From positions 1 to 64,000 of the forward strand of contig NZ_JAGKSQ010000004.1 of the NCBI RefSeq assembly GCF_017939705.1: a stretch of 64,000 nucleotides of DNA, written 5' to 3'. Every line of letters starts with the position of its first letter. The first letter of the stretch is position 1. This stretch comes from Halalkalibacter suaedae. Its GTDB lineage: Bacteria > Bacillota > Bacilli > Bacillales > Bacillaceae_D. Both the position numbers and the translations under genes were made by a program. The notes under the pieces were generated by a model that did no database searches, had not been told where the DNA came from, and saw nothing but the letters and a program-made list of their open reading frames with translations. Below are positions 1-64,000 of this stretch, one piece after another.

Positions 1-134
1 TGCAAATAAGCTTGAATGGAAGTGTTTTACACACTGCCAACGCAACGCGTCAAAGCTTTATCCATATTCTGTTTTAAATTACAGTATGTGTATATTAATC
101 TTGGAGGACTGTACTAAAAGTTTTTTTAAGAGGA

Positions 135-184
135 CAAAAAAAGACGAAGACCCCCGTCAGATCAACTTTCTCTGAGGGAGTCTA
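135..184 (-). terminator. Intrinsic terminator of the MscS gene
   Basis: On the minus strand an imperfect stem (AGACTCCCTCAGA pairing with TGACGGGGGTCT) is followed by a T-rich tail (positions 142 down to 136). It lies about 80 bases past the stop codon of the mechanosensitive channel gene. The rest of positions 1-261 shows no gene. Confidence 0.6.
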
Positions 185-261
185 CGTATATTTCATCCGC
201 TTCGTGATTGCTTTGTTCGGTATTTCAGTTAGACACTTTAAATATGTTCCAGCTTTTTGTT

Positions 262-1110
262 TTACGCTAGTTTAATTGCGGGATTATCTTTTGTGTACTG
301 TAAAATCTCACGCCAGATGAGATCTTCGGTTACTCGTGAGTTTGTCGGATCAGTTAGGTACCGCATCGTTAATTGGATTACACCATTTTTTACAGTTATA
401 TAGATCAATGGTGTGAGAGTAAGGTTTTCATAATGCAGTCGGTACATTCTTGATGCTTCGTGAACTTTTTCCTTTGCCTCTTCTGCTAATGGCTGTGCAT
501 GCTTATTAACGATAGCCTCAAGCTCTGCTTTTGCAGCTTCCCAATCACTATCAAGTGTAAGCATGACATTAATTTCATTCCAAATGTATTCAAAGCCTTT
601 GTTGGCGTTAGTGATCGAGTGTAGAAAGATATAGTTGTTTGGTATATGAACAATCTTCCCAGTACTTTGTTCGCCATCTGTTTTTGGAGACACTTCCATA
701 ACGACGAAGTGAAAGATTTTTTGATTGATTACATCTCCAGTCCGATCATTCACAGTGATCCGATCCCCAACCACAAATGGTTTTTGAATAACGATAATTA
801 GTAATGCAGCGATATTTGTAAAGATCTCTCTAAGAGCAATTGCTATTCCAGCAGAAATAAAGCCTACATAGATTGTCAAATCTAATCGTGACTCTGACCA
901 CATAATGATAAAGATAACGAATAAAATAACGAAGTGAACATAATACAATCTTTTTCGAGTTGTATAATAGACGCCGTTATCTTTAATTGATTTGAACAAG
1001 AGTTTGTTAATAATCCGAATTAGTTTAAAGTAGATCATTAGGATGATAAATGACGACAAAAGTTTATAGATCATAGGATTTTGATTGAAATATTGAATGA
1101 TATCTTGCAT
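262..1110 (-). CDS. MscS-family small-conductance mechanosensitive channel
   Basis: A 282-aa membrane protein with three predicted transmembrane helices near residues 16-36, 54-70 and 78-105. The third is the Gly/Ala-rich pore helix of the family (GFISAGIAIALREIF), followed by the conserved start of the soluble beta domain (PFVVGDRI) and a conserved PNN turn (VHIPNNYIF). MscS channels open under membrane tension and release solutes on hypo-osmotic shock. The ATG at 1110 was chosen because GAAAGGA lies 8 bases upstream; an in-frame start 26 codons further out has no ribosome binding site. Compact form without an N-terminal sensor domain. Family assignment is firm; in vivo gating is inferred from the family. 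Confidence 0.9.
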   Translation of the reverse strand: MQDIIQYFNQNPMIYKLLSSFIILMIYFKLIRIINKLLFKSIKDNGVYYTTRKRLYYVHFVILFVIFIIMWSESRLDLTIYVGFISAGIAIALREIFTNIAALLIIVIQKPFVVGDRITVNDRTGDVINQKIFHFVVMEVSPKTDGEQSTGKIVHIPNNYIFLHSITNANKGFEYIWNEINVMLTLDSDWEAAKAELEAIVNKHAQPLAEEAKEKVHEASRMYRLHYENLTLTPLIYITVKNGVIQLTMRYLTDPTNSRVTEDLIWREILQYTKDNPAIKLA

Positions 1111-1416
1111 AGTTAGGTCCTTTCTGCTAAGTAAAAGTATATAAACGTATATACATAGCATTTTAGCAGGTTGCCTTCTTGGTAACAATTAAATGTATGT
1201 TTTGATTAGGCGCATATTCAGAAGGATGTAAGTGGATAGGTAATTAAGTGTAAGAATTGCGGGAAGTTTTGTTAGTGGTGAATTGTTAGTCCTCAATTAA
1301 GGTTGAACGTAGGTTTGTCCCCTGACCCCCAGCGTATCAGCAGTAGGAGTCAGGAACCTATTTAGTAGTAATCGATTTTCAATTGTAAAAATCATAAGAA
1401 AATATAAAGAGTTTAA

Positions 1417-2148
1417 TTAGCTTTCCTTATGATGAAAAGGGCATTTTCCTTCGATTGGTTTACTATCGTCCCCAATGAAAAATTGCTTCCATTCATTATG
1501 TTCAGGGTCGCCGAAATGAGATATGTCGGGATGTTTTGGGAGGTTATCCCATTTCTCTACTCGTTCCCTAACTTTCTCGCGCGACATAATACCACCTTTT
1601 TCTGTTCCCTCAAGTCCCTCAAAAATTCTTCGTGGTTGAAAGCCAAGGACGAGACTGTTTCCGAGATCACGTGTTTTTCTTTGTTTATAGGCAGGAGCAT
1701 TTCCGAAAACAAAAATCGGTTCTCCTGCAAAATGAAAATCCCATAAGTAATGTTCAGGGTCCTTCGGTTTGTTTGAAGGCCACGGCTTCGAATCGTGTTC
1801 GTGAAGGTTTTGTAAGATATCCCAAAAACGTTGTCGATAATGCTCAAGATCGTCCTGCTCTTCTTCAGGTTCGACAAAGACAAAAAGACCATGACGAATA
1901 AGTGGTGGTTGATCAAATAGCTTGAGAAAATCTTCTAAAGCTAGTGGCAGATTTGACCAATCATCTTGGGTGATATAGGCATAACGCAATTCACCCTTGT
2001 TTTCTGCCTTCATTCCGAAATAACATGGAAATGTTTTATTGGTAACTGTTTCATGGAAAGTTGTGTACTCGCGTATGACCCATTCAGGTACAATTGTCGG
2101 ATCAGTCATTTCTTCTTTAGTTAGTAGCTTATTTGCTGTACGCTGCAT
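1417..2148 (-). CDS. YqcI/YcgG family protein
   Basis: A 243-aa soluble protein with the layout of the YqcI/YcgG family (Pfam PF08892): an N-terminal FPCYFG motif, a central WDFHFAGEPIFVFGNAP segment and a C-terminal CPFHH motif with possible metal-binding Cys and His. The biochemical function of this family is not known to me. The ATG at 2148 is preceded by AAAGGAGAA at good spacing; a longer in-frame form (to 2217) is less likely. It is a monocistronic gene; the 306 bases between it and the MscS gene (1111-1416) hold no recognisable feature. Confidence 0.8.
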   Translation of the reverse strand: MQRTANKLLTKEEMTDPTIVPEWVIREYTTFHETVTNKTFPCYFGMKAENKGELRYAYITQDDWSNLPLALEDFLKLFDQPPLIRHGLFVFVEPEEEQDDLEHYRQRFWDILQNLHEHDSKPWPSNKPKDPEHYLWDFHFAGEPIFVFGNAPAYKQRKTRDLGNSLVLGFQPRRIFEGLEGTEKGGIMSREKVRERVEKWDNLPKHPDISHFGDPEHNEWKQFFIGDDSKPIEGKCPFHHKES

Positions 2149-2340
2149 CGTATCGTTCTCCTTTGCCGTTATCTCTCTTCTTAAGTACCCACAGACCGAG
2201 CAAATGAAACCCATCATGAATAATCATTATATTCTCAGAGTTGAATGTTTAGTATAAAATAATCCCATGACAAGAGGCATGAATGAATATATTAATGGGA
2301 GGGGAGAGTCGCTAATCATAGCAAGTAAATTTATATACAA

Positions 2341-2375
2341 AAACCCCTTTGAGAAATTGTTTCTTAAAGGGGTTT
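2341..2375. terminator. Perfect 10-bp hairpin, possible terminator
   Basis: AAACCCCTTT and AAAGGGGTTT form a perfect stem with a 15-base loop. The T-run is better on the minus strand, yet no minus-strand gene lies directly upstream of it in that direction, so its role is unclear. It sits in the 469-base gap between the YqcI-like gene and the diguanylate cyclase. That gap also holds a start-stop signal (2509) and a second hairpin (2554-2588). Confidence 0.4.
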
Positions 2376-2508
2376 CTGTATTTACTGGCTGCTCATATTT
2401 CATCTTACCAATATTCCTCTTCTTAATTCCTTAAGAAAACAGCACTTAAAATTACTAATACACCATAGCTTATTTTCTCTAAATACAGGACTAATTAGAG
2501 GAGGAATA

Positions 2509-2514
2509 ATGTAA
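2509..2514 (+). other. Start-stop codon pair behind a strong ribosome binding site
   Basis: GAGGAGG lies a few bases before ATG TAA, so a ribosome would initiate and terminate at once. It could be a minimal upstream ORF in the leader of the diguanylate cyclase at 2618, or a decayed gene start. A short hairpin (ATTGCCCT 2554-2561 with AGGGCAAT 2581-2588) follows before that gene. Confidence 0.3.
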
Positions 2515-2617
2515 AAACCATTGATTAGTAAAAAGCTTGATCTACTTACAGGAATTGCCCTTTGCTTTATTTTAAAATATAGGGCAATATGAAAATAAAC
2601 GCTAAGGGTTGATCACC

Positions 2618-3451
2618 ATGAGATATAATTGGCTACTATGGTTACTAGCTATATTGGCACTAATTATACCGATTTTTCTTAGAAGAGAGTTCCCTCCAGA
2701 GGCATGGAATCTTCTGCAAGTGTCTACTTTAATCATGATTTTTCTATATCCTAGCTGGGGCGTTTTTATCGCTATGATGAGTATCACTGGCTTAATTATA
2801 TACACGGCGGAATTGCTGTTTCTTCATAACCCGGTTCCAGCAGCTCCTATTGCACTAGCAAACATTCTTTCAAATGGTTTCCTTCTGTGCTTTGTGGTGT
2901 ATTACAGAATTCAAAATGATAAATCAATTAAAAAGTTACAAAACTTATCATATCGGGATCCAATGACAAATCTTTATAATCGTCGTTATTTAGATAATTA
3001 TATGGTTATAGAACTTCAGCAATCTAATAAAAAGTTTGAGGAATCTAGTGTAATTATCTGTGATATTGACAAGTTTAAAAAAATCAATGATACATATGGT
3101 CATTTGTACGGTGACCACGTGATAAAGACGGTCGCACTTCAGCTTGAAAAATTCATTCATCAAGATGATGTATTAATTCGTCTTGGTGGAGAGGAATTCC
3201 TAATTTTTCTTCCTAAGTCTAATAAGAATGAAGCATATGAGATGGCTGAGGCGATTCGTCGTCAGATTAATCAGAGTGACATCTACTATATGGACCAAAC
3301 GATTGCGATTACGATGAGCTTTGGAATTTCAGGGTTCAACTGCACGGGAACGATTGAAGAGGTTATTGACAACGCAGATAAGGCACTATACAAGGCAAAG
3401 AAAGAGGGACGAAATAGATCGTATATGTATGATAGCACCATCTCCAGTTGA
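2618..3451 (+). CDS. Membrane-anchored diguanylate cyclase (GGDEF)
   Basis: A 277-aa protein that should make c-di-GMP from two GTP. About four transmembrane helices fill residues 1-100, then a GGDEF domain runs from about 110 to 272. Visible motifs are RDPMTNLYNRRYLD at the domain start, DIDKFKKINDTYGH (substrate and metal binding) and an intact RLGGEEF active-site loop near residue 190. The allosteric inhibition site, normally RxxD five residues before the GGEEF loop, reads HQDD here, so product inhibition is probably lost. ATG 2618 is chosen because AAGGG sits 9 bases upstream; the in-frame TTG at 2609 abuts that site. It lies directly upstream of the broken GAF-GGDEF-EAL gene at 3695, but a 243-base gap suggests separate transcription. 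Confidence 0.9.
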   Translation: MRYNWLLWLLAILALIIPIFLRREFPPEAWNLLQVSTLIMIFLYPSWGVFIAMMSITGLIIYTAELLFLHNPVPAAPIALANILSNGFLLCFVVYYRIQNDKSIKKLQNLSYRDPMTNLYNRRYLDNYMVIELQQSNKKFEESSVIICDIDKFKKINDTYGHLYGDHVIKTVALQLEKFIHQDDVLIRLGGEEFLIFLPKSNKNEAYEMAEAIRRQINQSDIYYMDQTIAITMSFGISGFNCTGTIEEVIDNADKALYKAKKEGRNRSYMYDSTISS

Positions 3452-3694
3452 GGAATGGGCTTCCCTTATTTAAGTAGGAATGGTGATAAATTAGCGTGTT
3501 GCAGTCTATACTTGTTAAATTTAGCATGATAGAATTACTTTGTCTGGCTATTTGTTTACATAAGTTTCTAAAATTCTTTTGTTAAGTAGTCGATCTATGA
3601 CTAAGATGATTTCACTTCTTCGATTTCAATAGCACTCGCTGAAGGACTTTAAAAAGCATACACCCATAGACATAGATTCGGAGGATAAAGAAAA

Positions 3695-6466
3695 ATGAAT
3701 TTAGTTGCTTCTCATTCATATAAAAGACTAGAGAAATCGGCTCAACATATATTTAAATTATTAAGCAAAAACATGCATGTGAACACGTTTTGTATAACTC
3801 AGGTAGCTGACGGAGTACAAAGTAATGTTATTTACGTGTTCAACAGAAATCAAGTGCTATTTGAATCTGGCATCTCTCTTCCACTAGGAGATGCTTATTG
3901 ACGTTTACTTATGGAAAGTGGTCGGGAACCACTTAAGATAGAAGACACTGCACAACATCCTATCGCAAGTAATCTTCCTCCAACAGAAGAGTTTGGAATT
4001 AAGTGTTTTTTAGGGGCTCCGATTATTTTAGGGGATGGTACACTATTTGGAAATATCTGTGCAGTAGGAACCGAAGAGTATACTTTTTCAGAAGATAATA
4101 TTGAAATTATTAAAAGCATGGCTGATTTTTTTGCATATGTGATCGAGCTTGAGAATTCAGTATTTCAAGATTCATTGACAGGATTAAATAACCGCCGCTT
4201 TGTTGATCAGTTTTTATCAACGATCACTTTTCAAAGAGGTGCAGTTCTCTTTTTAGATTTGGATAACTTTAAAAGTATAAATGACAGCTACGGTCACGAT
4301 ATTGGGGATGGGGTACTAATAGAAGTGAGTCAACGATTAAAAAAGATCGTGCGGAAAAATGATCATCTAGTCCGACTTGCTGGCGATGAATTCTTAGTTA
4401 TTCTACCTGATTTAGATCAAGAAGAATCGAGTCAGGTTGCAGAAAGAATGTTAGATGCTCTTTCAGAGACTGTGACACTAAAAGGTTATTCGTTCTCAGT
4501 GACTGCAAGTATAGGTAGTAGCTTCTTTCCTGAAGATGGAAAAACGCTAGAAGTATTGATGAAAAAGGCTGATATTTCGATGTATGCAGCCAAAAGGCAA
4601 GGGGACAACGTATATAAGACCTACTCAGAAGATAGGGATATTGAAAGTACTTCCTACTCAAAAGCTACTGAGGATTCCTCTATGGGTAGATCAGCATCGT
4701 TAATTAATGGTCAGAAGAAAATCCTGGAAATGGTATTAAATGAGTTTCCTCTCCAGGATATTTTACATTATTTAGTTAGCTGGATAGAAAAGCAAACTGA
4801 TTCACATATTTGCTCTATTTCCCTATTTGATGAGATGTTACAATCGCTCATTTTGACTGCTGCCCCTAACTTACCAATTGAGTTTAGGGATGAAATAAAA
4901 GTACTTCCTATTGGTACGAATATCGGTTCATGCGGAGCGGCTGCAGCTGAAAAGCGTCTCGTTATTACTGAGAATATTTCTTTAGACCCAAAATGGACAG
5001 ACTATAAGGAATCCGCATTACAATCAGGACTGCATTCTTGTTGGTCGATGCCAATACTCTCCTCAAAGAATAAATTAATAGGAACCTTTGCTATTTATGG
5101 TCTAAGTCCCAAAACACCGAATGAAGCAGATATTTATTTTCTTCAGAGTGTTAGTTATCTCATTTGTTTAGCAATTGAGCGAAAAGAGGCTGTAGAATCA
5201 TTAGATCAACTATCTAATTGTGATTTGCTTACTGGTGTTGGTAACCGAACGTTTTTTTATCAACAGCTTAATCAGAGCCTTAAGACCTTGAACGATTCAA
5301 CTAAATTGGCTTTACTCTTTGTTGATATAGATCGATTTAAAAAAATGAATAGTTCAATGGGTCTTTACTTCGGTGATCAAGTTTTAAAGGTGACAGTTGA
5401 GCGAATGAATCATGTGATTGATCAGACTCGTCATAAATTATTTCGGATTGATGGGGATGAATTTGTCATTATTTTGGATTTGAATCCGGGAGAAAATCCA
5501 TCTGAAATAGCAAAAGATATCTTAAACGTCTTTAAGGAGCCTTTCCATTATCAAAATGAAGAGTTTACGATTCCGATAAGGGTCGGTGTGAGTATTCACC
5601 AAGAAGGTGAAGAAATAGAACAGCTAATAAACAAGGGATTAAAAGCACTCGTTTATGCAAAGAAATCCGACAATCTTTATATTGCAGGAAAGGTAGCTTC
5701 AGATACCTCACAGGATCATAACCGTTTTATACTCGAAAATGATTTGAGAAAAGTGATCGAACGTAATGAACTGTCTTTGGTCTATCAACCACAGTATGAT
5801 ATGAATCGTAATGAAATGATAGGGATGGAAGCTTTAATTCGTTGGAAACATGCAGAAAAGGGCTTTATATCTCCAGTCGACTTTATTCCGCTTGCTGAAG
5901 AGAATGGCTCCATTATCGCAATTGGAAATTGGGTATTACTAACAGTCTGTAATCAAATAAATGAATGGAAGGCTAAAGGCTTTCTCGTACCTACAGTTGC
6001 AGTCAACATCTCTCCAGTGCAGCTTCAAAATGAGAATTTCGTCCAATCTTTATTAGATATATTTACCTTAACTGGCTGTGAACCAACATCAATCTCTCTT
6101 GAGATCACAGAAAGCATGACATTAGACATTGAAAAGACAATGAGTCTCTTTAAGCAATTAAATGACATAAACATCAATATAAGTGTCGATGATTTTGGTA
6201 CGGGCTATAGCTCATTGTATTATCTGGATCAATTGCCGATTGACCAAGTTAAAATTGATAAATCCTTTATTCAAAATAAGAGTAAGCAAGCGATTGTAAA
6301 AAGCATTGTTGAAATGGCTAATAATCTGCAAATAGAGGTCATTGCTGAAGGGGTAGAAACAAGTGAACAGGTACAATTTCTTCAGGAAATAAACTGCACC
6401 TATGCACAGGGTTACTACTTTAGCAAACCTATCTCCGATGTAGAAAAGTTATTACGATTGAAATAA
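3695..6466 (+). pseudogene. GAF-GGDEF-GAF-GGDEF-EAL protein interrupted by an in-frame TGA
   Basis: Read through, this is a 923-codon c-di-GMP enzyme. Codon 69 (3899-3901) is TGA; coding continues in the same frame (CGT TTA CTT ATG) and completes the first GAF domain. In related GAF domains the position after the Tyr is normally Cys, so TGT or TGC to TGA is the simplest history. Domains: GAF (about 1-150), GGDEF with LAGDEF near residue 229 and an RKND inhibition site, GAF (about 345-500), a degenerate GGDEF with DGDEF near 586, and an EAL domain (about 680-920) with MEALIRW, NISP, ITES, DDFGTGYSS, KIDKSFI and EGVE, so phosphodiesterase residues are complete. The first start (3695) has GGAGG upstream; ATG 3911 after the stop has no ribosome binding site. 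All downstream domains are undamaged, so the lesion is recent, a sequencing error, or read through. Confidence 0.75.
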
Positions 6467-6469
6467 ATG

Positions 6470-6500
6470 AAAGCCCACCTGTAAAGAAGGTGGGCTTTTG
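6470..6500. terminator. Terminator between convergent genes
   Basis: AAGCCCACCT and AGGTGGGCTT form a perfect 10-bp stem with a 7-base loop and a T-tail on the plus strand. It lies immediately after the EAL-domain gene and may also stop transcription of the sialate O-acetylesterase gene from the other side. Confidence 0.8.
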
Positions 6501-6552
6501 TCTATTAGCCTAGTTGAAATCTCACAGCAATGAGACTCAATTAAACTAGCGA

Positions 6553-8415
6553 TTACTGACCAGTTTCTGTTGAGAATGGTGATGCTGGTAGCCCTTCTTT
6601 ATTATAAAGATTTGCTTCTACGGGATTATCCTCCCATGCATACCGAACATGGCAAGGTTCGTTTATTTGCTCGTGGTAAACAACGACCGTAGGGCCATGA
6701 ATACTTGCTGTTGCGGGGACAAATCGACCATCCTTCCCACTTATCATAAAGCATTGTAATGCTCCATTTCGGGCGGTCAGTCCGCCTCCCACATGATCAA
6801 AATGCAAGTGAATCGAACTTCCGATTCGCTCCATTTTTTGATACAATGGGCCACTATATATAATGTCATCATTATAAGCAAGCTTCCTAGCAGATAAGGC
6901 TAGACGTTGTCCCAGTGTTTTCTTATTTTGTGGGTGTAAGTCATTAGACTCACCGATGTCAATCGTCACAGCCATTGCTGTATTGGGAAGAGTAAGCGAC
7001 TTCCGCTGTTCTTCACGTAAGACGGCCCAGTTATTATTTTCGGTGTCTTTTGCCCCGGTATCGAAATTCGCAAGTTGAGTATAGATAAAGGGAAACTCAC
7101 TGTTATCCCAATTAGCACGCCAGTCCTTAACGACGTTTCTGAACAGAGTCCTATACCCTTCAGGAGTGTGGGTGTTTGATTCCCCTTGATACCAAAGGAC
7201 ACCTTTTACTTGATAGTGATTTAGTGGTGCAATCATTCCATTATATAAACCAGCCGGTTCGTATTGAAAAAAAGTAGCTGGTTCAAGTTGCTTCATCATT
7301 GCTCCGATTCGGTAGTGCCAGGTTCCTGATAAGTCTAGTTCCTGATCATTTGCAAATAGCTTATATGGCATTTCTTTAATGAAGCTACCAGTATTCTGGG
7401 TTGTCATGACTCTGACTGCAATTGAATTTCTCCCAGGTTTCAGTAATCCACTTGGAATTGAATACCTTCTTGGCGGATACATATAGCCTGTGCTGCCAAT
7501 AAGGATTCCATTAATATACGTTTCGTCAGCGTCAATAATTGTCCCCATTGCTAACTTGGCCTCGCAATCAGTCATTAAAGCAGGTAGCTCAAATTCTTTT
7601 CGAAACCAGACTGACCCGCGTATTGCTTCAAGCTCGCTTCCATGCCATGAGTTTGGTAGTTGAAATTCACTCCAAGCTGATGAATGAGCCAATTCCTTGT
7701 TAAACCAAGCTTCTTTTAGTCCAAGATCCTTTTCATTGAGAACATTAAACCAATTTGTCTGTCGTTCTTCGTCAGCTGATTTCGTTGTGGCAATATAAGA
7801 ATCATCCTTACACTGAATTAGACGGTTTTCGTACCCACCTAGTTCTAGTAAGGTTTTCTCACTGATCCAAGCTTCTGCAGGTGTTCCACCTACAGCTGTG
7901 TGAATTAATCCGATGGGAACGCCATATAATTCATAAAGTTCTTTAGCAAAAAAATAACCAACTGCACTAAATTCTAAGACAGATTCTTGATTAGCAGCAA
8001 CCCACTCACCTCTTGTTAAGATATGCTGTGGTTCATGAAAATCATAGTTCTGTGGAACATGAAACTTCCTAATAAAAGGTGAATTAACCGCTTTCATTTC
8101 TTCAGAAAATAAATCAAGCGTTCGGCTAATTGGCAGCTCCATATTTGATTGCCCACCAAGCACCCATACATCGCCAATTAATATATCTTGTAATAATATC
8201 TCTTCGTCTGCGCTGATTCTCATTTGGTGGGGACCACCTGCTTCTAAATTTTCCAACGTAATCTTCCATACTCCGTTACTATCTGAGATCGTTCGATAGG
8301 ATTTTCCGAGAAAAGACATTTCCACCTGTTGAAATGGAGTCGTGTTACCTGATAGTGTTACTTTTTTATTACGCTGGAGGACCATACCGTCACTTATTAT
8401 GCTTGATAGAATCAT
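6553..8415 (-). CDS. Sialate O-acetylesterase-like SGNH hydrolase
   Basis: A 620-aa protein of the sialate O-acetylesterase family, which removes acetyl groups from sialic acids or plant-polysaccharide sugars. The SGNH block I is the GGQSNMELP motif near residue 93, a second block is GVLWYQGESN and the late DLHPQNK segment carries the likely catalytic Asp/His. A beta-sandwich insert (WFRKEFELP... ADETYING) resembles the sugar-binding jelly roll found in family members with an inserted domain. No signal peptide is seen when ATG 8415 is used (AGAGGTG at 7 bases), so it is probably cytoplasmic. It stands alone, without neighbouring sugar transporter or glycoside hydrolase genes. Divergent from the methyltransferase at 8580. 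The substrate is inferred from the family only. Confidence 0.85.
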   Translation of the reverse strand: MILSSIISDGMVLQRNKKVTLSGNTTPFQQVEMSFLGKSYRTISDSNGVWKITLENLEAGGPHQMRISADEEILLQDILIGDVWVLGGQSNMELPISRTLDLFSEEMKAVNSPFIRKFHVPQNYDFHEPQHILTRGEWVAANQESVLEFSAVGYFFAKELYELYGVPIGLIHTAVGGTPAEAWISEKTLLELGGYENRLIQCKDDSYIATTKSADEERQTNWFNVLNEKDLGLKEAWFNKELAHSSAWSEFQLPNSWHGSELEAIRGSVWFRKEFELPALMTDCEAKLAMGTIIDADETYINGILIGSTGYMYPPRRYSIPSGLLKPGRNSIAVRVMTTQNTGSFIKEMPYKLFANDQELDLSGTWHYRIGAMMKQLEPATFFQYEPAGLYNGMIAPLNHYQVKGVLWYQGESNTHTPEGYRTLFRNVVKDWRANWDNSEFPFIYTQLANFDTGAKDTENNNWAVLREEQRKSLTLPNTAMAVTIDIGESNDLHPQNKKTLGQRLALSARKLAYNDDIIYSGPLYQKMERIGSSIHLHFDHVGGGLTARNGALQCFMISGKDGRFVPATASIHGPTVVVYHEQINEPCHVRYAWEDNPVEANLYNKEGLPASPFSTETGQ

Positions 8416-8579
8416 AGTTTCACCTCTTATAAGAAGAATTATCATCTTTAAAATGATCATACCTATTAAAGGGTTCAAAAGCAAAATCTTTCTTTGGATT
8501 AGTTCGGCACATCTAGCCTGTATGGATATTTATGGTAAACTGTAGTGGGTTTGATTAGTTAAGAGAAGAGGGATGAAAG

Positions 8580-9356
8580 ATGGCAATTGATTTTCATAGT
8601 CAAGAAAACCGTAATACGTATACAACTAGAAGTGCGGACCATTCATGGACGGACATCATTAAAGGACTTGTACCTATCGAGAATCTATCTAAAGCTCTGG
8701 ATATTGGCTGTGGTGGAGGAATTTATGCCAAGGCTCTATCAGACATGGGAGTGGACACAGTCACTGGTATTGATTTTTCCGAGGCAATCCTTGAAGGTGC
8801 AAGGCAGAACTGTAAAGAATACAAGAATATTTCATTCCAACTTGGTCATGCTTTTGAAACTAATTTAGATAGTGATAAATATGATTTACTGCTTGAAAGA
8901 GCATTGATTCACCATATTAAGGATTTGTCCTCATGTTTCCGAGAGGCATTTAGAGTGTTAGAACAAGGCGGAACGTATATTGTTCAAGATCGAACTCCAG
9001 AGGATTGTTTATTAGAGGGAGATGAAAATCATGTAAGGGGATATTTCTTTGAATTGTTCCCAAGGTTAATTGAAAAAGAAACTGAACGGCGTCATAAGAG
9101 CACTGTTGTTATCGAATTACTGAAGAAAGCTGGATTTAATAACATTCAAGAAGTTAGGTTATGGGAAACACGACAAGTTTGGAAACATAAAGAGCAGTTA
9201 CTAACAGATCTAAGTGGACGAACAGGAAGAAGCATTTTATATGAATTAGATGATAATGAGATGAGGTTACTTATTACTCATATTGATCAGTCACTAACCA
9301 AGGATACGAATATAGTTGAAAAGGATCGATGGACTATATGGAAGGCGACCAAATAG
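8580..9356 (+). CDS. Class I SAM-dependent methyltransferase
   Basis: A 258-aa Rossmann-fold methyltransferase. Motif I (ALDIGCGGGIYAKAL, near residues 38-52) binds S-adenosylmethionine, motif II ends in TGIDFSE, and LLLERALIHHIKD and VLEQGGTYIVQDR match motifs IV and V of the type-11/25 methyltransferase families. The substrate cannot be told from the sequence. ATG 8580 is preceded by AGAGGG at 7 bases. The gene is monocistronic: a divergent gene lies upstream and a terminator follows. Confidence 0.85.
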   Translation: MAIDFHSQENRNTYTTRSADHSWTDIIKGLVPIENLSKALDIGCGGGIYAKALSDMGVDTVTGIDFSEAILEGARQNCKEYKNISFQLGHAFETNLDSDKYDLLLERALIHHIKDLSSCFREAFRVLEQGGTYIVQDRTPEDCLLEGDENHVRGYFFELFPRLIEKETERRHKSTVVIELLKKAGFNNIQEVRLWETRQVWKHKEQLLTDLSGRTGRSILYELDDNEMRLLITHIDQSLTKDTNIVEKDRWTIWKATK

Positions 9357-9362
9357 TCTAAA

Positions 9363-9390
9363 GGTCTGCTGACAAACAGTAGACTTTTTT
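9363..9390 (+). terminator. Terminator of the methyltransferase gene
   Basis: GTCTGCTG pairs with CAGTAGAC (one G-T pair) around a short loop, followed by six T, seven bases after the stop codon. Confidence 0.7.
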
Positions 9391-9452
9391 AATCATAGTA
9401 AAAGAAAACACCACGAAATTATTAATGTTCATAAAAAAGAAGATCTGTGCTA

Positions 9453-9480
9453 TTGACTTTTTGGATAAATACGGTATAAT
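9453..9480 (+). promoter_or_regulatory. SigA-type promoter of the sbtA leader
   Basis: TTGACT and TATAAT with 16 bases between them form a near-consensus vegetative promoter. The start of transcription would be near 9487, giving an untranslated leader of about 420 bases before sbtA. Confidence 0.7.
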
Positions 9481-9609
9481 ATTTATAAATTAATAACCGA
9501 GAGATGCTTATTCAAACTCGAATCGATTAGGTCGCTTTAGCCAATTTTTAATAATAAATTATTGATTGTTGGAAAAAGAATCCTATTTGAAGTTCAGAGA
9601 AGAATAAAA

Positions 9610-9671
9610 TAAATCGGTATATTTCTTGACTAAGTGACTAGTCTAGGGGTATACCGATTTTTTGTTTTTTG
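9610..9671 (+). terminator. First terminator in the sbtA leader
   Basis: AAATCGGTATA pairs with TATACCGATTT; the inner part (CTTGACT with AGTC) can extend the helix. A run of T broken by a single G follows. It would end a transcript of about 180 nt from the promoter at 9453. Confidence 0.75.
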
Positions 9672-9815
9672 GGAGAGGATGCTTATTGAAAAGAGTAAGA
9701 AGGATGTTTTCTGAATTAGTGTGTATAAAAGGGTATGATTTGTGCTAGCTTACTAGCTAAATAACCTGTTAAATGAAAGGGAGATCTTTAAAAGACTCTA
9801 GGGTCAGTTAAAGGT

Positions 9816-9877
9816 AAACCGACAAATTTGTTTCAAATGACGAAATCATTTGAAGCTTGAATTTGTCGGTTTTTTTA
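9816..9877 (+). terminator. Second terminator in the sbtA leader
   Basis: A very stable two-part hairpin: AAACCGACAAATT with AATTTGTCGGTTT (13 bp), then TTCAAATGA with TCATTTGAA (9 bp) around a CGAAA loop, followed by T6. It ends 30 bases before the sbtA start codon, the position expected of an attenuator. Confidence 0.85.
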
Positions 9878-9907
9878 TTGGGTAATTAATCTTAAGGAGG
9901 AGTATTA

Positions 9908-10915
9908 ATGAGCGAAATTATTTTACAGAATTTACTATCACCTGTTGTCTTATTTTTTATATTAGGTATTATTGCGGCTATATTTAAATCGGATTTGAAA
10001 TTTCCAAGCGGTCTAAGTGAGGCACTAAGTATCTATTTATTAATTGCAATTGGAATCAAAGGAGGCATCGAGCTTTCACATTATTCGATTGAATCTGTAA
10101 TAGCTCCAATTGCGGGTGCGTTATTCATAGGAATTATTATCCCGATCATTACGCTATTAATCTTAAAATTGATCAAAATGGATTTTAAAAATTCTATAGG
10201 TTTAGCTGCCACATACGGTTCAATCAGTATTGTTACATACGGAGCGGCAATCTCGTTTCTTGATAAAAGCGGGATAAGCTATGAAGGGTTTATGAATGCA
10301 ATCGTTGTGCTTATGGAAAGTCCAGCAATTTTAGTTTCATTGCTACTATTAAAGATCGTTGAAAATAAGGATAATCCATCATCTCTTCCTACACAAAGTA
10401 TGGGACTAGTTCATAGTTCTGGGAGTTTAATTAATAAAGAAGTCATAAGAGAGAGTCTTTTTGGGAAAAGTATTTTGCTTTTAGTCGGGAGTTTAGTTAT
10501 AGGACTCATTTTAGGAGAACGTGCTGTTCCAATGGTTAAACCTTTATTCATGGATTTATACAATAGTGTCTTAATTCTCTTTTTATTAAATATGGGGCTA
10601 ATTGCCGGACAGCGTCTGCCAGAGGTTAAAAAACACGGATTGAAACTATTATTATTTGGATTATTGACACCACTTCTTTTTGGAAGTTTAGGAGTACTTG
10701 TTGGTAGTGTAGTTGGTTTGTCTTTAGGTGGAACGACCTTAATGGGTGTATTAGCAGGGAGTGCCTCATATATCGCTGCTCCTGCAGCATTAAAAACGTC
10801 TGTACCAGAAGCAAACCCATCGATTTATTTAGGACTATCTTTAGGAGTAACCTTTCCTTTTAATCTGATCATTGGAATACCAGTTTACTATGAAATAGCG
10901 AAATGGATACAATAG
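9908..10915 (+). CDS. sbtA: SbtA-type sodium-dependent bicarbonate transporter
   Basis: A 335-aa membrane protein of the SbtA family (formerly DUF897). In cyanobacteria SbtA imports bicarbonate with Na+ across the plasma membrane. The protein has about ten hydrophobic helices in two inverted halves, split by a hydrophilic linker around residues 155-185. GLAATYGSISIVTYGAA in the first half and GVLAGSASYIAAPAALK in the second are the conserved inner repeats of the family. ATG 9908 is preceded by AAGGAGG. The next gene starts 11 bases after the stop codon, so the two form an operon. Instead of the usual PII-like SbtB partner the operon carries a beta-carbonic-anhydrase-like protein. Expression is probably governed by the leader RNA in front of it. 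Confidence 0.85.
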   Translation: MSEIILQNLLSPVVLFFILGIIAAIFKSDLKFPSGLSEALSIYLLIAIGIKGGIELSHYSIESVIAPIAGALFIGIIIPIITLLILKLIKMDFKNSIGLAATYGSISIVTYGAAISFLDKSGISYEGFMNAIVVLMESPAILVSLLLLKIVENKDNPSSLPTQSMGLVHSSGSLINKEVIRESLFGKSILLLVGSLVIGLILGERAVPMVKPLFMDLYNSVLILFLLNMGLIAGQRLPEVKKHGLKLLLFGLLTPLLFGSLGVLVGSVVGLSLGGTTLMGVLAGSASYIAAPAALKTSVPEANPSIYLGLSLGVTFPFNLIIGIPVYYEIAKWIQ

Positions 10916-10926
10916 GAGGAAGAGAC

Positions 10927-11412
10927 ATGGAAACGATAGATAAGACTAAGAATACAAAGTCCTTAACTATAACGAGTCTTAATGAAGAGGTTCTTTCTTT
11001 CCTGCCAGTCATTACAAATAAGAAGACGGACGAACTACTAGTTTTGAACTGTTTTGGAGAAATGAATTCAGATCAAGAGAGCTGTTTAATTAGAGATATT
11101 ATTTTAGCCGTATATAGCGAACGGGTAGAAGAGGTATATATCATTGTTGAAGAAGATTATAAACCATATAGTATTACTGAGGACATACTACTTAGCAAAC
11201 ATAGTGTGTCAAAGACTGCTCTCAAAACCATCCGGCCTAATCAAATAGACGAGAAAAGCGTAACCGATTGGTTAAATGGTACAAGGTCTGTGACTGAAAC
11301 AATAAGAAACAATCTAGAGATGATCAGGAATCATCCATTACTACCAAATTCAGTTTCAGTAAACGGTTTTATTGTCAATATAGAAACAAGTCAGTTTAGC
11401 GTTGTAGACTAA
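10927..11412 (+). CDS. Degenerate beta-carbonic-anhydrase-like protein
   Basis: A 161-aa soluble protein co-transcribed with sbtA (AGGAGG overlaps the end of sbtA; ATG 10927). Its ends resemble short Bacillus beta-carbonic anhydrases such as YtiB: an ELLVLNC strand, an IILAVYSERVEEVYII segment, and the tail IRNHPLLPNSVSVNGF followed by a short IETSQF strand. The catalytic parts are missing. The C-x-D-x-R motif after the first strand reads NCFGEMN, about 27 residues of the active-site loop are absent, and the H-x-x-C zinc motif (GHHDCG in YtiB as I recall it) reads VEEDYK. It should therefore not bind zinc or hydrate CO2. I infer a regulatory or structural partner of SbtA. The homology is from memory of the family and needs a profile search. 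Confidence 0.65.
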   Translation: METIDKTKNTKSLTITSLNEEVLSFLPVITNKKTDELLVLNCFGEMNSDQESCLIRDIILAVYSERVEEVYIIVEEDYKPYSITEDILLSKHSVSKTALKTIRPNQIDEKSVTDWLNGTRSVTETIRNNLEMIRNHPLLPNSVSVNGFIVNIETSQFSVVD

Positions 11413-11493
11413 TCATCTATGCTAGTAAATTGTATAAATCCATAATTCAAAAAATAGTTAAAATAAAGTTAAAGAGTTCTAAAACAATTAGAC

Positions 11494-11540
11494 AACAACC
11501 AAGATACGCAGAAGTTAGAGCGAATCTTGGTTGTTTTTTT
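11494..11540 (+). terminator. Terminator of the sbtA operon
   Basis: AACAACCAAGAT pairs with ATCTTGGTTGTT and a run of T follows. It lies about 80 bases after the carbonic-anhydrase-like gene. Confidence 0.85.
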
Positions 11541-11626
11541 ACTTACTTTTATTTGGGATTTTATGTTAAATTAATAGTGTGAAAAGAGGATTAGAAGTTG
11601 AACTTATACATAAGGAGAGGTACTGT

Positions 11627-12058
11627 ATGAATCGAATTAATTTAATTACTTTAGGTGTGCATGATATGAAAGTCTCGTTGAAGTTCTATAGAGATGGACT
11701 GGGTTTTACAACATCTGTTAGTGAAGAAAACCCAGGTGTCGTCTTCTTTAGTAATGGTGGCACTAAGTTAGCTCTATATCCTCTAGATGAGTTAGCAAAG
11801 GATATTAATCAAGAGGAACCTCCAACTCGGAATGGTTTTTCGGGCATAACCTTGGCATATAACGCTAAATCAGCTGAAGAAGTAGATCTAATGATCAAAA
11901 GAGCTAAAATAGCTGGAGGGAAAATCGTCAAAATGCCCCAACGGGTTTTTTGGGGAGGGTATAGTGGATATTTTACCGACCCTGATGGCTACTATTGGGA
12001 AGTAGCTTATGGAGAAGACTGGAAATTTGATGAGCATGATATGTTAGTTGTTGGATAA
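11627..12058 (+). CDS. VOC family (glyoxalase-fold) protein
   Basis: A 143-aa protein of the vicinal oxygen chelate superfamily. It has the two beta-alpha-beta-beta-beta repeats: LITLGVHDMKVSLKFYRDGL at the start and GYFTDPDGYYWEVAYGEDW at the end, where the Glu is the usual last metal ligand. Members include glyoxalase I, dioxygenases and antibiotic-binding proteins, so the reaction cannot be assigned. ATG 11627 follows AAGGAGAGG; an in-frame start 16 codons upstream lacks a ribosome binding site. A second VOC gene lies at 12340. Confidence 0.85.
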   Translation: MNRINLITLGVHDMKVSLKFYRDGLGFTTSVSEENPGVVFFSNGGTKLALYPLDELAKDINQEEPPTRNGFSGITLAYNAKSAEEVDLMIKRAKIAGGKIVKMPQRVFWGGYSGYFTDPDGYYWEVAYGEDWKFDEHDMLVVG

Positions 12059-12135
12059 ATTTTTATATTGAAATAAGAGTTGAACGTGGGAATAGCTGTC
12101 TTAGATATGACAGAAAAGTATAGGGAGGCAATAGT

Positions 12136-12288
12136 ATGATGAGGGTGATGTTTATCCTTGCTGCTTTATGTATTCCTTTTTTTGCTTATATTGATAAAGG
12201 AGCTACTGGGATTTTACTAGGGTTATTCTTTATGATTCTTGGTGCTTTTTTTAGTAAACCGAGATTTGGTAGGGACCGCAAGAATTGA
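12136..12288 (+). CDS. Small membrane protein, 50 aa
   Basis: GGGAGG seven bases upstream of ATG 12136 opens a 50-codon frame of two hydrophobic helices (residues about 4-18 and 23-39) separated by IDKGATG and ending in a basic tail (KPRFGRDRKN). I do not recognise the family. It lies between two VOC genes. Coding potential is supported by the ribosome binding site and the helix-turn-helix membrane pattern only. Confidence 0.55.
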   Translation: MMRVMFILAALCIPFFAYIDKGATGILLGLFFMILGAFFSKPRFGRDRKN

Positions 12289-12339
12289 ATTGAGAGTTGC
12301 AGCCGACAGAAGTAGTACTAATTAGAAGGGGTTATGTAA

Positions 12340-12756
12340 ATGAAAGAAAAATTAGTTAGAGTAGGAACAACCTATATACCTGTCACAAACATAGAGCAGT
12401 CTTCTGAGTGGTATACGAGTAATGTAGGAGCAGTATTAACCTATAAGGATCAAGACAAAGCAATCCTTAATCTAGCAAACCAAAGTATGTTCCTCGTGAA
12501 ATCAAAAGAAAACCAACGAGCAAATTTCATTGATAGTTATGGTGAAGAGCGATTTTCTTTAACATTTGAAGTTGATGGGTTAGATGCGTTAAAGGCAATA
12601 CATCAAGAATTTACTGATAAAGAAATAAGAGTTGGAGAAATTGAGGATAGAGGACATGCTGGCCGGAATTTCATTTTCTACGATATCGATGGAAATAAAT
12701 TCGATGTTTGGAGTGAATTGAGTCCAGATTTCAAAGGTAATTCAAAATCTTATTAG
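12340..12756 (+). CDS. VOC family (glyoxalase-fold) protein
   Basis: A 138-aa single-domain vicinal oxygen chelate protein. It opens with GTTYIPVTNIEQSSEWY, has FSLTFEVDGLDAL in the middle and ends with NFIFYDIDGNKFDVWSE, the typical last strand with an acidic metal ligand position. The substrate is unknown. AAGGGG precedes the ATG at 12340. Its sequence is clearly different from the VOC gene at 11627, so the pair is not a recent duplication. A terminator follows directly. Confidence 0.85.
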   Translation: MKEKLVRVGTTYIPVTNIEQSSEWYTSNVGAVLTYKDQDKAILNLANQSMFLVKSKENQRANFIDSYGEERFSLTFEVDGLDALKAIHQEFTDKEIRVGEIEDRGHAGRNFIFYDIDGNKFDVWSELSPDFKGNSKSY

Positions 12757-12768
12757 AAAAAAAGTAGC

Positions 12769-12806
12769 AAGAGCAGCCCCGAATAAGTGATGGAGCTGCT
12801 CTTTTA
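12769..12806 (+). terminator. Terminator of the second VOC gene
   Basis: AGAGCAGCCCC pairs with GGAGCTGCTCT and is followed by TTTATTTT. Confidence 0.75.
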
Positions 12807-12875
12807 TTTTAATTTAACATTTAATAGATTTATCTTTTTCGATTTTTGTTAGATAATTTAGAAATCCTTAAATCC

Positions 12876-12910
12876 TTCTTTAGACTTTCTTTAGATTTGC
12901 TTTCTATACT
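12876..12910 (+). promoter_or_regulatory. Tandem TTCTTTAGA repeats and promoter of the vanZ operon
   Basis: TTCTTTAGA occurs at 12876-12884 and again at 12887-12895, an 11-base period, with a weaker third unit (GCTTTCTATA) one turn further. A TATACT -10 box lies at 12905-12910. Direct repeats one helical turn apart next to the -35 region are typical of OmpR-family response regulators, so I infer that the regulator at 13526 binds here and controls its own operon. Confidence 0.45.
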
Positions 12911-12945
12911 GAGAAAGCAACAAAGAGAAATTGAGGAGGATGGTT

Positions 12946-13503
12946 ATGGGAGATTCAGTTATGTTTACGATTCATTCATGGTATTTACTTGTTCCAATCT
13001 TTTTTATAGGGTTATTGTGGTTGGTGATATGGGCAAAACGAAGGAAAGAGAGAGTCAATCCAGCTCAGTTTGTTGTCTTACTTTCATTTGGGATATACTT
13101 GCTTTGCGTCTTTCATTTAGTATTTTTTCCGATTGATGTGAATATAGGGACATATGCAAATCAGACTCCGTGGTATAAGAGTATTAATTTTTTTCCTGTA
13201 TTAACGATTGATCTAACAACTTTTGTGTTGAATATTATAATGTTAGTCCCGTTTGGAATGTACCTTCCGTTTCTGAAAAAAACCGTTGATTCTGTTAAAG
13301 ATGCGGCAAAGCTGGGTTTCATGTTGAGTTTATCGTTTGAGATGATACAACTGCTTATACGGATAACATTGGGTAGTGGACGTAGCACAGATATTAATGA
13401 CTTACTAGCAAATACAGCAGGTGCGGCTATCGGTTATCTTATCATCAAGAAATTGTTTCAGGTCTCACCTATTAAGAATTTGTTTGCAAAGTTTCAACTC
13501 TGA
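12946..13503 (+). CDS. VanZ family membrane protein
   Basis: A 185-aa integral membrane protein with about five helices. The family hallmarks are the FHLVFFPI motif near residue 49, the NFFPVLTIDLTTFVLNIIMLVPFG region and the charged SFEMIQLLIRITLGSGRSTDINDLLANTAGAAIGY stretch (split here only by my reading of helices). VanZ itself gives low-level teicoplanin resistance in enterococci; most chromosomal homologues have unknown roles at the envelope. The ATG at 12946 is 7 bases after GAGGAGG. It is the first gene of an operon with a VanR/VanS-like pair, which suggests a cell-envelope stress role. Confidence 0.85.
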   Translation: MGDSVMFTIHSWYLLVPIFFIGLLWLVIWAKRRKERVNPAQFVVLLSFGIYLLCVFHLVFFPIDVNIGTYANQTPWYKSINFFPVLTIDLTTFVLNIIMLVPFGMYLPFLKKTVDSVKDAAKLGFMLSLSFEMIQLLIRITLGSGRSTDINDLLANTAGAAIGYLIIKKLFQVSPIKNLFAKFQL

Positions 13504-13525
13504 CCTATGTAAGGAGGCAAAGCTG

Positions 13526-14209
13526 ATGACGAGAATAGTCATTGTAGATGATGATCAGCATATAGCTGAGTTAATCGAAGTGTATCTCAAGAATGAAGGA
13601 TATGAAATTGAAAAAGCAGGAGACGGACTAGAAGCACTAAAACTTATAGAGCGTGCTCCTGCAGACCTCATCATACTAGATATTATGATGCCAAGGATGG
13701 ATGGGCTAGAGCTTTGCAAACATATCCGCAAAACAAATCAAGTTCCAATCCTAATGATCAGTGCAAAGGTTGAAGATATGGACAAGATTGTCGGCTTAAT
13801 GACAGGAGCAGATGATTATATGAGTAAACCGTTTAATCCTTTAGAGTTAACAGCAAGGGTTAAAGCCCTCCTCCGACGAGCGAATTACAAATCTTTAGTG
13901 ACTGAAGAGGATGTGATACAAATTGGTTCCTTAGAAGTTGATAAACAAAGTCATACGGTGATGGCAGCTGGAGTTGTAATTAAGCTCACGGCAATTGAAT
14001 TCAATATTCTATTTCTACTAGCCAAAAATCGAGGACGTGTCTTTGCATCTGAAGAGATATTTGAAAAAATCTGGAATGAAGATGGTACTGGATCAAACAA
14101 AACCGTAATGGTCCATATTAGCAATCTTCGCGATAAAATCGAAGCGGCTTTGCCCGGGGAAGTGATTATCCAAACGGTTTGGGGAGTTGGGTATAAAATT
14201 GAAAAATAA
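13526..14209 (+). CDS. OmpR-family response regulator
   Basis: A 227-aa regulator with an N-terminal receiver domain (acidic DDD near residue 9, phospho-acceptor Asp in LIILDIMMPRMDG near 53, Lys in MSKPFNP near 102) and a C-terminal winged-helix DNA-binding domain (NKTVMVHISNLRDKIE recognition region). ATG 13526 lies behind AAGGAGG; a longer in-frame reading into vanZ is not supported. It is most like VanR-type regulators of Bacillaceae. The histidine kinase overlaps its end, and the direct repeats at 12876 are its likely target. Confidence 0.9.
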   Translation: MTRIVIVDDDQHIAELIEVYLKNEGYEIEKAGDGLEALKLIERAPADLIILDIMMPRMDGLELCKHIRKTNQVPILMISAKVEDMDKIVGLMTGADDYMSKPFNPLELTARVKALLRRANYKSLVTEEDVIQIGSLEVDKQSHTVMAAGVVIKLTAIEFNILFLLAKNRGRVFASEEIFEKIWNEDGTGSNKTVMVHISNLRDKIEAALPGEVIIQTVWGVGYKIEK

Positions 14210-15308
14210 TCTGATTAAAGTCATTCGTTTTGTACCTAAGTGGAAGATTTTAGGGTATATTCTTCTCTCATTTTTCCTCGCGATGGGTACAGTAGTTATT
14301 CTATTTCCTGTTGTGTGGTATTTAGAGGACGAATCAAGATTTTTTGAGAGTTTATTTATTGTCCTATCTTATTTCCATTTGTTTGTCGTTTTCATATTTT
14401 ATGGAATGGTCATGTGCTTATATTTACTACTCTTTTATCTATATGAGCGAAAACAGTATCTGGTGTTTCATTTGAAAAAAATAACGGAAAATGTTCAGCA
14501 ATTAGCTGGAGGGAAACAATTCTCGGGAACTATTTCAGAGACAGAAGAATTCCAATCACTTGCTAGGGGTATTGAGCAAATAATGATAAGAGCCGAACAG
14601 GCAATCGAAGATGTGAAAAAAGCTGAACAGACGAAGAGTGAACTTATCACGAATGTAGCTCATGATCTTAGGTCACCACTCACCTCGATAATTGGCTATT
14701 TAGATCTTATTAATGAAGATCGTTATAGGGATGAAGTGGAGCTTCGTTATTACATTCAGGTGATACACGATAAGACCGCGAGCTTGCATGGGTTAATTAA
14801 TGATATTTTTGATTATACATATGTCCAAAATCAGCAAGTCATTCTCAAACAAGACCAAATTGATATTGAAGAAATGATTAATCAATTAGTCGTTCAAACT
14901 CGAATTCAAGTGGAAGAAGCAAATATGGAATTACGACAATTGTCATTAGCTGAGGAAGCAATCATCCATGGCGATGGAAGTAAGCTTGCAAGAGTATTTG
15001 AAAATCTCTTTCAAAACGCGATTCGTTATGGTGAGGAAGGTACCTTAATTGACGTAAGCATTAGTGACACCGAGAAGGCAGTTAAGGTTGCCATTACAAA
15101 CTATGGTCAAGTCATCCCAAGTTTTGATATACCTCATATTTTTGAACGATTTTATCGAGTAGAGAAATCACGGTCTCGCTTTACTGGGGGTTCTGGATTA
15201 GGGTTAGCCATTGCAAAAGGGATCATTGACCTCCACAAAGGAACCATTGAAGTGGAGAGTGCTAACGGGAGAACGACTTTTACAGTGGTGCTTTTAAAAG
15301 AACGATGA
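14199..15308 (+). CDS. Two-component sensor histidine kinase, VanS-like
   Basis: A 369-aa membrane kinase with two N-terminal transmembrane helices (about residues 15-37 and 55-80) and only a short extracytoplasmic loop, so it may sense within the membrane. A HAMP-like linker leads to the dimerisation domain with the phospho-acceptor His in NVAHDLRSPLTS. The ATPase domain has an N box (ENLFQNAIRYG), an F box (IFERFYRVEKS) and a G2 box (GGSGLGLAIAKG); the G1 Asp position reads TNYGQVIP as in VanS-type kinases. TTG 14199 is preferred (GGGGAG 12 bases upstream, overlap of 11 bases with the regulator gene); TTG 14187 abuts that site. Confidence 0.88.
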   Translation: MKNNLIKVIRFVPKWKILGYILLSFFLAMGTVVILFPVVWYLEDESRFFESLFIVLSYFHLFVVFIFYGMVMCLYLLLFYLYERKQYLVFHLKKITENVQQLAGGKQFSGTISETEEFQSLARGIEQIMIRAEQAIEDVKKAEQTKSELITNVAHDLRSPLTSIIGYLDLINEDRYRDEVELRYYIQVIHDKTASLHGLINDIFDYTYVQNQQVILKQDQIDIEEMINQLVVQTRIQVEEANMELRQLSLAEEAIIHGDGSKLARVFENLFQNAIRYGEEGTLIDVSISDTEKAVKVAITNYGQVIPSFDIPHIFERFYRVEKSRSRFTGGSGLGLAIAKGIIDLHKGTIEVESANGRTTFTVVLLKER

Positions 15309-15407
15309 AGTAATAATTAGTATGATAGAAATAAATAACTGTTCAAACAATAGTCTGAATGTGGATTTTTGGGGAAGTAGAATCTGTGATCAAATAAAGC
15401 AACGAAA

Positions 15408-15442
15408 TGTGCAACCAGTTCCTATGGGTTGCTCTTTTTTTG
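15408..15442 (+). terminator. Terminator of the vanZ-RR-HK operon
   Basis: GCAACC pairs with GGTTGC (loop AGTTCCTATG) and is followed by TCTTTTTTT. Confidence 0.75.
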
Positions 15443-15610
15443 GTTCGATTGTTCATGAAAATACAGACAGGAACTTTTGATTATTGTTATAATTACCATA
15501 ATATAGTTAATTTGCTCAGGAATATATACTACTAATAATCTTAATATGTTAAAAACAATGTTATGTGATTACTAGTGTCACACTAAGCGTATAGATTGGA
15601 TGCGATAAAA

Positions 15611-15787
15611 ATGTTCTATAAAATATTAATAATCATGGCGACAATTATTTTCATCGTAGATTTGTATCTAGCTCCTCTTATTTTTAACGTTGAACCAAAC
15701 AATAATGGCTTATTCTTAGGTTTGATGTTTCTCTGTATTGTGATTCACAAACTACTAAATGACAATCAAAAAAGTAACAAGGAATAA
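15611..15787 (+). CDS. Small membrane protein, 58 aa
   Basis: Two hydrophobic helices (about residues 3-20 and 33-48) and a Lys-rich tail. I do not recognise a family. The start is uncertain: ATG 15611 has a weak GGA 11 bases upstream, and TTG 15596 would add five residues. A GTAAGGAGAG site for the NUDIX gene begins 14 bases after its stop, so the two could be co-transcribed. Confidence 0.55.
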   Translation: MFYKILIIMATIIFIVDLYLAPLIFNVEPNNNGLFLGLMFLCIVIHKLLNDNQKSNKE

Positions 15788-15811
15788 ATTATAATAGTAA
15801 GGAGAGTCTGT

Positions 15812-16432
15812 ATGGAAAATGAACAGTTAAAAGTTTTTGATGACAACAAAAACCATATCGGTGTTGCTACTCGTGAGGAGGTACACCGAATAGGCTACTG
15901 GCATGAAGTGTTTCATTGTTGGTTCGTTAGCAAGGAAGGGGATACAGATTATCTTTTGCTTCAACTTCGGAGTGAAATGAAAAAAGACTATCCAAATCTT
16001 TTTGATATCACTGCAGCTGGACATTTACTTGCAAGTGAAACGGTTCAAGATGGAGTGAGAGAGATTAAAGAAGAGTTAGGTGTGAATGTGTCTTTTAATG
16101 AACTGGTTCCTCTAGGAGTCATTAACTATCATGAAACGAAAGGGAATTTTATAGATAAAGAAATAGCAAATGTATTTTTATTGAAGCGTAATTTAGCTTT
16201 TGAAGACTTTACGCTTCAAGATGAAGAAGTTGCAGGAATTGTGAAAGTGAAATTTAAGGATTTTGCTGATCTATGGCTTAGTGATAGAGAGGCTATTAAC
16301 ATTAAGGGATTTAAACTGAATAAGGATGGAACGACATGTTTAATTGATGAATACATAGGTAGAGATCAATTCGTATCTCATCCATTGTCGTTTTATCAAA
16401 CGATTGTTCAAAAGATAAGAGTAAATCTTTAG
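15812..16432 (+). CDS. NUDIX hydrolase (isopentenyl-diphosphate-isomerase-like subgroup)
   Basis: A 206-aa NUDIX protein that should hydrolyse a nucleoside diphosphate linked to another group; the substrate is unknown. It starts with the QLKVFDDNKNHIGVATREEV strand and VFHCWFVS, as in the IDI-like cytosolic NUDIX group. The Nudix box reads GHLLASE-(6)-REIKEELGV, one residue shorter than the textbook GX5EX7REUXEEXGU box between the first Glu and RE; all metal-binding Glu residues are kept. As I recall, close homologues share this spacing. GTAAGGAGAG precedes ATG 15812. Confidence 0.85.
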   Translation: MENEQLKVFDDNKNHIGVATREEVHRIGYWHEVFHCWFVSKEGDTDYLLLQLRSEMKKDYPNLFDITAAGHLLASETVQDGVREIKEELGVNVSFNELVPLGVINYHETKGNFIDKEIANVFLLKRNLAFEDFTLQDEEVAGIVKVKFKDFADLWLSDREAINIKGFKLNKDGTTCLIDEYIGRDQFVSHPLSFYQTIVQKIRVNL

Positions 16433-16450
16433 AGATACGACCTGGTCAGG

Positions 16451-16594
16451 TAATGAGCGATGGTAAAAGTCGGTGAGAAGCTTGGTATGAAAATGGAAGC
16501 AAGATTAAGGAAGTGTCGCTATTATAATGGTGAATATTATGACTCAATTCGGATGGGTTTACTGCGTGAGGAATGGGAAGATCCAACTGATTAG
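16451..16594 (+). pseudogene. Remnant of a GNAT acetyltransferase (C-terminus only)
   Basis: From ATG 16460 a 44-codon frame reads VKVGEKLGMKMEARLRK, then YYNGEYYDSIRMGLLREEW, which is the usual last 40 residues of RimJ/RimL-type acetyltransferases (neighbour EKLGM helix, YYNG turn, final LLREEW strand). The acetyl-CoA-binding part is absent, and an in-frame TGA lies two codons upstream (16454-16456). It is a decayed gene, possibly removed when flanking genes were inserted. Confidence 0.7.
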
Positions 16595-16614
16595 TTATGT
16601 GAGGAGGTTATTTC

Positions 16615-16872
16615 ATGAACTTTTTTCACGAAAATGAGAAGAAATTAGTGAAATCTTTAATCTATGGGCTTATTGCAGGAGTGTATTACAGTATTCTATA
16701 TGTTAATAGAACGAAGGAGATCATTAACGGGAATACCCATACCTTTCATGAGGCTACTATATTTGAATACATAATAGAGATTTTGAGAACATCCGTAACG
16801 ATATCGATTACAACTTTTATTATTGTAATGGTATATCTATATGTTCAACAGAATCAAAGGAAACTAAATTAG
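16615..16872 (+). CDS. Small two-helix membrane protein, 85 aa
   Basis: GAGGAGG stands 7-8 bases before ATG 16615. Residues about 13-29 and 55-77 are hydrophobic, joined by a polar loop (NRTKEIINGNTHTFHEAT). I do not recognise a family. It starts 20 bases after the acetyltransferase remnant and is followed by the shortened GrpB gene, in a run of small genes of unknown function. Confidence 0.65.
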   Translation: MNFFHENEKKLVKSLIYGLIAGVYYSILYVNRTKEIINGNTHTFHEATIFEYIIEILRTSVTISITTFIIVMVYLYVQQNQRKLN

Positions 16873-16892
16873 ATTTTAGTAGGTGATAAATG

Positions 16893-17267
16893 ATGATGAA
16901 TCCAGAAATCTATTTGAGTGAACCTAATCCCCAATGGCAGAATCAATTTGCTTATCAGAAAAAAAGAATTATCAATGCTATTGGTAAAGAAATAATTGGA
17001 ATTGAACATATCGGTAGCACCTCAATACCTAGATTAATGGCTAAACCAATCATTGATCTAATGTTCGGTATCAAGGATGTAGATGATGTAGCTAAGCTTA
17101 TTGCTCCATTAGCTGAGTTTGAATATGTACCAAAACTAGAATTAGTAGGCAGGTACTTTTTTAGAAAAGGAGAATCTAAGTATGCGTTCGATAGATCTAT
17201 ATATACACTGAAGAAAGAACCCTTTATTAAAGAAATAATTGAAAAAGCAAAAAATGTCCTAAGCTAG
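16893..17267 (+). CDS. GrpB family protein with an internal deletion
   Basis: A 124-aa protein of the GrpB/nucleotidyltransferase-fold family, whose members are usually about 170 aa. The N-terminal half is intact: PNPQWQNQFAYQKKRI, the GSTS motif (IEHIGSTSIPRLMAKP) and PIIDLMFGI. After GRYFFRKGESK the frame jumps to AFDRSIYTLKKEPFIKEII, the family's C-terminus. The central block with the conserved HLH and FRDYLR motifs, some 44 residues, is missing without a frameshift. It may be a pseudogene in decay or a shortened form. Start codon is one of three consecutive ATGs (16890, 16893, 16896); AGGTG favours the second. Confidence 0.75.
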   Translation: MMNPEIYLSEPNPQWQNQFAYQKKRIINAIGKEIIGIEHIGSTSIPRLMAKPIIDLMFGIKDVDDVAKLIAPLAEFEYVPKLELVGRYFFRKGESKYAFDRSIYTLKKEPFIKEIIEKAKNVLS

Positions 17268-17293
17268 ACCGTATTTAATGAGGAGGGATTGGG

Positions 17294-17500
17294 ATGACAG
17301 TAAGCTTTGTAGATATTTTACTACTCGGAGTACCGACAATACTAGTGATTGTTGGCATCTATTGGAATATGAAGGATGCTTTTTTCACCTTTTCTGAGAA
17401 TAATAATAAGAGACTAGATCAACTTCAACAGCAGAATGCTGAAATATTGAAGGAGTTAGATGTATTAAGAAAAAAGCTTGAAGAAACAACTACTAAATAA
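17294..17500 (+). CDS. Small membrane-anchored coiled-coil protein, 68 aa
   Basis: One N-terminal transmembrane helix (residues 5-24) followed by a heptad-like Leu/Lys-rich coiled coil (NNKRLDQLQQQNAEILKEL onward). GAGGAGGGATT precedes ATG 17294. I do not know the family, but the layout matches the gene at 18260 on the other side of the alpha/beta hydrolase, so both may be small scaffold proteins of the same type. Confidence 0.65.
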   Translation: MTVSFVDILLLGVPTILVIVGIYWNMKDAFFTFSENNNKRLDQLQQQNAEILKELDVLRKKLEETTTK

Positions 17501-17526
17501 GACATTAACAAAAAGAGGTGCACAAT

Positions 17527-18258
17527 TTGATCTTACATACAACGATAAATGGTGAAGGGGAACCGCTAGTGCTTATTCATTCTGGTGGGATGACAGGACA
17601 TACGGAATATGAAGAGCAAAGTGATTATTTTGCTGCTAATAATTATAAAGTCATTCGGCCTGATTTGAGAGGGCATGGGAAGTCTAACGGAAGGATTGAA
17701 AATTACTTTAGTCATTGTGCAGATGATATTCATGACACATTAGATTCGCTAAACCTTGAAGAATGTCATATTGCCGGTGTTTCAATAGGTGGAATCGTTG
17801 CATTACTTTTCGCTAAGAATTATCCAGAAAAGGTGAAATCCCTCAGTTTTTCGGGTATCTATCCAATTGAACCAGATAATTGGAATGAGCTTTCTAGAGA
17901 AGAGGCTGAAAGATATGAACAGTTATTTAATAACATGGAAGCAGTAGACTATCTAAGTGAAATTCATGGGGGAAATGATTGGAAGTCATTGCTTCATTCC
18001 TTTTGCGAAGACGACTTTTATCCTTTTCACGAAACAGGTGATGTATCGATGATCACCATTCCAACATTATGTATCGTAGGTGAAAAAGAGAACGTAGAGG
18101 TTTCGGCTGCCATCACATATAAACAGTTAAACCCTGCGTTTCATATCGCTATTATTCCATTTGCCGGACACCTAGTTCATAGAGAGCAACCAGAATTATA
18201 TTCACACACATTAGAAGCATTTCTGAAAAATCAACAAATTGAAAGTGAGGAGAATTAG
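17527..18258 (+). CDS. Alpha/beta hydrolase
   Basis: A 243-aa cytoplasmic hydrolase. The oxyanion-hole strand is LVLIHSGGMTG, the nucleophile Ser sits in AGVSIGGIVAL (G-x-S-x-G) near residue 88, and the catalytic His is in PFAGHLVHREQP near residue 218. The acidic residue after the sixth strand (CIVGEKENVEV) lies where Asp is usual; Glu may substitute, so the triad is slightly atypical. Homologues include prolyl-aminopeptidase-like and 3-oxoadipate-enol-lactonase-like enzymes; the substrate is unknown. TTG 17527 is preferred because AGAGGTG ends 6 bases before it; GTG 17518 overlaps that site. Confidence 0.85.
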   Translation: MILHTTINGEGEPLVLIHSGGMTGHTEYEEQSDYFAANNYKVIRPDLRGHGKSNGRIENYFSHCADDIHDTLDSLNLEECHIAGVSIGGIVALLFAKNYPEKVKSLSFSGIYPIEPDNWNELSREEAERYEQLFNNMEAVDYLSEIHGGNDWKSLLHSFCEDDFYPFHETGDVSMITIPTLCIVGEKENVEVSAAITYKQLNPAFHIAIIPFAGHLVHREQPELYSHTLEAFLKNQQIESEEN

Positions 18259-18259
18259 T

Positions 18260-18448
18260 ATGGAGGTTCCTTGGGGGTCAATCATTTATCAGATATTTTC
18301 CTTTGCGGTTATCCTTTTTTTCATTATTTTTATAGGGATTGCAATAAAAAGATTCCTTAATAAACCAAGCCAAAGCACTGTTCAAAATGATCAGCTTGAG
18401 AAGAAGCTAGATAGAATTATAGAGTTGTTGGAGAAGGACAAGAAATAG
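18260..18448 (+). CDS. DUF4083-like small membrane protein, 62 aa
   Basis: One transmembrane helix (residues about 9-29) and a short charged coiled coil ending NDQLEKKLDRIIELLEKDKK. This pattern, especially the LDRIIELLEKDK tail, matches the DUF4083 family of Bacillaceae as I remember it; the function is unknown. The start codon lies one base past the hydrolase stop codon and GAGGAGA is inside the hydrolase gene, so the two are translationally linked. Confidence 0.7.
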   Translation: MEVPWGSIIYQIFSFAVILFFIIFIGIAIKRFLNKPSQSTVQNDQLEKKLDRIIELLEKDKK

Positions 18449-18482
18449 CTGTAATGCTTTTGTTAAAAAATGTTAAAATGCT

Positions 18483-18512
18483 TTGCGCGAGAAGCTGAAC
18501 CTGTGCTAAACT
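18483..18512 (+). promoter_or_regulatory. Likely promoter of the ABC-F leader
   Basis: TTGCGC (18483-18488) and TAAACT (18507-18512) with an 18-base spacer; a TGTG upstream of the -10 may help. Weak match, supported mainly by its position just before the leader hairpins. Confidence 0.35.
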
Positions 18513-18529
18513 AAAAATATTAAAGTAGA

Positions 18530-18726
18530 AGGGAAGATGGGTGGCTAATGTATAACTAATCTAACTTTTGAGAAATTTGAAATTTTTTTATATTTCAAGT
18601 CTAACGAAATTGGATTAGTCTGCCCATTTCCTTTATATGAATCACTAGATTATTATCATACTAGTTCTTATTTAGTGATCTTTAGGTGCGGCTAATCCTT
18701 CCAAGTGAATTGGGAGGATTTTTTTG
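18530..18726 (+). promoter_or_regulatory. Attenuator leader of the ABC-F gene with two minimal upstream ORFs
   Basis: Two tiny reading frames overlap: ATG GGT GGC TAA (18537-18548) behind AAGGG, and ATG TAT AAC TAA (18548-18559). Three segments can pair in competing ways: ACTAATC (18554 on) with GATTAGT (18612 region), and GGATTAG (18611 region) with CTAATCC (18692-18698), the latter being the 5' arm of the terminator. The lower helix (GGAA, ATGGG with CCCAT, TTCC) covers the start codon of the first tiny ORF. Ribosome stalling in the leader would free GGATTAG to block the terminator. This is the general logic of antibiotic-inducible ABC-F genes; the exact fold here is my inference. Confidence 0.6.
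18694..18726 (+). terminator. Attenuator terminator before the ABC-F gene
   Basis: AATCCTTCCA pairs with TGGGAGGATT (one G-T pair) and is followed by TTTTTTG. It ends 31 bases before the coding start, so transcription must pass it to express the gene. Confidence 0.75.
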
Positions 18727-18756
18727 TTCTCCCTTTTAAAGAGAGGGATTGATGGA

Positions 18757-20388
18757 TTGAAGGAATTATTAAAGTTAATAAAAGTGGGCTATGAAGTGGA
18801 AAATGTTAACATTTTTGCCGAGGTCGAAGCAAGTATACAACAGCGGGATGTGATCGGGATTATTGGCAAAAATGGTGCTGGGAAATCGACGCTTCTACAG
18901 TTATTGAACAATGATCTCATGCCAACAGCTGGACAAATAAAATGGTTTGACCAGAATTTAAGGATTACGATCGTCGAGCAGGAGATTGAAGAGTATACTA
19001 GCTCTCGAAATCAACCTATGGAGAAGAAGCTCTTAGATAAGTGGAGGGTACCTAATCATCATTTTTCGCAATTAAGTGGTGGTGAAAGATTAAAGGCGAG
19101 ACTTGCCAAAGGTTTTTCAATGGAGGCAGATCTTTTACTTTTAGATGAGCCAACCAACCATCTTGATAATCAAAGTACTGAATTGCTCAAACATCAAATT
19201 GAAGCATACAAAGGAACGATTGTCTTTGTCTCGCATGATCGTTATTTCTTAGATGCTGTTGCAACGAAAATCTGGTCAATTGAAGACACTAAATTAATTG
19301 AACATAAAGGGAATTATTCTAGCTATATGGACGCTAGGAAACAGAAGAAATTGACAGAGCAACGTGAATACGAAAAGCAACAAAAAATGATTGAACAGAT
19401 TAAGGGGCAAATGAGTGAGCTTGAGTCTTGGTCACAAAAAGCCCATAGCCAATCGACGAAAAAGGAAGGGTTTAAAGAACATTATCGTGTAAAAGCGAAG
19501 CGTATGGACGCACAGATCAAATCAAAACAAAAGCGTCTAGAAATGGAGCTTAAAAAAGCAAAAGCTGAACGACCTGAACTAGATCATGAGGTGTATTTTT
19601 CATTGAACGCGAACGCTAAGGTTGGAAAACGTTTTTTAGAAGTGAAAAACGTAAGAAAAGCTTTTGGTGACAGAACACTGTTTGAAAATGTGAATTTCAC
19701 GATCCAACATGGTGAAAAGATAGCAATTATTGGACCGAATGGGTCAGGAAAGACGACATTCTTGAAACTTATTATGGCGGAGGAAACGACAGAAGGAGAA
19801 GTTTGGCTATCGCCCTCAGCGAAAGTCGGTTATCTAACACAAGAAGTCTTTGATTTACCACTTGAGCAAACACCGGAGCAATTGTTTTATACTGGAGCAT
19901 TTGAAAAAAGAGGGAAGATTCAAACACTGATGAAGCATTTAGGATTTAGTGCTTCTCAATGGACGGAACCTATTAAGAATATGAGTATGGGCGAGCGGGT
20001 GAAGTGTAAACTAATGGGATATATTATTGAAAATAAAGATGTACTCATTTTAGATGAGCCAACGAACCACCTTGATTTACCATCGCGTGAGCAGCTTGAG
20101 AATACGTTAGCTGAATATTCTGGTACGCTACTCATTGTCTCACATGATCGTTATTTTCTTGATAAGACAACAACTAGCAAGCTTGTGCTCGTAAATGGAA
20201 GCGTCCAAAAGCAATGGAAAGAACCATTAGAAGAATTAGAACATTATGATGAAGTACTGCTTACTCTTGAGACAGAAAGACAAGAAGTGTTAGGGAAGCT
20301 CAGTTATATGACAGTAGATGATAAGGAATACTGTGGTCTTGATAAGCGTTTTAAAGACTTAACCAAGCAGATTAATGAATTGAAGTAG
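18757..20388 (+). CDS. ABC-F ribosome protection protein, VmlR-like
   Basis: A 543-aa soluble twin-ATPase with no membrane domain. Domain 1 has Walker A GKNGAGKST, signature LSGGE and Walker B LLLDEPTNHLD; domain 2 has GPNGSGKTT, MSMGE and LILDEPTNHLD. Between them (about residues 195-285) lies the Lys/Glu-rich two-helix linker that reaches the ribosome's peptidyl-transferase centre. Length, N-terminus and linker size fit VmlR of B. subtilis (547 aa), which protects against lincosamides, streptogramin A and pleuromutilins. TTG 18757 matches the VmlR start and follows AGAGGG by 10 bases. The long attenuator leader supports drug-inducible expression. The drug spectrum is not predictable from sequence alone. 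Confidence 0.85.
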   Translation: MKELLKLIKVGYEVENVNIFAEVEASIQQRDVIGIIGKNGAGKSTLLQLLNNDLMPTAGQIKWFDQNLRITIVEQEIEEYTSSRNQPMEKKLLDKWRVPNHHFSQLSGGERLKARLAKGFSMEADLLLLDEPTNHLDNQSTELLKHQIEAYKGTIVFVSHDRYFLDAVATKIWSIEDTKLIEHKGNYSSYMDARKQKKLTEQREYEKQQKMIEQIKGQMSELESWSQKAHSQSTKKEGFKEHYRVKAKRMDAQIKSKQKRLEMELKKAKAERPELDHEVYFSLNANAKVGKRFLEVKNVRKAFGDRTLFENVNFTIQHGEKIAIIGPNGSGKTTFLKLIMAEETTEGEVWLSPSAKVGYLTQEVFDLPLEQTPEQLFYTGAFEKRGKIQTLMKHLGFSASQWTEPIKNMSMGERVKCKLMGYIIENKDVLILDEPTNHLDLPSREQLENTLAEYSGTLLIVSHDRYFLDKTTTSKLVLVNGSVQKQWKEPLEELEHYDEVLLTLETERQEVLGKLSYMTVDDKEYCGLDKRFKDLTKQINELK

Positions 20389-20394
20389 CGTTTT

Positions 20395-20434
20395 TGATGC
20401 GTTCTTTGCAGTTATAGCAGAGACGCATTTCTTA
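20395..20434 (+). terminator. Possible terminator of the ABC-F gene
   Basis: ATGCGT pairs with ACGCAT and an inner TTTGC/GCA helix, followed by TTTCTTATTT. Imperfect stem and broken T-run. Confidence 0.4.
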
Positions 20435-20501
20435 TTTCCATTTTAAGGAATAGGTGCTAAGATCGTTATAGGAGAGCTTTTCGAGAGAGGGGGAAAGATC
20501 G

Positions 20502-21167
20502 ATGATTAAAGCAGCTATATTTGATTTAGATGGAACTTTATTGAATAGAGATGAATCGGTCAAACAGTTTATCTGCAATCAGTATGATCGATTGATTGAT
20601 TTTCTAGGACATATTGAAAAAGCTACATACGTTAACCGTTTTATCGAACTTGATATGCGAGGATATGTCTGGAAGGATAGAGTCTATCAGCAACTAGTTG
20701 AAGAATATAGTATTAATGGCATCACTCCGGAACAACTACTAGAGGATTATAAGAAAGAGTTTAAGAATTACTGCATTCCTTTTCCTCACTTAACTGAGAT
20801 GCTAGTTACTTTAAAAGAAAACAATCTTCTTCTAGGTATGATTACAAATGGATATGGTCAGTTTCAAATGGACAATATCAACGCTTTGGCTATTAAAGAG
20901 TACTTTAATGTAATCCTAATATCTGAATGGGAAGGAATAAAAAAACCAGACCAGGAGATTTTTAATAGAGCGATACAATCATTAGGTGTAGAACCGGGGG
21001 AATGTGTCTTTGTAGGAGATCATCCAGAGAACGATATCCGAGCAGCTAAAAAGGTTGGGATGATTGGGATTTGGAAGAAGAATTTCCAATGGGAACATGT
21101 CGCTTCAGATTACACCATAGAAGATTTGGCTGAACTACGTGTAATTGTTAAACAACATAAGGTTTAA
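20502..21167 (+). CDS. HAD-family phosphatase
   Basis: A 221-aa haloacid-dehalogenase-type hydrolase. Motif I is FDLDGTLL (nucleophile Asp near residue 8), motif II is GMITNG, motif III contributes the Lys of IKKPDQEIF and motif IV is VGDHPENDIRAA. The helical cap between motifs I and II (about residues 18-85) marks subfamily I, as in phosphoglycolate phosphatase and YjjG-type nucleotidases. Substrate unknown. GAGAGAGGGGG precedes ATG 20502. The AAA ATPase gene begins 33 bases after its stop, so they may form an operon. Confidence 0.85.
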   Translation: MIKAAIFDLDGTLLNRDESVKQFICNQYDRLIDFLGHIEKATYVNRFIELDMRGYVWKDRVYQQLVEEYSINGITPEQLLEDYKKEFKNYCIPFPHLTEMLVTLKENNLLLGMITNGYGQFQMDNINALAIKEYFNVILISEWEGIKKPDQEIFNRAIQSLGVEPGECVFVGDHPENDIRAAKKVGMIGIWKKNFQWEHVASDYTIEDLAELRVIVKQHKV

Positions 21168-21200
21168 TGCGAGCTACTATACTATCCGCGGGTGATAAAA

Positions 21201-21929
21201 ATGTTTTTGAAAAGAATAACACTTTTACAAGAAAAGGTCCCTTCCACTAACCGGTTTCCTTTTTCGATTCCATCGATAAAAAACCTTGATGAAATTCAAT
21301 TAGAAAAAAATGTAACCTTCTTTGTCGGAGAAAATGGTTCTGGTAAATCAACCTTGTTAGAAGCGATTGCAGACAAATGTGAGTTCAATACTGCTGGTGG
21401 TGGACGAAATAATTTGTATGATGTCCATAAGTCGGAATCGGTGCTAGGTGACTATATCAGACTTTCATGGTTACCGAAAGTATCAAATGGCTTTTTTTTA
21501 CGTGCTGAATCTTTTTATAATTTTGCCACGCATATTGATGAACTTGATCCGTCTATTTTAAGTGCGTACGGCGGGCGTTCTTTACATGAACAATCACATG
21601 GGGAATCATTTCTCTCACTATTTCTCCATCGCTTCAAAGGTGAGGCAATCTATCTTTTGGACGAGCCAGAGGCGGCCTTGTCACCAGCTAGACAATTAAC
21701 CTTCCTAAAAATCATTCATGACTTAGCATCTACAGGGAATGCTCAGTTTGTTATCGCAACACATTCTCCCATTCTACTCGGATATCCAGAAGCAGATATA
21801 CTAAGCTTTGATGATGATCGGATCTCAAAGATTGACTATGAAATGACAGAGCATTATCAAATAACAAGTTATTTTTTGCAAAATCGTCAAAGGTTTTTGT
21901 CTGAATTGTTTCGAGATGATGATGAATAG
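21201..21929 (+). CDS. AAA family / ABC-type ATPase
   Basis: A 242-aa stand-alone ATPase related to the ABC/SMC-like group (COG3910-type). Walker A is VGENGSGKST (near residue 43), the signature loop is QSHGES, Walker B is YLLDEPEAALSP and the switch His is in VIATHSPIL. No transporter or DNA-binding domain is attached. Proteins of this type are predicted ATPases without a settled role; some act in toxin or defence modules, but no partner gene is present here. ATG 21201 is preceded by GGGTGA. Confidence 0.82.
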   Translation: MFLKRITLLQEKVPSTNRFPFSIPSIKNLDEIQLEKNVTFFVGENGSGKSTLLEAIADKCEFNTAGGGRNNLYDVHKSESVLGDYIRLSWLPKVSNGFFLRAESFYNFATHIDELDPSILSAYGGRSLHEQSHGESFLSLFLHRFKGEAIYLLDEPEAALSPARQLTFLKIIHDLASTGNAQFVIATHSPILLGYPEADILSFDDDRISKIDYEMTEHYQITSYFLQNRQRFLSELFRDDDE

Positions 21930-21968
21930 GTATAAGATTAACAATCATAATCGATTTTTACTAGATCT

Positions 21969-22000
21969 TAACGAAGTCGTTAAAAATGACTTCGTTTTTG
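21969..22000 (+). terminator. Terminator of the HAD/ATPase pair
   Basis: AACGAAGTC pairs with GACTTCGTT around GTTAAAAAT, followed by TTTT. Confidence 0.75.
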
Positions 22001-22035
22001 ATTTGAGCTACTTTCCTTATAGATAATGAAAAAGA

Positions 22036-22085
22036 TTGACCAAGCAAGAACCTTCATTTAAAATTGAAATTGATAATCATTATCA
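22036..22085 (+). promoter_or_regulatory. Promoter with a perfect Fur box
   Basis: TTGACC (22036-22041) and TAAAAT (22059-22064) are 17 bases apart. TGATAATCATTATCA at 22071-22085 is an exact 7-1-7 inverted repeat, the core of the Bacillus Fur operator, and covers the expected transcription start. AAGGAG follows at 22090 without a nearby start codon; a 7-codon frame with GAGAGAGA in front (ATG 22117 to TAA 22140) lies in the leader. The next real gene is the PAS-GGDEF-EAL gene, so iron repression of c-di-GMP turnover is inferred. Confidence 0.75.
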
Positions 22086-22210
22086 GTGTAAGGAGTAATA
22101 TATAATTAGAGAGAGAATGAGCAATCAGGTAAATAAGTAATCTATCGTTCTTGTCATAATAGAATATGATAATTTCTAAAGGTTACCCTAATTGTTTTAT
22201 GGGGTGGGAT

Positions 22211-24511
22211 ATGAGAACAATTGGTAGCAAGAATGTACTTAAGATCTTAAAAAAGAATTTCAAAATTATTAGTATCTTTTTCAGTTTAACTTTCATGAAA
22301 GAGATTCTTGAATTAAGTGGTTTGAATGTTAGCAACACAATTTATGAGCCAACTATAAGGCTCTTATCTTTCTTGATCATTGTTTATATCTTCTATCATT
22401 ATCTAAAACGATTAGCTGAAATTAAAGAAAAGTTGAGATTTAATGAGTCATTCGGCAATAGTGTGCTTGAAAATATGGAAGATGGCATTACAATCTATGA
22501 TAAACAGGGACAAGTCCTTTATTCAAATGAAGCTGCTCGGACATTTGGCATTTCAGAAATAAAGGATCCGCTCGAGCAATGTAGTGAGGTGTATGGATTA
22601 TACTACCCTAATTGGACATCGCATCTATTAAAGGAAGATCTACCAATTTCAAAAATTCTACATGGAGAATCTGTCTATAATCAGGAAGTTTGGGTGATGC
22701 CAAAGGGGAAGCCATTACGGGTTTTATTATTTAATGGAAAACCAGTACAACTTTCTTCACATGACACTGTCCTATACTTAATGATGGCCCAGGATGCGAC
22801 ACAGCGTAGATGGACTGAACAGAGGTTAGCTGTTAGTGAGCAAAGATTTAAATCCCTATTCAAGCATAATCCAGATATGGTGTTTTGGATTGATGTAAAT
22901 GGACGCTTCTTAGGTGCGAACGCTGTTGCAGAAACAATAATCGGGTACGAAGAGAGAGAACTTCTTCAAAAATCGTATAGAGATGTAATGGCTGATGATG
23001 AGGTTGACCAAGTAATCAAGCAATTTAAACAAACAATTAAAGGAGAACCACAGACTTTCGAATCACGAATAATGAATAGTGAGAAGGATGTTCTGGAAGT
23101 GAATGTAACGGTTATGCCAATTACAGTTGATCAAAACATTGTTGGTGTTTATGCAGTTGTAAAGGATATCACCGAGCGAAAAAAGACTGATGAAATGGTC
23201 CAATACTTAGCCTATCACGATACATTGACTGGTCTAGCTAATCGGCGATTATTTTATAATGAATTGAGTGAAGCCTTTTCGGCAGCGAAACAACATGATC
23301 ATATAGTAGGTCTAATGTTTCTTGATTTAGACCGTTTTAAATTTATTAATGATACATTGGGTCATGACATTGGTGATCTATTACTAGTAGCTGTAGCAAG
23401 AAGATTGGAAGGTTGTATAAGCAGTTTGGATACGATTTCTCGACTTGGTGGCGATGAATTTACGTTTATTCTACCAAATAGTACGAGAGAGAAGACAGCC
23501 AAAGTAGCAAAGAAAATTTCAGAGGTGTTATCACAAGTCTTTATCATTGAAGGACAAGAGGTATACATAACAGCTAGCATTGGGATTAGCATCTATCCAT
23601 CAGACGGGGGAAATATAGAAACGTTAATTAAGCATGCTGATACGGCGATGTACGCTGCTAAGGACAGTGGAAAAGACAATTTCAGATTCTATACTCCTAG
23701 CATGAATGAAGTTTTCTCTCGTCATATGCTGCTAGAAAAGGGGCTTCGTGAGGCATTAAAGAACAACGAATTGGAGCTTTATTATCAACCGAAAATACAT
23801 ATTATCACAGGTCAAGTCGTCGGTTTCGAGGCGTTAATTCGTTGGAATCATCCATATTTGGGACTCGTTTCACCGGCAGAATTCATACCTTTAGCAGAAG
23901 AGACAGGATTAATCATTCCAATAGGTAAGTGGGTACTGAGATCGGCATGTTTACAAGCGAGGATTTGGCAGCAACAAGGGTATTCATTTGTCAAAATGGC
24001 TGTAAATTTATCGGTGGTCCAATTTCAAGATGAGGGATTGATTAGTGAGATTATTCGTGTTTTAGCAGAGACGGGTCTTGCTCATGATAGTTTGGAACTA
24101 GAAATTACTGAAGGGATTTCAATCGACGATAATCAATCGTTCCTTGCAAAGTTAATAGAGTTAAAGGCATTAGGTATTCGGATTTCAATAGATGATTTCG
24201 GAAAAGGATATAGTTCGCTCAGTTATTTACAGAAACTACCTATTGATACATTAAAGATTGATAAATCATTTATTCAAGGAATGACAAGCGAAAAAGGAAT
24301 AGATTTAGTTGAAGCGATCTTAACAATAGGACATCAACTTAATCTCACTATCGTTGCAGAGGGTGTAGAGGAACCCTCTCAGTTAGAGATGTTGAGAAGG
24401 TTAGGTTGTGATGAATTACAGGGATACTTATTTAGTAAGCCAATCCCAGCAGAAGCGGTCGAAGAGAAGCTAATTGAGCTTGGTCAAATAAAGTATCTAG
24501 AGCACCATTAA
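22211..24511 (+). CDS. PAS-PAS-GGDEF-EAL c-di-GMP enzyme
   Basis: A 766-aa membrane protein with two N-terminal transmembrane helices (about residues 15-30 and 40-62), two PAS domains (about 75-200 and 205-325; the second ends in the PAC motif DITERKK), a GGDEF domain with RLGGDEF near residue 412, and an EAL domain with FEALIRW near 540, NLSVVQF, ITEGIS, DDFGKGYSSL, KIDKSFI and EGVE. Both catalytic halves look complete, so it could make or degrade c-di-GMP. The inhibition site reads SSLD instead of RxxD. ATG 22211 follows GGGGTGG closely; ATG 22166 further up has no ribosome binding site. The Fur box upstream suggests expression under iron limitation. Confidence 0.88.
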   Translation: MRTIGSKNVLKILKKNFKIISIFFSLTFMKEILELSGLNVSNTIYEPTIRLLSFLIIVYIFYHYLKRLAEIKEKLRFNESFGNSVLENMEDGITIYDKQGQVLYSNEAARTFGISEIKDPLEQCSEVYGLYYPNWTSHLLKEDLPISKILHGESVYNQEVWVMPKGKPLRVLLFNGKPVQLSSHDTVLYLMMAQDATQRRWTEQRLAVSEQRFKSLFKHNPDMVFWIDVNGRFLGANAVAETIIGYEERELLQKSYRDVMADDEVDQVIKQFKQTIKGEPQTFESRIMNSEKDVLEVNVTVMPITVDQNIVGVYAVVKDITERKKTDEMVQYLAYHDTLTGLANRRLFYNELSEAFSAAKQHDHIVGLMFLDLDRFKFINDTLGHDIGDLLLVAVARRLEGCISSLDTISRLGGDEFTFILPNSTREKTAKVAKKISEVLSQVFIIEGQEVYITASIGISIYPSDGGNIETLIKHADTAMYAAKDSGKDNFRFYTPSMNEVFSRHMLLEKGLREALKNNELELYYQPKIHIITGQVVGFEALIRWNHPYLGLVSPAEFIPLAEETGLIIPIGKWVLRSACLQARIWQQQGYSFVKMAVNLSVVQFQDEGLISEIIRVLAETGLAHDSLELEITEGISIDDNQSFLAKLIELKALGIRISIDDFGKGYSSLSYLQKLPIDTLKIDKSFIQGMTSEKGIDLVEAILTIGHQLNLTIVAEGVEEPSQLEMLRRLGCDELQGYLFSKPIPAEAVEEKLIELGQIKYLEHH

Positions 24512-24520
24512 TTATATAGG

Positions 24521-24554
24521 CATTCCTGCAACTGAGTGCAGGGATGTTTTTTTG
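24521..24554 (+). terminator. Terminator of the PAS-GGDEF-EAL gene
   Basis: CATTCCTGCA pairs with TGCAGGGATG around ACTGAG, followed by seven T. Confidence 0.8.
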
Positions 24555-24653
24555 TTATCCTCCAAAAGGAAATTAATGTTAAAATAATTATAGATGTTGT
24601 TGTATAAGCTGGTGTTCTAAAGAGAGAACAAACAAACTACTGGGGGCTCTTAT

Positions 24654-25292
24654 ATGAATGAAACCTATCAATTTAATAATACAATTCGCACAGAAAAAGA
24701 ACTCCGATCTCTGATTGGATTTCCTAGTGAGTTAGTGAAAAATAAGGCGATTACCTATTTAGATGAAAACTGTCGAGAGTTCATCTCGAAATCACCATTT
24801 GTGCTTCTCTCTACTTCTGATCAAAATGGTCATTGCGATGTTTCTCCAAGAGGTGACAAGTCTGGCTTTGTTCAAGTCTTAAGTGAAAAGCAGTTAGTTA
24901 TCCCTGAAAGACCAGGAAATAAGCGAATAGACTCGATGAGGAATATTATAACAAATCCTAAGGTAGGTCTTCTTTTTCTAATACCAGGATTAGGTGAGAC
25001 GTTACGAGTGAACGGTAAAGCAACACTGGTAACTGATGACTTGCTCCTTGAGAGAATGAAGGTTAACGGGAAAAAACCGCTCTTAGCTATTGGGGTAGAA
25101 GTCGAGGAATGCTTCATTCATTGTGCCAAGGCTTTCAAACGTTCGCACCTGTGGGAGCCGGATTCATGGATGGACCGAGAATTATTACCGTCGGCTGCAC
25201 AAATCGTATTTGCTCATGCCAAGTTACCAAATACGAGTGTTGAAAGTATTCAAGCAAGACTTGAAGAAAGCTATTCTAAGAGACTTTATTAG
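24654..25292 (+). CDS. FMN-dependent PPOX-type flavoprotein
   Basis: A 212-aa protein of the pyridoxamine-5'-phosphate-oxidase-like split-barrel fold, close to the MSMEG_1061 family as I recall it. Visible marks are FVLLSTSDQNGHCDVSPRGD near residue 50, the PERPGNKRIDSMRNI FMN-phosphate-binding stretch, VGLLFLIPGLGETLRVNG, and CFIHCAKAFKRSHLW near the end. Such proteins bind FMN or F420 and are probably oxidoreductases; the substrate is unknown. GGGGGC precedes ATG 24654. A single-gene unit between a terminator and a minus-strand gene. Confidence 0.85.
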   Translation: MNETYQFNNTIRTEKELRSLIGFPSELVKNKAITYLDENCREFISKSPFVLLSTSDQNGHCDVSPRGDKSGFVQVLSEKQLVIPERPGNKRIDSMRNIITNPKVGLLFLIPGLGETLRVNGKATLVTDDLLLERMKVNGKKPLLAIGVEVEECFIHCAKAFKRSHLWEPDSWMDRELLPSAAQIVFAHAKLPNTSVESIQARLEESYSKRLY

Positions 25293-25313
25293 TGTGTAGA
25301 GACTAGAAGAAGA

Positions 25314-25535
25314 TCATCTAGGGAACGAAAGGTTGAAAAACAGTATCAATGGCAGAAGAAAAAGAATTAAAACGAAGCCTACTGCTGACCACATTCCAAT
25401 ATCACCGAACTGATTTGTGTTTGTTCCCAAATCAGCAAGTGGTGAAAGGGAACCCACTACTATCATGGAGCAGAAAAGAAAAGCAGATAGCAGGGTTAAT
25501 AAAACAATACTGGATTTTGAATCATTATTTTTCAT
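25314..25535 (-). CDS. DUF5391-like membrane protein, C-terminally short
   Basis: A 73-aa protein with two hydrophobic helices (about residues 10-30 and 46-66). SLSPLADLGTNTNQF and GMWSAVGF match the N-terminal half of DUF5391 proteins as I remember them, which run to about 135 aa with four helices. Here the frame ends in LFFNLSFPR and no continuation is visible before the convergent gene 21 bases away. AAGGAGAGATA precedes ATG 25535. It is probably a truncated gene; whether the two-helix stub is functional is unknown. Confidence 0.55.
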   Translation of the reverse strand: MKNNDSKSSIVLLTLLSAFLFCSMIVVGSLSPLADLGTNTNQFGDIGMWSAVGFVLILFLLPLILFFNLSFPR

Positions 25536-25676
25536 AAGATATCTCTCCTTTATTTCTATTACATATACCAATAAAATACCATTTTTTGGATAATGCGTTA
25601 AACGTTTTATTTCGATCTTAATAACATTATTTAGTATTTAGAGTGTAACAAAAGCTGAAGGAAAGGTGTTGAATAT

Positions 25677-26255
25677 ATGGTCAACGTTCAATTAGTGCCT
25701 CATTGCGACGATTTTTGCGAGCGGATTTACGACCTGTCCTCGGACCCACCAGTTAAAGATGCATTAGGACTTCCAGACGGAACGATTGAAAGTACGAAAC
25801 AATTTATTAAGTCTATGATTTTAGAAGAAGCTGAGGGCAAGACAGTGTCACGAGTAATTCTTGATGAAAATAGCAAAGTAATAGGAATTACTACGTTAAT
25901 GTTTATTGATCATGTCACTAAATCTTGTCATATTGGTTCATGGATCGGACACCAGTATTGGGGAAGAGGATACAACCTGGCTTCGAAAATAGCTATATTA
26001 CGGATCGCTTTTAATGAATTAAATTTAAATTATGTATTTGCAGGTGCAAGGAAGTCGAATATTCGTTCACAAAAGGCCCAAGAAAAACTTCCATTTATCA
26101 GACTGAATGTTGAGACTAAGTTTCCTATAGAACATGGCAAACTTGAATATAAAGAAAGACAACCATGTGTGTTAAATGCTTTTTATAGGGATGATTTTGT
26201 TCATTTTCTCAACAGTAAGGAACCTGAAGGGGCTTATAATGAAAAAATGGGGTAA
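25677..26255 (+). CDS. GNAT family N-acetyltransferase
   Basis: A 192-aa acetyltransferase. The acetyl-CoA-binding motif A is in IGSWIGHQYWGRGYNLASKI (Q/R-x-x-G-x-G/A variant, near residue 100) and motif B covers LNYVFAGARKSNIRSQKAQEKL. The N-terminus (ERIYDLSSDPPVKDALGLPD) resembles RimJ/RimL-type enzymes that modify ribosomal or small-molecule amines. The target is unknown. GGAAAGGTG precedes ATG 25677. Its end overlaps the small gene at 26239. Confidence 0.82.
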   Translation: MVNVQLVPHCDDFCERIYDLSSDPPVKDALGLPDGTIESTKQFIKSMILEEAEGKTVSRVILDENSKVIGITTLMFIDHVTKSCHIGSWIGHQYWGRGYNLASKIAILRIAFNELNLNYVFAGARKSNIRSQKAQEKLPFIRLNVETKFPIEHGKLEYKERQPCVLNAFYRDDFVHFLNSKEPEGAYNEKMG

Positions 26256-26412
26256 ATATATAGTACTAGCGATTTGGATGTTTCTATTTAGCTATATTGG
26301 TGAGGTACTAGAAGTCCCGAAAGATAGGTATTATTTAATATTTGGCTTTCCTATTCTCCTTGGAGGAGGATTTCTTATTTTTTATTTGTTTGAAAAAGAA
26401 CGTATTAGATAA
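26239..26412 (+). CDS. Small membrane protein, 57 aa
   Basis: Two hydrophobic helices (about residues 7-23 and 31-49) with a basic start (MKKWGK) and charged end (FEKERIR). The ribosome binding site AAGGGG lies inside the preceding acetyltransferase gene, which it overlaps by 17 bases. Family not recognised. Confidence 0.6.
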   Translation: MKKWGKYIVLAIWMFLFSYIGEVLEVPKDRYYLIFGFPILLGGGFLIFYLFEKERIR

Positions 26413-26454
26413 AACTATTTGTTTTGGTGATTTCTAAGCAGTAAAAAAAATGTA

Positions 26455-26557
26455 TTGACTTAATTTTCCTATCTGTTAAATTTAAACTATATTGCATAAC
26501 AAGTTAGTTGGTGTTATGCATTTTCTTCGCTTAACTATATTGCATAACAAGTTAGTT
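26455..26557 (+). promoter_or_regulatory. padR promoter with a triple operator
   Basis: TTGACT (26455-26460) and TAAATT (26477-26482) form a promoter. Directly after it a 25-base sequence is repeated exactly (26485-26509 and 26533-26557). The core TGCATAACA occurs at 26493 and 26541, and its inverse TGTTATGCA at 26512-26520, so one dyad and one extra half-site are present. The array covers the transcription start and ends just before the padR ribosome binding site, as expected for autorepression by the PadR protein encoded next. Confidence 0.7.
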
Positions 26558-26579
26558 TGGTCCTTAAGGAGTGAAGTAA

Positions 26580-26906
26580 GTGTCTTCAAGTCAAATGTTA
26601 AAAGGAATATTAGATGGCTGCATTCTTTCAATCATTGCAAAAGGGGAAACCTATGGATATGAAATGATGGAAAAGTTAAATTCATATGGATTTTCAATGG
26701 TCAGTGAAGGAAGTATTTATCCGTTGCTACTTCGTATGAAGAAGGAAGGGCTTGTGGAAACAAGTCAAAAGAAGCTCCCCTCGGGTGGTCCTGTCAGAAA
26801 ATATTATTCATTGACAGAGGAAGGAATGAAGGAGTTAGAGGAATTCAAGAAAAGATGGGGAACGATTTCAAACAGTGTCGATCTTTTATTAAGAGAGGAA
26901 GGTTAA
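26580..26906 (+). CDS. PadR family transcriptional regulator
   Basis: A 108-aa winged-helix repressor of the short PadR type. It shows the standard core: LKGILDGCILSIIAKGETYGYEM (helices 1-2), VSEGSIYPLLLRMKKEGLVE (recognition helix) and the wing RKYYSLTEEGMKEL. GTG 26580 is 8 bases after AAGGAG. It forms an operon with the HAAS-domain membrane protein (start 3 bases after its stop) and a lipoprotein. In such pairs the membrane protein is thought to sense envelope stress or a drug and PadR controls the operon; this is inferred from the common arrangement. Confidence 0.9.
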   Translation: MSSSQMLKGILDGCILSIIAKGETYGYEMMEKLNSYGFSMVSEGSIYPLLLRMKKEGLVETSQKKLPSGGPVRKYYSLTEEGMKELEEFKKRWGTISNSVDLLLREEG

Positions 26907-26908
26907 TC

Positions 26909-27667
26909 ATGAGATTATCAAAACAAAGTAGTGAGTTTTTAGGTAATTTAAGAGTGTATTTATTTTCGAGTGGTAAAAATGAAGGAGAGATCGAAGAAAT
27001 TGTTGCTGAATTGGAAGACCATTTATATGAAGCAGAGAAACAAGGAAAAAATATAGAGGATATTACAGGGAAAACACCAAAAGAATATATGAAAAACATA
27101 GCGAATGAAATGAAATTTGATTTAACAGGGTGGTTAAAATATATTCCGATTCTGATTCTAGGAGTGTATTCTTATCATTTGTTAGGTGACGCTCTGAATG
27201 GTGGGGTGAAATACTCATTATTAGAACTAATTGGGGATAGTGTAATCCTGATCATATTTTTGCTACTTACGATAATCACCTTTAAATACGTTGCCAGTAC
27301 AAAAATTTCAAAAACAAACGAATATTTGTTGTTTGCATTACTTGGTTTCACCCCATTAGTTTTATTTGTTGGCTTACTCTTATTCGATAGGTCATTTGAA
27401 ACGCCGACAATCCATTTCAATCAGGCGGGGAATGTAGCAACCATCATTGTAACAATAATGGTGTTTATCGGAATATCAGTTTGGAGTAAAACATGGATTT
27501 CCATCATTCTTCCGTTGATTTTGTTCGTACCGGAAATTCTTATCAACACAACTAATTTATCAGAGGAAAGAAGGCTTATTTTAACAAGTATTGCTACCCC
27601 ACTTCTATTCTTGATTTACTTTCTTATCGTATTGAAAATGGAGAAAAGAAAAGAGCAGAATGTCTAG
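26909..27667 (+). CDS. HAAS-domain multipass membrane protein
   Basis: A 252-aa protein. Residues 1-65 form the HAAS signalling domain common next to PadR genes (FLGNLRVYLFSSGKNEGEIE and VAELEDHLYEAEKQGK). Six hydrophobic helices follow (about 70-90, 100-122, 130-152, 168-190, 195-215, 225-245). It should transmit a membrane signal to, or be regulated by, the PadR protein; the mechanism is not established. GAGGAAGG precedes ATG 26909. The last 8 bases overlap the lipoprotein gene. Confidence 0.8.
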   Translation: MRLSKQSSEFLGNLRVYLFSSGKNEGEIEEIVAELEDHLYEAEKQGKNIEDITGKTPKEYMKNIANEMKFDLTGWLKYIPILILGVYSYHLLGDALNGGVKYSLLELIGDSVILIIFLLLTIITFKYVASTKISKTNEYLLFALLGFTPLVLFVGLLLFDRSFETPTIHFNQAGNVATIIVTIMVFIGISVWSKTWISIILPLILFVPEILINTTNLSEERRLILTSIATPLLFLIYFLIVLKMEKRKEQNV

Positions 27668-28109
27668 ATTGCTGACTTTGGGAATTGAGGGAGGAGTGGC
27701 GTTAGCGTTAATTTCTATATGTGCTTTCATCCTGTCAGGTTGTCTAAATCAAGGTGATACGATGACACTACTGGATGAGAAGATAACAATGGTTGAGATC
27801 TCACTGTCAAATGGGGATGGTGCCGTTAATGAGGACATCCTCATTTCAATAGAAGATAAGGAATCCATAGAAAGAATTAGGCAGATTATCCAAACTTCAG
27901 TTAGTCAAAAACGAGATATTAACAATCAACCTGACTATGATATCGTTGTCTCATACGGTGATGAATTTCCTAAGCATGCAATCCATTTGTGGTTAGGTAA
28001 TGAAGATGAAGAAAGTGTCTTAACTTATTTAACTGGGGAAGGAGAATCCTACACTTCTTCATCTCAAGCTACCAATCAACTAAGAGAATTGATTCACAAA
28101 GAAAATTAA
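27660..28109 (+). CDS. Putative lipoprotein of the padR operon
   Basis: A 149-aa protein with a signal peptide whose lipobox is ILSGC (Cys near residue 28). The exported part is acidic, with a mixed alpha/beta pattern (EISLSNGDGAVNEDILISI, YDIVVSYGDEFPKHAIHLWL). I do not recognise the family; it resembles small extracytoplasmic sensors of Bacillus. It overlaps the HAAS gene by 8 bases, and no independent ribosome binding site of note is seen, so it is probably translated by coupling. Confidence 0.65.
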   Translation: MSRLLTLGIEGGVALALISICAFILSGCLNQGDTMTLLDEKITMVEISLSNGDGAVNEDILISIEDKESIERIRQIIQTSVSQKRDINNQPDYDIVVSYGDEFPKHAIHLWLGNEDEESVLTYLTGEGESYTSSSQATNQLRELIHKEN

Positions 28110-28276
28110 AGTGTAGTGATGAGTGCATATCGTGGTGAATGTACTCTTTGATAAATGTTACGAGGATGCTAAACTTTTTACCAGCCTTTTAATTAACTAA
28201 TAATTATCATATAATAGTAGATATCTTAATCTATATAATAAATTTAGTTCACTATCATATCGTTTAAATAGGCAAG

Positions 28277-28312
28277 AAAAGATGTGATTAGAGTCATGCT
28301 GCATCTTTTTTA
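28277..28312 (+). terminator. Weak hairpin with T-tail before mqo
   Basis: AAAGATG pairs with CATCTTT across a 20-base loop and is followed by T. Two TATAAT boxes (28210, 28234) lie upstream, so it could either end the padR operon or act as an attenuator for mqo. The rest of 28110-28340 shows nothing else. Confidence 0.35.
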
Positions 28313-28340
28313 CAAATTTTAAAGGAAAAGGTTGATAAAA

Positions 28341-29843
28341 ATGAACAGCGTAGATACTAAAACAGACGTCATTTTAATTGGCGCCGGAATTATGAGTGCA
28401 ACTTTAGGGACAATCTTGAAAGAACTAGTACCAGAATGGAAAATCACTATGTTTGAGAAGCTCGCAAAAGCGGGTGAGGAAAGCTCTAACGAATGGAATA
28501 ATGCTGGAACAGGTCATGCCGCATTATGTGAGCTAAACTATACGACTGAAAAATCAGATGGATCAATAGACATTAGTAAAGCGATTACAGTTAATGAGAA
28601 TTTTCAGATCTCTATGCAATTTTGGTCTTTCCTTGTAAATCGCAAGCTGATCGATAATCCAAAGGACTTTATTATGCCGATGCCTCATATTAGTTTAGTC
28701 CAGGGTGAACAGAATGTAAATTTCTTAAAGAAACGTTTTAAAGCGTTATCAAATAATCCATTATTCGCTGGGATGGAATTCTCTGATGATCCTGAAAAGC
28801 TGAAGGAATGGCTTCCGTTAGTTATGAAGGATCGAACTTCAAAGGATCCAATTGCCGCTACCAAAATTGACACGGGTACGGATGTTAACTTTGGTGCATT
28901 AACTCGAATGCTATTTGAGCACCTAGAGAGTGAGAATGTTGATATTCACTATAAGCATAGTGTAAATGATATTAAACGAACGAGCGATGGTTTATGGGAA
29001 GTCAAGGTACGTAATGAACAGAGCGGTGCGATTGAAAATCATACAGCTAAGTTCGTCTTTATCGGCGGTGGAGGAGGTAGTCTACACCTACTGCAGAAGT
29101 CTGGTATTCCTGAAAGAAAGCATATTGGAGGCTTCCCAGTAAGTGGACTATTTATGGTCTGTAATAATCCGGATGTTATCAAACTGCATCATGCAAAAGT
29201 GTACGGCAAAGCAAAAGTTGGTGCTCCGCCAATGTCTGTTCCGCATCTGGATACGAGATATATTGACGATAAAAAGTCACTACTGTTTGGACCGTTTGCT
29301 GGCTTTACACCGAAATTCTTAAAAACAGGGTCAATGTTCGATTTAGTAACTTCTGTTAAGCCTTATAATATTCTAACAATGCTGGCTGCAGGTGCAAAAG
29401 AGATGTCATTGACAAAATACCTTATTCAGCAAGTTATGTTATCGAAAGAACAGCGTATGGAAGAGCTACGCGAATTTATTCCTAATGCCAAAACTGAGGA
29501 ATGGGATCTAGTCGTTGCAGGTCAACGCGTACAGGTAATTAAAGACACTGAAACTGGCGGCAAGGGAACACTGCAATTTGGGACAGAAGTGATTACCGGT
29601 GAGGATGGATCAATTGCAGCATTACTGGGTGCCTCTCCAGGTGCTTCTACAGCAGCAAATGTTATGCTTGAGATCATTAACAAATGTTTCCCGCAGCATA
29701 TGAAAGAATGGGAACCTAAAATCAAAGAAATGATTCCCTCTTATGGCTTGGCTTTAATGGATAATCCAGAGCTTTTGAATGAGGTCCATTCTTCAACTGC
29801 CAAGACACTTCGGTTACGTGAAAAAGAGTCGGTTTTAAATTAA
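28341..29843 (+). CDS. mqo: Malate:quinone oxidoreductase
   Basis: A 500-aa FAD enzyme that oxidises malate to oxaloacetate and passes electrons to the quinone pool at the inner face of the membrane. The N-terminal FAD-binding motif is [17 protein letters not shown] (GxGxxS), followed by the family-specific [60 protein letters not shown] and the C-terminal [17 protein letters not shown] segment are all characteristic of Mqo. Length fits the family. ATG 28341 is 9 bases after AAAAGG. Stand-alone gene with its own terminator. Confidence 0.95.
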
Positions 29844-29884
29844 GTTAAGATGAGTTCCGTTATTAAAAATTTCTAAACATGCGA

Positions 29885-29918
29885 TGCGATTGCTCACAAA
29901 AGGGTGATCGCATTTTTA
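29885..29918 (+). terminator. Terminator of mqo
   Basis: TGCGAT with TCA pairs with TGATCGCA across CAAAAGGG, followed by five T. Confidence 0.7.
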
Positions 29919-29976
29919 TGATGGTTTTAGTTTGCCTACTAAGACATGCTACTTGGATGAAGAAGGGACTTAAACG

Positions 29977-30510
29977 ATGCTATTTAAAAATGGTGATATT
30001 ACTGTTCGAAAATTAGAAGTTAGCGATAAATATCTGCTTGCTAAATGGCTTTCAGATCCAACTATTCTTGAGTTCTATGAAGGCAGAGATCAGCAGTTTG
30101 ATTTAGATAAGGTAACTCGAGTATTTTATACCCTTGAAGAGGAAGAAGTGAAATGTATTGTAGAATATCAGGAGCGAGCAATAGGCTATATTCAATTCTA
30201 TCAATTAGATGATCTCACGAAAGAAGAATATGGATATGGGAAAGAAAATATGTATGGTATAGACCAATTCATAGGTGAAGCGGAGTGCTGGAATAAAGGG
30301 ATTGGAACATTACTTGTTACATCAATGGCGGCATTCTTAAGTGAACGTATGGAAGCAAACAAAATAGTAGTTGACCCTCAATCGACGAACCTGAGAGCAA
30401 TCGCTTGCTATGAGAAATGTGGTTTTAAGAAAGTGAAGTTCCTCCCAAAACGTGAGCTCCATGAAGGGGAGTATCGAGATTGTTGGTTAATGGTGTATCA
30501 GTCAGTATAA
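29977..30510 (+). CDS. GNAT acetyltransferase resembling AAC(6') enzymes
   Basis: A 177-aa acetyltransferase. The end of the protein strongly recalls aminoglycoside 6'-N-acetyltransferases of the AAC(6')-Ib group: GIDQFIGEAECWNKGIGTLL (acetyl-CoA loop), VDPQSTNLRAIACYEKCGF and KRELHEGEYRDCWLM. The N-terminal LSDPTILEFYEGRDQQF also fits. These enzymes inactivate amikacin- and kanamycin-type drugs, but chromosomal Bacillaceae members may act on other amines. GAAGGGAC precedes ATG 29977. It is not flanked by cassette recombination sites or transposase genes, so it looks intrinsic to the chromosome. Confidence 0.8.
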   Translation: MLFKNGDITVRKLEVSDKYLLAKWLSDPTILEFYEGRDQQFDLDKVTRVFYTLEEEEVKCIVEYQERAIGYIQFYQLDDLTKEEYGYGKENMYGIDQFIGEAECWNKGIGTLLVTSMAAFLSERMEANKIVVDPQSTNLRAIACYEKCGFKKVKFLPKRELHEGEYRDCWLMVYQSV

Positions 30511-30570
30511 AGGACAAAAGCGATTTAACTATTAGAAAATCGAAACAAATAGTTGGCGGACGTGGTTAGG

Positions 30571-31095
30571 CTATAATAAATCAGTTGAGTCTGTTTTACT
30601 AATCTTATAAGCAAGCAAATAAATAAGTATGTAAATAGGAAATGAGTACAGATGGCTCCAGTGAATAGGATTGTATAGACCAATCCATATAAAAATAGGT
30701 TCTCCAATAAAGGACGCGATGACTGAGAATGAAAAAGCTTTTATGAAAGGATTCATTCTTGGTTTGAATTGTAACCAAATCATAATTGAGACAGGGACGA
30801 CAGAGATATCCCATGGCATGAAGGAAGGAATTGTAGGGATTAGCATTGCTTTGTATTCCCATAAACCAAATGCAATTCCTAAAAAATCAAACCAACTTGC
30901 AACAATAACGGCAAAAGCTCCTGAAAGCAGCAGTCTTGCCTCACTTCCACGTTTTCGAATAATAAACCAAACAACCCAAGGAGCAACGGCTAAAAATAAT
31001 AAAACCCAAAACTCCCAATGCCATAACGTATGTTCCCTCCAATAAGAAAAATGCTCCATTTGAACAGTAGTAAATTCGTTCATTATATCCTTCAT
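30571..31095 (-). CDS. CBO0543-like multipass membrane protein
   Basis: A 174-aa protein with about five transmembrane helices and a short amphipathic start (FSYWREHTLWHWEFW). The pattern WHWEFW, FIIRKRGSEARLL, SWFDFLGIAFGLWEYK and PSFMPWDISVVPVSIMIWLQ is that of the CBO0543 family of Firmicutes membrane proteins, whose function is unknown to me. Start ATG 31095 has GAGTGA upstream; ATG 31083 with GAAGGA is also possible. Convergent with the acetyltransferase at 29977. Confidence 0.7.
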   Translation of the reverse strand: MKDIMNEFTTVQMEHFSYWREHTLWHWEFWVLLFLAVAPWVVWFIIRKRGSEARLLLSGAFAVIVASWFDFLGIAFGLWEYKAMLIPTIPSFMPWDISVVPVSIMIWLQFKPRMNPFIKAFSFSVIASFIGEPIFIWIGLYNPIHWSHLYSFPIYILIYLLAYKISKTDSTDLL

Positions 31096-31302
31096 ATCAT
31101 CACTCTTTACTTGAATAATTATATAAAAATAGTCTTTCCAAAAATAGATAACTTAATCTTAATTTAAAATAAATGTATAAGTTGTCTAAGAAACATTCTT
31201 GAATACAAAGAGGCTGGGACATAACTAAAGTATCTAACTGAAATATCGAACAAAGCAATCACGTAGCAGATGAAAGATACGTAGACTCCTGCGGGATGCA
31301 AA

Positions 31303-31352
31303 AGAGGCCACTGAAAAAGGTGTGATTTTCACCTTTTTTCAGTGGCCTTTAA
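31303..31352. repeat. Hairpin copy 1 (GGCCACTGAAAAAGG family)
   Basis: GGCCACTGAAAAAGGTG pairs with CACCTTTTTTCAGTGGCC, one bulged T. The same hairpin occurs at 54788-54833. A third, single arm-like copy (CTTTTTCAGGTGGC) lies near 31463-31476. Confidence 0.75.
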
Positions 31353-31435
31353 GCAATGAGCGTAACCGTTGCATTGTCTTAAGCCTGCTATGAGTGGGTT
31401 TCTCATAGCAGGCGTGCAACGTGTGGAGCCATTGC
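31353..31435. repeat. Nested three-step inverted repeat
   Basis: From the outside in: GCAATG (31353-31358) with CATTGC (31430-31435), CGTTGCA (31367-31373) with TGCAACG (31415-31421), and GCCTGCTATGAG (31383-31394) with CTCATAGCAGGC (31402-31413). All arms are perfect. It could extrude as a cruciform or fold as one long RNA stem with internal loops. Confidence 0.75.
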
Positions 31436-31658
31436 TGCTTCCTCGAATCTGCTAAAAGTGACTTTTTCAGGTGGCTTCATGCAAAAGCCGAAGGTGAGAC
31501 CCCGCGGTGCTGAGGCACGAGGAGGCTCAACGGCTTCCCGCGGAAAGCGAAGTATATTTCAGGAGCGGTTTACTTCCGCCAACTATCATTGTTCGGATTT
31601 TCCTTTAGATAAATCACTTTTGTCTGAGCCTTTTTGTTTAGACTGAGTAAACCTATAG

Positions 31659-33761
31659 TTATTTTTGATAAAGAGTTCTTGAATACCATACCCCTGTAAT
31701 ACCAACTAGAATAAATAAAATGGCTCTTACGACAATTGAAACTTGGACTAAATCGATAAAGAACAGCTTAAATATCGTTACACCTATTAAAATCACACCA
31801 AGAATTCGAACCCATCTCCATGAAAACTTACGTCCAGCTGTAGTTGAAGCAAAGGCGAAAAATAGAAGAACAAAAGAGTGAATGAAATAGACGTAATCTG
31901 AACTGATGTTGAACTGTGCTGAGATTCCGAATGTCCATTTATTCACAAAAAGAAAGATAATTATTTGCATACTAATAATGATACTTCCGAATTTATCTAA
32001 TAATTTCTTTTCCAATATAGTGAACTTCTTCTTCCAAACTAAATGTGTAAAGTAAATTAATGTAGCTAGAAATATTAATTCAATCAATAGCATTGCGATG
32101 AATTCTAGATGCGATCCATAAAGATAGGGCACAAGTAAGAAAGCAGGAATCATTAATAGAATAACGGCAAAGCCGACGTAGCTCATGTATTTACCATGAG
32201 ACCAAAGGTAGGCCTTATAGAAACTTAAGACTAGCAAAAACAAACCAAACAATTGCAAGTGAAGAGCCATCGCATAGGTTACATCTACGTATGAAACAAG
32301 TTCTTGAAGGATCATCCCAAAATAAATCAAAAATAACAGCTGACCAACAGTGAGACTTATATCCATTGTTTTGATACGTAATGAAAAGTGTTTAGGTAAA
32401 TAGCGATAACCTGCGACATATAAGACCATAAGTGACGTTAGAAAGCTAATCCATAACATATGCTCAAACGAAAAAAACTCATAGACTGGCTGTGAGGTAA
32501 CAATGAATAAGCTAGTTAGTAGATAGATCAAACCACTTGTGCAGATCATTCTTACATTTTTAAATTGAAAAGCCAGCCATAAACCGAGGGTACTTTCGAG
32601 CACTAACAGAAGAGTATACATTCTCTGCTCAACAAAATTAAACGAAAGCAGGAATACTCCTACAGCAAAAACACTAATCGCGGACAATACACTTTGCAAA
32701 GAAGTCCTATCTTGTTTGTAGGAATGTAGTGCCAGTCCAATGTATATGATGGCTAATCCACCATACATATAAGGTTCATAACTATTATTAAATAATTTCA
32801 GCCATCCGATTCCGAATAAGAAATTGGTATATAGAAGTACTTCTGAAAACACTTGAACAGATACCTTATTCCTCACAAACATAAGAAGTAAGAATAAGTG
32901 TTGAATAAGCACAGTTAGAGCGATAATTGTCTCTTGATTGTTTACAGTGGCGTTTAAGAAAGTGAATAATGTTATATGAAATAGCCCAAAAATCACATAA
33001 AACGTATATTTGTGATTTTCACGAAGCGAAAGGTAAAATAGTGCTAAAAATAAGCTCAGTATATATATGCAAAAAAACAATGTACTCGGACTCGTGCTCT
33101 CTAATAGAAATGGAATTAAGAAGGCACCAAAGGCACAAAAAACAGCTAGGGTTTCTGACTTTAGTTTGTGGGACAAGAAAATACCTATAACGACAAATAC
33201 TAGATTAATAATTAGAGCAAACGGCACTCCGAAAAACTGATAAAGTGAATGTGCAGCGAAAGTAGTGACCATGCCAAGAGCAACCATTCCTCCAATTAAG
33301 CTAAGTCCCAAAGCATGCCGGCTATTTATGTATTGCTTATACCCCAACCAAGCGAGTAATACGGTCCCACTGTAGCCTAGAATGACACGAATTGGATTCG
33401 TTATAAAACCGTTATCCATTCCGATCTTCAGTCCCCATAATAAACCGATCAGAAGAATGATCATAAACACACGGGGCATCCATTGGATTAATACTTTCTC
33501 TAGATCTAATGTAGGTTCTAAAGACTTTTGCATCGGTTTAACCGGATTAGGAGCAGTTGCTTTTGACTCTATATTACTAGGTAGAGGTGTTGCCTTTCTT
33601 TCTATATTGCTAGGCGTATTTCGTTTCCATGTATCGTAATTTTTCTGTGAATAGAAAGGTTTTTCCCTAAAGGAGTTCCTATTTGTCTGCTCCTTTAGTG
33701 CTTTAACCTCAGACTCTAATTTCTGCACACGTTCCTCAAGTAGTTGGTATTTATCATCCAT
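31659..33761 (-). CDS. DUF2339 polytopic membrane protein
   Basis: A 700-aa protein. Residues 1-30 form a coiled coil (ERVQKLESEVKALKEQ), about 35-85 is a hydrophilic linker with a short duplication (PSNIERKATPL, PSNIESKATAP), and from residue 92 on there are more than twenty hydrophobic helices. This layout is typical of DUF2339 predicted membrane proteins; the function is unknown, an envelope role is often assumed. ATG 33761 is 9 bases after AAAGGA; TTG 33767 would add two residues. It is transcribed away from the BlaI operon. Confidence 0.8.
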   Translation of the reverse strand: MDDKYQLLEERVQKLESEVKALKEQTNRNSFREKPFYSQKNYDTWKRNTPSNIERKATPLPSNIESKATAPNPVKPMQKSLEPTLDLEKVLIQWMPRVFMIILLIGLLWGLKIGMDNGFITNPIRVILGYSGTVLLAWLGYKQYINSRHALGLSLIGGMVALGMVTTFAAHSLYQFFGVPFALIINLVFVVIGIFLSHKLKSETLAVFCAFGAFLIPFLLESTSPSTLFFCIYILSLFLALFYLSLRENHKYTFYVIFGLFHITLFTFLNATVNNQETIIALTVLIQHLFLLLMFVRNKVSVQVFSEVLLYTNFLFGIGWLKLFNNSYEPYMYGGLAIIYIGLALHSYKQDRTSLQSVLSAISVFAVGVFLLSFNFVEQRMYTLLLVLESTLGLWLAFQFKNVRMICTSGLIYLLTSLFIVTSQPVYEFFSFEHMLWISFLTSLMVLYVAGYRYLPKHFSLRIKTMDISLTVGQLLFLIYFGMILQELVSYVDVTYAMALHLQLFGLFLLVLSFYKAYLWSHGKYMSYVGFAVILLMIPAFLLVPYLYGSHLEFIAMLLIELIFLATLIYFTHLVWKKKFTILEKKLLDKFGSIIISMQIIIFLFVNKWTFGISAQFNISSDYVYFIHSFVLLFFAFASTTAGRKFSWRWVRILGVILIGVTIFKLFFIDLVQVSIVVRAILFILVGITGVWYSRTLYQK

Positions 33762-33891
33762 CGACAATCATCCTTTCAATTACTTACATTTCTACAAAAA
33801 ACTTTCAAATCCTTTCAATCTGTTTACTTTGATCCTTTTTAAATCATTAAAGAACCGATGAGAAACTCAGAAGAAATTTGTAAATTCATAT

Positions 33892-33946
33892 TTGACAATA
33901 ATAGGTTACAGTTGTAAACTCAACATGAGTGGTTACAACTGTAACC
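33892..33946 (+). promoter_or_regulatory. blaI promoter with two BlaI-type operators
   Basis: TTGACA (33892-33897) and TAAACT (33915-33920) are 17 bases apart. Two TACA-N2-TGTA dyads are present: GGTTACAGTTGTAAAC (33904-33919) over the spacer and -10, and the perfect GGTTACAACTGTAACC (33931-33946) over the transcription start. This is the operator type of BlaI/MecI repressors, so the operon is autorepressed until the sensor protease acts. Confidence 0.85.
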
Positions 33947-33964
33947 TTGAATAGGAGGGTGTAT

Positions 33965-34351
33965 GTGACGAAGTTGATTTCTAAAATAACTGACTCAGAA
34001 GTTGAGGTATTACGTGTGTTATGGGCAGTAGGAGAGGCTCTTCCGATGGCAGAGATTCGCAAAACACTTTTGCAAACAAGTAAATGGGAAACGTCTACAA
34101 TCAAAACACTCCTTCGAAGACTGTGTGAAAAAGGTGTTGTCAAGGCGAAGAAAAAAGAGGTCTACTACTATCAACCGCTTGTGACGGAAAAAGAATACAA
34201 TGATTATACGACACAAAGCTTGATCGATCGTCTGTACTCTGGAAGTGCGAAAAGCCTTGTTGCTTCATTGCTTGGAAGTAAAAAACTAAATCAAGACGAT
34301 ATAGAAGAATTACGTGATCTCTTCAAGGTAGAAGGTGATAGCAATGAGTGA
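33965..34351 (+). CDS. BlaI/MecI/CopY family repressor
   Basis: A 128-aa winged-helix repressor. The DNA-binding part has SKITDSEVEVLRVLWAVGEA, TSKWETSTIKTLLRRLCEKG (recognition helix) and the wing VVKAKKKEVYYYQPLV; the C-terminal helices (SLIDRLYSGSAKSLVASLL) dimerise. In the family, signal-induced cleavage between these parts releases the operator. GTG 33965 follows AGGAGGGTG. The metalloprotease sensor gene overlaps its end by 8 bases. No beta-lactamase or penicillin-binding-protein target gene lies next to it. Confidence 0.92.
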   Translation: MTKLISKITDSEVEVLRVLWAVGEALPMAEIRKTLLQTSKWETSTIKTLLRRLCEKGVVKAKKKEVYYYQPLVTEKEYNDYTTQSLIDRLYSGSAKSLVASLLGSKKLNQDDIEELRDLFKVEGDSNE

Positions 34352-36233
34352 AGTGTTGAAAATGGTATTGTCTCTTTCTCTAGCGGGAAGTATTTTGGCT
34401 CTCATTTTATTTGCACTTAAACCTTTTGTTAAACACAGGCTTTCTAAAACGATTCAATATTACCTTTGGCTTGTTATTCTAATCAGACTTGTTTTTCCAT
34501 TTTCATTTGAAAACAGTATGATGAATGACTTATTTTACAATGATAATCGAGCTGTTGAGCAGAATAAGCAAGTGACTGTAACACTAGCTGATAATGAAGG
34601 CATTGAAGAAACCCATGCCTCTGTAAAGGTTAATGGTAATGAAATAAGTAATGCCCTCTCTAATGGTGAAGCTAATTCGACTGAAGGTCTTGGAACTGTA
34701 ATGAAATTTTCTCTGAGTTATCTTTGGCTAGCAGGGGTTATTGTTGTCCTCTCGATTAATCTGTTTGGATACATGAAATTTAAGTTCTATCTAAACCGTG
34801 GGAATCAACCGGCCGCGAGGGAAGAGGAACAAATGTTAAATGAAATAGTCAAACGGCGAATTAGACTCAAGCGGAATCGTTTTATCGGAACGCCAATGCT
34901 TGTCGGAATCTTTCGTCCGATGATCATTATCCCGGACATCCCTTTCACAGACAAACAGTTAAGAAACGTTTTGCTCCATGAAGTGACTCATTTCAAACGT
35001 TTTGATGTTGGAGTGAAATGGCTAATCATGATTGTGACATCAATTCATTGGTTCAACCCATTGATGTATATAGTTAGAAAGGAAATAAATCGTGCTTGTG
35101 AATTAGCTTGTGATGAAGCGGTTATTAAGCATTTAAATCCATCTGAAAAACAAGAATACGGTGAAACATTATTAGCGGTTGTTGCTGAAAATAACGTTCC
35201 CGTTGGAACCTTACAAGCGACGCTGTCAGAAGAAAAAAAGACGTTAAAAGAAAGATTACTAGCGATTATGAATCATAGAAAAAAATCAAAAACGGTCATT
35301 ATTGGTTCAGTTCTCTTGTTTAGTATTATTACTTTGACTGGTGCTTATTTAGGGGCAGGTATAGGAATGGGTCAAAACGGGCCAGCACCCATTTATATTA
35401 GTGCTGAAGGTGAGCCGATCAAGGAGGCGTTAATTGGAAGTTATTCTTGGGACAATGTGATAGTGAATTCAGACCACCCTATTCAGTTTAACTATCAATT
35501 TGACAATGCTCTTAGTGTGACGGGTAATCAACAGCTTAACCTTAGCACGCAAAAAATGAAAAATGATAAACAATATGATTTCACAGTAAAAAAATTGGAA
35601 GTTTATAAAAATGGTGAATTAGTTGAAGGAGAAAACAAGGCAGAATCTCCTTTGGAAGGATATGGGGATGTCTATATTAACGCACCAGCAGCGTCAGGAG
35701 AATATATTTATTCATTGATTCTAGACTACCCTGATAAAGGAACCGTAAGTTATGGCTTTAAAGTAAGAGTGGATATGATGACATATGATCTTACGGAGAT
35801 CTCAAAACATAAAACCCCTTATATAGGTGCTAATGGCAAAGTGTCTTCACTTGCTCAAAATCTACCAGTGCCAGATTCTTATTTTCAGCAGCGATTTATA
35901 TCAATGGAAACAGATCAAACACCGTATAAGCTAACTGTTTACTATGAACCAGCGTCAAATCGTGATTATAATAAATCCTGGCCGATCACTGTGAAAGACT
36001 CGGTCCTTGAAGCAAATTCACGATCTAATGCACTTGTCTTGTTCTCGATGATTGATAATTTAGATGAAGTAACATTAGCATACCGAATCTCGCAATCGAA
36101 TGGACAGCTTGATGAAGCTCAATATGACACGACGTTTACGTTTGTAAGAAAGGAATTTGAGGACATATACGGAGGTCTTGGAACTCTTCGTGATGATTTA
36201 GAGATTCTCGAACATATTTTAACAGGTAAATAA
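34344..36233 (+). CDS. BlaR1/MecR1-type M56 membrane metalloprotease with DUF4825-like domain
   Basis: A 629-aa sensor protease. Helices near residues 5-25, 35-52, 108-130 and 320-340 frame the M56 gluzincin domain; the zinc motif is LLHEVTHFKRFD (HExxH near residue 216) with the third ligand region ACELACDEAVIKH. The extracytoplasmic part (about 345-629) is not the penicillin-binding domain of BlaR1: no SxxK, SxN or KTG motifs are seen. Instead KTPYIGANGKVSSLAQNLPV and TPYKLTVYYEP match DUF4825 as I recall it. It therefore senses something other than a beta-lactam acyl adduct. It is expected to trigger cleavage of the BlaI protein encoded before it. Confidence 0.87.
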   Translation: MSEVLKMVLSLSLAGSILALILFALKPFVKHRLSKTIQYYLWLVILIRLVFPFSFENSMMNDLFYNDNRAVEQNKQVTVTLADNEGIEETHASVKVNGNEISNALSNGEANSTEGLGTVMKFSLSYLWLAGVIVVLSINLFGYMKFKFYLNRGNQPAAREEEQMLNEIVKRRIRLKRNRFIGTPMLVGIFRPMIIIPDIPFTDKQLRNVLLHEVTHFKRFDVGVKWLIMIVTSIHWFNPLMYIVRKEINRACELACDEAVIKHLNPSEKQEYGETLLAVVAENNVPVGTLQATLSEEKKTLKERLLAIMNHRKKSKTVIIGSVLLFSIITLTGAYLGAGIGMGQNGPAPIYISAEGEPIKEALIGSYSWDNVIVNSDHPIQFNYQFDNALSVTGNQQLNLSTQKMKNDKQYDFTVKKLEVYKNGELVEGENKAESPLEGYGDVYINAPAASGEYIYSLILDYPDKGTVSYGFKVRVDMMTYDLTEISKHKTPYIGANGKVSSLAQNLPVPDSYFQQRFISMETDQTPYKLTVYYEPASNRDYNKSWPITVKDSVLEANSRSNALVLFSMIDNLDEVTLAYRISQSNGQLDEAQYDTTFTFVRKEFEDIYGGLGTLRDDLEILEHILTGK

Positions 36234-36236
36234 TAG

Positions 36237-36271
36237 AAAAGGACTCATGAGTAGCGCTCATGAGTCCTTTT
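36237..36271. terminator. Bidirectional terminator
   Basis: AAAAGGACTCATGAG pairs perfectly with CTCATGAGTCCTTTT around TAGCG. It serves the M56 gene from one side and the riboswitch-controlled gene from the other. Confidence 0.9.
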
Positions 36272-36302
36272 GGTTTTCTGAATTATGGCATAGGTAAAGT
36301 GT

Positions 36303-36617
36303 CTATTGAAGAAGCTTGCGCATCTCAGATAGTTTTTTATTAGCCTTTTCATAATCCATTTCTATATTTGTTAGAAAATAAAGAGTTGGGTCATGCTTTG
36401 ATTGTTTTTTTAGTAAATAAGTAATATTTGGTCTCTCATGTTTGATGACAGCCATTACCTCAGAAGTAGGTAAATTGATGGATTTCACTTTGACACGTAA
36501 GAAATTTTTTAAATAATTCTTATAAGGAATAAAGGCCTTTGAGCTGTCAGGATAGTCATGAAGTAGCTTATCTAACTTATTTAAAGCTGCTTTTAACTCG
36601 GGTTCTTGGTGTTTCAC
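36303..36617 (-). CDS. Unknown 104-aa protein behind a c-di-GMP riboswitch
   Basis: A small soluble, basic protein (starts with VKHQEPELKAALNKLDKLL, ends with KKLSEMRKLLQ). It has no signal peptide, no transmembrane helix and no motif I recognise; predicted as alpha/beta with helical ends. GTG 36617 is 7 bases after GGAGGAGG, which decides this start. A longer reading up to 36701 would translate part of the riboswitch and is rejected. Its expression should follow cellular c-di-GMP. A CTCCT stretch after the aptamer (near 36670) could pair with the AGGAG of its ribosome binding site, so control may be translational; this is inference. Confidence 0.7.
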   Translation of the reverse strand: MKHQEPELKAALNKLDKLLHDYPDSSKAFIPYKNYLKNFLRVKVKSINLPTSEVMAVIKHERPNITYLLKKQSKHDPTLYFLTNIEMDYEKANKKLSEMRKLLQ

Positions 36618-36682
36618 GAAAGTTCCTCCTCCTAATTTAATGTGCCTAATTAATTCATCACAATGAAAAGGAGTAATGTTAA

Positions 36683-36764
36683 GTAGGCAACTGGCTGGCA
36701 TAGATGTACTCGTTAGCCCCTATAGCTTTGCGTCCTTACCTTTAAGTAAGTTTGCCTTTGTCAC
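36683..36764 (-). promoter_or_regulatory. Cyclic di-GMP-I (GEMM-I) riboswitch aptamer
   Basis: Read on the minus strand, the aptamer shows the conserved blocks in order: AAAGGCAAAC, a P2 hairpin CTTAC/GTAAG, GGACGCAAAGC, GGGGCTAA, and GCCAGCCAGTTGCC. P1 forms between GGCAA (36756-36752) and TTGCC (36690-36686). These are the invariant elements of the GEMM-I class, which binds one c-di-GMP. The next gene on this strand is the unknown gene starting at 36617. No T-tailed terminator is seen between aptamer and gene. The rest of the 410-base gap (36618-37027) holds only the promoter region of the hydrolase at 37028. Confidence 0.9.
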
Positions 36765-37027
36765 TCTTGATTATAGAAATCATTTGAGCAAAAGTAAATG
36801 AGGGTAATTAATGGAATTTATGGGTGGAACTAATGCTTTAACAATAATATAAAGGTTTTCGAAAAGAATTGAGATTATTGAAAGGATTATGAACAAGGTT
36901 CAAAAAGTGAGACGGTCATGAAATTTCGTAGTAATATAGTATATGACCATTTTGAACTGTGACAAATGACCTGTTGTTCATGTTCTAATATGATAGATTT
37001 TAACAACAAAGAAATGAGAGGGAAGAT

Positions 37028-37996
37028 ATGAAGAAAAAAACATTTATCGTTTTAGGGATCGTTGCAATTATTGGTATAGGTGGCTATGGATTCGTTGGTA
37101 ACTATTTTTTCAATTTCGCATTAAATGCTAAGGCAGAGAAGGAGTTCCTTCAAGGGAATCCACACTTAGCCGAGAGTGAAGCGGTTTTGGGCTCGGTTGC
37201 AGAGGAAGCAGAGCTAGCTGACGAACTTTTCAAGAAGGAACATGAGCCAACTCAATTGAGTATTGTATCGACAGACGAGCATAAATTAAACTTAAATGCT
37301 TATCTCTATGAAAATGAGTCAGCCGATCATAAATGGGCAGTTGTTGTTCATGGGTACACAGGTAATGCCCTTTCAATGGCGAGATATAGTCGTAATTTCT
37401 ACGAAAGAGGCTATAATGTGTTAGCTCCTGATCTTCGTGGACATGGCGAGAGTGAAGGCGACTACATTGGAATGGGGTGGCATGACAGAAAGGATTTACT
37501 TCTATGGATTGATCAAATTCTAGAAAAGGATCCACAAGCAGAGATTGCTTTGTTTGGTATTTCAATGGGGGGGGCAACCGTAATGATGACTTCAGGCGAA
37601 GAGGACTTGCCTTCAAATGTAAAAGTCATCGTCGAGGATTGTGGCTATACTTCTGTTAGTGATGTATTTACCTATCAGCTTGATGATCTATTTAGTTTGC
37701 CTCCATTTCCGGTTCTGAATGCTGCCAACACAGTCACTAAAATCCGTGCAGGATATGATTTATTTGAAGCATCTGCAATCGACCAAGTTGCTAAGAGTCA
37801 AACGCCAATGTTGTTTATCCATGGTGAGGCCGATACTTTTGTTCCATATGAGATGTTAGATAAGGTCTACGCTGCAGCAAATGTCGAGAAAGACAAACTG
37901 ATTATTCCAGGTGCAGGTCATGGTGAGGCAGAAAAGGTTGATCCAATTACCTATTGGAACAGTGTTTGGGGATTTGTTGAAACGTATATTAACTAA
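37028..37996 (+). CDS. Membrane-anchored alpha/beta hydrolase (YqkD-like)
   Basis: A 322-aa protein with an N-terminal hydrophobic anchor (about residues 5-30) and an extracytoplasmic hydrolase domain. WAVVVHGYTGNALSM forms the oxyanion strand, the nucleophile is in LFGISMGGATVM near residue 183, the acid is in HGEADTFVP near 265 and the His in GAGHGEAEK near 297; the triad is complete. APDLRGHGES is also typical. It resembles B. subtilis YqkD, of unknown substrate. GAGGGAAGAT precedes ATG 37028. Single gene with its own terminator. Confidence 0.87.
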   Translation: MKKKTFIVLGIVAIIGIGGYGFVGNYFFNFALNAKAEKEFLQGNPHLAESEAVLGSVAEEAELADELFKKEHEPTQLSIVSTDEHKLNLNAYLYENESADHKWAVVVHGYTGNALSMARYSRNFYERGYNVLAPDLRGHGESEGDYIGMGWHDRKDLLLWIDQILEKDPQAEIALFGISMGGATVMMTSGEEDLPSNVKVIVEDCGYTSVSDVFTYQLDDLFSLPPFPVLNAANTVTKIRAGYDLFEASAIDQVAKSQTPMLFIHGEADTFVPYEMLDKVYAAANVEKDKLIIPGAGHGEAEKVDPITYWNSVWGFVETYIN

Positions 37997-38025
37997 AAGA
38001 ATTAAGTAACACCTACAGAAATTAA

Positions 38026-38077
38026 TTAAGGCCCATAAAAGAGGTTTAGGTTTACCTTTTTCATGGGCCTTAATTTA
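38026..38077 (+). terminator. Terminator after the YqkD-like gene
   Basis: ATTAAGGCCCAT pairs with ATGGGCCTTAAT, with a second inner helix (AGGT/ACCT), followed by TTATCT. The T-run is short. Confidence 0.65.
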
Positions 38078-38219
38078 TCTATAGGGGTCCCTCTATCAGT
38101 AATTTAAGTATCCATATAAAGGATAAAGTTGTAAAATGAAGAAAATGGTAGTAGTTATACATATAGAATAACTTCATTAATAGACTGTTTTAGATTTTAT
38201 CGTAAAGGGAGTTAAGAGA

Positions 38220-41042
38220 ATGAAAGATGTAGAACGTGAGGTATTTGATGTTACATTTAACACAATACTAGATGGAATCATTGTTACTGACAAATGGGGA
38301 GCAATTATTCAAGTCAACGATGGATTTTCTACTCTTTTTGGCTGGTCAAAAAATATGGTGCTTGGTAAAACTGTGATGGATCTTCAAATGATTCCAGAAC
38401 AAGTAATTGCTGATTATAAAGCATTAGTAGACAGAGCTCATCTCGGTGAGAAGATTAACTGCTACTCTATGAAACAGAGAACAAAAGCAAGTCAGCTCAT
38501 AGATATTACATTATCTATCACTCCTATATATAACCATGAAGGACAGCTGTCTTATATAACTATGATTTTAAGAGACGTGTCTGAAACACTCAACTTGCAG
38601 GATGAACTCATTCACATTACAGAGAAGTATAAATCCTTGTTTCGCTATCAACCTAATATGATCTTTTTATTAACTACTGATTTCGAATGGATGGATTTTA
38701 ATGATCAAGTGGTAACGAACACAGGAATAAAGAGGAGTCAGATAACCAAGTCGAATTTCATTACATATTTTCATAAAGATGACCATGAGGAGATTATAAA
38801 TAGTCTTAACAAAGCAATTGAGGGCGGGCATACTGAAACACTTTCACTTTTGAAGCATATAGATGGGGGATACCAGACCGTTCGTATGTCCTTTTTTCCG
38901 TGTAATTCTAAAGGTCAAGTAAACGGGGTGTTTGTGGTTGCAAATGATGAATCAGAACAGCAAACAGCAAAGGACAAGCTTAGAAACGCTCAAACTGAGC
39001 TAGAAATGATTTATCACAATACAACAGATGGTATTTTTTCGATGGGGCATGATGGAGGTGTGCTTGATGTAAATAAGCCTTTTACTAAAATGCTCGGTTG
39101 GGAGCTTAAAGAGATTAGGAATCCTGCAGAAAATCTAATTCCACAAGAAGAATTGAAATTTGAAATAAGATCAAAACTCTTAAAAAATGAAGCTGTGATT
39201 AACAAGGAAGTAAAAAGAATCCATAAAAATGGTGAAATCAAAACGATCCTCGCATCATATCAACCAGTACAGCATGATGAAATCTTTGCAGTAGGTGTTT
39301 ATAAGGATATTACAAATGAAGCTCATTTAAGACAGCAATTAAAGCTAAGTGCTGAACACTATAAATCACTTTTCTATCATAATTATGATTGCGTCTATAC
39401 GTTAGATATTAATGGGGGATTTCTAGAATGCAATCCAGCAACTGAAAAAGTAACAGGTTATACTGTTGAAGAATTCCTTACTGTTCCGTTTGAGTCTATT
39501 ATTGCGATAGAAGATCTTGAAAAGGTTAACCAAACATTTGCACAGGCAGTTAATGGAATTTCCAAAAGTTATGAATGTACAATTGTGACGAAGAGTCGAA
39601 AGAGGCGTACAATCAATGTAACCAATGTGCCGATGATTATCGATGGTCAGGTAAAGGGTGTATTTGGAATTGCCAAAGATATCACAGATCAGCGAAAGCG
39701 TGAAAGAGAAATTCATGAAATGGCATACTACGACCAATTAACAAAGCTAGCGAATCGTTCCTTATTTACCGATCGATTAAATCAAGCGTGGCAACGGGTT
39801 AGAAAAGAACGGACATTAATGGCCCTACTATATCTTGATCTGGACGGATTTAAGCTTGTTAATGATTCATTAGGGCATGATGTTGGTGATCAATTGTTAA
39901 TTGATGTTTCAGAAAGGATCAAACAAGTAGTACCGGATACAGCTACATTTGCTCGTAAAGGTGGTGATGAGTTTGCGGTGCTACTGCCAACAATTAAGCA
40001 CACTGCAGAAGCGCTTCGTTGTGCCAAAGAAATCCTAGAAGCATTAAAAATACCGTTTATTTTTCAAGAATTTGAATTTCATATTACGACAAGTATCGGA
40101 ATTACCTATTATAGCGGCGACCCGGATGTGTCGACCCAGACTCTAGTGAAACAAGCTGATTGGGCAATGTATCATGTGAAGGATCATAATAAAAACGGAT
40201 ATGCGATTTACAATGAGCAGATGAACAAGAAAGCCCTCAGAAGAGTGGTTTTAGAGACGAATCTAAGAGAGGCTATTGCAAATGAAGACTTTTTCTTAGA
40301 GTATCAACCAATTATTGAACTTTCTACCGGAAGTATTGTCGGGATGGAAGTATTGGTTAGGTGGGATCATGCTAGCTTAGGAACAATTTCTCCGGGTGAA
40401 TTTATTCCATTAGCAGAAGAAACAGGACTTATTATCCCATTAGGTGAGTGGATTTTACGCGAAGCATGCCTGCAGACGAAGCGGTGGCAATTGCAGGGCT
40501 TACAATCACTAAGGGTATCTATTAATGTATCGGTTAGACAACTTCAGCAACAGGGTAGATTTGTTGATAGTGTAAAACGAATACTTGATGAAGTCGAGCT
40601 TGAGACAAAATGGATTGACTTTGAAATTACTGAGACTGCATTAATGAAAAATGAAGAGGAAATGATTGGAGTCCTAAATGAAATTAAATCGTTAGGTATC
40701 AATATCTCTATTGATGATTTCGGTACAGGCTATTCGTCAATGTATCATTTGAAGAGTTTTTCAGTTGATACGTTAAAAATTGATTGTTCCTTCATTGGAG
40801 AGATGCATACAAATCCAAAAAGTAAAGCAATAGTGACGTCGATCATTAAACTAGCCCAGGCATTAAACCTCAAGACGATTGCAGAAGGGGTAGAGGTAGG
40901 GGATCAACTGCGGTTATTAAGTAGTGAAAAAGCAAATGCAATACAAGGCTATTATTTTAGTCCCCCAGTGTCATCAAAAGAATTCGAAAACTACTTGCTT
41001 GAAGGCTATATGTTTCAATTGAATCAGAAGGAAAGGGTCTAA
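38220..41042 (+). CDS. Multi-PAS GGDEF-EAL c-di-GMP enzyme
   Basis: A 940-aa cytoplasmic protein without transmembrane helices. Four PAS domains (about residues 5-125, 135-250, 260-375, 385-505; the last ends in DITDQRKRE) lead to a GGDEF domain with RKGGDEFAVL near residue 581 and an EAL domain near 680-930. The EAL motif reads MEVLVRW, an accepted E-x-L variant; the other catalytic residues are present (NVSVRQL, EITETAL, DDFGTGYSSM, KIDCSFI, EGVE, QGYYFS). The GGDEF inhibition site is lost (PDTA instead of RxxD). AAAGGGAG precedes ATG 38220. It lies 213 bases upstream of the ZorAB-like pair, separated by a terminator. Confidence 0.9.
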   Translation: MKDVEREVFDVTFNTILDGIIVTDKWGAIIQVNDGFSTLFGWSKNMVLGKTVMDLQMIPEQVIADYKALVDRAHLGEKINCYSMKQRTKASQLIDITLSITPIYNHEGQLSYITMILRDVSETLNLQDELIHITEKYKSLFRYQPNMIFLLTTDFEWMDFNDQVVTNTGIKRSQITKSNFITYFHKDDHEEIINSLNKAIEGGHTETLSLLKHIDGGYQTVRMSFFPCNSKGQVNGVFVVANDESEQQTAKDKLRNAQTELEMIYHNTTDGIFSMGHDGGVLDVNKPFTKMLGWELKEIRNPAENLIPQEELKFEIRSKLLKNEAVINKEVKRIHKNGEIKTILASYQPVQHDEIFAVGVYKDITNEAHLRQQLKLSAEHYKSLFYHNYDCVYTLDINGGFLECNPATEKVTGYTVEEFLTVPFESIIAIEDLEKVNQTFAQAVNGISKSYECTIVTKSRKRRTINVTNVPMIIDGQVKGVFGIAKDITDQRKREREIHEMAYYDQLTKLANRSLFTDRLNQAWQRVRKERTLMALLYLDLDGFKLVNDSLGHDVGDQLLIDVSERIKQVVPDTATFARKGGDEFAVLLPTIKHTAEALRCAKEILEALKIPFIFQEFEFHITTSIGITYYSGDPDVSTQTLVKQADWAMYHVKDHNKNGYAIYNEQMNKKALRRVVLETNLREAIANEDFFLEYQPIIELSTGSIVGMEVLVRWDHASLGTISPGEFIPLAEETGLIIPLGEWILREACLQTKRWQLQGLQSLRVSINVSVRQLQQQGRFVDSVKRILDEVELETKWIDFEITETALMKNEEEMIGVLNEIKSLGINISIDDFGTGYSSMYHLKSFSVDTLKIDCSFIGEMHTNPKSKAIVTSIIKLAQALNLKTIAEGVEVGDQLRLLSSEKANAIQGYYFSPPVSSKEFENYLLEGYMFQLNQKERV

Positions 41043-41061
41043 CCTAGAGTTAGGCCTTTTT
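41033..41061 (+). terminator. Terminator of the multi-PAS gene
   Basis: AAGGGTCTAAC pairs with GTTAGGCCTT around CTAGA, followed by TTTC; the stem overlaps the stop codon. Confidence 0.75.
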
Positions 41062-41255
41062 CTTTTGAGACTGGATGTGCATAAGGCATTAGAGCTACTA
41101 AGTCATTAAAATTTGACCGAAGTCTTGAATAACTGTAGAAATATCCTTCTTTTATCGATATGCATGAATTGTCCTTGTTGTGAATAGCAATAAACAAAGG
41201 AAAGAGACAAGGCTTACTACGTTTAAATGAAAAAGATAAAAAAGGAGGTTTTTAA

Positions 41256-43079
41256 ATGATTGAAGCGATTCTTACATTCTTTACGAGTGAACAAAAAGCT
41301 CAATCGATTGTATCAGATCCTATGATTGAATTGATTTTTATGGTGCTGTTTGTAACATTTATCGTTGCTACCTTCGTCCATTTTAGTTTATACCTTAAAC
41401 TAAGAAGGATAAGAAATTATATAAGTGAGACAAATTCCTTAGAGATCGCTCCTGTTAATACGTTTCAAGGAGAATTCGAATATAAAAACAAAGAAGAATC
41501 AGTAAAGGTAGAGACTTTTGTTCAGAAGAAATTTTCGAGCTGGCGTGTCTTTAATATTCCAGTGGTGAGTTTGATTAAGATGATTCAAATGACGGTCTCT
41601 ATTTTCATATTAGTTGGGGTTCTAGGAACGTTTATAGGACTTGCTATGTCGCTTGGAAGTATTACTACAGCAGGTGACCAGCTTGTTGAAAATGTTGCTC
41701 TAGTACTAGCTGGTATTGATGTCGCATTTTATACAAGTATTGCTGGTATGGGACTATCGCTATTAATGACGGTCATCACCAGAATTGCAAATACTGAGTA
41801 TTTATTAACAGATATTATGTTAAAGACTGAATCCTATTTAGAGGAAAATGAGCAAGATGCAATGGCTCGTCTAATTACTGTGTCTGAAACGATTAATTCT
41901 TCAATCAACGAGTTAAGAGAGACAAATCAAGAATCATTACAGAGTATCGTCCAATCGTTTCATGGTTTCCAGGAATATACGGTTGGTTTACAGCAGTCAG
42001 CGAAGGATTTAGCTGCATTTAATGAAGGTTTATCTGAAAATTTAAAGGATTTCACCGTCCTCATTCATAGTGTAAAAGAAGTAACAGATGGTTTTGATAA
42101 GGGAGTCACGAAGCTAAATAAGAATTTTGATCAATTATTTTCTTATTTTTATAAAATGGATCAAAGAAATGAACGAATGACGAGTGCGTTTACCGAAACC
42201 TATAAAAAAATCGATGAGCTCTCTACATCACAAATTGAATCGATGAATCAGTTTCAAGAATCAGTTGTTGATTTAAAGGATTATTTTTCAGTAATCACTA
42301 CAAAACAAGAATCCATTCATCATGCATTTGAGAGAATGATTGGTCAGAGTGATCAACTTGCTAGAATGATGAAGGAGAACAATCAGCAATTTGAAAGAAT
42401 ATTGGGTAGTGATGTGAGCTCTAAGTTAACAGGAATCAACCAGTATTTAGGCGAAATGAAGAATGATTTTCACAAGCTAGGACACGCAATTGGAAGGCTA
42501 CCAGATGAATTAGAAACGATTAACAGAACTCAGGGGGACTACAAACAGCTTCTTACAAATCGTTTTGATGAGCTGAAGCAATACAATCAAGATTTCTACA
42601 ATCATTTAAGCAGTCATTCAGCTAACAATCAAGCGAATGAGAAATGGATGAGTGATGCATCTAGGCAATTTGAACAACAAGGGGCAAAGAATCAACAATT
42701 ACTAAGCGACATTAATCGCACGGTCATACAGATGTCTGATTCATTTACTTCTAGAGAACATAATTTAGAATCAAATGTTACTATTCTGAAGGAGTCATTA
42801 TCTAGATATGTTACTGCGGTAGAAGGAACGCTTGGTGAAAAGTTAGAGAAGGTTAGTCGATTCTTCGCTGAATATGTTAATGATAGTAATGAGGCTATAA
42901 AAAAAGAATTTAAACAAATAAGTGAGATGGAAATAGAGAATCAAACGAGAAGTGCACGACAATTACAGCAAACGATTCAAGAGCTAGGTTATGAGATTCA
43001 GCAACTCCACCGACAGCTTCAACTCGTGCAAGAAGCATCAAATCAAGCTAGTCGAATAAGGGTTGGTACTAATGATTAG
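41256..43079 (+). CDS. MotA/TolQ/ExbB-type proton channel protein, ZorA-like
   Basis: A 607-aa protein with a short N-terminal helix (about residues 25-48), a channel domain with two helices (about 110-135 and 150-180) and a very long tail. LVGVLGTFIGLAMSLGSI and GIDVAFYTSIAGMGLSLL are the conserved MotA/TolQ/ExbB motifs. From about residue 200 to the end the sequence is polar and coiled-coil-like (many QxxE/NxxL heptads). A stator-type channel domain joined to a long cytoplasmic coiled coil is the layout of ZorA in Zorya antiphage systems. AAGGAGG precedes ATG 41256. It overlaps the MotB/ZorB-like gene by 8 bases, so the two are one complex. No ZorC, ZorD or ZorE follows. Confidence 0.82.
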   Translation: MIEAILTFFTSEQKAQSIVSDPMIELIFMVLFVTFIVATFVHFSLYLKLRRIRNYISETNSLEIAPVNTFQGEFEYKNKEESVKVETFVQKKFSSWRVFNIPVVSLIKMIQMTVSIFILVGVLGTFIGLAMSLGSITTAGDQLVENVALVLAGIDVAFYTSIAGMGLSLLMTVITRIANTEYLLTDIMLKTESYLEENEQDAMARLITVSETINSSINELRETNQESLQSIVQSFHGFQEYTVGLQQSAKDLAAFNEGLSENLKDFTVLIHSVKEVTDGFDKGVTKLNKNFDQLFSYFYKMDQRNERMTSAFTETYKKIDELSTSQIESMNQFQESVVDLKDYFSVITTKQESIHHAFERMIGQSDQLARMMKENNQQFERILGSDVSSKLTGINQYLGEMKNDFHKLGHAIGRLPDELETINRTQGDYKQLLTNRFDELKQYNQDFYNHLSSHSANNQANEKWMSDASRQFEQQGAKNQQLLSDINRTVIQMSDSFTSREHNLESNVTILKESLSRYVTAVEGTLGEKLEKVSRFFAEYVNDSNEAIKKEFKQISEMEIENQTRSARQLQQTIQELGYEIQQLHRQLQLVQEASNQASRIRVGTND

Positions 43080-43776
43080 GAAATATCAACGTTTGTTCCA
43101 TCGAGAAGAGGAGGAAAGTCACTTTTGGCCATCATTCACTGATTTATTAACAGCGATTCTTCTTTGTTTTATACTGATCTTCATTGTGATGATGGTAATT
43201 AAATCATTTCAAATTGAAGAGATGAAGCGAACAATTGATCAGATTATGGGTGTTCGAGTGAACATCATTGAGGATCTGAATGAAGAATTTAGTGGCTCTG
43301 ATTTAAGTATTGAAATTGATGAAAAAACAGGTGCATTAATTTTTAATACAGATATTTTGTTTGAATTTGATGCGGCAGTATTAAAACCTGAGGCATTTGA
43401 ATTTTTAGATGAATTTGTCCCTGCCTATTTAGATGTATTGCTAGAGAATGGGTATGAAGAGTATATTTCAGAAATAATCATTGAAGGCCATGCAGATAAT
43501 AATGGTAGCTATTTGTATAATCTTGAGCTGTCACAACAAAGAGCGTTCAGTGTAGCAGAGTATATATTAAGTGAGGATTTCCCTTACAAGAATATACAGG
43601 AGCACCTAAAGGACAAATTAACGGTTAACGGTCGATCGTATACAGAAGGGCGAGTAGATGAAGAAGGGAATTATAGTCCAAACGCATCCAGACGAGTCGA
43701 ATTTAAATTTCGCTTAAAGGATGAAGAGATCCTTGAGAAAACTAGGGAATTATTAGGGGAGACGACGAATGAATAA
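43072..43776 (+). CDS. OmpA/MotB-domain stator protein, ZorB-like
   Basis: A 234-aa protein. A short cytoplasmic start is followed by one transmembrane helix (about residues 20-45) with the proton-carrying Asp position in SFTDLLTAILLCF, as in MotB and ZorB. The outer part has a linker and an OmpA-type peptidoglycan-binding domain (DILFEFDAAVLKPEA, IIIEGHADNNGSY, LSQQRAFSVAEYIL, NASRRVEFKF). Together with the preceding channel protein it should form a 5:2-type ion-driven motor anchored to the wall. The start at ATG 43072 overlaps the end of the previous gene. A flagellar role is unlikely because no flagellar gene is nearby. Confidence 0.85.
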   Translation: MIRKYQRLFHREEEESHFWPSFTDLLTAILLCFILIFIVMMVIKSFQIEEMKRTIDQIMGVRVNIIEDLNEEFSGSDLSIEIDEKTGALIFNTDILFEFDAAVLKPEAFEFLDEFVPAYLDVLLENGYEEYISEIIIEGHADNNGSYLYNLELSQQRAFSVAEYILSEDFPYKNIQEHLKDKLTVNGRSYTEGRVDEEGNYSPNASRRVEFKFRLKDEEILEKTRELLGETTNE

Positions 43777-43843
43777 ATTCTGGAGAGACTTTTTAAAATA
43801 TTTCCTTTAGGGTAATCTACACACTAAGGGGGTGTAATGGCTA

Positions 43844-44005
43844 GTGAAGAAAAAAGAAACTGAAGCAGAATATGCAAATAAGAAAATTGATGAATTTTTC
43901 AATGGAGATAGTAAGGTAAAGAGACTTGATCTAGATCCTTTAGTGAATAACAATAATATTTCACTTGTTGTAAAAGATTTAGATGCAGAAGATGACCATC
44001 TCTAA
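43844..44005 (+). CDS. Small acidic protein after the ZorAB-like pair
   Basis: GTG 43844 opens a 53-codon frame, 10 bases after AAGGGGGTG. The product is hydrophilic: a Lys/Glu-rich start (KKKETEAEYANKKIDEFF) and an acidic end (SLVVKDLDAEDDHL). No known family. It starts 68 bases after the ZorB-like gene in the same direction, so it may be a third member of the operon. A competing ATG at 43837 gives only eight codons. Coding status is likely but unproven. Confidence 0.5.
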   Translation: MKKKETEAEYANKKIDEFFNGDSKVKRLDLDPLVNNNNISLVVKDLDAEDDHL

Positions 44006-44027
44006 GTGAAAAATATAAAAAAGTAAA

Positions 44028-44058
44028 TGCCTGTCATTTTTGGTTTCAAGAATGACAG
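44028..44058. terminator. Hairpin after the ZorAB-like operon
   Basis: CCTGTCATT pairs with AATGACAGG across TTTGGTTTCAAG. No proper T-run on the plus strand; it lies between convergent genes and may stop either. Confidence 0.5.
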
Positions 44059-44083
44059 GTAATAATAATAGAACGGGGTTGAG

Positions 44084-45031
44084 TTATATACAATTATAGT
44101 TATTAGCGACAAAACAACTATAATTATTTTTTTTGCAAATCTTTTTCATTTCAGTAGCTACACTAACAATCTCGTGAGCAGAGGAATAGCTATATCCTTG
44201 GTTAGTGACAATAGCAATTGAAATCGAAACGAGAGGAATGTTTTCTTTTATTCCGAAGCGATTCTCGGTTATTACGTATCCCTGGTTCCAATGCTCCTCA
44301 GAGTAGAATTGTTGAATAGCTAGATCAAACTCGTGAATAATTTGATTGGCCGATTCTGTATATTCATCTTGCTTCAATATACCGACAAAATCATCTCCAC
44401 CAATATGACCAACAAAATGGTGTGGAAGACAATTCTGTAATATGCGGGCAGTTTCTAAGATGAGTTTGTCCCCATTTTTAAAGCCGTATGTATCGTTATA
44501 TGCCTTAAAGTTATCTAGGTCGATATAGAGAACACAAAAATGATCGGCATTGATTAACTTTGAGAGTTCTAAATCAATTAAGTTATTACCAGGTAGACCT
44601 GTAAGTGGACTTAAAAATCTTGCGGCTTCTTTTTGAATGTCGGCAAAGGTTAAAAGTAATTTTTGAATACTCACAACACCTATATATTTGTCTTCCTTTG
44701 TTACAATGACATAATCGTAAAGTTCTTCCTCAGGGCGTTCCATAGCTTTTTGGCTTACCTCGACGATAGGTTGCGTACAGTCAACGATAAAAGGGAATTT
44801 ATTCATGACAAGTTCAATAGCTCTTCCCATGTATAAATTATAGCCGTAAAGACCACCAATTTTTTGATAGAAACGTGATCTCATTACAAGGGCAACAGGC
44901 ATATCTTCCTCTATAACTACGATGCCTTGTAATTTAGGATTGTCTTTAAAAATCAAATGCACTTCCTGACTGTGCGTTTTAGGATCTACCCAAGGTACTT
45001 GTTCGCAAATTTCCTCGATGTATGTAGTCAT
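44084..45031 (-). CDS. CBS-GGDEF protein, probable diguanylate cyclase half
   Basis: A 315-aa protein: a CBS-pair-like sensor domain (about residues 1-130; GIVVIEEDMPVALVMR, YVIVTKEDKYIGVVS) and a GGDEF domain (about 140-310) with FLSPLTGLPGNNLID, YIDLDNFKAYNDTYGF and the active loop IGGDDF, where Asp replaces the usual Glu or Asp-Glu order (GGDDF). No inhibition site is visible. ATG 45031 is supported by AGGAGTGGGG six bases upstream. Reading upstream in the same frame leads, through 15 more codons, straight to the TAG stop of the EAL gene, so the two genes look like one EAL-CBS-GGDEF protein split by a stop codon. Confidence 0.82.
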   Translation of the reverse strand: MTTYIEEICEQVPWVDPKTHSQEVHLIFKDNPKLQGIVVIEEDMPVALVMRSRFYQKIGGLYGYNLYMGRAIELVMNKFPFIVDCTQPIVEVSQKAMERPEEELYDYVIVTKEDKYIGVVSIQKLLLTFADIQKEAARFLSPLTGLPGNNLIDLELSKLINADHFCVLYIDLDNFKAYNDTYGFKNGDKLILETARILQNCLPHHFVGHIGGDDFVGILKQDEYTESANQIIHEFDLAIQQFYSEEHWNQGYVITENRFGIKENIPLVSISIAIVTNQGYSYSSAHEIVSVATEMKKICKKNNYSCFVANNYNCI

Positions 45032-45076
45032 ATATAACCCCACTCCTGAAAACAGTACCAGCTGTTCTTGTTTCAC

Positions 45077-45916
45077 CTATTGGAGGTGTTGTTTCGGCTT
45101 GCCAATTGCATAGCCTTGTCCAATATGAACGCCATGCTCCTTTAAAAATACTAACTCTTCATTTCTTTCGATTCCCTCTGCAACAAGCTTTGTCTGTGAT
45201 TTCGTTGAAAACTCAGTTAACATTTTGACAAGCTGTTGTTTTGTTAGGTCTTGATCAATATTTTGAATGAGCATTTTATCTAATTTGATAAATTCTGGCT
45301 TTAAATATACAAGCGTAATTAAACTATTGTATCCGGAACCTACATCGTCAAGGGCGAATCTAAATCCATGTAAACGATATTGAGAAAGTACTTTCTCGAA
45401 TTCCTTGTATTCTTCGATTGACGTCTTTTCAGAAATTTCAAAAACGACCCTAGAAGTCGGGATTTGATATTTGTTGAATAGCTGTATTGTAGACATTAGT
45501 GTATCAACCGAATTTTTCAGTAGTTTAGGATGAACATTCAAAAAGATACTGGATTCCATTTCTTCTCTACCTTGCTGATCTTGTATAGAGGAAGAATAAC
45601 GTTCTAATGAAAGAGTACGGCAAATTTCCTCGACCCTATAAATCAAGTCGCTTTGACCAACAAAATCGTAGAAATTTTCGGTGGAAGGAAACGATTGTGA
45701 TATAGGAGGTCGATTAAAAACTTCATAGCCAATCTTTTTTCCCGTATCTAGCTCGACAAGTGGCTGGAAATAAGTTGTAAAGGATTTCGTATCCATAACT
45801 GAATGAAGTTCTTTGAGTTTATTAAACTCGTTGTTCGATGCCCTCTTTCTTATAGAAAGATAACGAAGATATGAACAGAGTGGCTTCTCGCGAATAAATG
45901 AGAGATTTGGTTGCAT
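45077..45916 (-). CDS. EAL-domain c-di-GMP phosphodiesterase
   Basis: A 279-aa soluble EAL protein. The signature reads YEVFNRPP (E-x-F-x-R instead of EAL), and the remaining catalytic positions are kept: FLNVHP, FEISEKT, DDVGSGYNSL, KLDKMLIQ, EGIERNEE and GQGYAIGKP. It should hydrolyse c-di-GMP to pGpG or bind it. AAAGGAG precedes ATG 45916. It ends with TAG at 45079-45077, and the next codon in frame opens the CBS-GGDEF reading frame. Full-length EAL-CBS-GGDEF proteins are known in Firmicutes, so this may be a natural fission. Confidence 0.85.
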   Translation of the reverse strand: MQPNLSFIREKPLCSYLRYLSIRKRASNNEFNKLKELHSVMDTKSFTTYFQPLVELDTGKKIGYEVFNRPPISQSFPSTENFYDFVGQSDLIYRVEEICRTLSLERYSSSIQDQQGREEMESSIFLNVHPKLLKNSVDTLMSTIQLFNKYQIPTSRVVFEISEKTSIEEYKEFEKVLSQYRLHGFRFALDDVGSGYNSLITLVYLKPEFIKLDKMLIQNIDQDLTKQQLVKMLTEFSTKSQTKLVAEGIERNEELVFLKEHGVHIGQGYAIGKPKQHLQ

Positions 45917-46148
45917 TATGTACTCCTTTTATGACGATATGTGTAGAGATCTCTCTAAACAAAACTATAACAGTGATATGTTAAATACTAGTAAACTTAT
46001 TGTAAAATTTTGTTTAACAATTTTATGAGGAGTTAAAAAAAGAACTACTGAAATTCAATAAAAACGTTTGCACATTAATTGCACAAAATGTTGCACAATT
46101 AAATTGTTATTCTTATGAATAGGCACTAGATTCATAAAAAAAATTAGT

Positions 46149-46193
46149 ATATAATCAAAAATATAATGTAAGCGTTATCTGAAAACGATTGCA
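46149..46193 (+). promoter_or_regulatory. Amylopullulanase promoter with two overlapping cre sites
   Basis: A TATAAT -10 box (46149-46154; no good -35 box) is followed by TGTAAGCGTTATCT (46167-46180) and TGAAAACGATTGCA (46180-46193). Each matches the catabolite-responsive element consensus TGWAANCGNTNWCA with one mismatch. Positions just after the start of transcription fit repression by CcpA or by a MalR-type LacI regulator. The rest of the 305-base gap from 45917 shows only AT-rich DNA. Confidence 0.7.
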
Positions 46194-46221
46194 TATATTA
46201 ATATCAAGGGGGAATGAAAGA

Positions 46222-49200
46222 ATGCATAGTCGAAAGAGATTTTTAGCTTTATTGATGGTGTTCACGCTTATTTTTTCTCTATTTGTGCAACCGATTGCTC
46301 AAATTGCCGATGCGGCAGAGGGGGAGCAAGTATATGACAGTGTTGTTTTAAGAGGAAGTGCTGATTCACTTGATTGGTCTAGTGATAATAATCCTTTAGT
46401 ATATGACACTGAAGAGAAAAGGTGGATCAGTGAACCGATCTCGCTACAAGGAGGGGAAGCAGTAGAATTTAAGTTCGTGATGGATGGAACCTGGTTGGAA
46501 GGAGAGAACTTAACTTTCACCCCTCCTCAGGATGGAGAGTATTACTTTTTCTTTGATCCTAGTAACGAGCGTGCAGTTGATGTTCGCTTTGATTCTACGA
46601 AATATTCAGGAAGACTTACGTTAGAAGTCACCCTTCCTGAAGAAACGCCTGGTTGGATCACACCGACAGTTGCGTCTAGTTTAAACGGCTTTAACTATAC
46701 AGTAACACCAATGAATAAAACTGAAGATGGTAAATGGCGTATTGAGTTAGCTGGTGAAGCTGGCGATACAATTACATACTTGTACGCTTTAGGTGATAAA
46801 AAATTTGCTGAAGCGGTTTCTGACAATCGTCAAGCGGAATTTACAGCTGAAGGAACACTTTATGAAGATACAGTAGTTGAATGGAAAGCGATTCCAGTTG
46901 CAAAAAATGTATCTCATGATTTTCAATATGCACCGTCAATTCCAAGTAGTGCAGATGAAGTAACGATCACAACGACAGTTCAGCATTACGGTCCAATAAC
47001 GAATGGAGGAATCTACTATACTATTGATGGCTCCTCTCCGGAAGGACAAAGAGGAGAAGCGACTGTTGGTTCGTTTGCACCGATGGAAGTGTCATCTTCT
47101 GAGGATCAGAATGGCCTTTTCACCACGATTTTTACTGGGGTGATTCCAGCACAAGCTAATGAAACACCAGTAAAGTACAAGGTTGATGTTTGGGACGAGG
47201 CTGGTGCGAACTCGCAATTTGCTGATACGAATAGTCAAACAGCAGCTGAAGCAACAGAATTCGCATATTATGTAGATGCATTTGCAACCCCTGACTGGGC
47301 GAAGAATGCTACGATTTATCATATATTCGTTGATCGGTTTAAAGATGGGAATACTGAAAATAATTATGATGTTAATACAAGTCTTCCGGTAGAGGAACGC
47401 TTAAAAGGCTGGATGGGTGGCGACCTTGAAGGTGTCATTCAAGAGTTAGATTACCTTGATGAACTAGGTGTAGATACATTATGGCTTTCGCCAGTATTTG
47501 AGGGTCCGTATTCACATGGTTATCACCCTGCTGATTTCAAAAACATTGATCAGAATTTTGGAACGATCGAATTAATGAAAGAGTTAATTGATCAAGCACA
47601 TGCGAAAGGGTTTAAGGTTATTTATGATTTTGTACCGAATCATACTTCTGAACACCATCCTTACTTCCAAGAAGCAAAAAAGGATCAAGGAAGTGAGTAT
47701 TTTGATTGGTACACATTTACAAATTGGCCGACAGAATATAACGCATTTCAAGGAATCGGTGAATTGCCAGAACTTAATAATGATCATCCAGAAACACGTG
47801 AGTACATTCTAAACGACGTCGTTCCATTCTGGTTGGAGGAATTAAACTTCGATGGATTCCGATTAGATTATGCCAAAGGACCAAGCTATAGCTACTGGGT
47901 AGACTTCAGACATGCTGTTAAACAGTTGGACGAGGATGCCTATATCTTTGGTGAAGTGTGGGATAGTCGTGAGAAAATTAATTCATACGCAGGAAAGTTA
48001 GATGGTGCTGTTGACTTTGGATTCCATGACACTGCTAAAAGTGTTTTTGCAAATGACGGTTCATTCCGTGATTTAAATAACTTGATTATAGAAAATGCTA
48101 GCACGTATCACTCTGAATATATTATGACGTCATTCCTTGATAATCATGATGTACCTCGATTTCTTCATGCAGCTGAAAATGATGTTGAAAAATTAAAGTT
48201 AGCATCTGTTGCTCAATTTACATTACCAGGATCACCAGTGATTTATTACGGGACAGAGGTTGGTTTGTCGCAATCACAGGATCACTCGAACTATACCGAG
48301 TGGGCGGATCGTTGGTACAGAGAAATGATGCTATGGGAAGACGGAGAGCAAGATTTAGATCTTCTTCAGCATTACAAAGATATTATTGAAATGAGAAATG
48401 ATCATAGTACATTACGTAATGGTGTATACAAGGACATACTAGTTGAACAAGATGTGATGGCATATGAACGTTCTGATAAAAATGGCACCTATCTTGTTGT
48501 GTTAAACAAATCTAGTGAAACAAAAACTTTCGATCTGGCAGAATTATATAACCGTTCTTCCGCCGAGTCTGTTAAGTTAACGAATCTATTAACGGATGTT
48601 GAACATGGTGCAGAAGACGGTAAAGTAGGAATTACAATAGATAGTAATGCTTTTGCTGTCTATCAATTAAATGGGGAATTTGGAGAACCGAGTGTAGTAG
48701 ACCCCGGAGAAATTCCTGAAAATACATTACGCGTTCATTATGAAAGAGCAGACAATAATTTTGAAACGATTGGTCTATGGCTGTGGGATGATGTAGCAAC
48801 GCCATCAACAAATTGGTCATCTGGAGCGACTCCATTTAATAAGGAGCAAACGGATGATTACGGTGCGTACGTAGATGTCGAATTAATAGAAGACCCGGGT
48901 AAAGTCGGTTTTCTTCTTGTTGATCGAGTTAGTGGAGAAAAGGAAGGCGGGGATAAGGCTGTTGATTTGTCTTCAGGAATAAATGAAATTTGGATTAAAC
49001 AAGGATCAGATGAAGTATTCACGTATGAGCCTGTTGATCTACCTGAAAACACAGTGAGAATTCATTACGATAGAGATGATAATGCTTTTAACGATCTTGG
49101 TGTGTGGGTTTGGGAAGATGTCGTAGCACCTTCCGAGAATTGGCCAATGGGTGCCATTCCCTTTAATGAGGAACAAATGGATCGTTACGGAGCATATGTT

Positions 49201-52200
49201 GATGTCGAATTAACAGAGGGAGCAGAAAAATTAGGCTTTCTCCTCGTAAATAGAGCTACTGGTGAAAATATTGACGGTGATAAGAGTTTTTCTTTGCTAG
49301 ATCGCTACAATCGATTATGGATTAAAGAGGGGGATGATACTGTTTATACATCACCAGCCTGGGAAGTACCGATTGCATTGCAAACAGGTGAATTGCTGTC
49401 TACTTCTAAAATCCGTCTTGGTTTTACAATGACTGAGGGATTAAATGAGGAAGAATTAGTCGACTTGATTCAGATTACTGACAAAGATAGCAAAGCTGTA
49501 AATGTCGAAGCTGCCTCCATTACAGGAGACAAAACCGTTGAAGTGACGGCGGCTTTTGAAACAAATAAAGCCCCTTATCTTGTAACATTTGGCGGAAAAA
49601 CCGTTACGGCAAAGGCTGGATGGAGAATGCTTGACGAAATGTATCAATATGATGGTGACGATCTTGGTGCTACTTATCACGAGGACGGTCATGTGTCATT
49701 AAAGCTATGGGCACCAGTAGCGAGTGAGGTTGTAGTTAATTTCTATGACAAAGCTGATCCAACGACTGAGATAGGTGTACGTAATTTAACTAAAGGTGAA
49801 CATGGGGTTTGGTCCGTTGATATAACTTCTAAAGATTTGGATGTTAAAGATCTACGGGGCTACTATTATCAATATGAAGTAACAAATAACGGAGAGACGA
49901 AAAAGGTATTAGACCCTTATGCTAAATCGATGGCTCCTTTCACAGTTAGCTCCTCAGGAGAAACTGGTGAAGACGGAGATAGTGTTGGTAAAGCGGCAAT
50001 TGTAGATTTAGCTGAAACAAATCCAGAAGGGTTTGATTTTGCAAACATTGAAGGCTATGAGCAAAGAGAAGATGCGATTATTTGGGAAGTTCATGTAAGA
50101 GATTTCACTTCAGATCCTAGTATTGAAGAAGATTTAGGAGAGAGATGGGGTACGTACAGAGCTTTCATTGATAAACTTGATTATATTAAATCTCTTGGAG
50201 TGACGCATGTTCAGCTATTGCCTGTTATGGCTTGGTACTACGGAAATGAAACAAACATGGGGGAAAGAGAATTAGAATATTCATCAGCAGATAATGACTA
50301 TAACTGGGGCTATGACCCGCATAATTATTTCACTCCAGACGGTGCGTATTCTGAGAATCCAGAAGATGCAGAACTAAGAATTAAAGAACTGAAAGAACTT
50401 ATTGACGCAATCCATGATGCTGGTATGGGTGTTGTTCTTGATAATGTTTACACACATATGGCTTCGTCAAGCCTACTAGAGGACATCGTACCAGATTACT
50501 ACTTCTGGAAAAATGCGAACGGAAACTTTGTAGGTGGATTCGGTAATAATCTTGCTACAAATCACAAGATGGCAGAAAAATTAATGATTGATTCAGTTAA
50601 GTATTGGTTTGAGGAATTTAAAATTGATGGAATGAGATGGGATATGATGGGAGATGGCACGTATGAAGCTGTACAAAATGCATACGATGCAGCTGCCGAA
50701 ATTAATCCTAATGCATTATTCATAGGAGAGGGTTGGAGAACCTTTTCTGGACATCTTGCAGACCTTGAATTAGAAGGAAAGGGTGCTGACCAAGATTGGA
50801 TGGATCAGACTGATAGTGTTGGGGTATTCTCAGATGAGCTAAGAAACGAACTGAAATCTGGATTTGGCTCAGAAGGTGAGCCGAGGTTTATCACAGGCGG
50901 TGCAAGAAACATTGATAGTATTTTTAACAACATCAAAGCACAGCCTTCAAATACACCTTCAGATGACCCGGGTGATATGGTTCAGTATATCGCTGCCCAT
51001 GATAATCTACCATTGTATGATGTGATTGCACAATCGATCAAAAAGGATCCATCGGTAGCTGAAAATAATTTAGAAATTCATAAGCGTATTAGAATCGGAA
51101 ATGCGATGGTGCTCACGTCACAAGGAACTGCTTTTATCCATGCAGGTCAAGAATATGGGAGAACGAAGCAGTGGAAAGGTGAAGGAGTTCCTGAACAGAA
51201 ATATCATGAGTTAACTGACGAAGATGGAAATTCATTCGGATATTTCATTCATGATTCCTATGATTCTTCTGATGCAATTAATATGTTTGATTGGTCTAAA
51301 GCAACTGATGATAATTTGTATCCCGTAAATCATACAACTAGAGAATATACAGCGGGACTTATTAAATTAAGGAAATCGACAAATGCATTTAGATTAGGAA
51401 CGATGGATTTAGTAAATACAAATGTTACTTTGATTGAAGCTCCTGAAATGAAAGAAACGGATTTAATTATTGGATTTAAGAATGTTTCAACAGATGAGAC
51501 AGGAACCTACTATACATTTATTAATGCGGATAATGCACAAAGAACACTGACACTAGAGGAAGATTTAACTCAAGGTACGATTATTGTTGATAACGACGAA
51601 GCTGGAACTGTAGAAGTTTCGAGTAGATCAGGTGTCGAACTGACATCAAATAGTATTATAATCGAACCTTTGACAACTGTTGTTATAAAGGTTGGTGGAC
51701 CCCCGACTACAGGAACGCCAGGTGAGCCAGAAACGCCAGAGACACCAGCACCAGAAACGCCAGGTGAGCCAGAAAGACCAGAGACACCAGCACCAGGAAC
51801 GCCAGGTGAGCCAGAAAGACCAGAGACACCAGCACCAGGAACGCCAGGTGAATCAGAAACACCGGAAAATCCTAGTAGTCCTAATAAGCAAGAGGATTTG
51901 GTGACTGTTCAACCTGATATAACTGAAAACATTGCGAAGATAAAAAATGATTTTATTGAAAAAATGACAATGAATGGAACACTCGAATTAAACCTCACAG
52001 AAAATAATGAGGTAGAACAGGTTTTATTAACAAATGAACAAATCAAAGCATTGAAAGAGAAAAATGGTAAACTTGTACTGAAGAATAAACATGTTGAGTT
52101 GGCAATTCCGGTAGTGATCTTCCCTAACGAGGAAATTACGATTGAGTTAAAAAGACTAAAACAATTCAATAATGACATCAGTTCAGTTTATAATTTCACG

Positions 52201-52548
52201 ATTTTTGTTGGAGATGATGGAGAAAAACTTTCTAGCTTTGAAGAGGGTATAGAACTTATATTTACTGTTGATACCACCGCGGTTAAGTCTCTAGACACCC
52301 TAAAAGTCTTTTATTTAAACGAAGAAACGAACAATTGGGAGGTTGTAGGTGGTAGCTATAAGGACGGAAAGGTCACTGCCACAACCACTCATTTTAGTAC
52401 TTTTACTGTACTAGAAGCAGAGGAAGGATCTGAGGTTTTACCTAACACGGCGACGTCAACGTATAACGGGCTTTTATTTGGCTTGTTAATCCTAGTATTT
52501 GGTTTTGTCGTTGCACTTGTAAGTAACAGAAAAAAGAATATGCTCTAG
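46222..52548 (+). CDS. Secreted wall-anchored amylopullulanase (two GH13 domains)
   Basis: A 2108-aa enzyme. A signal peptide (cut after about residue 32, IADAA) is followed by an N-terminal starch-binding-like domain. The first GH13 unit is amylase/neopullulanase type: VIYDFVPNHTS, GFRLDYAKG (nucleophile, near 545), FGEVWD (near 578), LPELNNDHPE and FLDNHDVPRF (near 640). Two CBM41-type repeats follow (about 833-937 and 942-1047; both start ENT-R-HY). The second GH13 unit is a pullulanase: CBM48-like LKLWAPVASEV, YNWGYDPHNYF (near 1362), GMRWDMMGDG (nucleophile), IGEGWRT and AAHDN. Then a Pro/Glu/Thr repeat (about 1825-1890), and a sortase motif LPNTA near 2072 with hydrophobic helix and RKK tail. 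It should cut alpha-1,4 and alpha-1,6 bonds of starch at the cell surface. ATG 46222 follows AAGGGGG. Confidence 0.93.
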   Translation: MHSRKRFLALLMVFTLIFSLFVQPIAQIADAAEGEQVYDSVVLRGSADSLDWSSDNNPLVYDTEEKRWISEPISLQGGEAVEFKFVMDGTWLEGENLTFTPPQDGEYYFFFDPSNERAVDVRFDSTKYSGRLTLEVTLPEETPGWITPTVASSLNGFNYTVTPMNKTEDGKWRIELAGEAGDTITYLYALGDKKFAEAVSDNRQAEFTAEGTLYEDTVVEWKAIPVAKNVSHDFQYAPSIPSSADEVTITTTVQHYGPITNGGIYYTIDGSSPEGQRGEATVGSFAPMEVSSSEDQNGLFTTIFTGVIPAQANETPVKYKVDVWDEAGANSQFADTNSQTAAEATEFAYYVDAFATPDWAKNATIYHIFVDRFKDGNTENNYDVNTSLPVEERLKGWMGGDLEGVIQELDYLDELGVDTLWLSPVFEGPYSHGYHPADFKNIDQNFGTIELMKELIDQAHAKGFKVIYDFVPNHTSEHHPYFQEAKKDQGSEYFDWYTFTNWPTEYNAFQGIGELPELNNDHPETREYILNDVVPFWLEELNFDGFRLDYAKGPSYSYWVDFRHAVKQLDEDAYIFGEVWDSREKINSYAGKLDGAVDFGFHDTAKSVFANDGSFRDLNNLIIENASTYHSEYIMTSFLDNHDVPRFLHAAENDVEKLKLASVAQFTLPGSPVIYYGTEVGLSQSQDHSNYTEWADRWYREMMLWEDGEQDLDLLQHYKDIIEMRNDHSTLRNGVYKDILVEQDVMAYERSDKNGTYLVVLNKSSETKTFDLAELYNRSSAESVKLTNLLTDVEHGAEDGKVGITIDSNAFAVYQLNGEFGEPSVVDPGEIPENTLRVHYERADNNFETIGLWLWDDVATPSTNWSSGATPFNKEQTDDYGAYVDVELIEDPGKVGFLLVDRVSGEKEGGDKAVDLSSGINEIWIKQGSDEVFTYEPVDLPENTVRIHYDRDDNAFNDLGVWVWEDVVAPSENWPMGAIPFNEEQMDRYGAYVDVELTEGAEKLGFLLVNRATGENIDGDKSFSLLDRYNRLWIKEGDDTVYTSPAWEVPIALQTGELLSTSKIRLGFTMTEGLNEEELVDLIQITDKDSKAVNVEAASITGDKTVEVTAAFETNKAPYLVTFGGKTVTAKAGWRMLDEMYQYDGDDLGATYHEDGHVSLKLWAPVASEVVVNFYDKADPTTEIGVRNLTKGEHGVWSVDITSKDLDVKDLRGYYYQYEVTNNGETKKVLDPYAKSMAPFTVSSSGETGEDGDSVGKAAIVDLAETNPEGFDFANIEGYEQREDAIIWEVHVRDFTSDPSIEEDLGERWGTYRAFIDKLDYIKSLGVTHVQLLPVMAWYYGNETNMGERELEYSSADNDYNWGYDPHNYFTPDGAYSENPEDAELRIKELKELIDAIHDAGMGVVLDNVYTHMASSSLLEDIVPDYYFWKNANGNFVGGFGNNLATNHKMAEKLMIDSVKYWFEEFKIDGMRWDMMGDGTYEAVQNAYDAAAEINPNALFIGEGWRTFSGHLADLELEGKGADQDWMDQTDSVGVFSDELRNELKSGFGSEGEPRFITGGARNIDSIFNNIKAQPSNTPSDDPGDMVQYIAAHDNLPLYDVIAQSIKKDPSVAENNLEIHKRIRIGNAMVLTSQGTAFIHAGQEYGRTKQWKGEGVPEQKYHELTDEDGNSFGYFIHDSYDSSDAINMFDWSKATDDNLYPVNHTTREYTAGLIKLRKSTNAFRLGTMDLVNTNVTLIEAPEMKETDLIIGFKNVSTDETGTYYTFINADNAQRTLTLEEDLTQGTIIVDNDEAGTVEVSSRSGVELTSNSIIIEPLTTVVIKVGGPPTTGTPGEPETPETPAPETPGEPERPETPAPGTPGEPERPETPAPGTPGESETPENPSSPNKQEDLVTVQPDITENIAKIKNDFIEKMTMNGTLELNLTENNEVEQVLLTNEQIKALKEKNGKLVLKNKHVELAIPVVIFPNEEITIELKRLKQFNNDISSVYNFTIFVGDDGEKLSSFEEGIELIFTVDTTAVKSLDTLKVFYLNEETNNWEVVGGSYKDGKVTATTTHFSTFTVLEAEEGSEVLPNTATSTYNGLLFGLLILVFGFVVALVSNRKKNML
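51711..51866 (+). repeat. Tandem Pro/Glu/Thr-coding repeat in the amylopullulanase
   Basis: Units of about 48 bases coding for GTPGEPERPETPAP-like 16-residue blocks occur about three times, nearly identical at DNA level. They form the wall-spanning stalk in front of the sortase signal. Near-identical units suggest recent copy-number change. Confidence 0.8.
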
Positions 52549-52555
52549 ACACATG

Positions 52556-52592
52556 AAGCCTTGTCCTATTTAAAATAGGATAAGGCTTTTTT
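52556..52592 (+). terminator. Terminator of the amylopullulanase gene
   Basis: AAGCCTTGTCCTATT pairs with AATAGGATAAGGCTT-like sequence (one mismatch) and a T6 tail follows. Confidence 0.85.
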
Positions 52593-52673
52593 GAAAAATT
52601 TGAGTAGATTCGGCTATAACTGTTTGACCAATACGAGTCAATATGATCAAATAAAACAAAAGGAGCTGAATTA

Positions 52674-53486
52674 ATGAGTACTGAAATTGAACATGCTGTG
52701 CGTTCTTTGGAACGACTTAGGGAGCAAAGTCCTCTTGTACATAATATTACAAATGTTGTTGTAACAAACTTCACCGCTAATGGTTTATATGCATTAGGGG
52801 CATCACCTGTCATGGCTTATGCGAAAGAAGAAGTGGCGGATATGGCTAAAATAGCTGGTGCTCTTGTTTTGAATATTGGAACACTAACTTATGATGAAGT
52901 AGAGTCGATGCTAATTGCTGGTAAATCGGCAAATGAGCACGGAGTCCCGATTATTTTTGATCCGGTGGGTGCAGGAGCAACTCCATACCGTACGAAGACT
53001 GCTCGTCAGATAGTGAAGGAACTAGATATAGCTATAATTAGAGGAAATGCTGCAGAAATCGCAAATGTCATTGGTGAAACTTGGATGATTAAGGGCGTTG
53101 ATGCTGGAGAAGGCTCTGGAGATCCAGTTGTATTAGCAAGAAACGCAGCGAAAGCGTTACAAACGACTATCGTTATCACTGGTAAAGAAGATGTGATTAC
53201 CGATGGTGACACAACATACATCGTGCAAAATGGCCATCCGATTTTAACGAAGGTCACAGGGACGGGTTGTTTACTTAGTTCGGTTGTTGGTGCTTTTGCA
53301 GCAATTGAAAAAGACTTAGTCATGGCAAGCCTGTCTGCTCTAGTATCCTATGAGGTAGCTGCCGAAATTGCTGCAAGGAAATCTGAAGTAGAAGGACCGG
53401 GAAGCTTTCAAATTGAATTTTTAAATCAATTGTCCAAAGTCTCCTCTGAGGATGTCCGTAAATTAGGAAAAATCATTAAAGTCTAA
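52674..53486 (+). CDS. thiM: Hydroxyethylthiazole kinase
   Basis: A 270-aa ribokinase-fold enzyme that phosphorylates 4-methyl-5-(2-hydroxyethyl)thiazole for thiamine salvage. [19 protein letters not shown] near residue 20 is the thiazole-binding signature, [12 protein letters not shown] and [16 protein letters not shown] follow, and [16 protein letters not shown] near 200 holds the phosphate-binding loop and catalytic Cys region. Length fits ThiM. AAGGAGC precedes ATG 52674. Unusual points: no tenA, thiE or thiD is adjacent and no TPP riboswitch is visible in the short leader, though a TTGACC box lies at 52624. Confidence 0.95.
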
Positions 53487-53663
53487 GTGGAAAGTGAGAG
53501 GGGCAAAATCGTAAAAGATGATGTTCCTTTTCTCGTTCTATTGGAAACTAATTATAATAGACAATTTTCGACAATATCAACCTCTAGTTAAAATAGGAAA
53601 AAAGTAGTATGATATATGTACTGGATGAACTATTTAGGCTATTTGATAAGGAGGATGGACAAG

Positions 53664-54752
53664 TTGAACAACACGTCAGGAATGGACTACAAATACTGGT
53701 CCAAAAAAATCCTCGAATTTTATTGGTTGATAATTGCTATTACAATCTTTGGCCAGTTTATTGGGTTGTTATTAACGATTTATTTTTCTCTTAAAGATCC
53801 ATGGGAATTTATCGGCATGAAGATCCTGTTGCCAACAAGTTTTCAATTGATCGTGATGTTGATATGTATTTACTTCACAACGATTAAGAAAATATATAGT
53901 CCAAAGTTACTGATGGTTACTGGAACATTGGTTGCTTTAGTTATTATCGTTATTCACGATTCTGTTCCAGGTCTACAAGTTCTGTTATTATTACCAATGT
54001 CTGTTGCACTAATCTTTTTCGAGAAAAAGAGTTTGCGATTTAGCTTCATCATTAATATTATTGCATTGATTAGTGTATATTTGCTTCCTTCAGTAAGAGC
54101 ATCGGTTACTGAGTTCGAATTCTCATCCTATTTGCTAGGATTAGTAGCTGGATATGTAATTTTCCTAGCAATTTTGCAAAGAGGTCATGAGGTATTGAGA
54201 AATCTGCATCTAGCAAATGAAAAGGAAAAAGAGTTGATCGCGAAAAGTGCTATGATGGAAAGATTATCCAAGGTTGATGCTTTGACGGGGTTGTACAATC
54301 ATAAGACGTTTTATGAATATTTGGAGGATCTTGTTGAGCAAAGTAAGGTGTATTCAATGCAGCTTCAGCTAGCTATCTTAGATATAGATAATTTCAAAGG
54401 AACTAACGACATGTTTGGGCATAATGTAGGTGATATAGTTCTTAGACGAGTGGCAGAAGCGATTGTTCAAAACGTGAGTGAAAACGATATTGTTGCACGT
54501 TATGGTGGCGAGGAATTTGCAATTATTCTAACAAATAAAAGCCTAGAAGAAGCGTATCAGGTTGTGGAACAAGCTCGTCAACATATTAGTACCATTTTAC
54601 ATAGTGAATTAAATGAGACTGCAGTTACGGTGAGTATTGGGTTAAAGAATTATCAACATCCTTTAACGAGGCTGTCTCTTTTTAAACAAGCAGATGCACT
54701 TCTGTACGAAGCGAAGAGGAGTGGAAAGAACAAAGTGGTATTTTCTAAATAA
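53664..54752 (+). CDS. Membrane diguanylate cyclase (GGDEF)
   Basis: A 362-aa protein with six hydrophobic helices in residues 15-185 (a MASE-like sensor region of unknown ligand), a short coiled coil (HLANEKEKELIAKSAMMERL) and a GGDEF domain from about 200. The domain has VDALTGLYNHKTFYEYLE, ILDIDNFKGTNDMFGHN and ARYGGEEFAII near residue 280. The inhibition site is SEND, lacking Arg. It should synthesise c-di-GMP. TTG 53664 is 9 bases after AAGGAGG; the ATG at 53655 abuts the ribosome binding site. Confidence 0.88.
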   Translation: MNNTSGMDYKYWSKKILEFYWLIIAITIFGQFIGLLLTIYFSLKDPWEFIGMKILLPTSFQLIVMLICIYFTTIKKIYSPKLLMVTGTLVALVIIVIHDSVPGLQVLLLLPMSVALIFFEKKSLRFSFIINIIALISVYLLPSVRASVTEFEFSSYLLGLVAGYVIFLAILQRGHEVLRNLHLANEKEKELIAKSAMMERLSKVDALTGLYNHKTFYEYLEDLVEQSKVYSMQLQLAILDIDNFKGTNDMFGHNVGDIVLRRVAEAIVQNVSENDIVARYGGEEFAIILTNKSLEEAYQVVEQARQHISTILHSELNETAVTVSIGLKNYQHPLTRLSLFKQADALLYEAKRSGKNKVVFSK

Positions 54753-54762
54753 AACTTCTAAG

Positions 54763-54860
54763 AAGGTCCCATTCCTACTATCAGATGAGGCCACTGAAAA
54801 AGGTAAGGTTTTCACCTTTTTTAGTGGCCTTTAAGATACTGTAGGAATAGGACCTTTTTA
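54763..54860. terminator. Terminator with a repeat hairpin in its loop
   Basis: Outer arms AAGGTCCCATTCCTAC and GTAGGAATAGGACCTT pair with one mismatch and have T-runs on both sides, so it can end both convergent genes. The loop contains a complete second hairpin (54788-54833) of the same family as 31303-31352. Confidence 0.75.
54788..54833. repeat. Hairpin copy 2 (GGCCACTGAAAAAGG family)
   Basis: GAGGCCACTGAAAAAGGT pairs with ACCTTTTTTAGTGGCCTTT around AAGGTTTTC. About 40 of 46 bases agree with the copy at 31303, with the same flanking TTTAAG on the right. Confidence 0.75.
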
Positions 54861-54875
54861 ATGTCTAAAAAAAGA

Positions 54876-55850
54876 TTAACGAAGAGGTGCAAAATCTTTT
54901 ATTTTTGCTAATATGTTTTCAATTTCTTCTAAAACATCTGACTTAAGTTCTACTTCAACTGCTTTTACATTTTCGATAATTTGTTCAGGGCGACTTGCTC
55001 CAATCAATGCAGAACTAACCCCTTTATGTCTGAGTACCCAGGCTAATGAGAGCTGTGCTAAAGAAAGATTGAGTTCTTTTGCTACATTGTCTAGTTCTTG
55101 GACACATGAAAGGACGTCGTCTCTTAAATAGCTGTTAATGACACCGTTAACATGATTGTTAGCGGCTCTACTGTTTTGTGGGATATTCTTTCCTGGTTTG
55201 TACTTTCCAGTTAATATTCCTTGAGCAAGTGGTGAAAATACGATTTGTCCGATTCCTTCAGAGTGGCTTACTTCCAATACTTCATTCTCAATATATCGTT
55301 CAAACATATTGTATATTGGTTGATTTGAAATAAGCGGATATAAGTTGTGTCGGTCTCTTATTCGAGCTGCCTCGGATATTTGCGATGAACTCCACTCGCT
55401 TACACCTGCATATAGAATTTTACCTTGGCGAGTAAGATCATCAAGAGTACGAAGTGTTTCTTCAGTAGGTGTCTGGTCATCATAGCGATGACAAAAATAA
55501 ATATCTATATAGTCCACACCTAATCGTTTAAGGCTTGCATCGCATTGTTCAATAATGTGTTTTCTTGAAAGTCCTCGATCATTAGGACCTTCTCCCATCG
55601 GGAAAAATACTTTTGTTGAAAGAACGTAGCTTGACCTATTGTATGGTCTGAGAGCGGAACCCAAAGCTTCCTCACCAGCCCCATTATTGTAAGCGTTCGC
55701 TGTATCAAAGAAATTAATACCACTTTCAAAAGCTTGTTGAATACAAGCATCAGCAGCCGCTTGCTCAGAGGCTGTACCATATGTAAGCCAGCTACCTAGA
55801 CCAATTTCACTTACATTAATACCGCTATTTCCTACACGTCTATATTTCAA
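54876..55850 (-). CDS. Aldo/keto reductase
   Basis: A 324-aa NADPH-dependent TIM-barrel reductase of the Kv-beta/YajO-like group. Catalytic tetrad positions are visible: FFDTANAYNNGAGEEALG (Asp and Tyr), VLSTKVFF (Lys) and IYFCHRYDDQTP (His). The NADPH loop near the C-terminus is SALIGASRPEQI. The substrate is unknown; relatives reduce small aldehydes. Start is TTG 55850, preceded by AAAGGATGGTG; an ATG just upstream is followed directly by TAA. Single gene. Confidence 0.9.
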   Translation of the reverse strand: MKYRRVGNSGINVSEIGLGSWLTYGTASEQAAADACIQQAFESGINFFDTANAYNNGAGEEALGSALRPYNRSSYVLSTKVFFPMGEGPNDRGLSRKHIIEQCDASLKRLGVDYIDIYFCHRYDDQTPTEETLRTLDDLTRQGKILYAGVSEWSSSQISEAARIRDRHNLYPLISNQPIYNMFERYIENEVLEVSHSEGIGQIVFSPLAQGILTGKYKPGKNIPQNSRAANNHVNGVINSYLRDDVLSCVQELDNVAKELNLSLAQLSLAWVLRHKGVSSALIGASRPEQIIENVKAVEVELKSDVLEEIENILAKIKDFAPLR

Positions 55851-55968
55851 TTTACATGCACCATCCTTTAAGAATTAACTCTACACAAATTAATGAAATT
55901 AAACAACATAATATATTTCGAGAAATGGAAGTGGAATTCCTTGTTTCATTATCATAAAGCCAACAAAA

Positions 55969-56004
55969 TAAAAAGGACAATTGAAAAAATCAATTGTCCT
56001 TTTG
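55969..56004 (-). terminator. Terminator of the LTA synthase gene
   Basis: AAAAGGACAATTGA pairs perfectly with TCAATTGTCCTTTT; on the minus strand the T-run follows the stem, 12 bases after the stop codon. Confidence 0.9.
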
Positions 56005-56015
56005 CTAATTAGGTA

Positions 56016-58016
56016 TTATCTAATACGTTCATTTCCTAGAATTGGATCGCTATTCTGCTCGCCAAACCCATCCGTATCCTCATGATAGACCCGAATATAA
56101 TTGTAATCGGTTCGATCAACAGGAGTGAAATGATCTGGTGTGTAGAACCTAAGCAAATCGCCATTTACAACCATATCCGAAAGTGCCAAGGTTTCTTGAA
56201 CCTTATCTTGCAAGAGCTGAGCTTCCTCAAATCGATCTTCTTCTAACTCAATACCAGTCGTTGAGTCATAATAAATCCCCTCAGCTGACGTGATCGTTGG
56301 GCTAACAAAATCTCCATTTCTAAACGGAATCAGATCATTGTGCTTGTCTGATAATACATCGGTTCCGAAATGAACATAATCTTTTGTCTCCGCACCCAAG
56401 AGGTGAAGAAGAGTAGGGAGAAGGTCAATTTGTCCCATGTACTCCTCGTTCAAACCACCTTCCATACCCGGTACTCGAATAAATAGCGGTGTGCGTTGTA
56501 AACCTGCACTTTCAAAAGGTGTTACTTCTTTACCAATGACATCTGCCATTGCCTTATTGTGATTAGTGGAAATACCGTAATGATCCCCGTACATAATGAT
56601 AATAGAATTATCATATAATCCAGCTTCTTTTAGATCATTGAAAAATTGTTCTAGAGCTTCATCTGCATATCTAGCAGTTTGAAAATAATTATTAACGGTT
56701 TTGCTTCCTGTCGTATGCTTGGCAATTGTTGCGTCTTCTTCATCAATCGTAAATGGATAATGATGTGTAACAGTAATGAAATTCGCATAAAACGGTTGCG
56801 GTAATGAATTCAAATAAGCTTTAGATTGCTCGAAAAATGGTTTATCCATTAATCCATAATCAGCCAAGTCTTCTGGATTCATCTCGTAGTAACTAGAATC
56901 GAAAAACTTATCATATCCTAGTGATTTATAAATCTCATTCCGGTTCCAAAACGTTCCATTGTTTCCGTGTAAAACAGCTGAAGTATAGCCTTGCTGACCA
57001 AGAATAGCTGGTGCAGCTTGATAGGTGTTCAGCCCTTTTGTTGTAAAGGCGGCACCTTGAGGGAGGCCATAAAGAGAATTAGCTACCATAAATTCAGCAT
57101 CAGCCGTTTTTCCTTGTGCTGTTTGATGAAAGAAATTGTTAAAGTAAAGAGTGTTTTCTTCATTTGTTAACGAGTTTAAAAATGGTGTGACTTCCTCGCC
57201 GTGTAACTCATAATCAATTAAGAAGTTCTGAATCGACTCCATATGAACATAAATTACATTCATTCCTTTACCGATTCCGAAATAATCAGGATTAGGTTCA
57301 GCATAGTTTTTCTGAGTGAAGTCACGGACAATCGTGATGTCGTTACTATCAGCTAAAACTCTTTGGGAAGAAGCCTTTGTGCTTTCAACAGCATCATAAA
57401 TCGTATAATTGTACATTCCTAAATATTTAACAATATAGGTGCGGTCAAAACCTCTTGTTAGTAATTCAGGTCGATCTTTTTCTGCAATTGCTAAGTTAAT
57501 ACCAGAAATACTTAAAGCAATCATAATTAAAGCAACTACTTTTATTCGAGTGATTCTCTTTATTTCTATTCTATTAGACTTCATTGAAAACAAAATAATA
57601 AGTAGAATCACATCCGCAAAAAAGAAAATATCCCATGGCTTTAGTAGTGTTGCAATACTACCACTTACATTTCCGAAATTCTGAGTCTGTGCCAATGTTG
57701 GTAACGTAATAAAGTCATTGAAAAATCGGTAGTAGAGTACATTTGCATACAATAGGAGGGACATAAGTAAACCTATAATGATAACTGACAAATACTGTTT
57801 ACGTCCCTTAAAAAGCAACCCCAAACTTAAGAACAATAGTGAAGAGCCAAGGGGATTTAAGAATAAGAGAAATTGTTGAGTAGCATTGTCAATTCCTAAC
57901 TCAAATTGGGTTAATTGAACAAAGTAGGTCTTCAACCATAGAAGACCTACTGCACAAAAAAAGAAAAACGCAAATGAAGTCGTGATCCTTTGATTTTTAA
58001 TTAATTCAGTTTTCAT
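56016..58016 (-). CDS. Lipoteichoic acid synthase family protein
   Basis: A 666-aa enzyme with five N-terminal transmembrane helices (about residues 12-30, 45-65, 73-95, 123-143, 155-172) and an extracellular sulfatase-fold domain. The metal and catalytic residues are visible: Glu in IYVHMESIQN, nucleophile Thr in HQTAQGKTADAEF, and Asp-His in IIMYGDHYG; HHYPF and HGNNGTFWNR are also conserved. It polymerises glycerol phosphate from phosphatidylglycerol on a lipid anchor, or primes that reaction. Whether it is the main LtaS or a YfnI/YqgS-type paralogue cannot be decided. GAAGGATGG precedes ATG 58016. The 455 bases up to 58471 are AT-rich and hold no gene. Confidence 0.92.
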   Translation of the reverse strand: MKTELIKNQRITTSFAFFFFCAVGLLWLKTYFVQLTQFELGIDNATQQFLLFLNPLGSSLLFLSLGLLFKGRKQYLSVIIIGLLMSLLLYANVLYYRFFNDFITLPTLAQTQNFGNVSGSIATLLKPWDIFFFADVILLIILFSMKSNRIEIKRITRIKVVALIMIALSISGINLAIAEKDRPELLTRGFDRTYIVKYLGMYNYTIYDAVESTKASSQRVLADSNDITIVRDFTQKNYAEPNPDYFGIGKGMNVIYVHMESIQNFLIDYELHGEEVTPFLNSLTNEENTLYFNNFFHQTAQGKTADAEFMVANSLYGLPQGAAFTTKGLNTYQAAPAILGQQGYTSAVLHGNNGTFWNRNEIYKSLGYDKFFDSSYYEMNPEDLADYGLMDKPFFEQSKAYLNSLPQPFYANFITVTHHYPFTIDEEDATIAKHTTGSKTVNNYFQTARYADEALEQFFNDLKEAGLYDNSIIIMYGDHYGISTNHNKAMADVIGKEVTPFESAGLQRTPLFIRVPGMEGGLNEEYMGQIDLLPTLLHLLGAETKDYVHFGTDVLSDKHNDLIPFRNGDFVSPTITSAEGIYYDSTTGIELEEDRFEEAQLLQDKVQETLALSDMVVNGDLLRFYTPDHFTPVDRTDYNYIRVYHEDTDGFGEQNSDPILGNERIR

Positions 58017-58471
58017 ATTATCTAACCATCCTTCTTAAAACGAACTTGAAAATAGTGAGCATTAAATTATTTACAAAAGCCTCACATAAATATTAAAAAG
58101 AGTTTACCATGACAAGCATCTAAAAGGAACCATTTTGGTACATATACTTCCAGAACTATGGTAAATCTGTGACAATATTAATCATTAAACGAACACCAGA
58201 AAATAAGGTTAACATAAATTAAGAAACCAAAACACAAACTGTTTAAAGATGATGTTAAGATTTAATAAAATTTATAGCATTATTGAAGGATACTCGATAT
58301 TCCATATTAAGTAAATACCTATTTGAAATTTTTTTTAGAACAGATATTTCTTTATGAGAATGAATCCGTTTACACCATCTGGTAAAATATAGTAATCTGA
58401 TAATAATGTAGAAGAATTACTTAGATGGGAAATTTTCTTTTGTTACTGCTGAACTGGAGGGGGTGTAATTG

Positions 58472-58657
58472 ATGCTGAAAAAATACATAGGAGTTATTTT
58501 GACAGTTTTAGGAGCCCTAATTTTATTATCCTCTGTCGTCGTATTTGAAGATTATGAAAATAATCGAGTAATTCGCTATAGTGGAGGGTTAATGTTTTTA
58601 ATCGGGTCGCTCATAATTTCAACAAAATCACAATCAGGATCAGACTTAACAAAGTAG
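58472..58657 (+). CDS. Small membrane protein, 61 aa
   Basis: Two hydrophobic helices (about residues 5-24 and 38-52) joined by a charged loop (FEDYENNRVIRYSG). GGAGGGGGTG lies 7 bases before ATG 58472. No family recognised. A terminator follows, so it is a monocistronic small gene divergent from the LTA synthase. Confidence 0.65.
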   Translation: MLKKYIGVILTVLGALILLSSVVVFEDYENNRVIRYSGGLMFLIGSLIISTKSQSGSDLTK

Positions 58658-58662
58658 GTTTC

Positions 58663-58693
58663 CAGTACATAGTGCTGGGAGTCTTTTTTTTAT
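58663..58693 (+). terminator. Terminator of the 61-aa gene
   Basis: CCAGTAC pairs with GTGCTGG (one G-T pair) and is followed by GAGTCTTTTTTTT. Confidence 0.55.
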
Positions 58694-58772
58694 TTAGAGA
58701 GTATTGGTTGAAATCATATATGCGAGAATAAAATCAGATGATTGGCTAGAAAATAATCTATTATAAAACCAA

Positions 58773-58845
58773 TGTTAACTTAATATATTATGAGGTTGAC
58801 GTATTTAGTTGATTTAAAGTAAACTTTATTTTAATTAGGTTAACA
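58773..58845 (+). promoter_or_regulatory. bioB promoter with two BirA-type operators
   Basis: TTGACG (58797-58802) and TAAACT (58820-58825) are 17 bases apart. TGTTAAC (58773-58779) faces GTTGACG (58795-58801) across 15 bases, and AGTAAAC (58818-58824) faces GTTAACA (58839-58845) across 14 bases. Both resemble the Firmicutes BirA operator (TTGTWAAC, 14-16 bases, GTTWACAA). One covers the -35 box and the other the -10 box and start, so biotin should repress bioB through BirA. Confidence 0.65.
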
Positions 58846-58901
58846 ATATTCATCTTATTGATGTTTATTTTTAAAAAACTACTATATAAAGGAGAGGTTT
58901 A

Positions 58902-59906
58902 ATGAATCAGTGGTTAGAGTGTTCAGAAAGAGTGTTAGCTGGGGGAGAATTGACAAATGATGAGGCACTTTCAATACTTAAGTGTTCAGACGAAGAACTA
59001 CTTTTGCTCATGCATGGGGCATACCGAATCAGGAAGCGATATTTTGGTAATAAAGTAAAGCTGAATATGATTATGAATGCAAAATCGGGATTATGTCCTG
59101 AGAATTGTGGCTATTGCTCTCAATCTTCTATTTCAAAAGCACCTATTTCTTCCTATAGAATGGTAGATAAAAACCAAATTCTAGCTGGTGCGAAAAAAGC
59201 ATTCGAGTTGAACGTAGGTACGTACTGTATTGTTGCAAGTGGAAGAGGTCCTACTAATAAGGAAGTTAATCAAGTTGTTGAAGCGGTTAAGGAGATTAAG
59301 GATAACTATGGCTTGAAAATTTGTGCCTGTTTAGGAATTTTAAAGCCAGATCAAGCAAGGCGGTTAAAAGAAGCAGGAGTTGATCGCTATAATCACAACC
59401 TAAATACGTCAGGAAGTCATCATTCAGAAATTACAACCTCTCATACATATGCTGATCGTGTAAATACAGTTAAACTAGTAAAGGATTCTGGACTTTCTCC
59501 CTGTTCAGGGGTGATTGTTGGTATGAAAGAATCAAAACAGGATGTCGTTGATATTGCAACTAGCTTACGAGCACTTGATGCTGATTCTATTCCAGTGAAT
59601 TTCCTCCATGCAATAGACGGTACTCCACTTGAAGGGGTAAAGGAGTTAAATCCTCGCTACTGTCTAAAAGTATTAGCTTTGTTCCGCTATATTAATCCAA
59701 CGAAAGAAATTAGAATCTCAGGAGGGCGAGAGATGAATTTAGGTTCCTTACAGCCGTTAGGTTTGTATGCGGCCAATTCTATTTTTGTAGGCGATTACTT
59801 AACAACAGCAGGACAAGAAGAATCGCTAGATCATAAGATGCTTCGTGATCTCGGGTTCGAGGTGGAATCTGTAGAGGAAATGAAAGCAAGTTTGGTGAAG
59901 GGATAG
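58902..59906 (+). CDS. bioB: Biotin synthase
   Basis: A 334-aa radical SAM enzyme that inserts sulfur into dethiobiotin. The 4Fe-4S cluster motif is SGLCPENCGYCSQSS (CxxxCxxC near residue 64). YNHNLNTSGSHHSEI, GLSPCSGVIVGM and IRISGGREMNLG hold further cluster and substrate residues (Cys, Asn, Arg ligand of the 2Fe-2S cluster). Length fits BioB. AAAGGAGAGG precedes ATG 58902. It stands alone, without other bio genes nearby, but keeps BirA-type operators. Confidence 0.95.
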   Translation: MNQWLECSERVLAGGELTNDEALSILKCSDEELLLLMHGAYRIRKRYFGNKVKLNMIMNAKSGLCPENCGYCSQSSISKAPISSYRMVDKNQILAGAKKAFELNVGTYCIVASGRGPTNKEVNQVVEAVKEIKDNYGLKICACLGILKPDQARRLKEAGVDRYNHNLNTSGSHHSEITTSHTYADRVNTVKLVKDSGLSPCSGVIVGMKESKQDVVDIATSLRALDADSIPVNFLHAIDGTPLEGVKELNPRYCLKVLALFRYINPTKEIRISGGREMNLGSLQPLGLYAANSIFVGDYLTTAGQEESLDHKMLRDLGFEVESVEEMKASLVKG

Positions 59907-60063
59907 GATTTTTTTGTATAAAAGACTCCTACCTATAGAATTTGACATGAATTCAGATCTGTATCTCATTCCAATGAACGAAAAACAATCGTCCATTTCC
60001 CGCCAAACTGGTATACTAGTGTGTAGCAGGTATTTTATGTGAAAGGGTATGTGGATAGTTAAA

Positions 60064-60882
60064 ATGGATAGAAAACATAATGACAAAATGAGGCAAGAAA
60101 ACAGTTCATTTAGAGAGAGTGTTAGGAGAATAGTTGAGCATCAGTATTTTCAACCCTTTGTAATTGGATTGATCTTGTTTAACGGGCTTATTATCATCAC
60201 TGAAACGTACATAACAGGAAATCAATTTCTAATTACTCTCGATAAAATCATTGTTTGGATCTTTGTGCTTGAATTAGTACTAAAAATTATTGGTCTCGGT
60301 TCGAGGACGTATTTTTCTGATAAGTGGAATATATTTGACTTTAGTATTGTGGTCGGAAGCTTGGTCTTTTACGCAACGCCATTTGTAAGTGTGATGAGAT
60401 TAATTAGGGTATTGCGTTTGATAAGGATGATTCCGGCGATTCCTGCATTACGAAAGATTATTGATTCCCTGCTTAAGTCGGTCCCAGCGTTGATGGGTAT
60501 CTTGGGATTATCAATATTAATCTTCTCGATTTATGCAATTATCGGAACAACCTTTTTTAGCGATGTTCTACCGGCTGAATTTTTTGGGAGTTTTCATAGT
60601 TCGCTGTTCACCTTGCTGCAGGTTGTGACGTTTGAGTCATGGGCAAGCCAGGTGGCTAGACCTATTATGCATGAAGTCCCATGGGCATGGGTGTATTTTG
60701 TTTCCTTTATCATCATCGGTGCCCTCGTCATCTTAAATCTCGTCGTAGCGGTAATTTTAAGCTATTTAGGACAAGATGATGATAATGTACGAGAGGAACA
60801 AATGAATCAATTATTTAGGGAGAATCAGGAATTAAAGAAAGATATACAGGAGATTAAGCAGATTTTACTTGAAAAGAAATAG
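60064..60882 (+). CDS. Voltage-gated sodium channel, NaChBac-like
   Basis: A 272-aa six-helix channel subunit that should form a tetramer. The voltage sensor S4 carries regularly spaced Arg (SVMRLIRVLRLIRMIPAIP), and the selectivity filter is TFESWAS, one residue different from TLESWAS of NaChBac. The following S6 (PWAWVYFVSFIIIGALVILNL) and the C-terminal coiled coil (LFRENQELKKDIQEIKQIL) also match NaChBac of Bacillus halodurans. In alkaliphiles this channel supplies Na+ for pH homeostasis and chemotaxis. The start is uncertain: ATG 60064 has GTGGA 8 bases upstream; ATG 60049 follows AAAGGG by one base. Confidence 0.92.
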   Translation: MDRKHNDKMRQENSSFRESVRRIVEHQYFQPFVIGLILFNGLIIITETYITGNQFLITLDKIIVWIFVLELVLKIIGLGSRTYFSDKWNIFDFSIVVGSLVFYATPFVSVMRLIRVLRLIRMIPAIPALRKIIDSLLKSVPALMGILGLSILIFSIYAIIGTTFFSDVLPAEFFGSFHSSLFTLLQVVTFESWASQVARPIMHEVPWAWVYFVSFIIIGALVILNLVVAVILSYLGQDDDNVREEQMNQLFRENQELKKDIQEIKQILLEKK

Positions 60883-60893
60883 CTTGTAATGTG

Positions 60894-60938
60894 AAACATC
60901 CACCTGAGTACCTCTACTCAATGGTGGATGTTTTTTCT
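60894..60938 (+). terminator. Terminator of the sodium channel gene
   Basis: AACATCCACC pairs with GGTGGATGTT, with an inner CTGAGTA/TACTCA helix, and T6 follows. Confidence 0.9.
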
Positions 60939-60959
60939 TTCTATCAAGGGCTAGATGTC

Positions 60960-61793
60960 CTAAAAATCATAATGCTTACGAAGTAAAATGGAAATCCATG
61001 TAAATTCTGAATGATCTTTGATATTTTCAATTAACCCCTTTATAATGGCACGACTGTAAACAGGCTCAAGTAAGTCTTGTTTTAGTAAATGGAGTGATTC
61101 TGTTTCAATAGTATCTTCTATATCATTAAGCCTTTCTTCAATTATTTCAATCAATTGATCCTTTGTAATGTGTTCATCTAATGGATACTTGAGCTGTTGG
61201 AAAAAACCTTTGGAAATGAATGGCGTGGTCATATGCTCTGCTAGGATATTTGTTTTTTCTACAAGTGAACGAGTTAGTAGATCTAAGTCTAGTTCTAAAT
61301 TATAAATTAATAATAACTCAGAGTGTATTCTTATAAATCCTTTAATAATATGCGCTAAATCATGTTTAGTATGCTGTACATTTTCACCGTACAAACGCTC
61401 TACCATCGACAAAATAATCGTTCCGACTAATTGATCGAAGTTCATGGTCTTTTGAATAAGCTCTTTGTTAAATGACTGAGTTTGCTCTTTAATAAAAATC
61501 TTAGCAAAATCAGCATGCTGATGAAATGATTGAAAGGTTTCATAATAAAATTTGTATAGTAGATCTGCGTTATTTCTAGTTTCTCTGACTGTGTAGTCAA
61601 TATTCGAGATAAATTGCATCATGAAATGGTCCATTAATGCGAGGATTAACTCGTCTTTTGACTTGAAGGACAAATAAAAGGATCCTTTGGAAATCCCACA
61701 ATGCTCGGTTATTTGTTGTATAGAAGTAGATTCAAACCCTTGATTTGCAAAGAGTTCCAATGCTTTTTCCATAATAAGTTGTTTTTTTATCAT
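60960..61793 (-). CDS. TetR family regulator (YerO-like)
   Basis: A 277-aa repressor. The helix-turn-helix is in the first 50 residues (ALELFANQGFESTSIQQI, CGISKGSFYLSFKSKDELI); the long C-terminal part is helical and should bind the inducing ligand. It is divergent from the RND pump gene, the same arrangement as yerO and swrC in B. subtilis. ATG 61793 is 8 bases after GGAG; GTG 61802 lies inside that site. It probably represses the pump and itself through the operator at 61824. Confidence 0.85.
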   Translation of the reverse strand: MIKKQLIMEKALELFANQGFESTSIQQITEHCGISKGSFYLSFKSKDELILALMDHFMMQFISNIDYTVRETRNNADLLYKFYYETFQSFHQHADFAKIFIKEQTQSFNKELIQKTMNFDQLVGTIILSMVERLYGENVQHTKHDLAHIIKGFIRIHSELLLIYNLELDLDLLTRSLVEKTNILAEHMTTPFISKGFFQQLKYPLDEHITKDQLIEIIEERLNDIEDTIETESLHLLKQDLLEPVYSRAIIKGLIENIKDHSEFTWISILLRKHYDF

Positions 61794-61817
61794 TTTAGTC
61801 ACTCCTGTATCATCTTG

Positions 61818-61846
61818 TTGACAAATGACCGTCTAGTCATTAGTAT
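61818..61846 (+). promoter_or_regulatory. swrC promoter with a dyad operator in its spacer
   Basis: TTGACA (61818-61823) and TAGTAT (61841-61846) are exactly 17 bases apart. AATGAC (61824-61829) and GTCATT (61836-61841) form an inverted repeat filling the spacer, the usual place for a TetR-type repressor site. Confidence 0.7.
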
Positions 61847-61885
61847 AAGTAATTGAGTGTAACAAGTCAAATAAGGGTAGGTGTA

Positions 61886-64000
61886 ATGGTGAAAGGTTTA
61901 GTCAATTTTGTCTTGAAAAATAAGTTAGCAGTATGGTTGCTAACGATCATTATCACTGTAACTGGTATGTATTCAGGTACACAGATGAAAACAGAAACAA
62001 TCCCAGATATATCCATTCCATTTTTAATGGTAACGGGAGTATATCCAGGAGCAACACCTGAGCGAGTGATGGAGGATGTATCCATCCCTTTAGAATCAGC
62101 ATTAGAAGGTCTTGAAGGTGTAAAAACTGTCTTCTCTAACTCGTATTCTAACATGGCGAGTATCCAAGTTGAATATGAATATGGGGAGGACATGGAAGAA
62201 GCACAACGAGAGTTAGAATCTGCGTTAGACGCAGTGAGTCTACCAGACGCTGTGCAAACACCTACAGTTTCAACATTTAGCATGAATATGATGCCGGTAG
62301 TTGCACTAAGCATTAGTAGTTCAACAGGAGATATTGTTGATCTTACTGAAACAGTAGAAGGTGGGTTACTTCATAAAATTGAGAGCATCGATGGGGTGGC
62401 TTCTGCGTCAATCACTGGGCAGCATATTGAAGAAGTGGAACTAACCTATGATGAATCAAAGATGGCTGAGCTTGAGCTTACAGAAGATGCTGTCAAGCAA
62501 ATGATCCAAGCAAGTGATTTGAATGTTTCGCTAGGTCTCTTCGAATTTGAAGAGGGCGAACAAGCGGTATCTGTAGATGGGAAGTTCATGACTGCAGAAG
62601 AGTTAAAGGAAATGCTTATTCCTGTTACACCTACTGAAGCCAATCCCTCACCATTCGTAAAGCTTGGAGATATCGCTTCGATTGAGGTTGTTGGTAAGGT
62701 TGAGTCTATCTCGCGTACCAACGGGGAAGACGCGATTGCCGTTCAGATTATCAAGGGACAGCAAGCAAACACGGTTGAAGTGGTAAACAGTGTGAAAGAG
62801 TTAGCTGAAGAGGAGCAGGCTAACACAGAAGGACTCATGATTGATGTAACACTAGATCAAGGTGAACCAATTGAGAAATCCATTCATACGATGGTTGAAA
62901 AAGCAATAATCGGTGGAATAATTGCGGTATTAATCATCCTATTATTCTTACGGAATTTCAAATCTACGATTATATCAATCGTTTCGATTCCAGTTTCGAT
63001 TTTCATGGCTTTATTGTTATTAAACTGGTTAGATATTACGCTGAATCTTATGACGTTAGGTGCGATTACGGTTGCTATTGGTCGTGTTATTGATGACTCA
63101 ATTGTCGTCGTAGAAAACATCTACCGCCGCCTGCATCTAAAGGAAGAGAAACTAACGGGTCGGGCTTTAATTCGTGAAGCGACAATTGAAATGTTCAAAC
63201 CAATTCTATCATCAACGCTAGTAACGGTTGCAGTATTCGCACCACTAATCTTTGTTGGTGGGATGGTTGGAGAGTTGTTCCTACCATTCGCATTAACAAT
63301 GACGTTTGCACTTGTTGCTTCGTTAATTGTGGCAGTGACAATTGTACCTGCGCTCTCTCACTATTTATTTAAGAAAAAATTATACAGTGAAAAAACAGAA
63401 AGTAAGCATGAAGAAGTAGGTAAACTAGCAAACTGGTATAAGGGAATCTTGAAATGGTCACTTAATCATAAGATCATTACTTCATTAATCTCAGTTGTTT
63501 TGCTAGTAGGTAGTTTGGCCTTAACACCATTCATTGGCTTTAGTTTTATGGGTAGTGAAGAAGAAAAGATGATGACTCTGACCTATACACCAATGACTGG
63601 TGAGGTTCTAGAAGAAACGATAGCGAATGTTGAAGAGGTCGAAGAAGAGCTACTAAAACGTGATGACATTGATATCGTTCAACTATCAATCACCACTAGT
63701 GGCAGCGGTGATCAAATGGCAGCGATGATGGGTGGCGGTGGAGATGGTGCACTTATGTCCCTCATTTTCGATCCGGATATGGAAAACTTCACAGAAGTAC
63801 GCGAGGAAATAGAAGAGTATGTGTTGAATATTGATCAAACAGGTGAATGGCAGAGCCAGAACTTCACGCAGATGTCAATGTCAACAAATGAAGTTAGCTA
63901 CACATTCTATAGTGAAGATTTAGATAGACTGAATGAAGCCGTAGCTATGGTAGAAGAAGTGATGAGTGAAAATGATGGCTTGGAGGATGTTTCTTCAAGT
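61886..64000 (+). CDS. swrC: RND family efflux transporter, SwrC-like (cut by window end)
   Basis: The first 705 codons of a hydrophobe/amphiphile efflux transporter of the AcrB type; the frame is open to the window end. It shows TM1 (AVWLLTIIITVTGMY), the porter-domain start ETIPDISIPFLMVTGVYPGA, and the second helix group with LLFLRNFKSTIISIVSIPVS. GAITVAIGRVIDDSIVVVENI is the TM4 region with the proton-relay Asp residues, and FKPILSSTLVTVAVFAPL follows. B. subtilis SwrC exports surfactin. AAGGGTAGGTG precedes ATG 61886. It is divergent from the TetR gene, which likely controls it. Confidence 0.88.
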   Translation, partial: MVKGLVNFVLKNKLAVWLLTIIITVTGMYSGTQMKTETIPDISIPFLMVTGVYPGATPERVMEDVSIPLESALEGLEGVKTVFSNSYSNMASIQVEYEYGEDMEEAQRELESALDAVSLPDAVQTPTVSTFSMNMMPVVALSISSSTGDIVDLTETVEGGLLHKIESIDGVASASITGQHIEEVELTYDESKMAELELTEDAVKQMIQASDLNVSLGLFEFEEGEQAVSVDGKFMTAEELKEMLIPVTPTEANPSPFVKLGDIASIEVVGKVESISRTNGEDAIAVQIIKGQQANTVEVVNSVKELAEEEQANTEGLMIDVTLDQGEPIEKSIHTMVEKAIIGGIIAVLIILLFLRNFKSTIISIVSIPVSIFMALLLLNWLDITLNLMTLGAITVAIGRVIDDSIVVVENIYRRLHLKEEKLTGRALIREATIEMFKPILSSTLVTVAVFAPLIFVGGMVGELFLPFALTMTFALVASLIVAVTIVPALSHYLFKKKLYSEKTESKHEEVGKLANWYKGILKWSLNHKIITSLISVVLLVGSLALTPFIGFSFMGSEEEKMMTLTYTPMTGEVLEETIANVEEVEEELLKRDDIDIVQLSITTSGSGDQMAAMMGGGGDGALMSLIFDPDMENFTEVREEIEEYVLNIDQTGEWQSQNFTQMSMSTNEVSYTFYSEDLDRLNEAVAMVEEVMSENDGLEDVSSS

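Follow-up and report, generated by a model that had tools for sequence, protein, structure and literature searches.

A zinc-less β-carbonic-anhydrase-like protein and a candidate attenuator RNA at inorganic-carbon uptake loci of Bacilli

Cyanobacterial SbtA is a bicarbonate transporter with a small soluble protein, SbtB, encoded adjacent to it. Systems of the BglG/LicT type combine a regulator gene, the RAT hairpin, whose internal loops are closed by GG/CC, a terminator that overlaps this hairpin, and transporter genes. PMC10991534 describes SbtB as PII-like. In Bacilli, uptake of dissolved inorganic carbon (DIC) by the DabAB (MpsAB) pump is associated with a further protein, MpsC (Pfam ID PF10057); for three species, Fan et al. 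(2021; PMC8552792) report a “putative CA” (carbonic anhydrase) immediately behind MpsAB, and passages of PMC6689103 describe mpsC as dispensable and, except in staphylococci, as located apart from mpsAB. The locus described here likewise joins the gene of an SbtA-family transporter to that of a small soluble protein. However, this partner has a predicted β-CA fold and is not PII-like, and its family also accompanies DabA. Related loci with DabAB contain the same two protein families, that of the partner and MpsC, and the same leader RNA. The predicted logic of these loci is that of BglG/LicT and the RAT hairpin, although MpsC, judging from the one protein scanned, lies outside the BglG/LicT family, and the RAT hairpin differs from the leader's in sequence and length.

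The window (the whole stretch of 64,000 nucleotides that was analyzed, positions 1 to 64,000 of contig NZ_JAGKSQ010000004.1) comes from Halalkalibacter suaedae, a member of an alkaliphile genus. Its sbtA gene (positions 9908 to 10915, + strand) encodes a 335-aa protein of the Na+-dependent bicarbonate transporter family, which matches the Pfam Sbt_1 model (PF05982) at full length (380 bits, E = 1.1e-113, over the cut-off, profile positions 1 to 307 of 308) and whose nearest solved relative in the PDB is Slr1512/SbtA (E = 1.1e-30); by this family match, it is a putative Na+-dependent bicarbonate transporter. As the sequence-only reading of this stretch had it, the second gene (10927 to 11412, + strand) begins 11 bases after the sbtA stop codon. 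Its product, of 161 aa, was recognized by phmmer, alignment, and a fold model as a zinc-less β-CA-like protein, and we call this family PCA. Ribosome-binding sites are seen by eye ahead of both genes, AAGGAGG for sbtA (9894 to 9900, + strand) and AGGAGG for PCA (10914 to 10919, + strand), the latter overlapping the sbtA stop codon, and a probable intrinsic terminator (11494 to 11541, + strand; by eye, the inverted repeat ACAACCAAGAT/ATCTTGGTTGT with a T-run) ends the operon. The leader of sbtA holds a core hairpin (9779 to 9823, + strand), a candidate regulatory RNA identified by a covariance model and covariation, and an intrinsic terminator (9818 to 9876, + strand; fold of -26.3 kcal/mol, run of 7 T's), whose 5′ arm overlaps the ACCGAC at the 3′ end of the core hairpin.

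In phmmer searches of the PDB, the window PCA alone finds the β-CA 6y04 (E = 3.3e-6), and the family profile finds 6y04 at E = 1.5e-18 and 1g5c at E = 7.9e-12. When its AlphaFold (AF2) model (pLDDT 79.4) was compared with the PDB by Foldseek, the 50 matches listed were carbonic anhydrases, COS- and CS2-hydrolases, and Rv1284, itself a β-CA, with no unrelated fold seen among them and 1g5c as the best (E = 2.8e-8; TMq 0.66). As modelled, the window PCA has a β-CA fold, and the family shares with the YtiB/Cab-type enzymes (PF00484) the order of secondary-structure elements and the C-terminal HPLxP motif. The PF00484 search proposed in the sequence-only reading leaves the window protein unmatched, as do all other Pfam families at E ≤ 10, and this model recognizes only one of 11 PCA members, the window copy included among the 11 (E = 0.0055).

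Aligned with the intact YtiB that its own genome encodes at L002, and with two others, the window PCA has S17, E75, and Y78 in place of all three zinc ligands (Cys, His, and Cys) and lacks the Asp/Arg dyad as well (N19 and E21). The idea of a YtiB-type β-CA without its zinc site thus stands as to the fold and the missing ligands, including the loss of H-x-x-C in VEEDYK (E75 to Y78, inside IVEEDYK), but two of its details do not. NCFGEMN, taken for the C-x-D-x-R position, aligns with the neighboring “NAGA” strand of YtiB, and the actual counterpart is S17-L18-N19-E20-E21; the active-site loop, said to be deleted, shows a 3-residue gap only, and the missing piece is the N-terminal arm of ~27 residues in YtiB, which the PCAs aligned with YtiB lack. 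The PYG motif, which most relatives retain, is gone from the window copy too. Zinc ligands are lost throughout the 55 PCAs examined: the first Cys is kept in a single one (L110), the His and the second Cys in none, and the Asp and Arg of the dyad in 10 and 3, respectively. Homologues that keep the zinc site, which the sequence-only reading had considered as a sign of mere decay, were therefore not encountered.

These 55 PCAs are the window copy and 54 other loci, 43 from the order and 11 from earlier surveys. In 397 genomes of the order, an HMM built from 11 PCAs found matches in 300, most of them looking YtiB-type by score and length; the 43 consist of the 38 best outside the loci already taken and of 5 others that score lower and have short reading frames, a selection that may miss PCAs scoring among the true enzymes. 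All 15 close pairs tested have dN/dS values between 0.06 and 0.53; these are relatives of the window copy, which has no close relative and is among the more divergent members (branch of 0.89). Because the ligand loss is family-wide and dN/dS is well below 1 in the relatives, we regard PCA as a maintained non-zinc protein and not as a decaying copy.

Every one of the 55 PCA genes lies in a same-strand cluster with sbtA (33 loci) or dabA (22 loci), usually directly behind it, with mpsC intervening in some dabA loci. In contrast to the view of mpsC given in PMC6689103, this gene is found within 5 kb of PCA in 52 of the 55 loci, whether the transporter gene is sbtA or dabA, the exceptions being the window, L101 (at a contig end), and L121. 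Among the 16 genomes of the family with sbtA of the window's type, 8 have PCA beside it and 15 have mpsC upstream (by eye, with one confirmed by Pfam), the exception again being the window. The survey thus upholds a conserved zinc-less CA-like protein, with a β-CA fold and homologues that have also lost the ligands, that recurs next to sbtA, but not one specific to SbtA, a reading rejected since the family is found in dabA clusters as well. A second type of sbtA (seven loci, L018 to L024) has neither mpsC nor PCA beside it, and the leader motif was not found in the 5 of these loci that were searched. At L017, a partial copy of sbtA lies between mpsC and sbtA.

A conserved stretch was found between mpsC and sbtA. 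Its first 37 copies were collected with a regular expression that fixed GGGAGA and CCG, so that conservation in this set is partly due to selection. In these copies, 93.7% of the cells are paired, 10 pairs are changed on both sides, double changes occupy 71 cells versus 21.0 in shuffled alignments, the covariation score is reached in 0 of 500 shuffles, and no slid pairing register is comparable; one of five covariation measures, that of further pair types, is not above the shuffles (74 of 500). A covariance model, free of the regular-expression selection, yielded 109 copies from the 100 loci searched. The consensus reads GG-K-A-G, an 8-bp stem, an AA/NG internal loop, an upper stem, and AAA-CC-G-R-C. 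Among the 109 copies, A-U, U-A, and C-G all occur as the bottom pair of the stem, which was invariably the same in the first set, and the internal loops KAG/AAA and AA/NG are mostly near-invariant. The window leader scores 64.5 bits against the covariance model R1 (E = 4.2e-12), its sequence being one of the 37 used to build R1, and it is the sole match in its genome at E ≤ 1. Three regular-expression matches (L081+168, L087-5581, and L110+1954) were set aside as false by eye.

The core hairpin of the window folds with -13.0 kcal/mol, so the terminator is the more stable structure (-26.3 kcal/mol). The 3′ letters of the leader double as the 5′ arm of the terminator, and the two structures overlap at the stem base only. 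An exact complement (with G-U allowed) plus a T-run is present in 94 of the 109 copies, versus 0.85 expected from shuffles, and 8 of the 15 copies without a terminator are the first copies of tandem pairs. With an alternative hairpin that overlaps an intrinsic terminator, the leader is a predicted transcription attenuator. Tandem leader copies occur in several genomes. No known Rfam family accounts for it: in Rfam 15, positions 8000 to 14500 of the window gave, at E ≤ 1, three sub-threshold microRNA/sRNA models and no match at the gathering score, and there was no match for six motif loci. It looks like a new, apparently undescribed structured RNA.

The motif, a marker of DIC-uptake operons, is present in 96 of the 397 genomes of the order that were surveyed, roughly one in four. 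A class-wide draw, which shares some genomes with the order set, gave it in 36 of 338 genomes, and a phylum-wide draw in 5 of 358, where two matches (L315 and L316) are false, lying inside a tsf-like coding sequence. Targets were counted in 60 loci (order matches outside L079 to L132, with tandem copies counted once): 22 sbtA, 25 dabB(A) (24 by a dabA match and 1 by eye), 4 divergent Sbt_1 genes (3 adjacent and 1 at 4 kb; one tested by Pfam), 4 isocitrate dehydrogenase genes (icd; one tested by Pfam and three by eye), 3 DUF6671 genes (two tested), 1 PCA, and 1 locus without such a gene. The predicted regulon of the leader accordingly comprises sbtA, dabBA, icd, DUF6671, and PCA. One locus each from 20 of the 27 motif genomes outside the order, some of them near-identical, showed sbtA or dabA in all 20 cases and mpsC in 19, and a genome outside the class (L314) has the order mpsC, motif, and MFS-type transporter (type assigned by eye). 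PCA directly follows mpsC and the motif at L225, with no transporter in the fetched stretch, stands between them and the transporter at L147 and L290, and lies between mpsC and the motif at L291.

MpsC is a near-constant companion of the motif: PF10057 is found in 95 of the 96 motif genomes versus 289 of all 397 (lists compared by eye), a co-occurrence inflated by the relatedness of the genomes. The sole motif genome without it (G232, locus L245) matches the motif weakly (E = 0.0025) and has no gene of this kind downstream, and the locus was set aside. Of the 60 loci, 35 have mpsC directly upstream of the motif and 9 have it downstream; the stretches of the other 16 do not contain it. The window genome encodes MpsC on another contig (L133), and at L252 and L259 the motif precedes DUF6671 with mpsC elsewhere in the genome, which fits a partner that acts in trans. 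PF10057 also occurs in 194 genomes of the order without the motif at E ≤ 0.01. Of 20 mpsC loci from such genomes, 9 have sbtA and 1 has dabA alongside; four of the nine mpsC-sbtA loci (L266 to L268 and L273) gave no leader even at E ≤ 3, and the others gave weak partial matches only. Likewise, mpsC and sbtA are present at L016 and L017, where the leader was not found.

MpsC is small and strongly conserved (mean column identity of 71%, versus 35% for PCA), with invariant K5, R26, K32, R37, K66, R69, and R106. Its model (pLDDT 92.5) has no significant fold match in the PDB by Foldseek (best E = 0.026, mostly ribosomal chains), and among viral models it matches one unnamed protein (E = 5.7e-4). 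A single weak sequence match in the PDB, to Pelota (E = 0.028), proves nothing, and a Pfam scan of one MpsC (L004) gave PF10057 only and no CAT RNA-binding domain. MpsC would be the likely RNA-binding antiterminator of the leader. According to passages of PMC6689103, deletion of mpsC in Staphylococcus aureus caused no growth phenotype, mpsAB without mpsC complemented an Escherichia coli CA mutant, a weak terminator lies between mpsAB and mpsC, and mpsA expression is lower at 5% CO2. The S. aureus and E. coli results do not test antitermination directly, and expression from a plasmid could mask such a role.

The gene pair of the window would then be a local version of a DIC uptake module widespread in Bacilli, in which a leader RNA controls transcription into the transporter gene, sbtA here and dabB-dabA elsewhere. 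We tentatively favor a DIC regulon under transcription attenuation, with MpsC as likely antiterminator and PCA as a non-catalytic regulator, a reading that may well prove correct without yet having the better part of the probability. The leader would adopt either the hairpin, with its 3×3 internal loop closed by GG/CC, or the terminator, which needs the same CC. Since the two are mutually exclusive at the base of the terminator, holding the hairpin should deprive the terminator of its base next to the U-run and let RNA polymerase read on. The most likely holder would be MpsC, which has many invariant Lys and Arg residues and whose gene often immediately precedes the leader; in the window genome, MpsC from another contig would have to act in trans. 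The sequences themselves show the PCA family with its ligand loss and purifying selection, the gene linkage, the RNA structure, its overlap with the terminator, and the target genes; we infer the direction of switching, the binding of MpsC to the RNA, and DIC sensing by PCA. If the hairpin is the ON state, a protein antiterminator that works under DIC scarcity is a better match than a riboswitch that binds bicarbonate. PCA would report the supply of CO2 or bicarbonate to the switch or the transporter. Its positions behind mpsC and the motif (L225, L147, and L290) or between them (L291) make it a natural DIC reporter, and direct action on SbtA or DabA is possible too. PCA is not essential to the switch, because it is absent from many loci with the motif, mpsC, and a transporter. 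The fully specified version, in which MpsC, so far classed with a membrane-potential or transport complex, is the antiterminator for the 45-nt leader of sbtA, dabBA, icd, and other genes and PCA is the CO2/bicarbonate sensor that sets MpsC activity, is possible and, taken with all its parts, somewhat unlikely.

Two other accounts set PCA apart from the leader switch. In one, a cytosolic PCA would bind SbtA or DabA in the manner of SbtB and gate the transporter or couple it to carbon status, with the leader and MpsC forming a separate control; we consider this a serious possibility, if on balance an unlikely one. It would explain why PCA in most loci follows sbtA or dabA without an intervening gene and has its ribosome-binding site close behind them, and why the PCAs split by transporter type, as co-evolving interfaces would: in the PCA tree, the dabA-linked group (support 100/99) and the sbtA-linked group are separate and YtiB joins between them, with few outgroups and several long branches, so that zinc may have been lost once or twice. 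Furthermore, PF00543, a model that may or may not recognize SbtB itself, detects no PII protein in the window genome, with a PII protein found in 13 of 14 control genomes. However, a single small fold would then need to match two transporters that are unrelated, PCA is missing from half of the related sbtA loci in the family, and at L225 PCA follows mpsC and the motif with no transporter in the fetched stretch. The MpsC tree also clusters by transporter (3 changes versus 21.9 in shuffles, by a quick method on few columns), so the clustering suits a PCA that goes with MpsC as well as one that goes with the transporter. The sequence-only reading's proposal of a pseudo-CA in the role of SbtB on SbtA therefore has no specific support: PCA occurs in 22 of 55 loci with the unrelated DabAB and in only 8 of 16 sbtA loci, and mpsC and the leader are more constant, which points to a regulatory module at least as much as to carrier gating. 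That PCA is instead a decayed CA, or an enzyme of weak activity that can do without the classical zinc site, is highly improbable. The long branch of the window copy and its lost PYG motif would suit decay of this one copy, a candidate rejected in view of the family-wide ligand loss and the purifying selection on the relatives; the reading frame is intact, and the same genome encodes elsewhere a YtiB-type enzyme with all ligands (L002).

The remaining alternative dispenses with a protein at the switch and makes the leader a riboswitch that senses a ligand (bicarbonate, Na+, or another ion or metabolite), with MpsC and PCA as accessories of transport. Tandem copies are known among riboswitches and occur in this leader in several genomes; the internal loops are compact and highly conserved, DIC would be a coherent signal for sbtA, dabA, and icd, and 16 of the 60 motif loci have no mpsC nearby. 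We nevertheless find a protein-free switch rather improbable: the co-occurrence of the leader with MpsC is near-perfect at the genome level and extends to a genome outside the class, where mpsC and the motif precede a different transporter, and a stabilized hairpin should turn the transporters ON, so that bicarbonate as the ligand would act the wrong way round.

The PMC passages describe no sensor of CO2 or bicarbonate in Bacilli, and the leader RNA offers a direct, testable handle on such sensing. Titles, abstracts, and passages from PMC, a collection outside which most subscription papers lie, mentioned neither the leader RNA nor a loss of zinc in transporter-linked CAs nor MpsC as a regulator. 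The reading preferred here, of an attenuated DIC regulon, suggests a function for MpsC and for the zinc-less proteins annotated as “putative CA,” both of them widespread and so far lacking one. YbcF and YbcI, encoded in the ndhF-ybcC operon of Bacillus subtilis, would be the PCA and the MpsC of that organism. Passages of PMC5515261 list YbcF as a CA homologue and report a very mild effect of the mutants on calcite, and those of PMC13414356 count it among putative CA genes. Counts of CAs in Bacilli, for instance in biomineralization, would otherwise include PCA, a likely non-enzyme. A second set of loci, picked by a PCA peptide pattern only, has sbtA or dabA in 35 of 35 named loci and mpsC in 34 of 35, many of them from the same assemblies as the first set, so that the two are not independent; its members come from Halalkalibacter, Domibacillus, Jeotgalibacillus, Mesobacillus, Bacillus methanolicus, Priestia, Cytobacillus, and others.

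In several genomes, mpsC, the gene for a PF10057 protein that is a candidate partner of the leader RNA, is found beside transporters of other types. In loci L269, L272, and L314, it adjoins an MFS-type transporter (type assigned by eye) that, also by eye, resembles the oxalate/formate family. In L314, which comes from a genome outside the class (G899), the leader RNA lies between mpsC and this transporter. More distant MpsC paralogues (72 to 84 bits) are encoded in L274 to L279 near apparent kdpA and kdpB potassium uptake genes, recognized by eye; this location suggests a role for the MpsC family in the function or control of several ion transporters.

The leader RNA is also found upstream of other genes. 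The ORFs of about 480 aa downstream of it in L202, L216, L237, and L243 encode isocitrate dehydrogenase, a CO2-producing enzyme (assigned by PF00180 and PF18324 in L237 and by eye in the other three). DUF6671 proteins follow it in L229, L252, and L259 (two of the three checked with Pfam), and a protein that by eye resembles DUF6671 is encoded near PCA, the zinc-less carbonic anhydrase-like gene, in a dabA-PCA-mpsC locus (L038/L124). DUF6671 is a further member of the inorganic carbon set. Two successive copies of the leader RNA, spaced by about 60 to 180 nt, are found in L202, L204, L205, L207, L208, L210, L218, L220, and L235, and 8 of the first copies in these tandem loci lack a terminator of their own.

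The short single contig of L161 carries dabA, PCA, mpsC, the leader RNA, and the start of sbtA, which places both uptake systems in one cluster. In Halalkalibacter wakoensis (L127/L159), the sbtA gene is interrupted and occupies two reading frames; either the transporter is broken or the sequence contains an error. The mpsC gene, the leader, and PCA appear intact.

In the window, mpsC is missing from its usual place between the upstream gene and the leader RNA; the close mpsC of this genome (L133, G000:C24) lies, by eye, upstream of an HD-GYP-like ORF. The leader model found no second leader RNA copy in the genome. A second terminator-like inverted repeat, identified by eye, is located at 9604 to 9667, in the interval that separates the methyltransferase-like gene from the leader RNA. 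Elsewhere in these 64 kb, a BlaR1-type M56 peptidase carrying DUF4825 is encoded at 34335 to 36233, and the 140-aa ORF that overlaps its gene (33929 to 34351) could be its regulator; three GGDEF+EAL proteins of cyclic di-GMP turnover are encoded at 3911 to 6466, 22166 to 24511, and 38220 to 41042.
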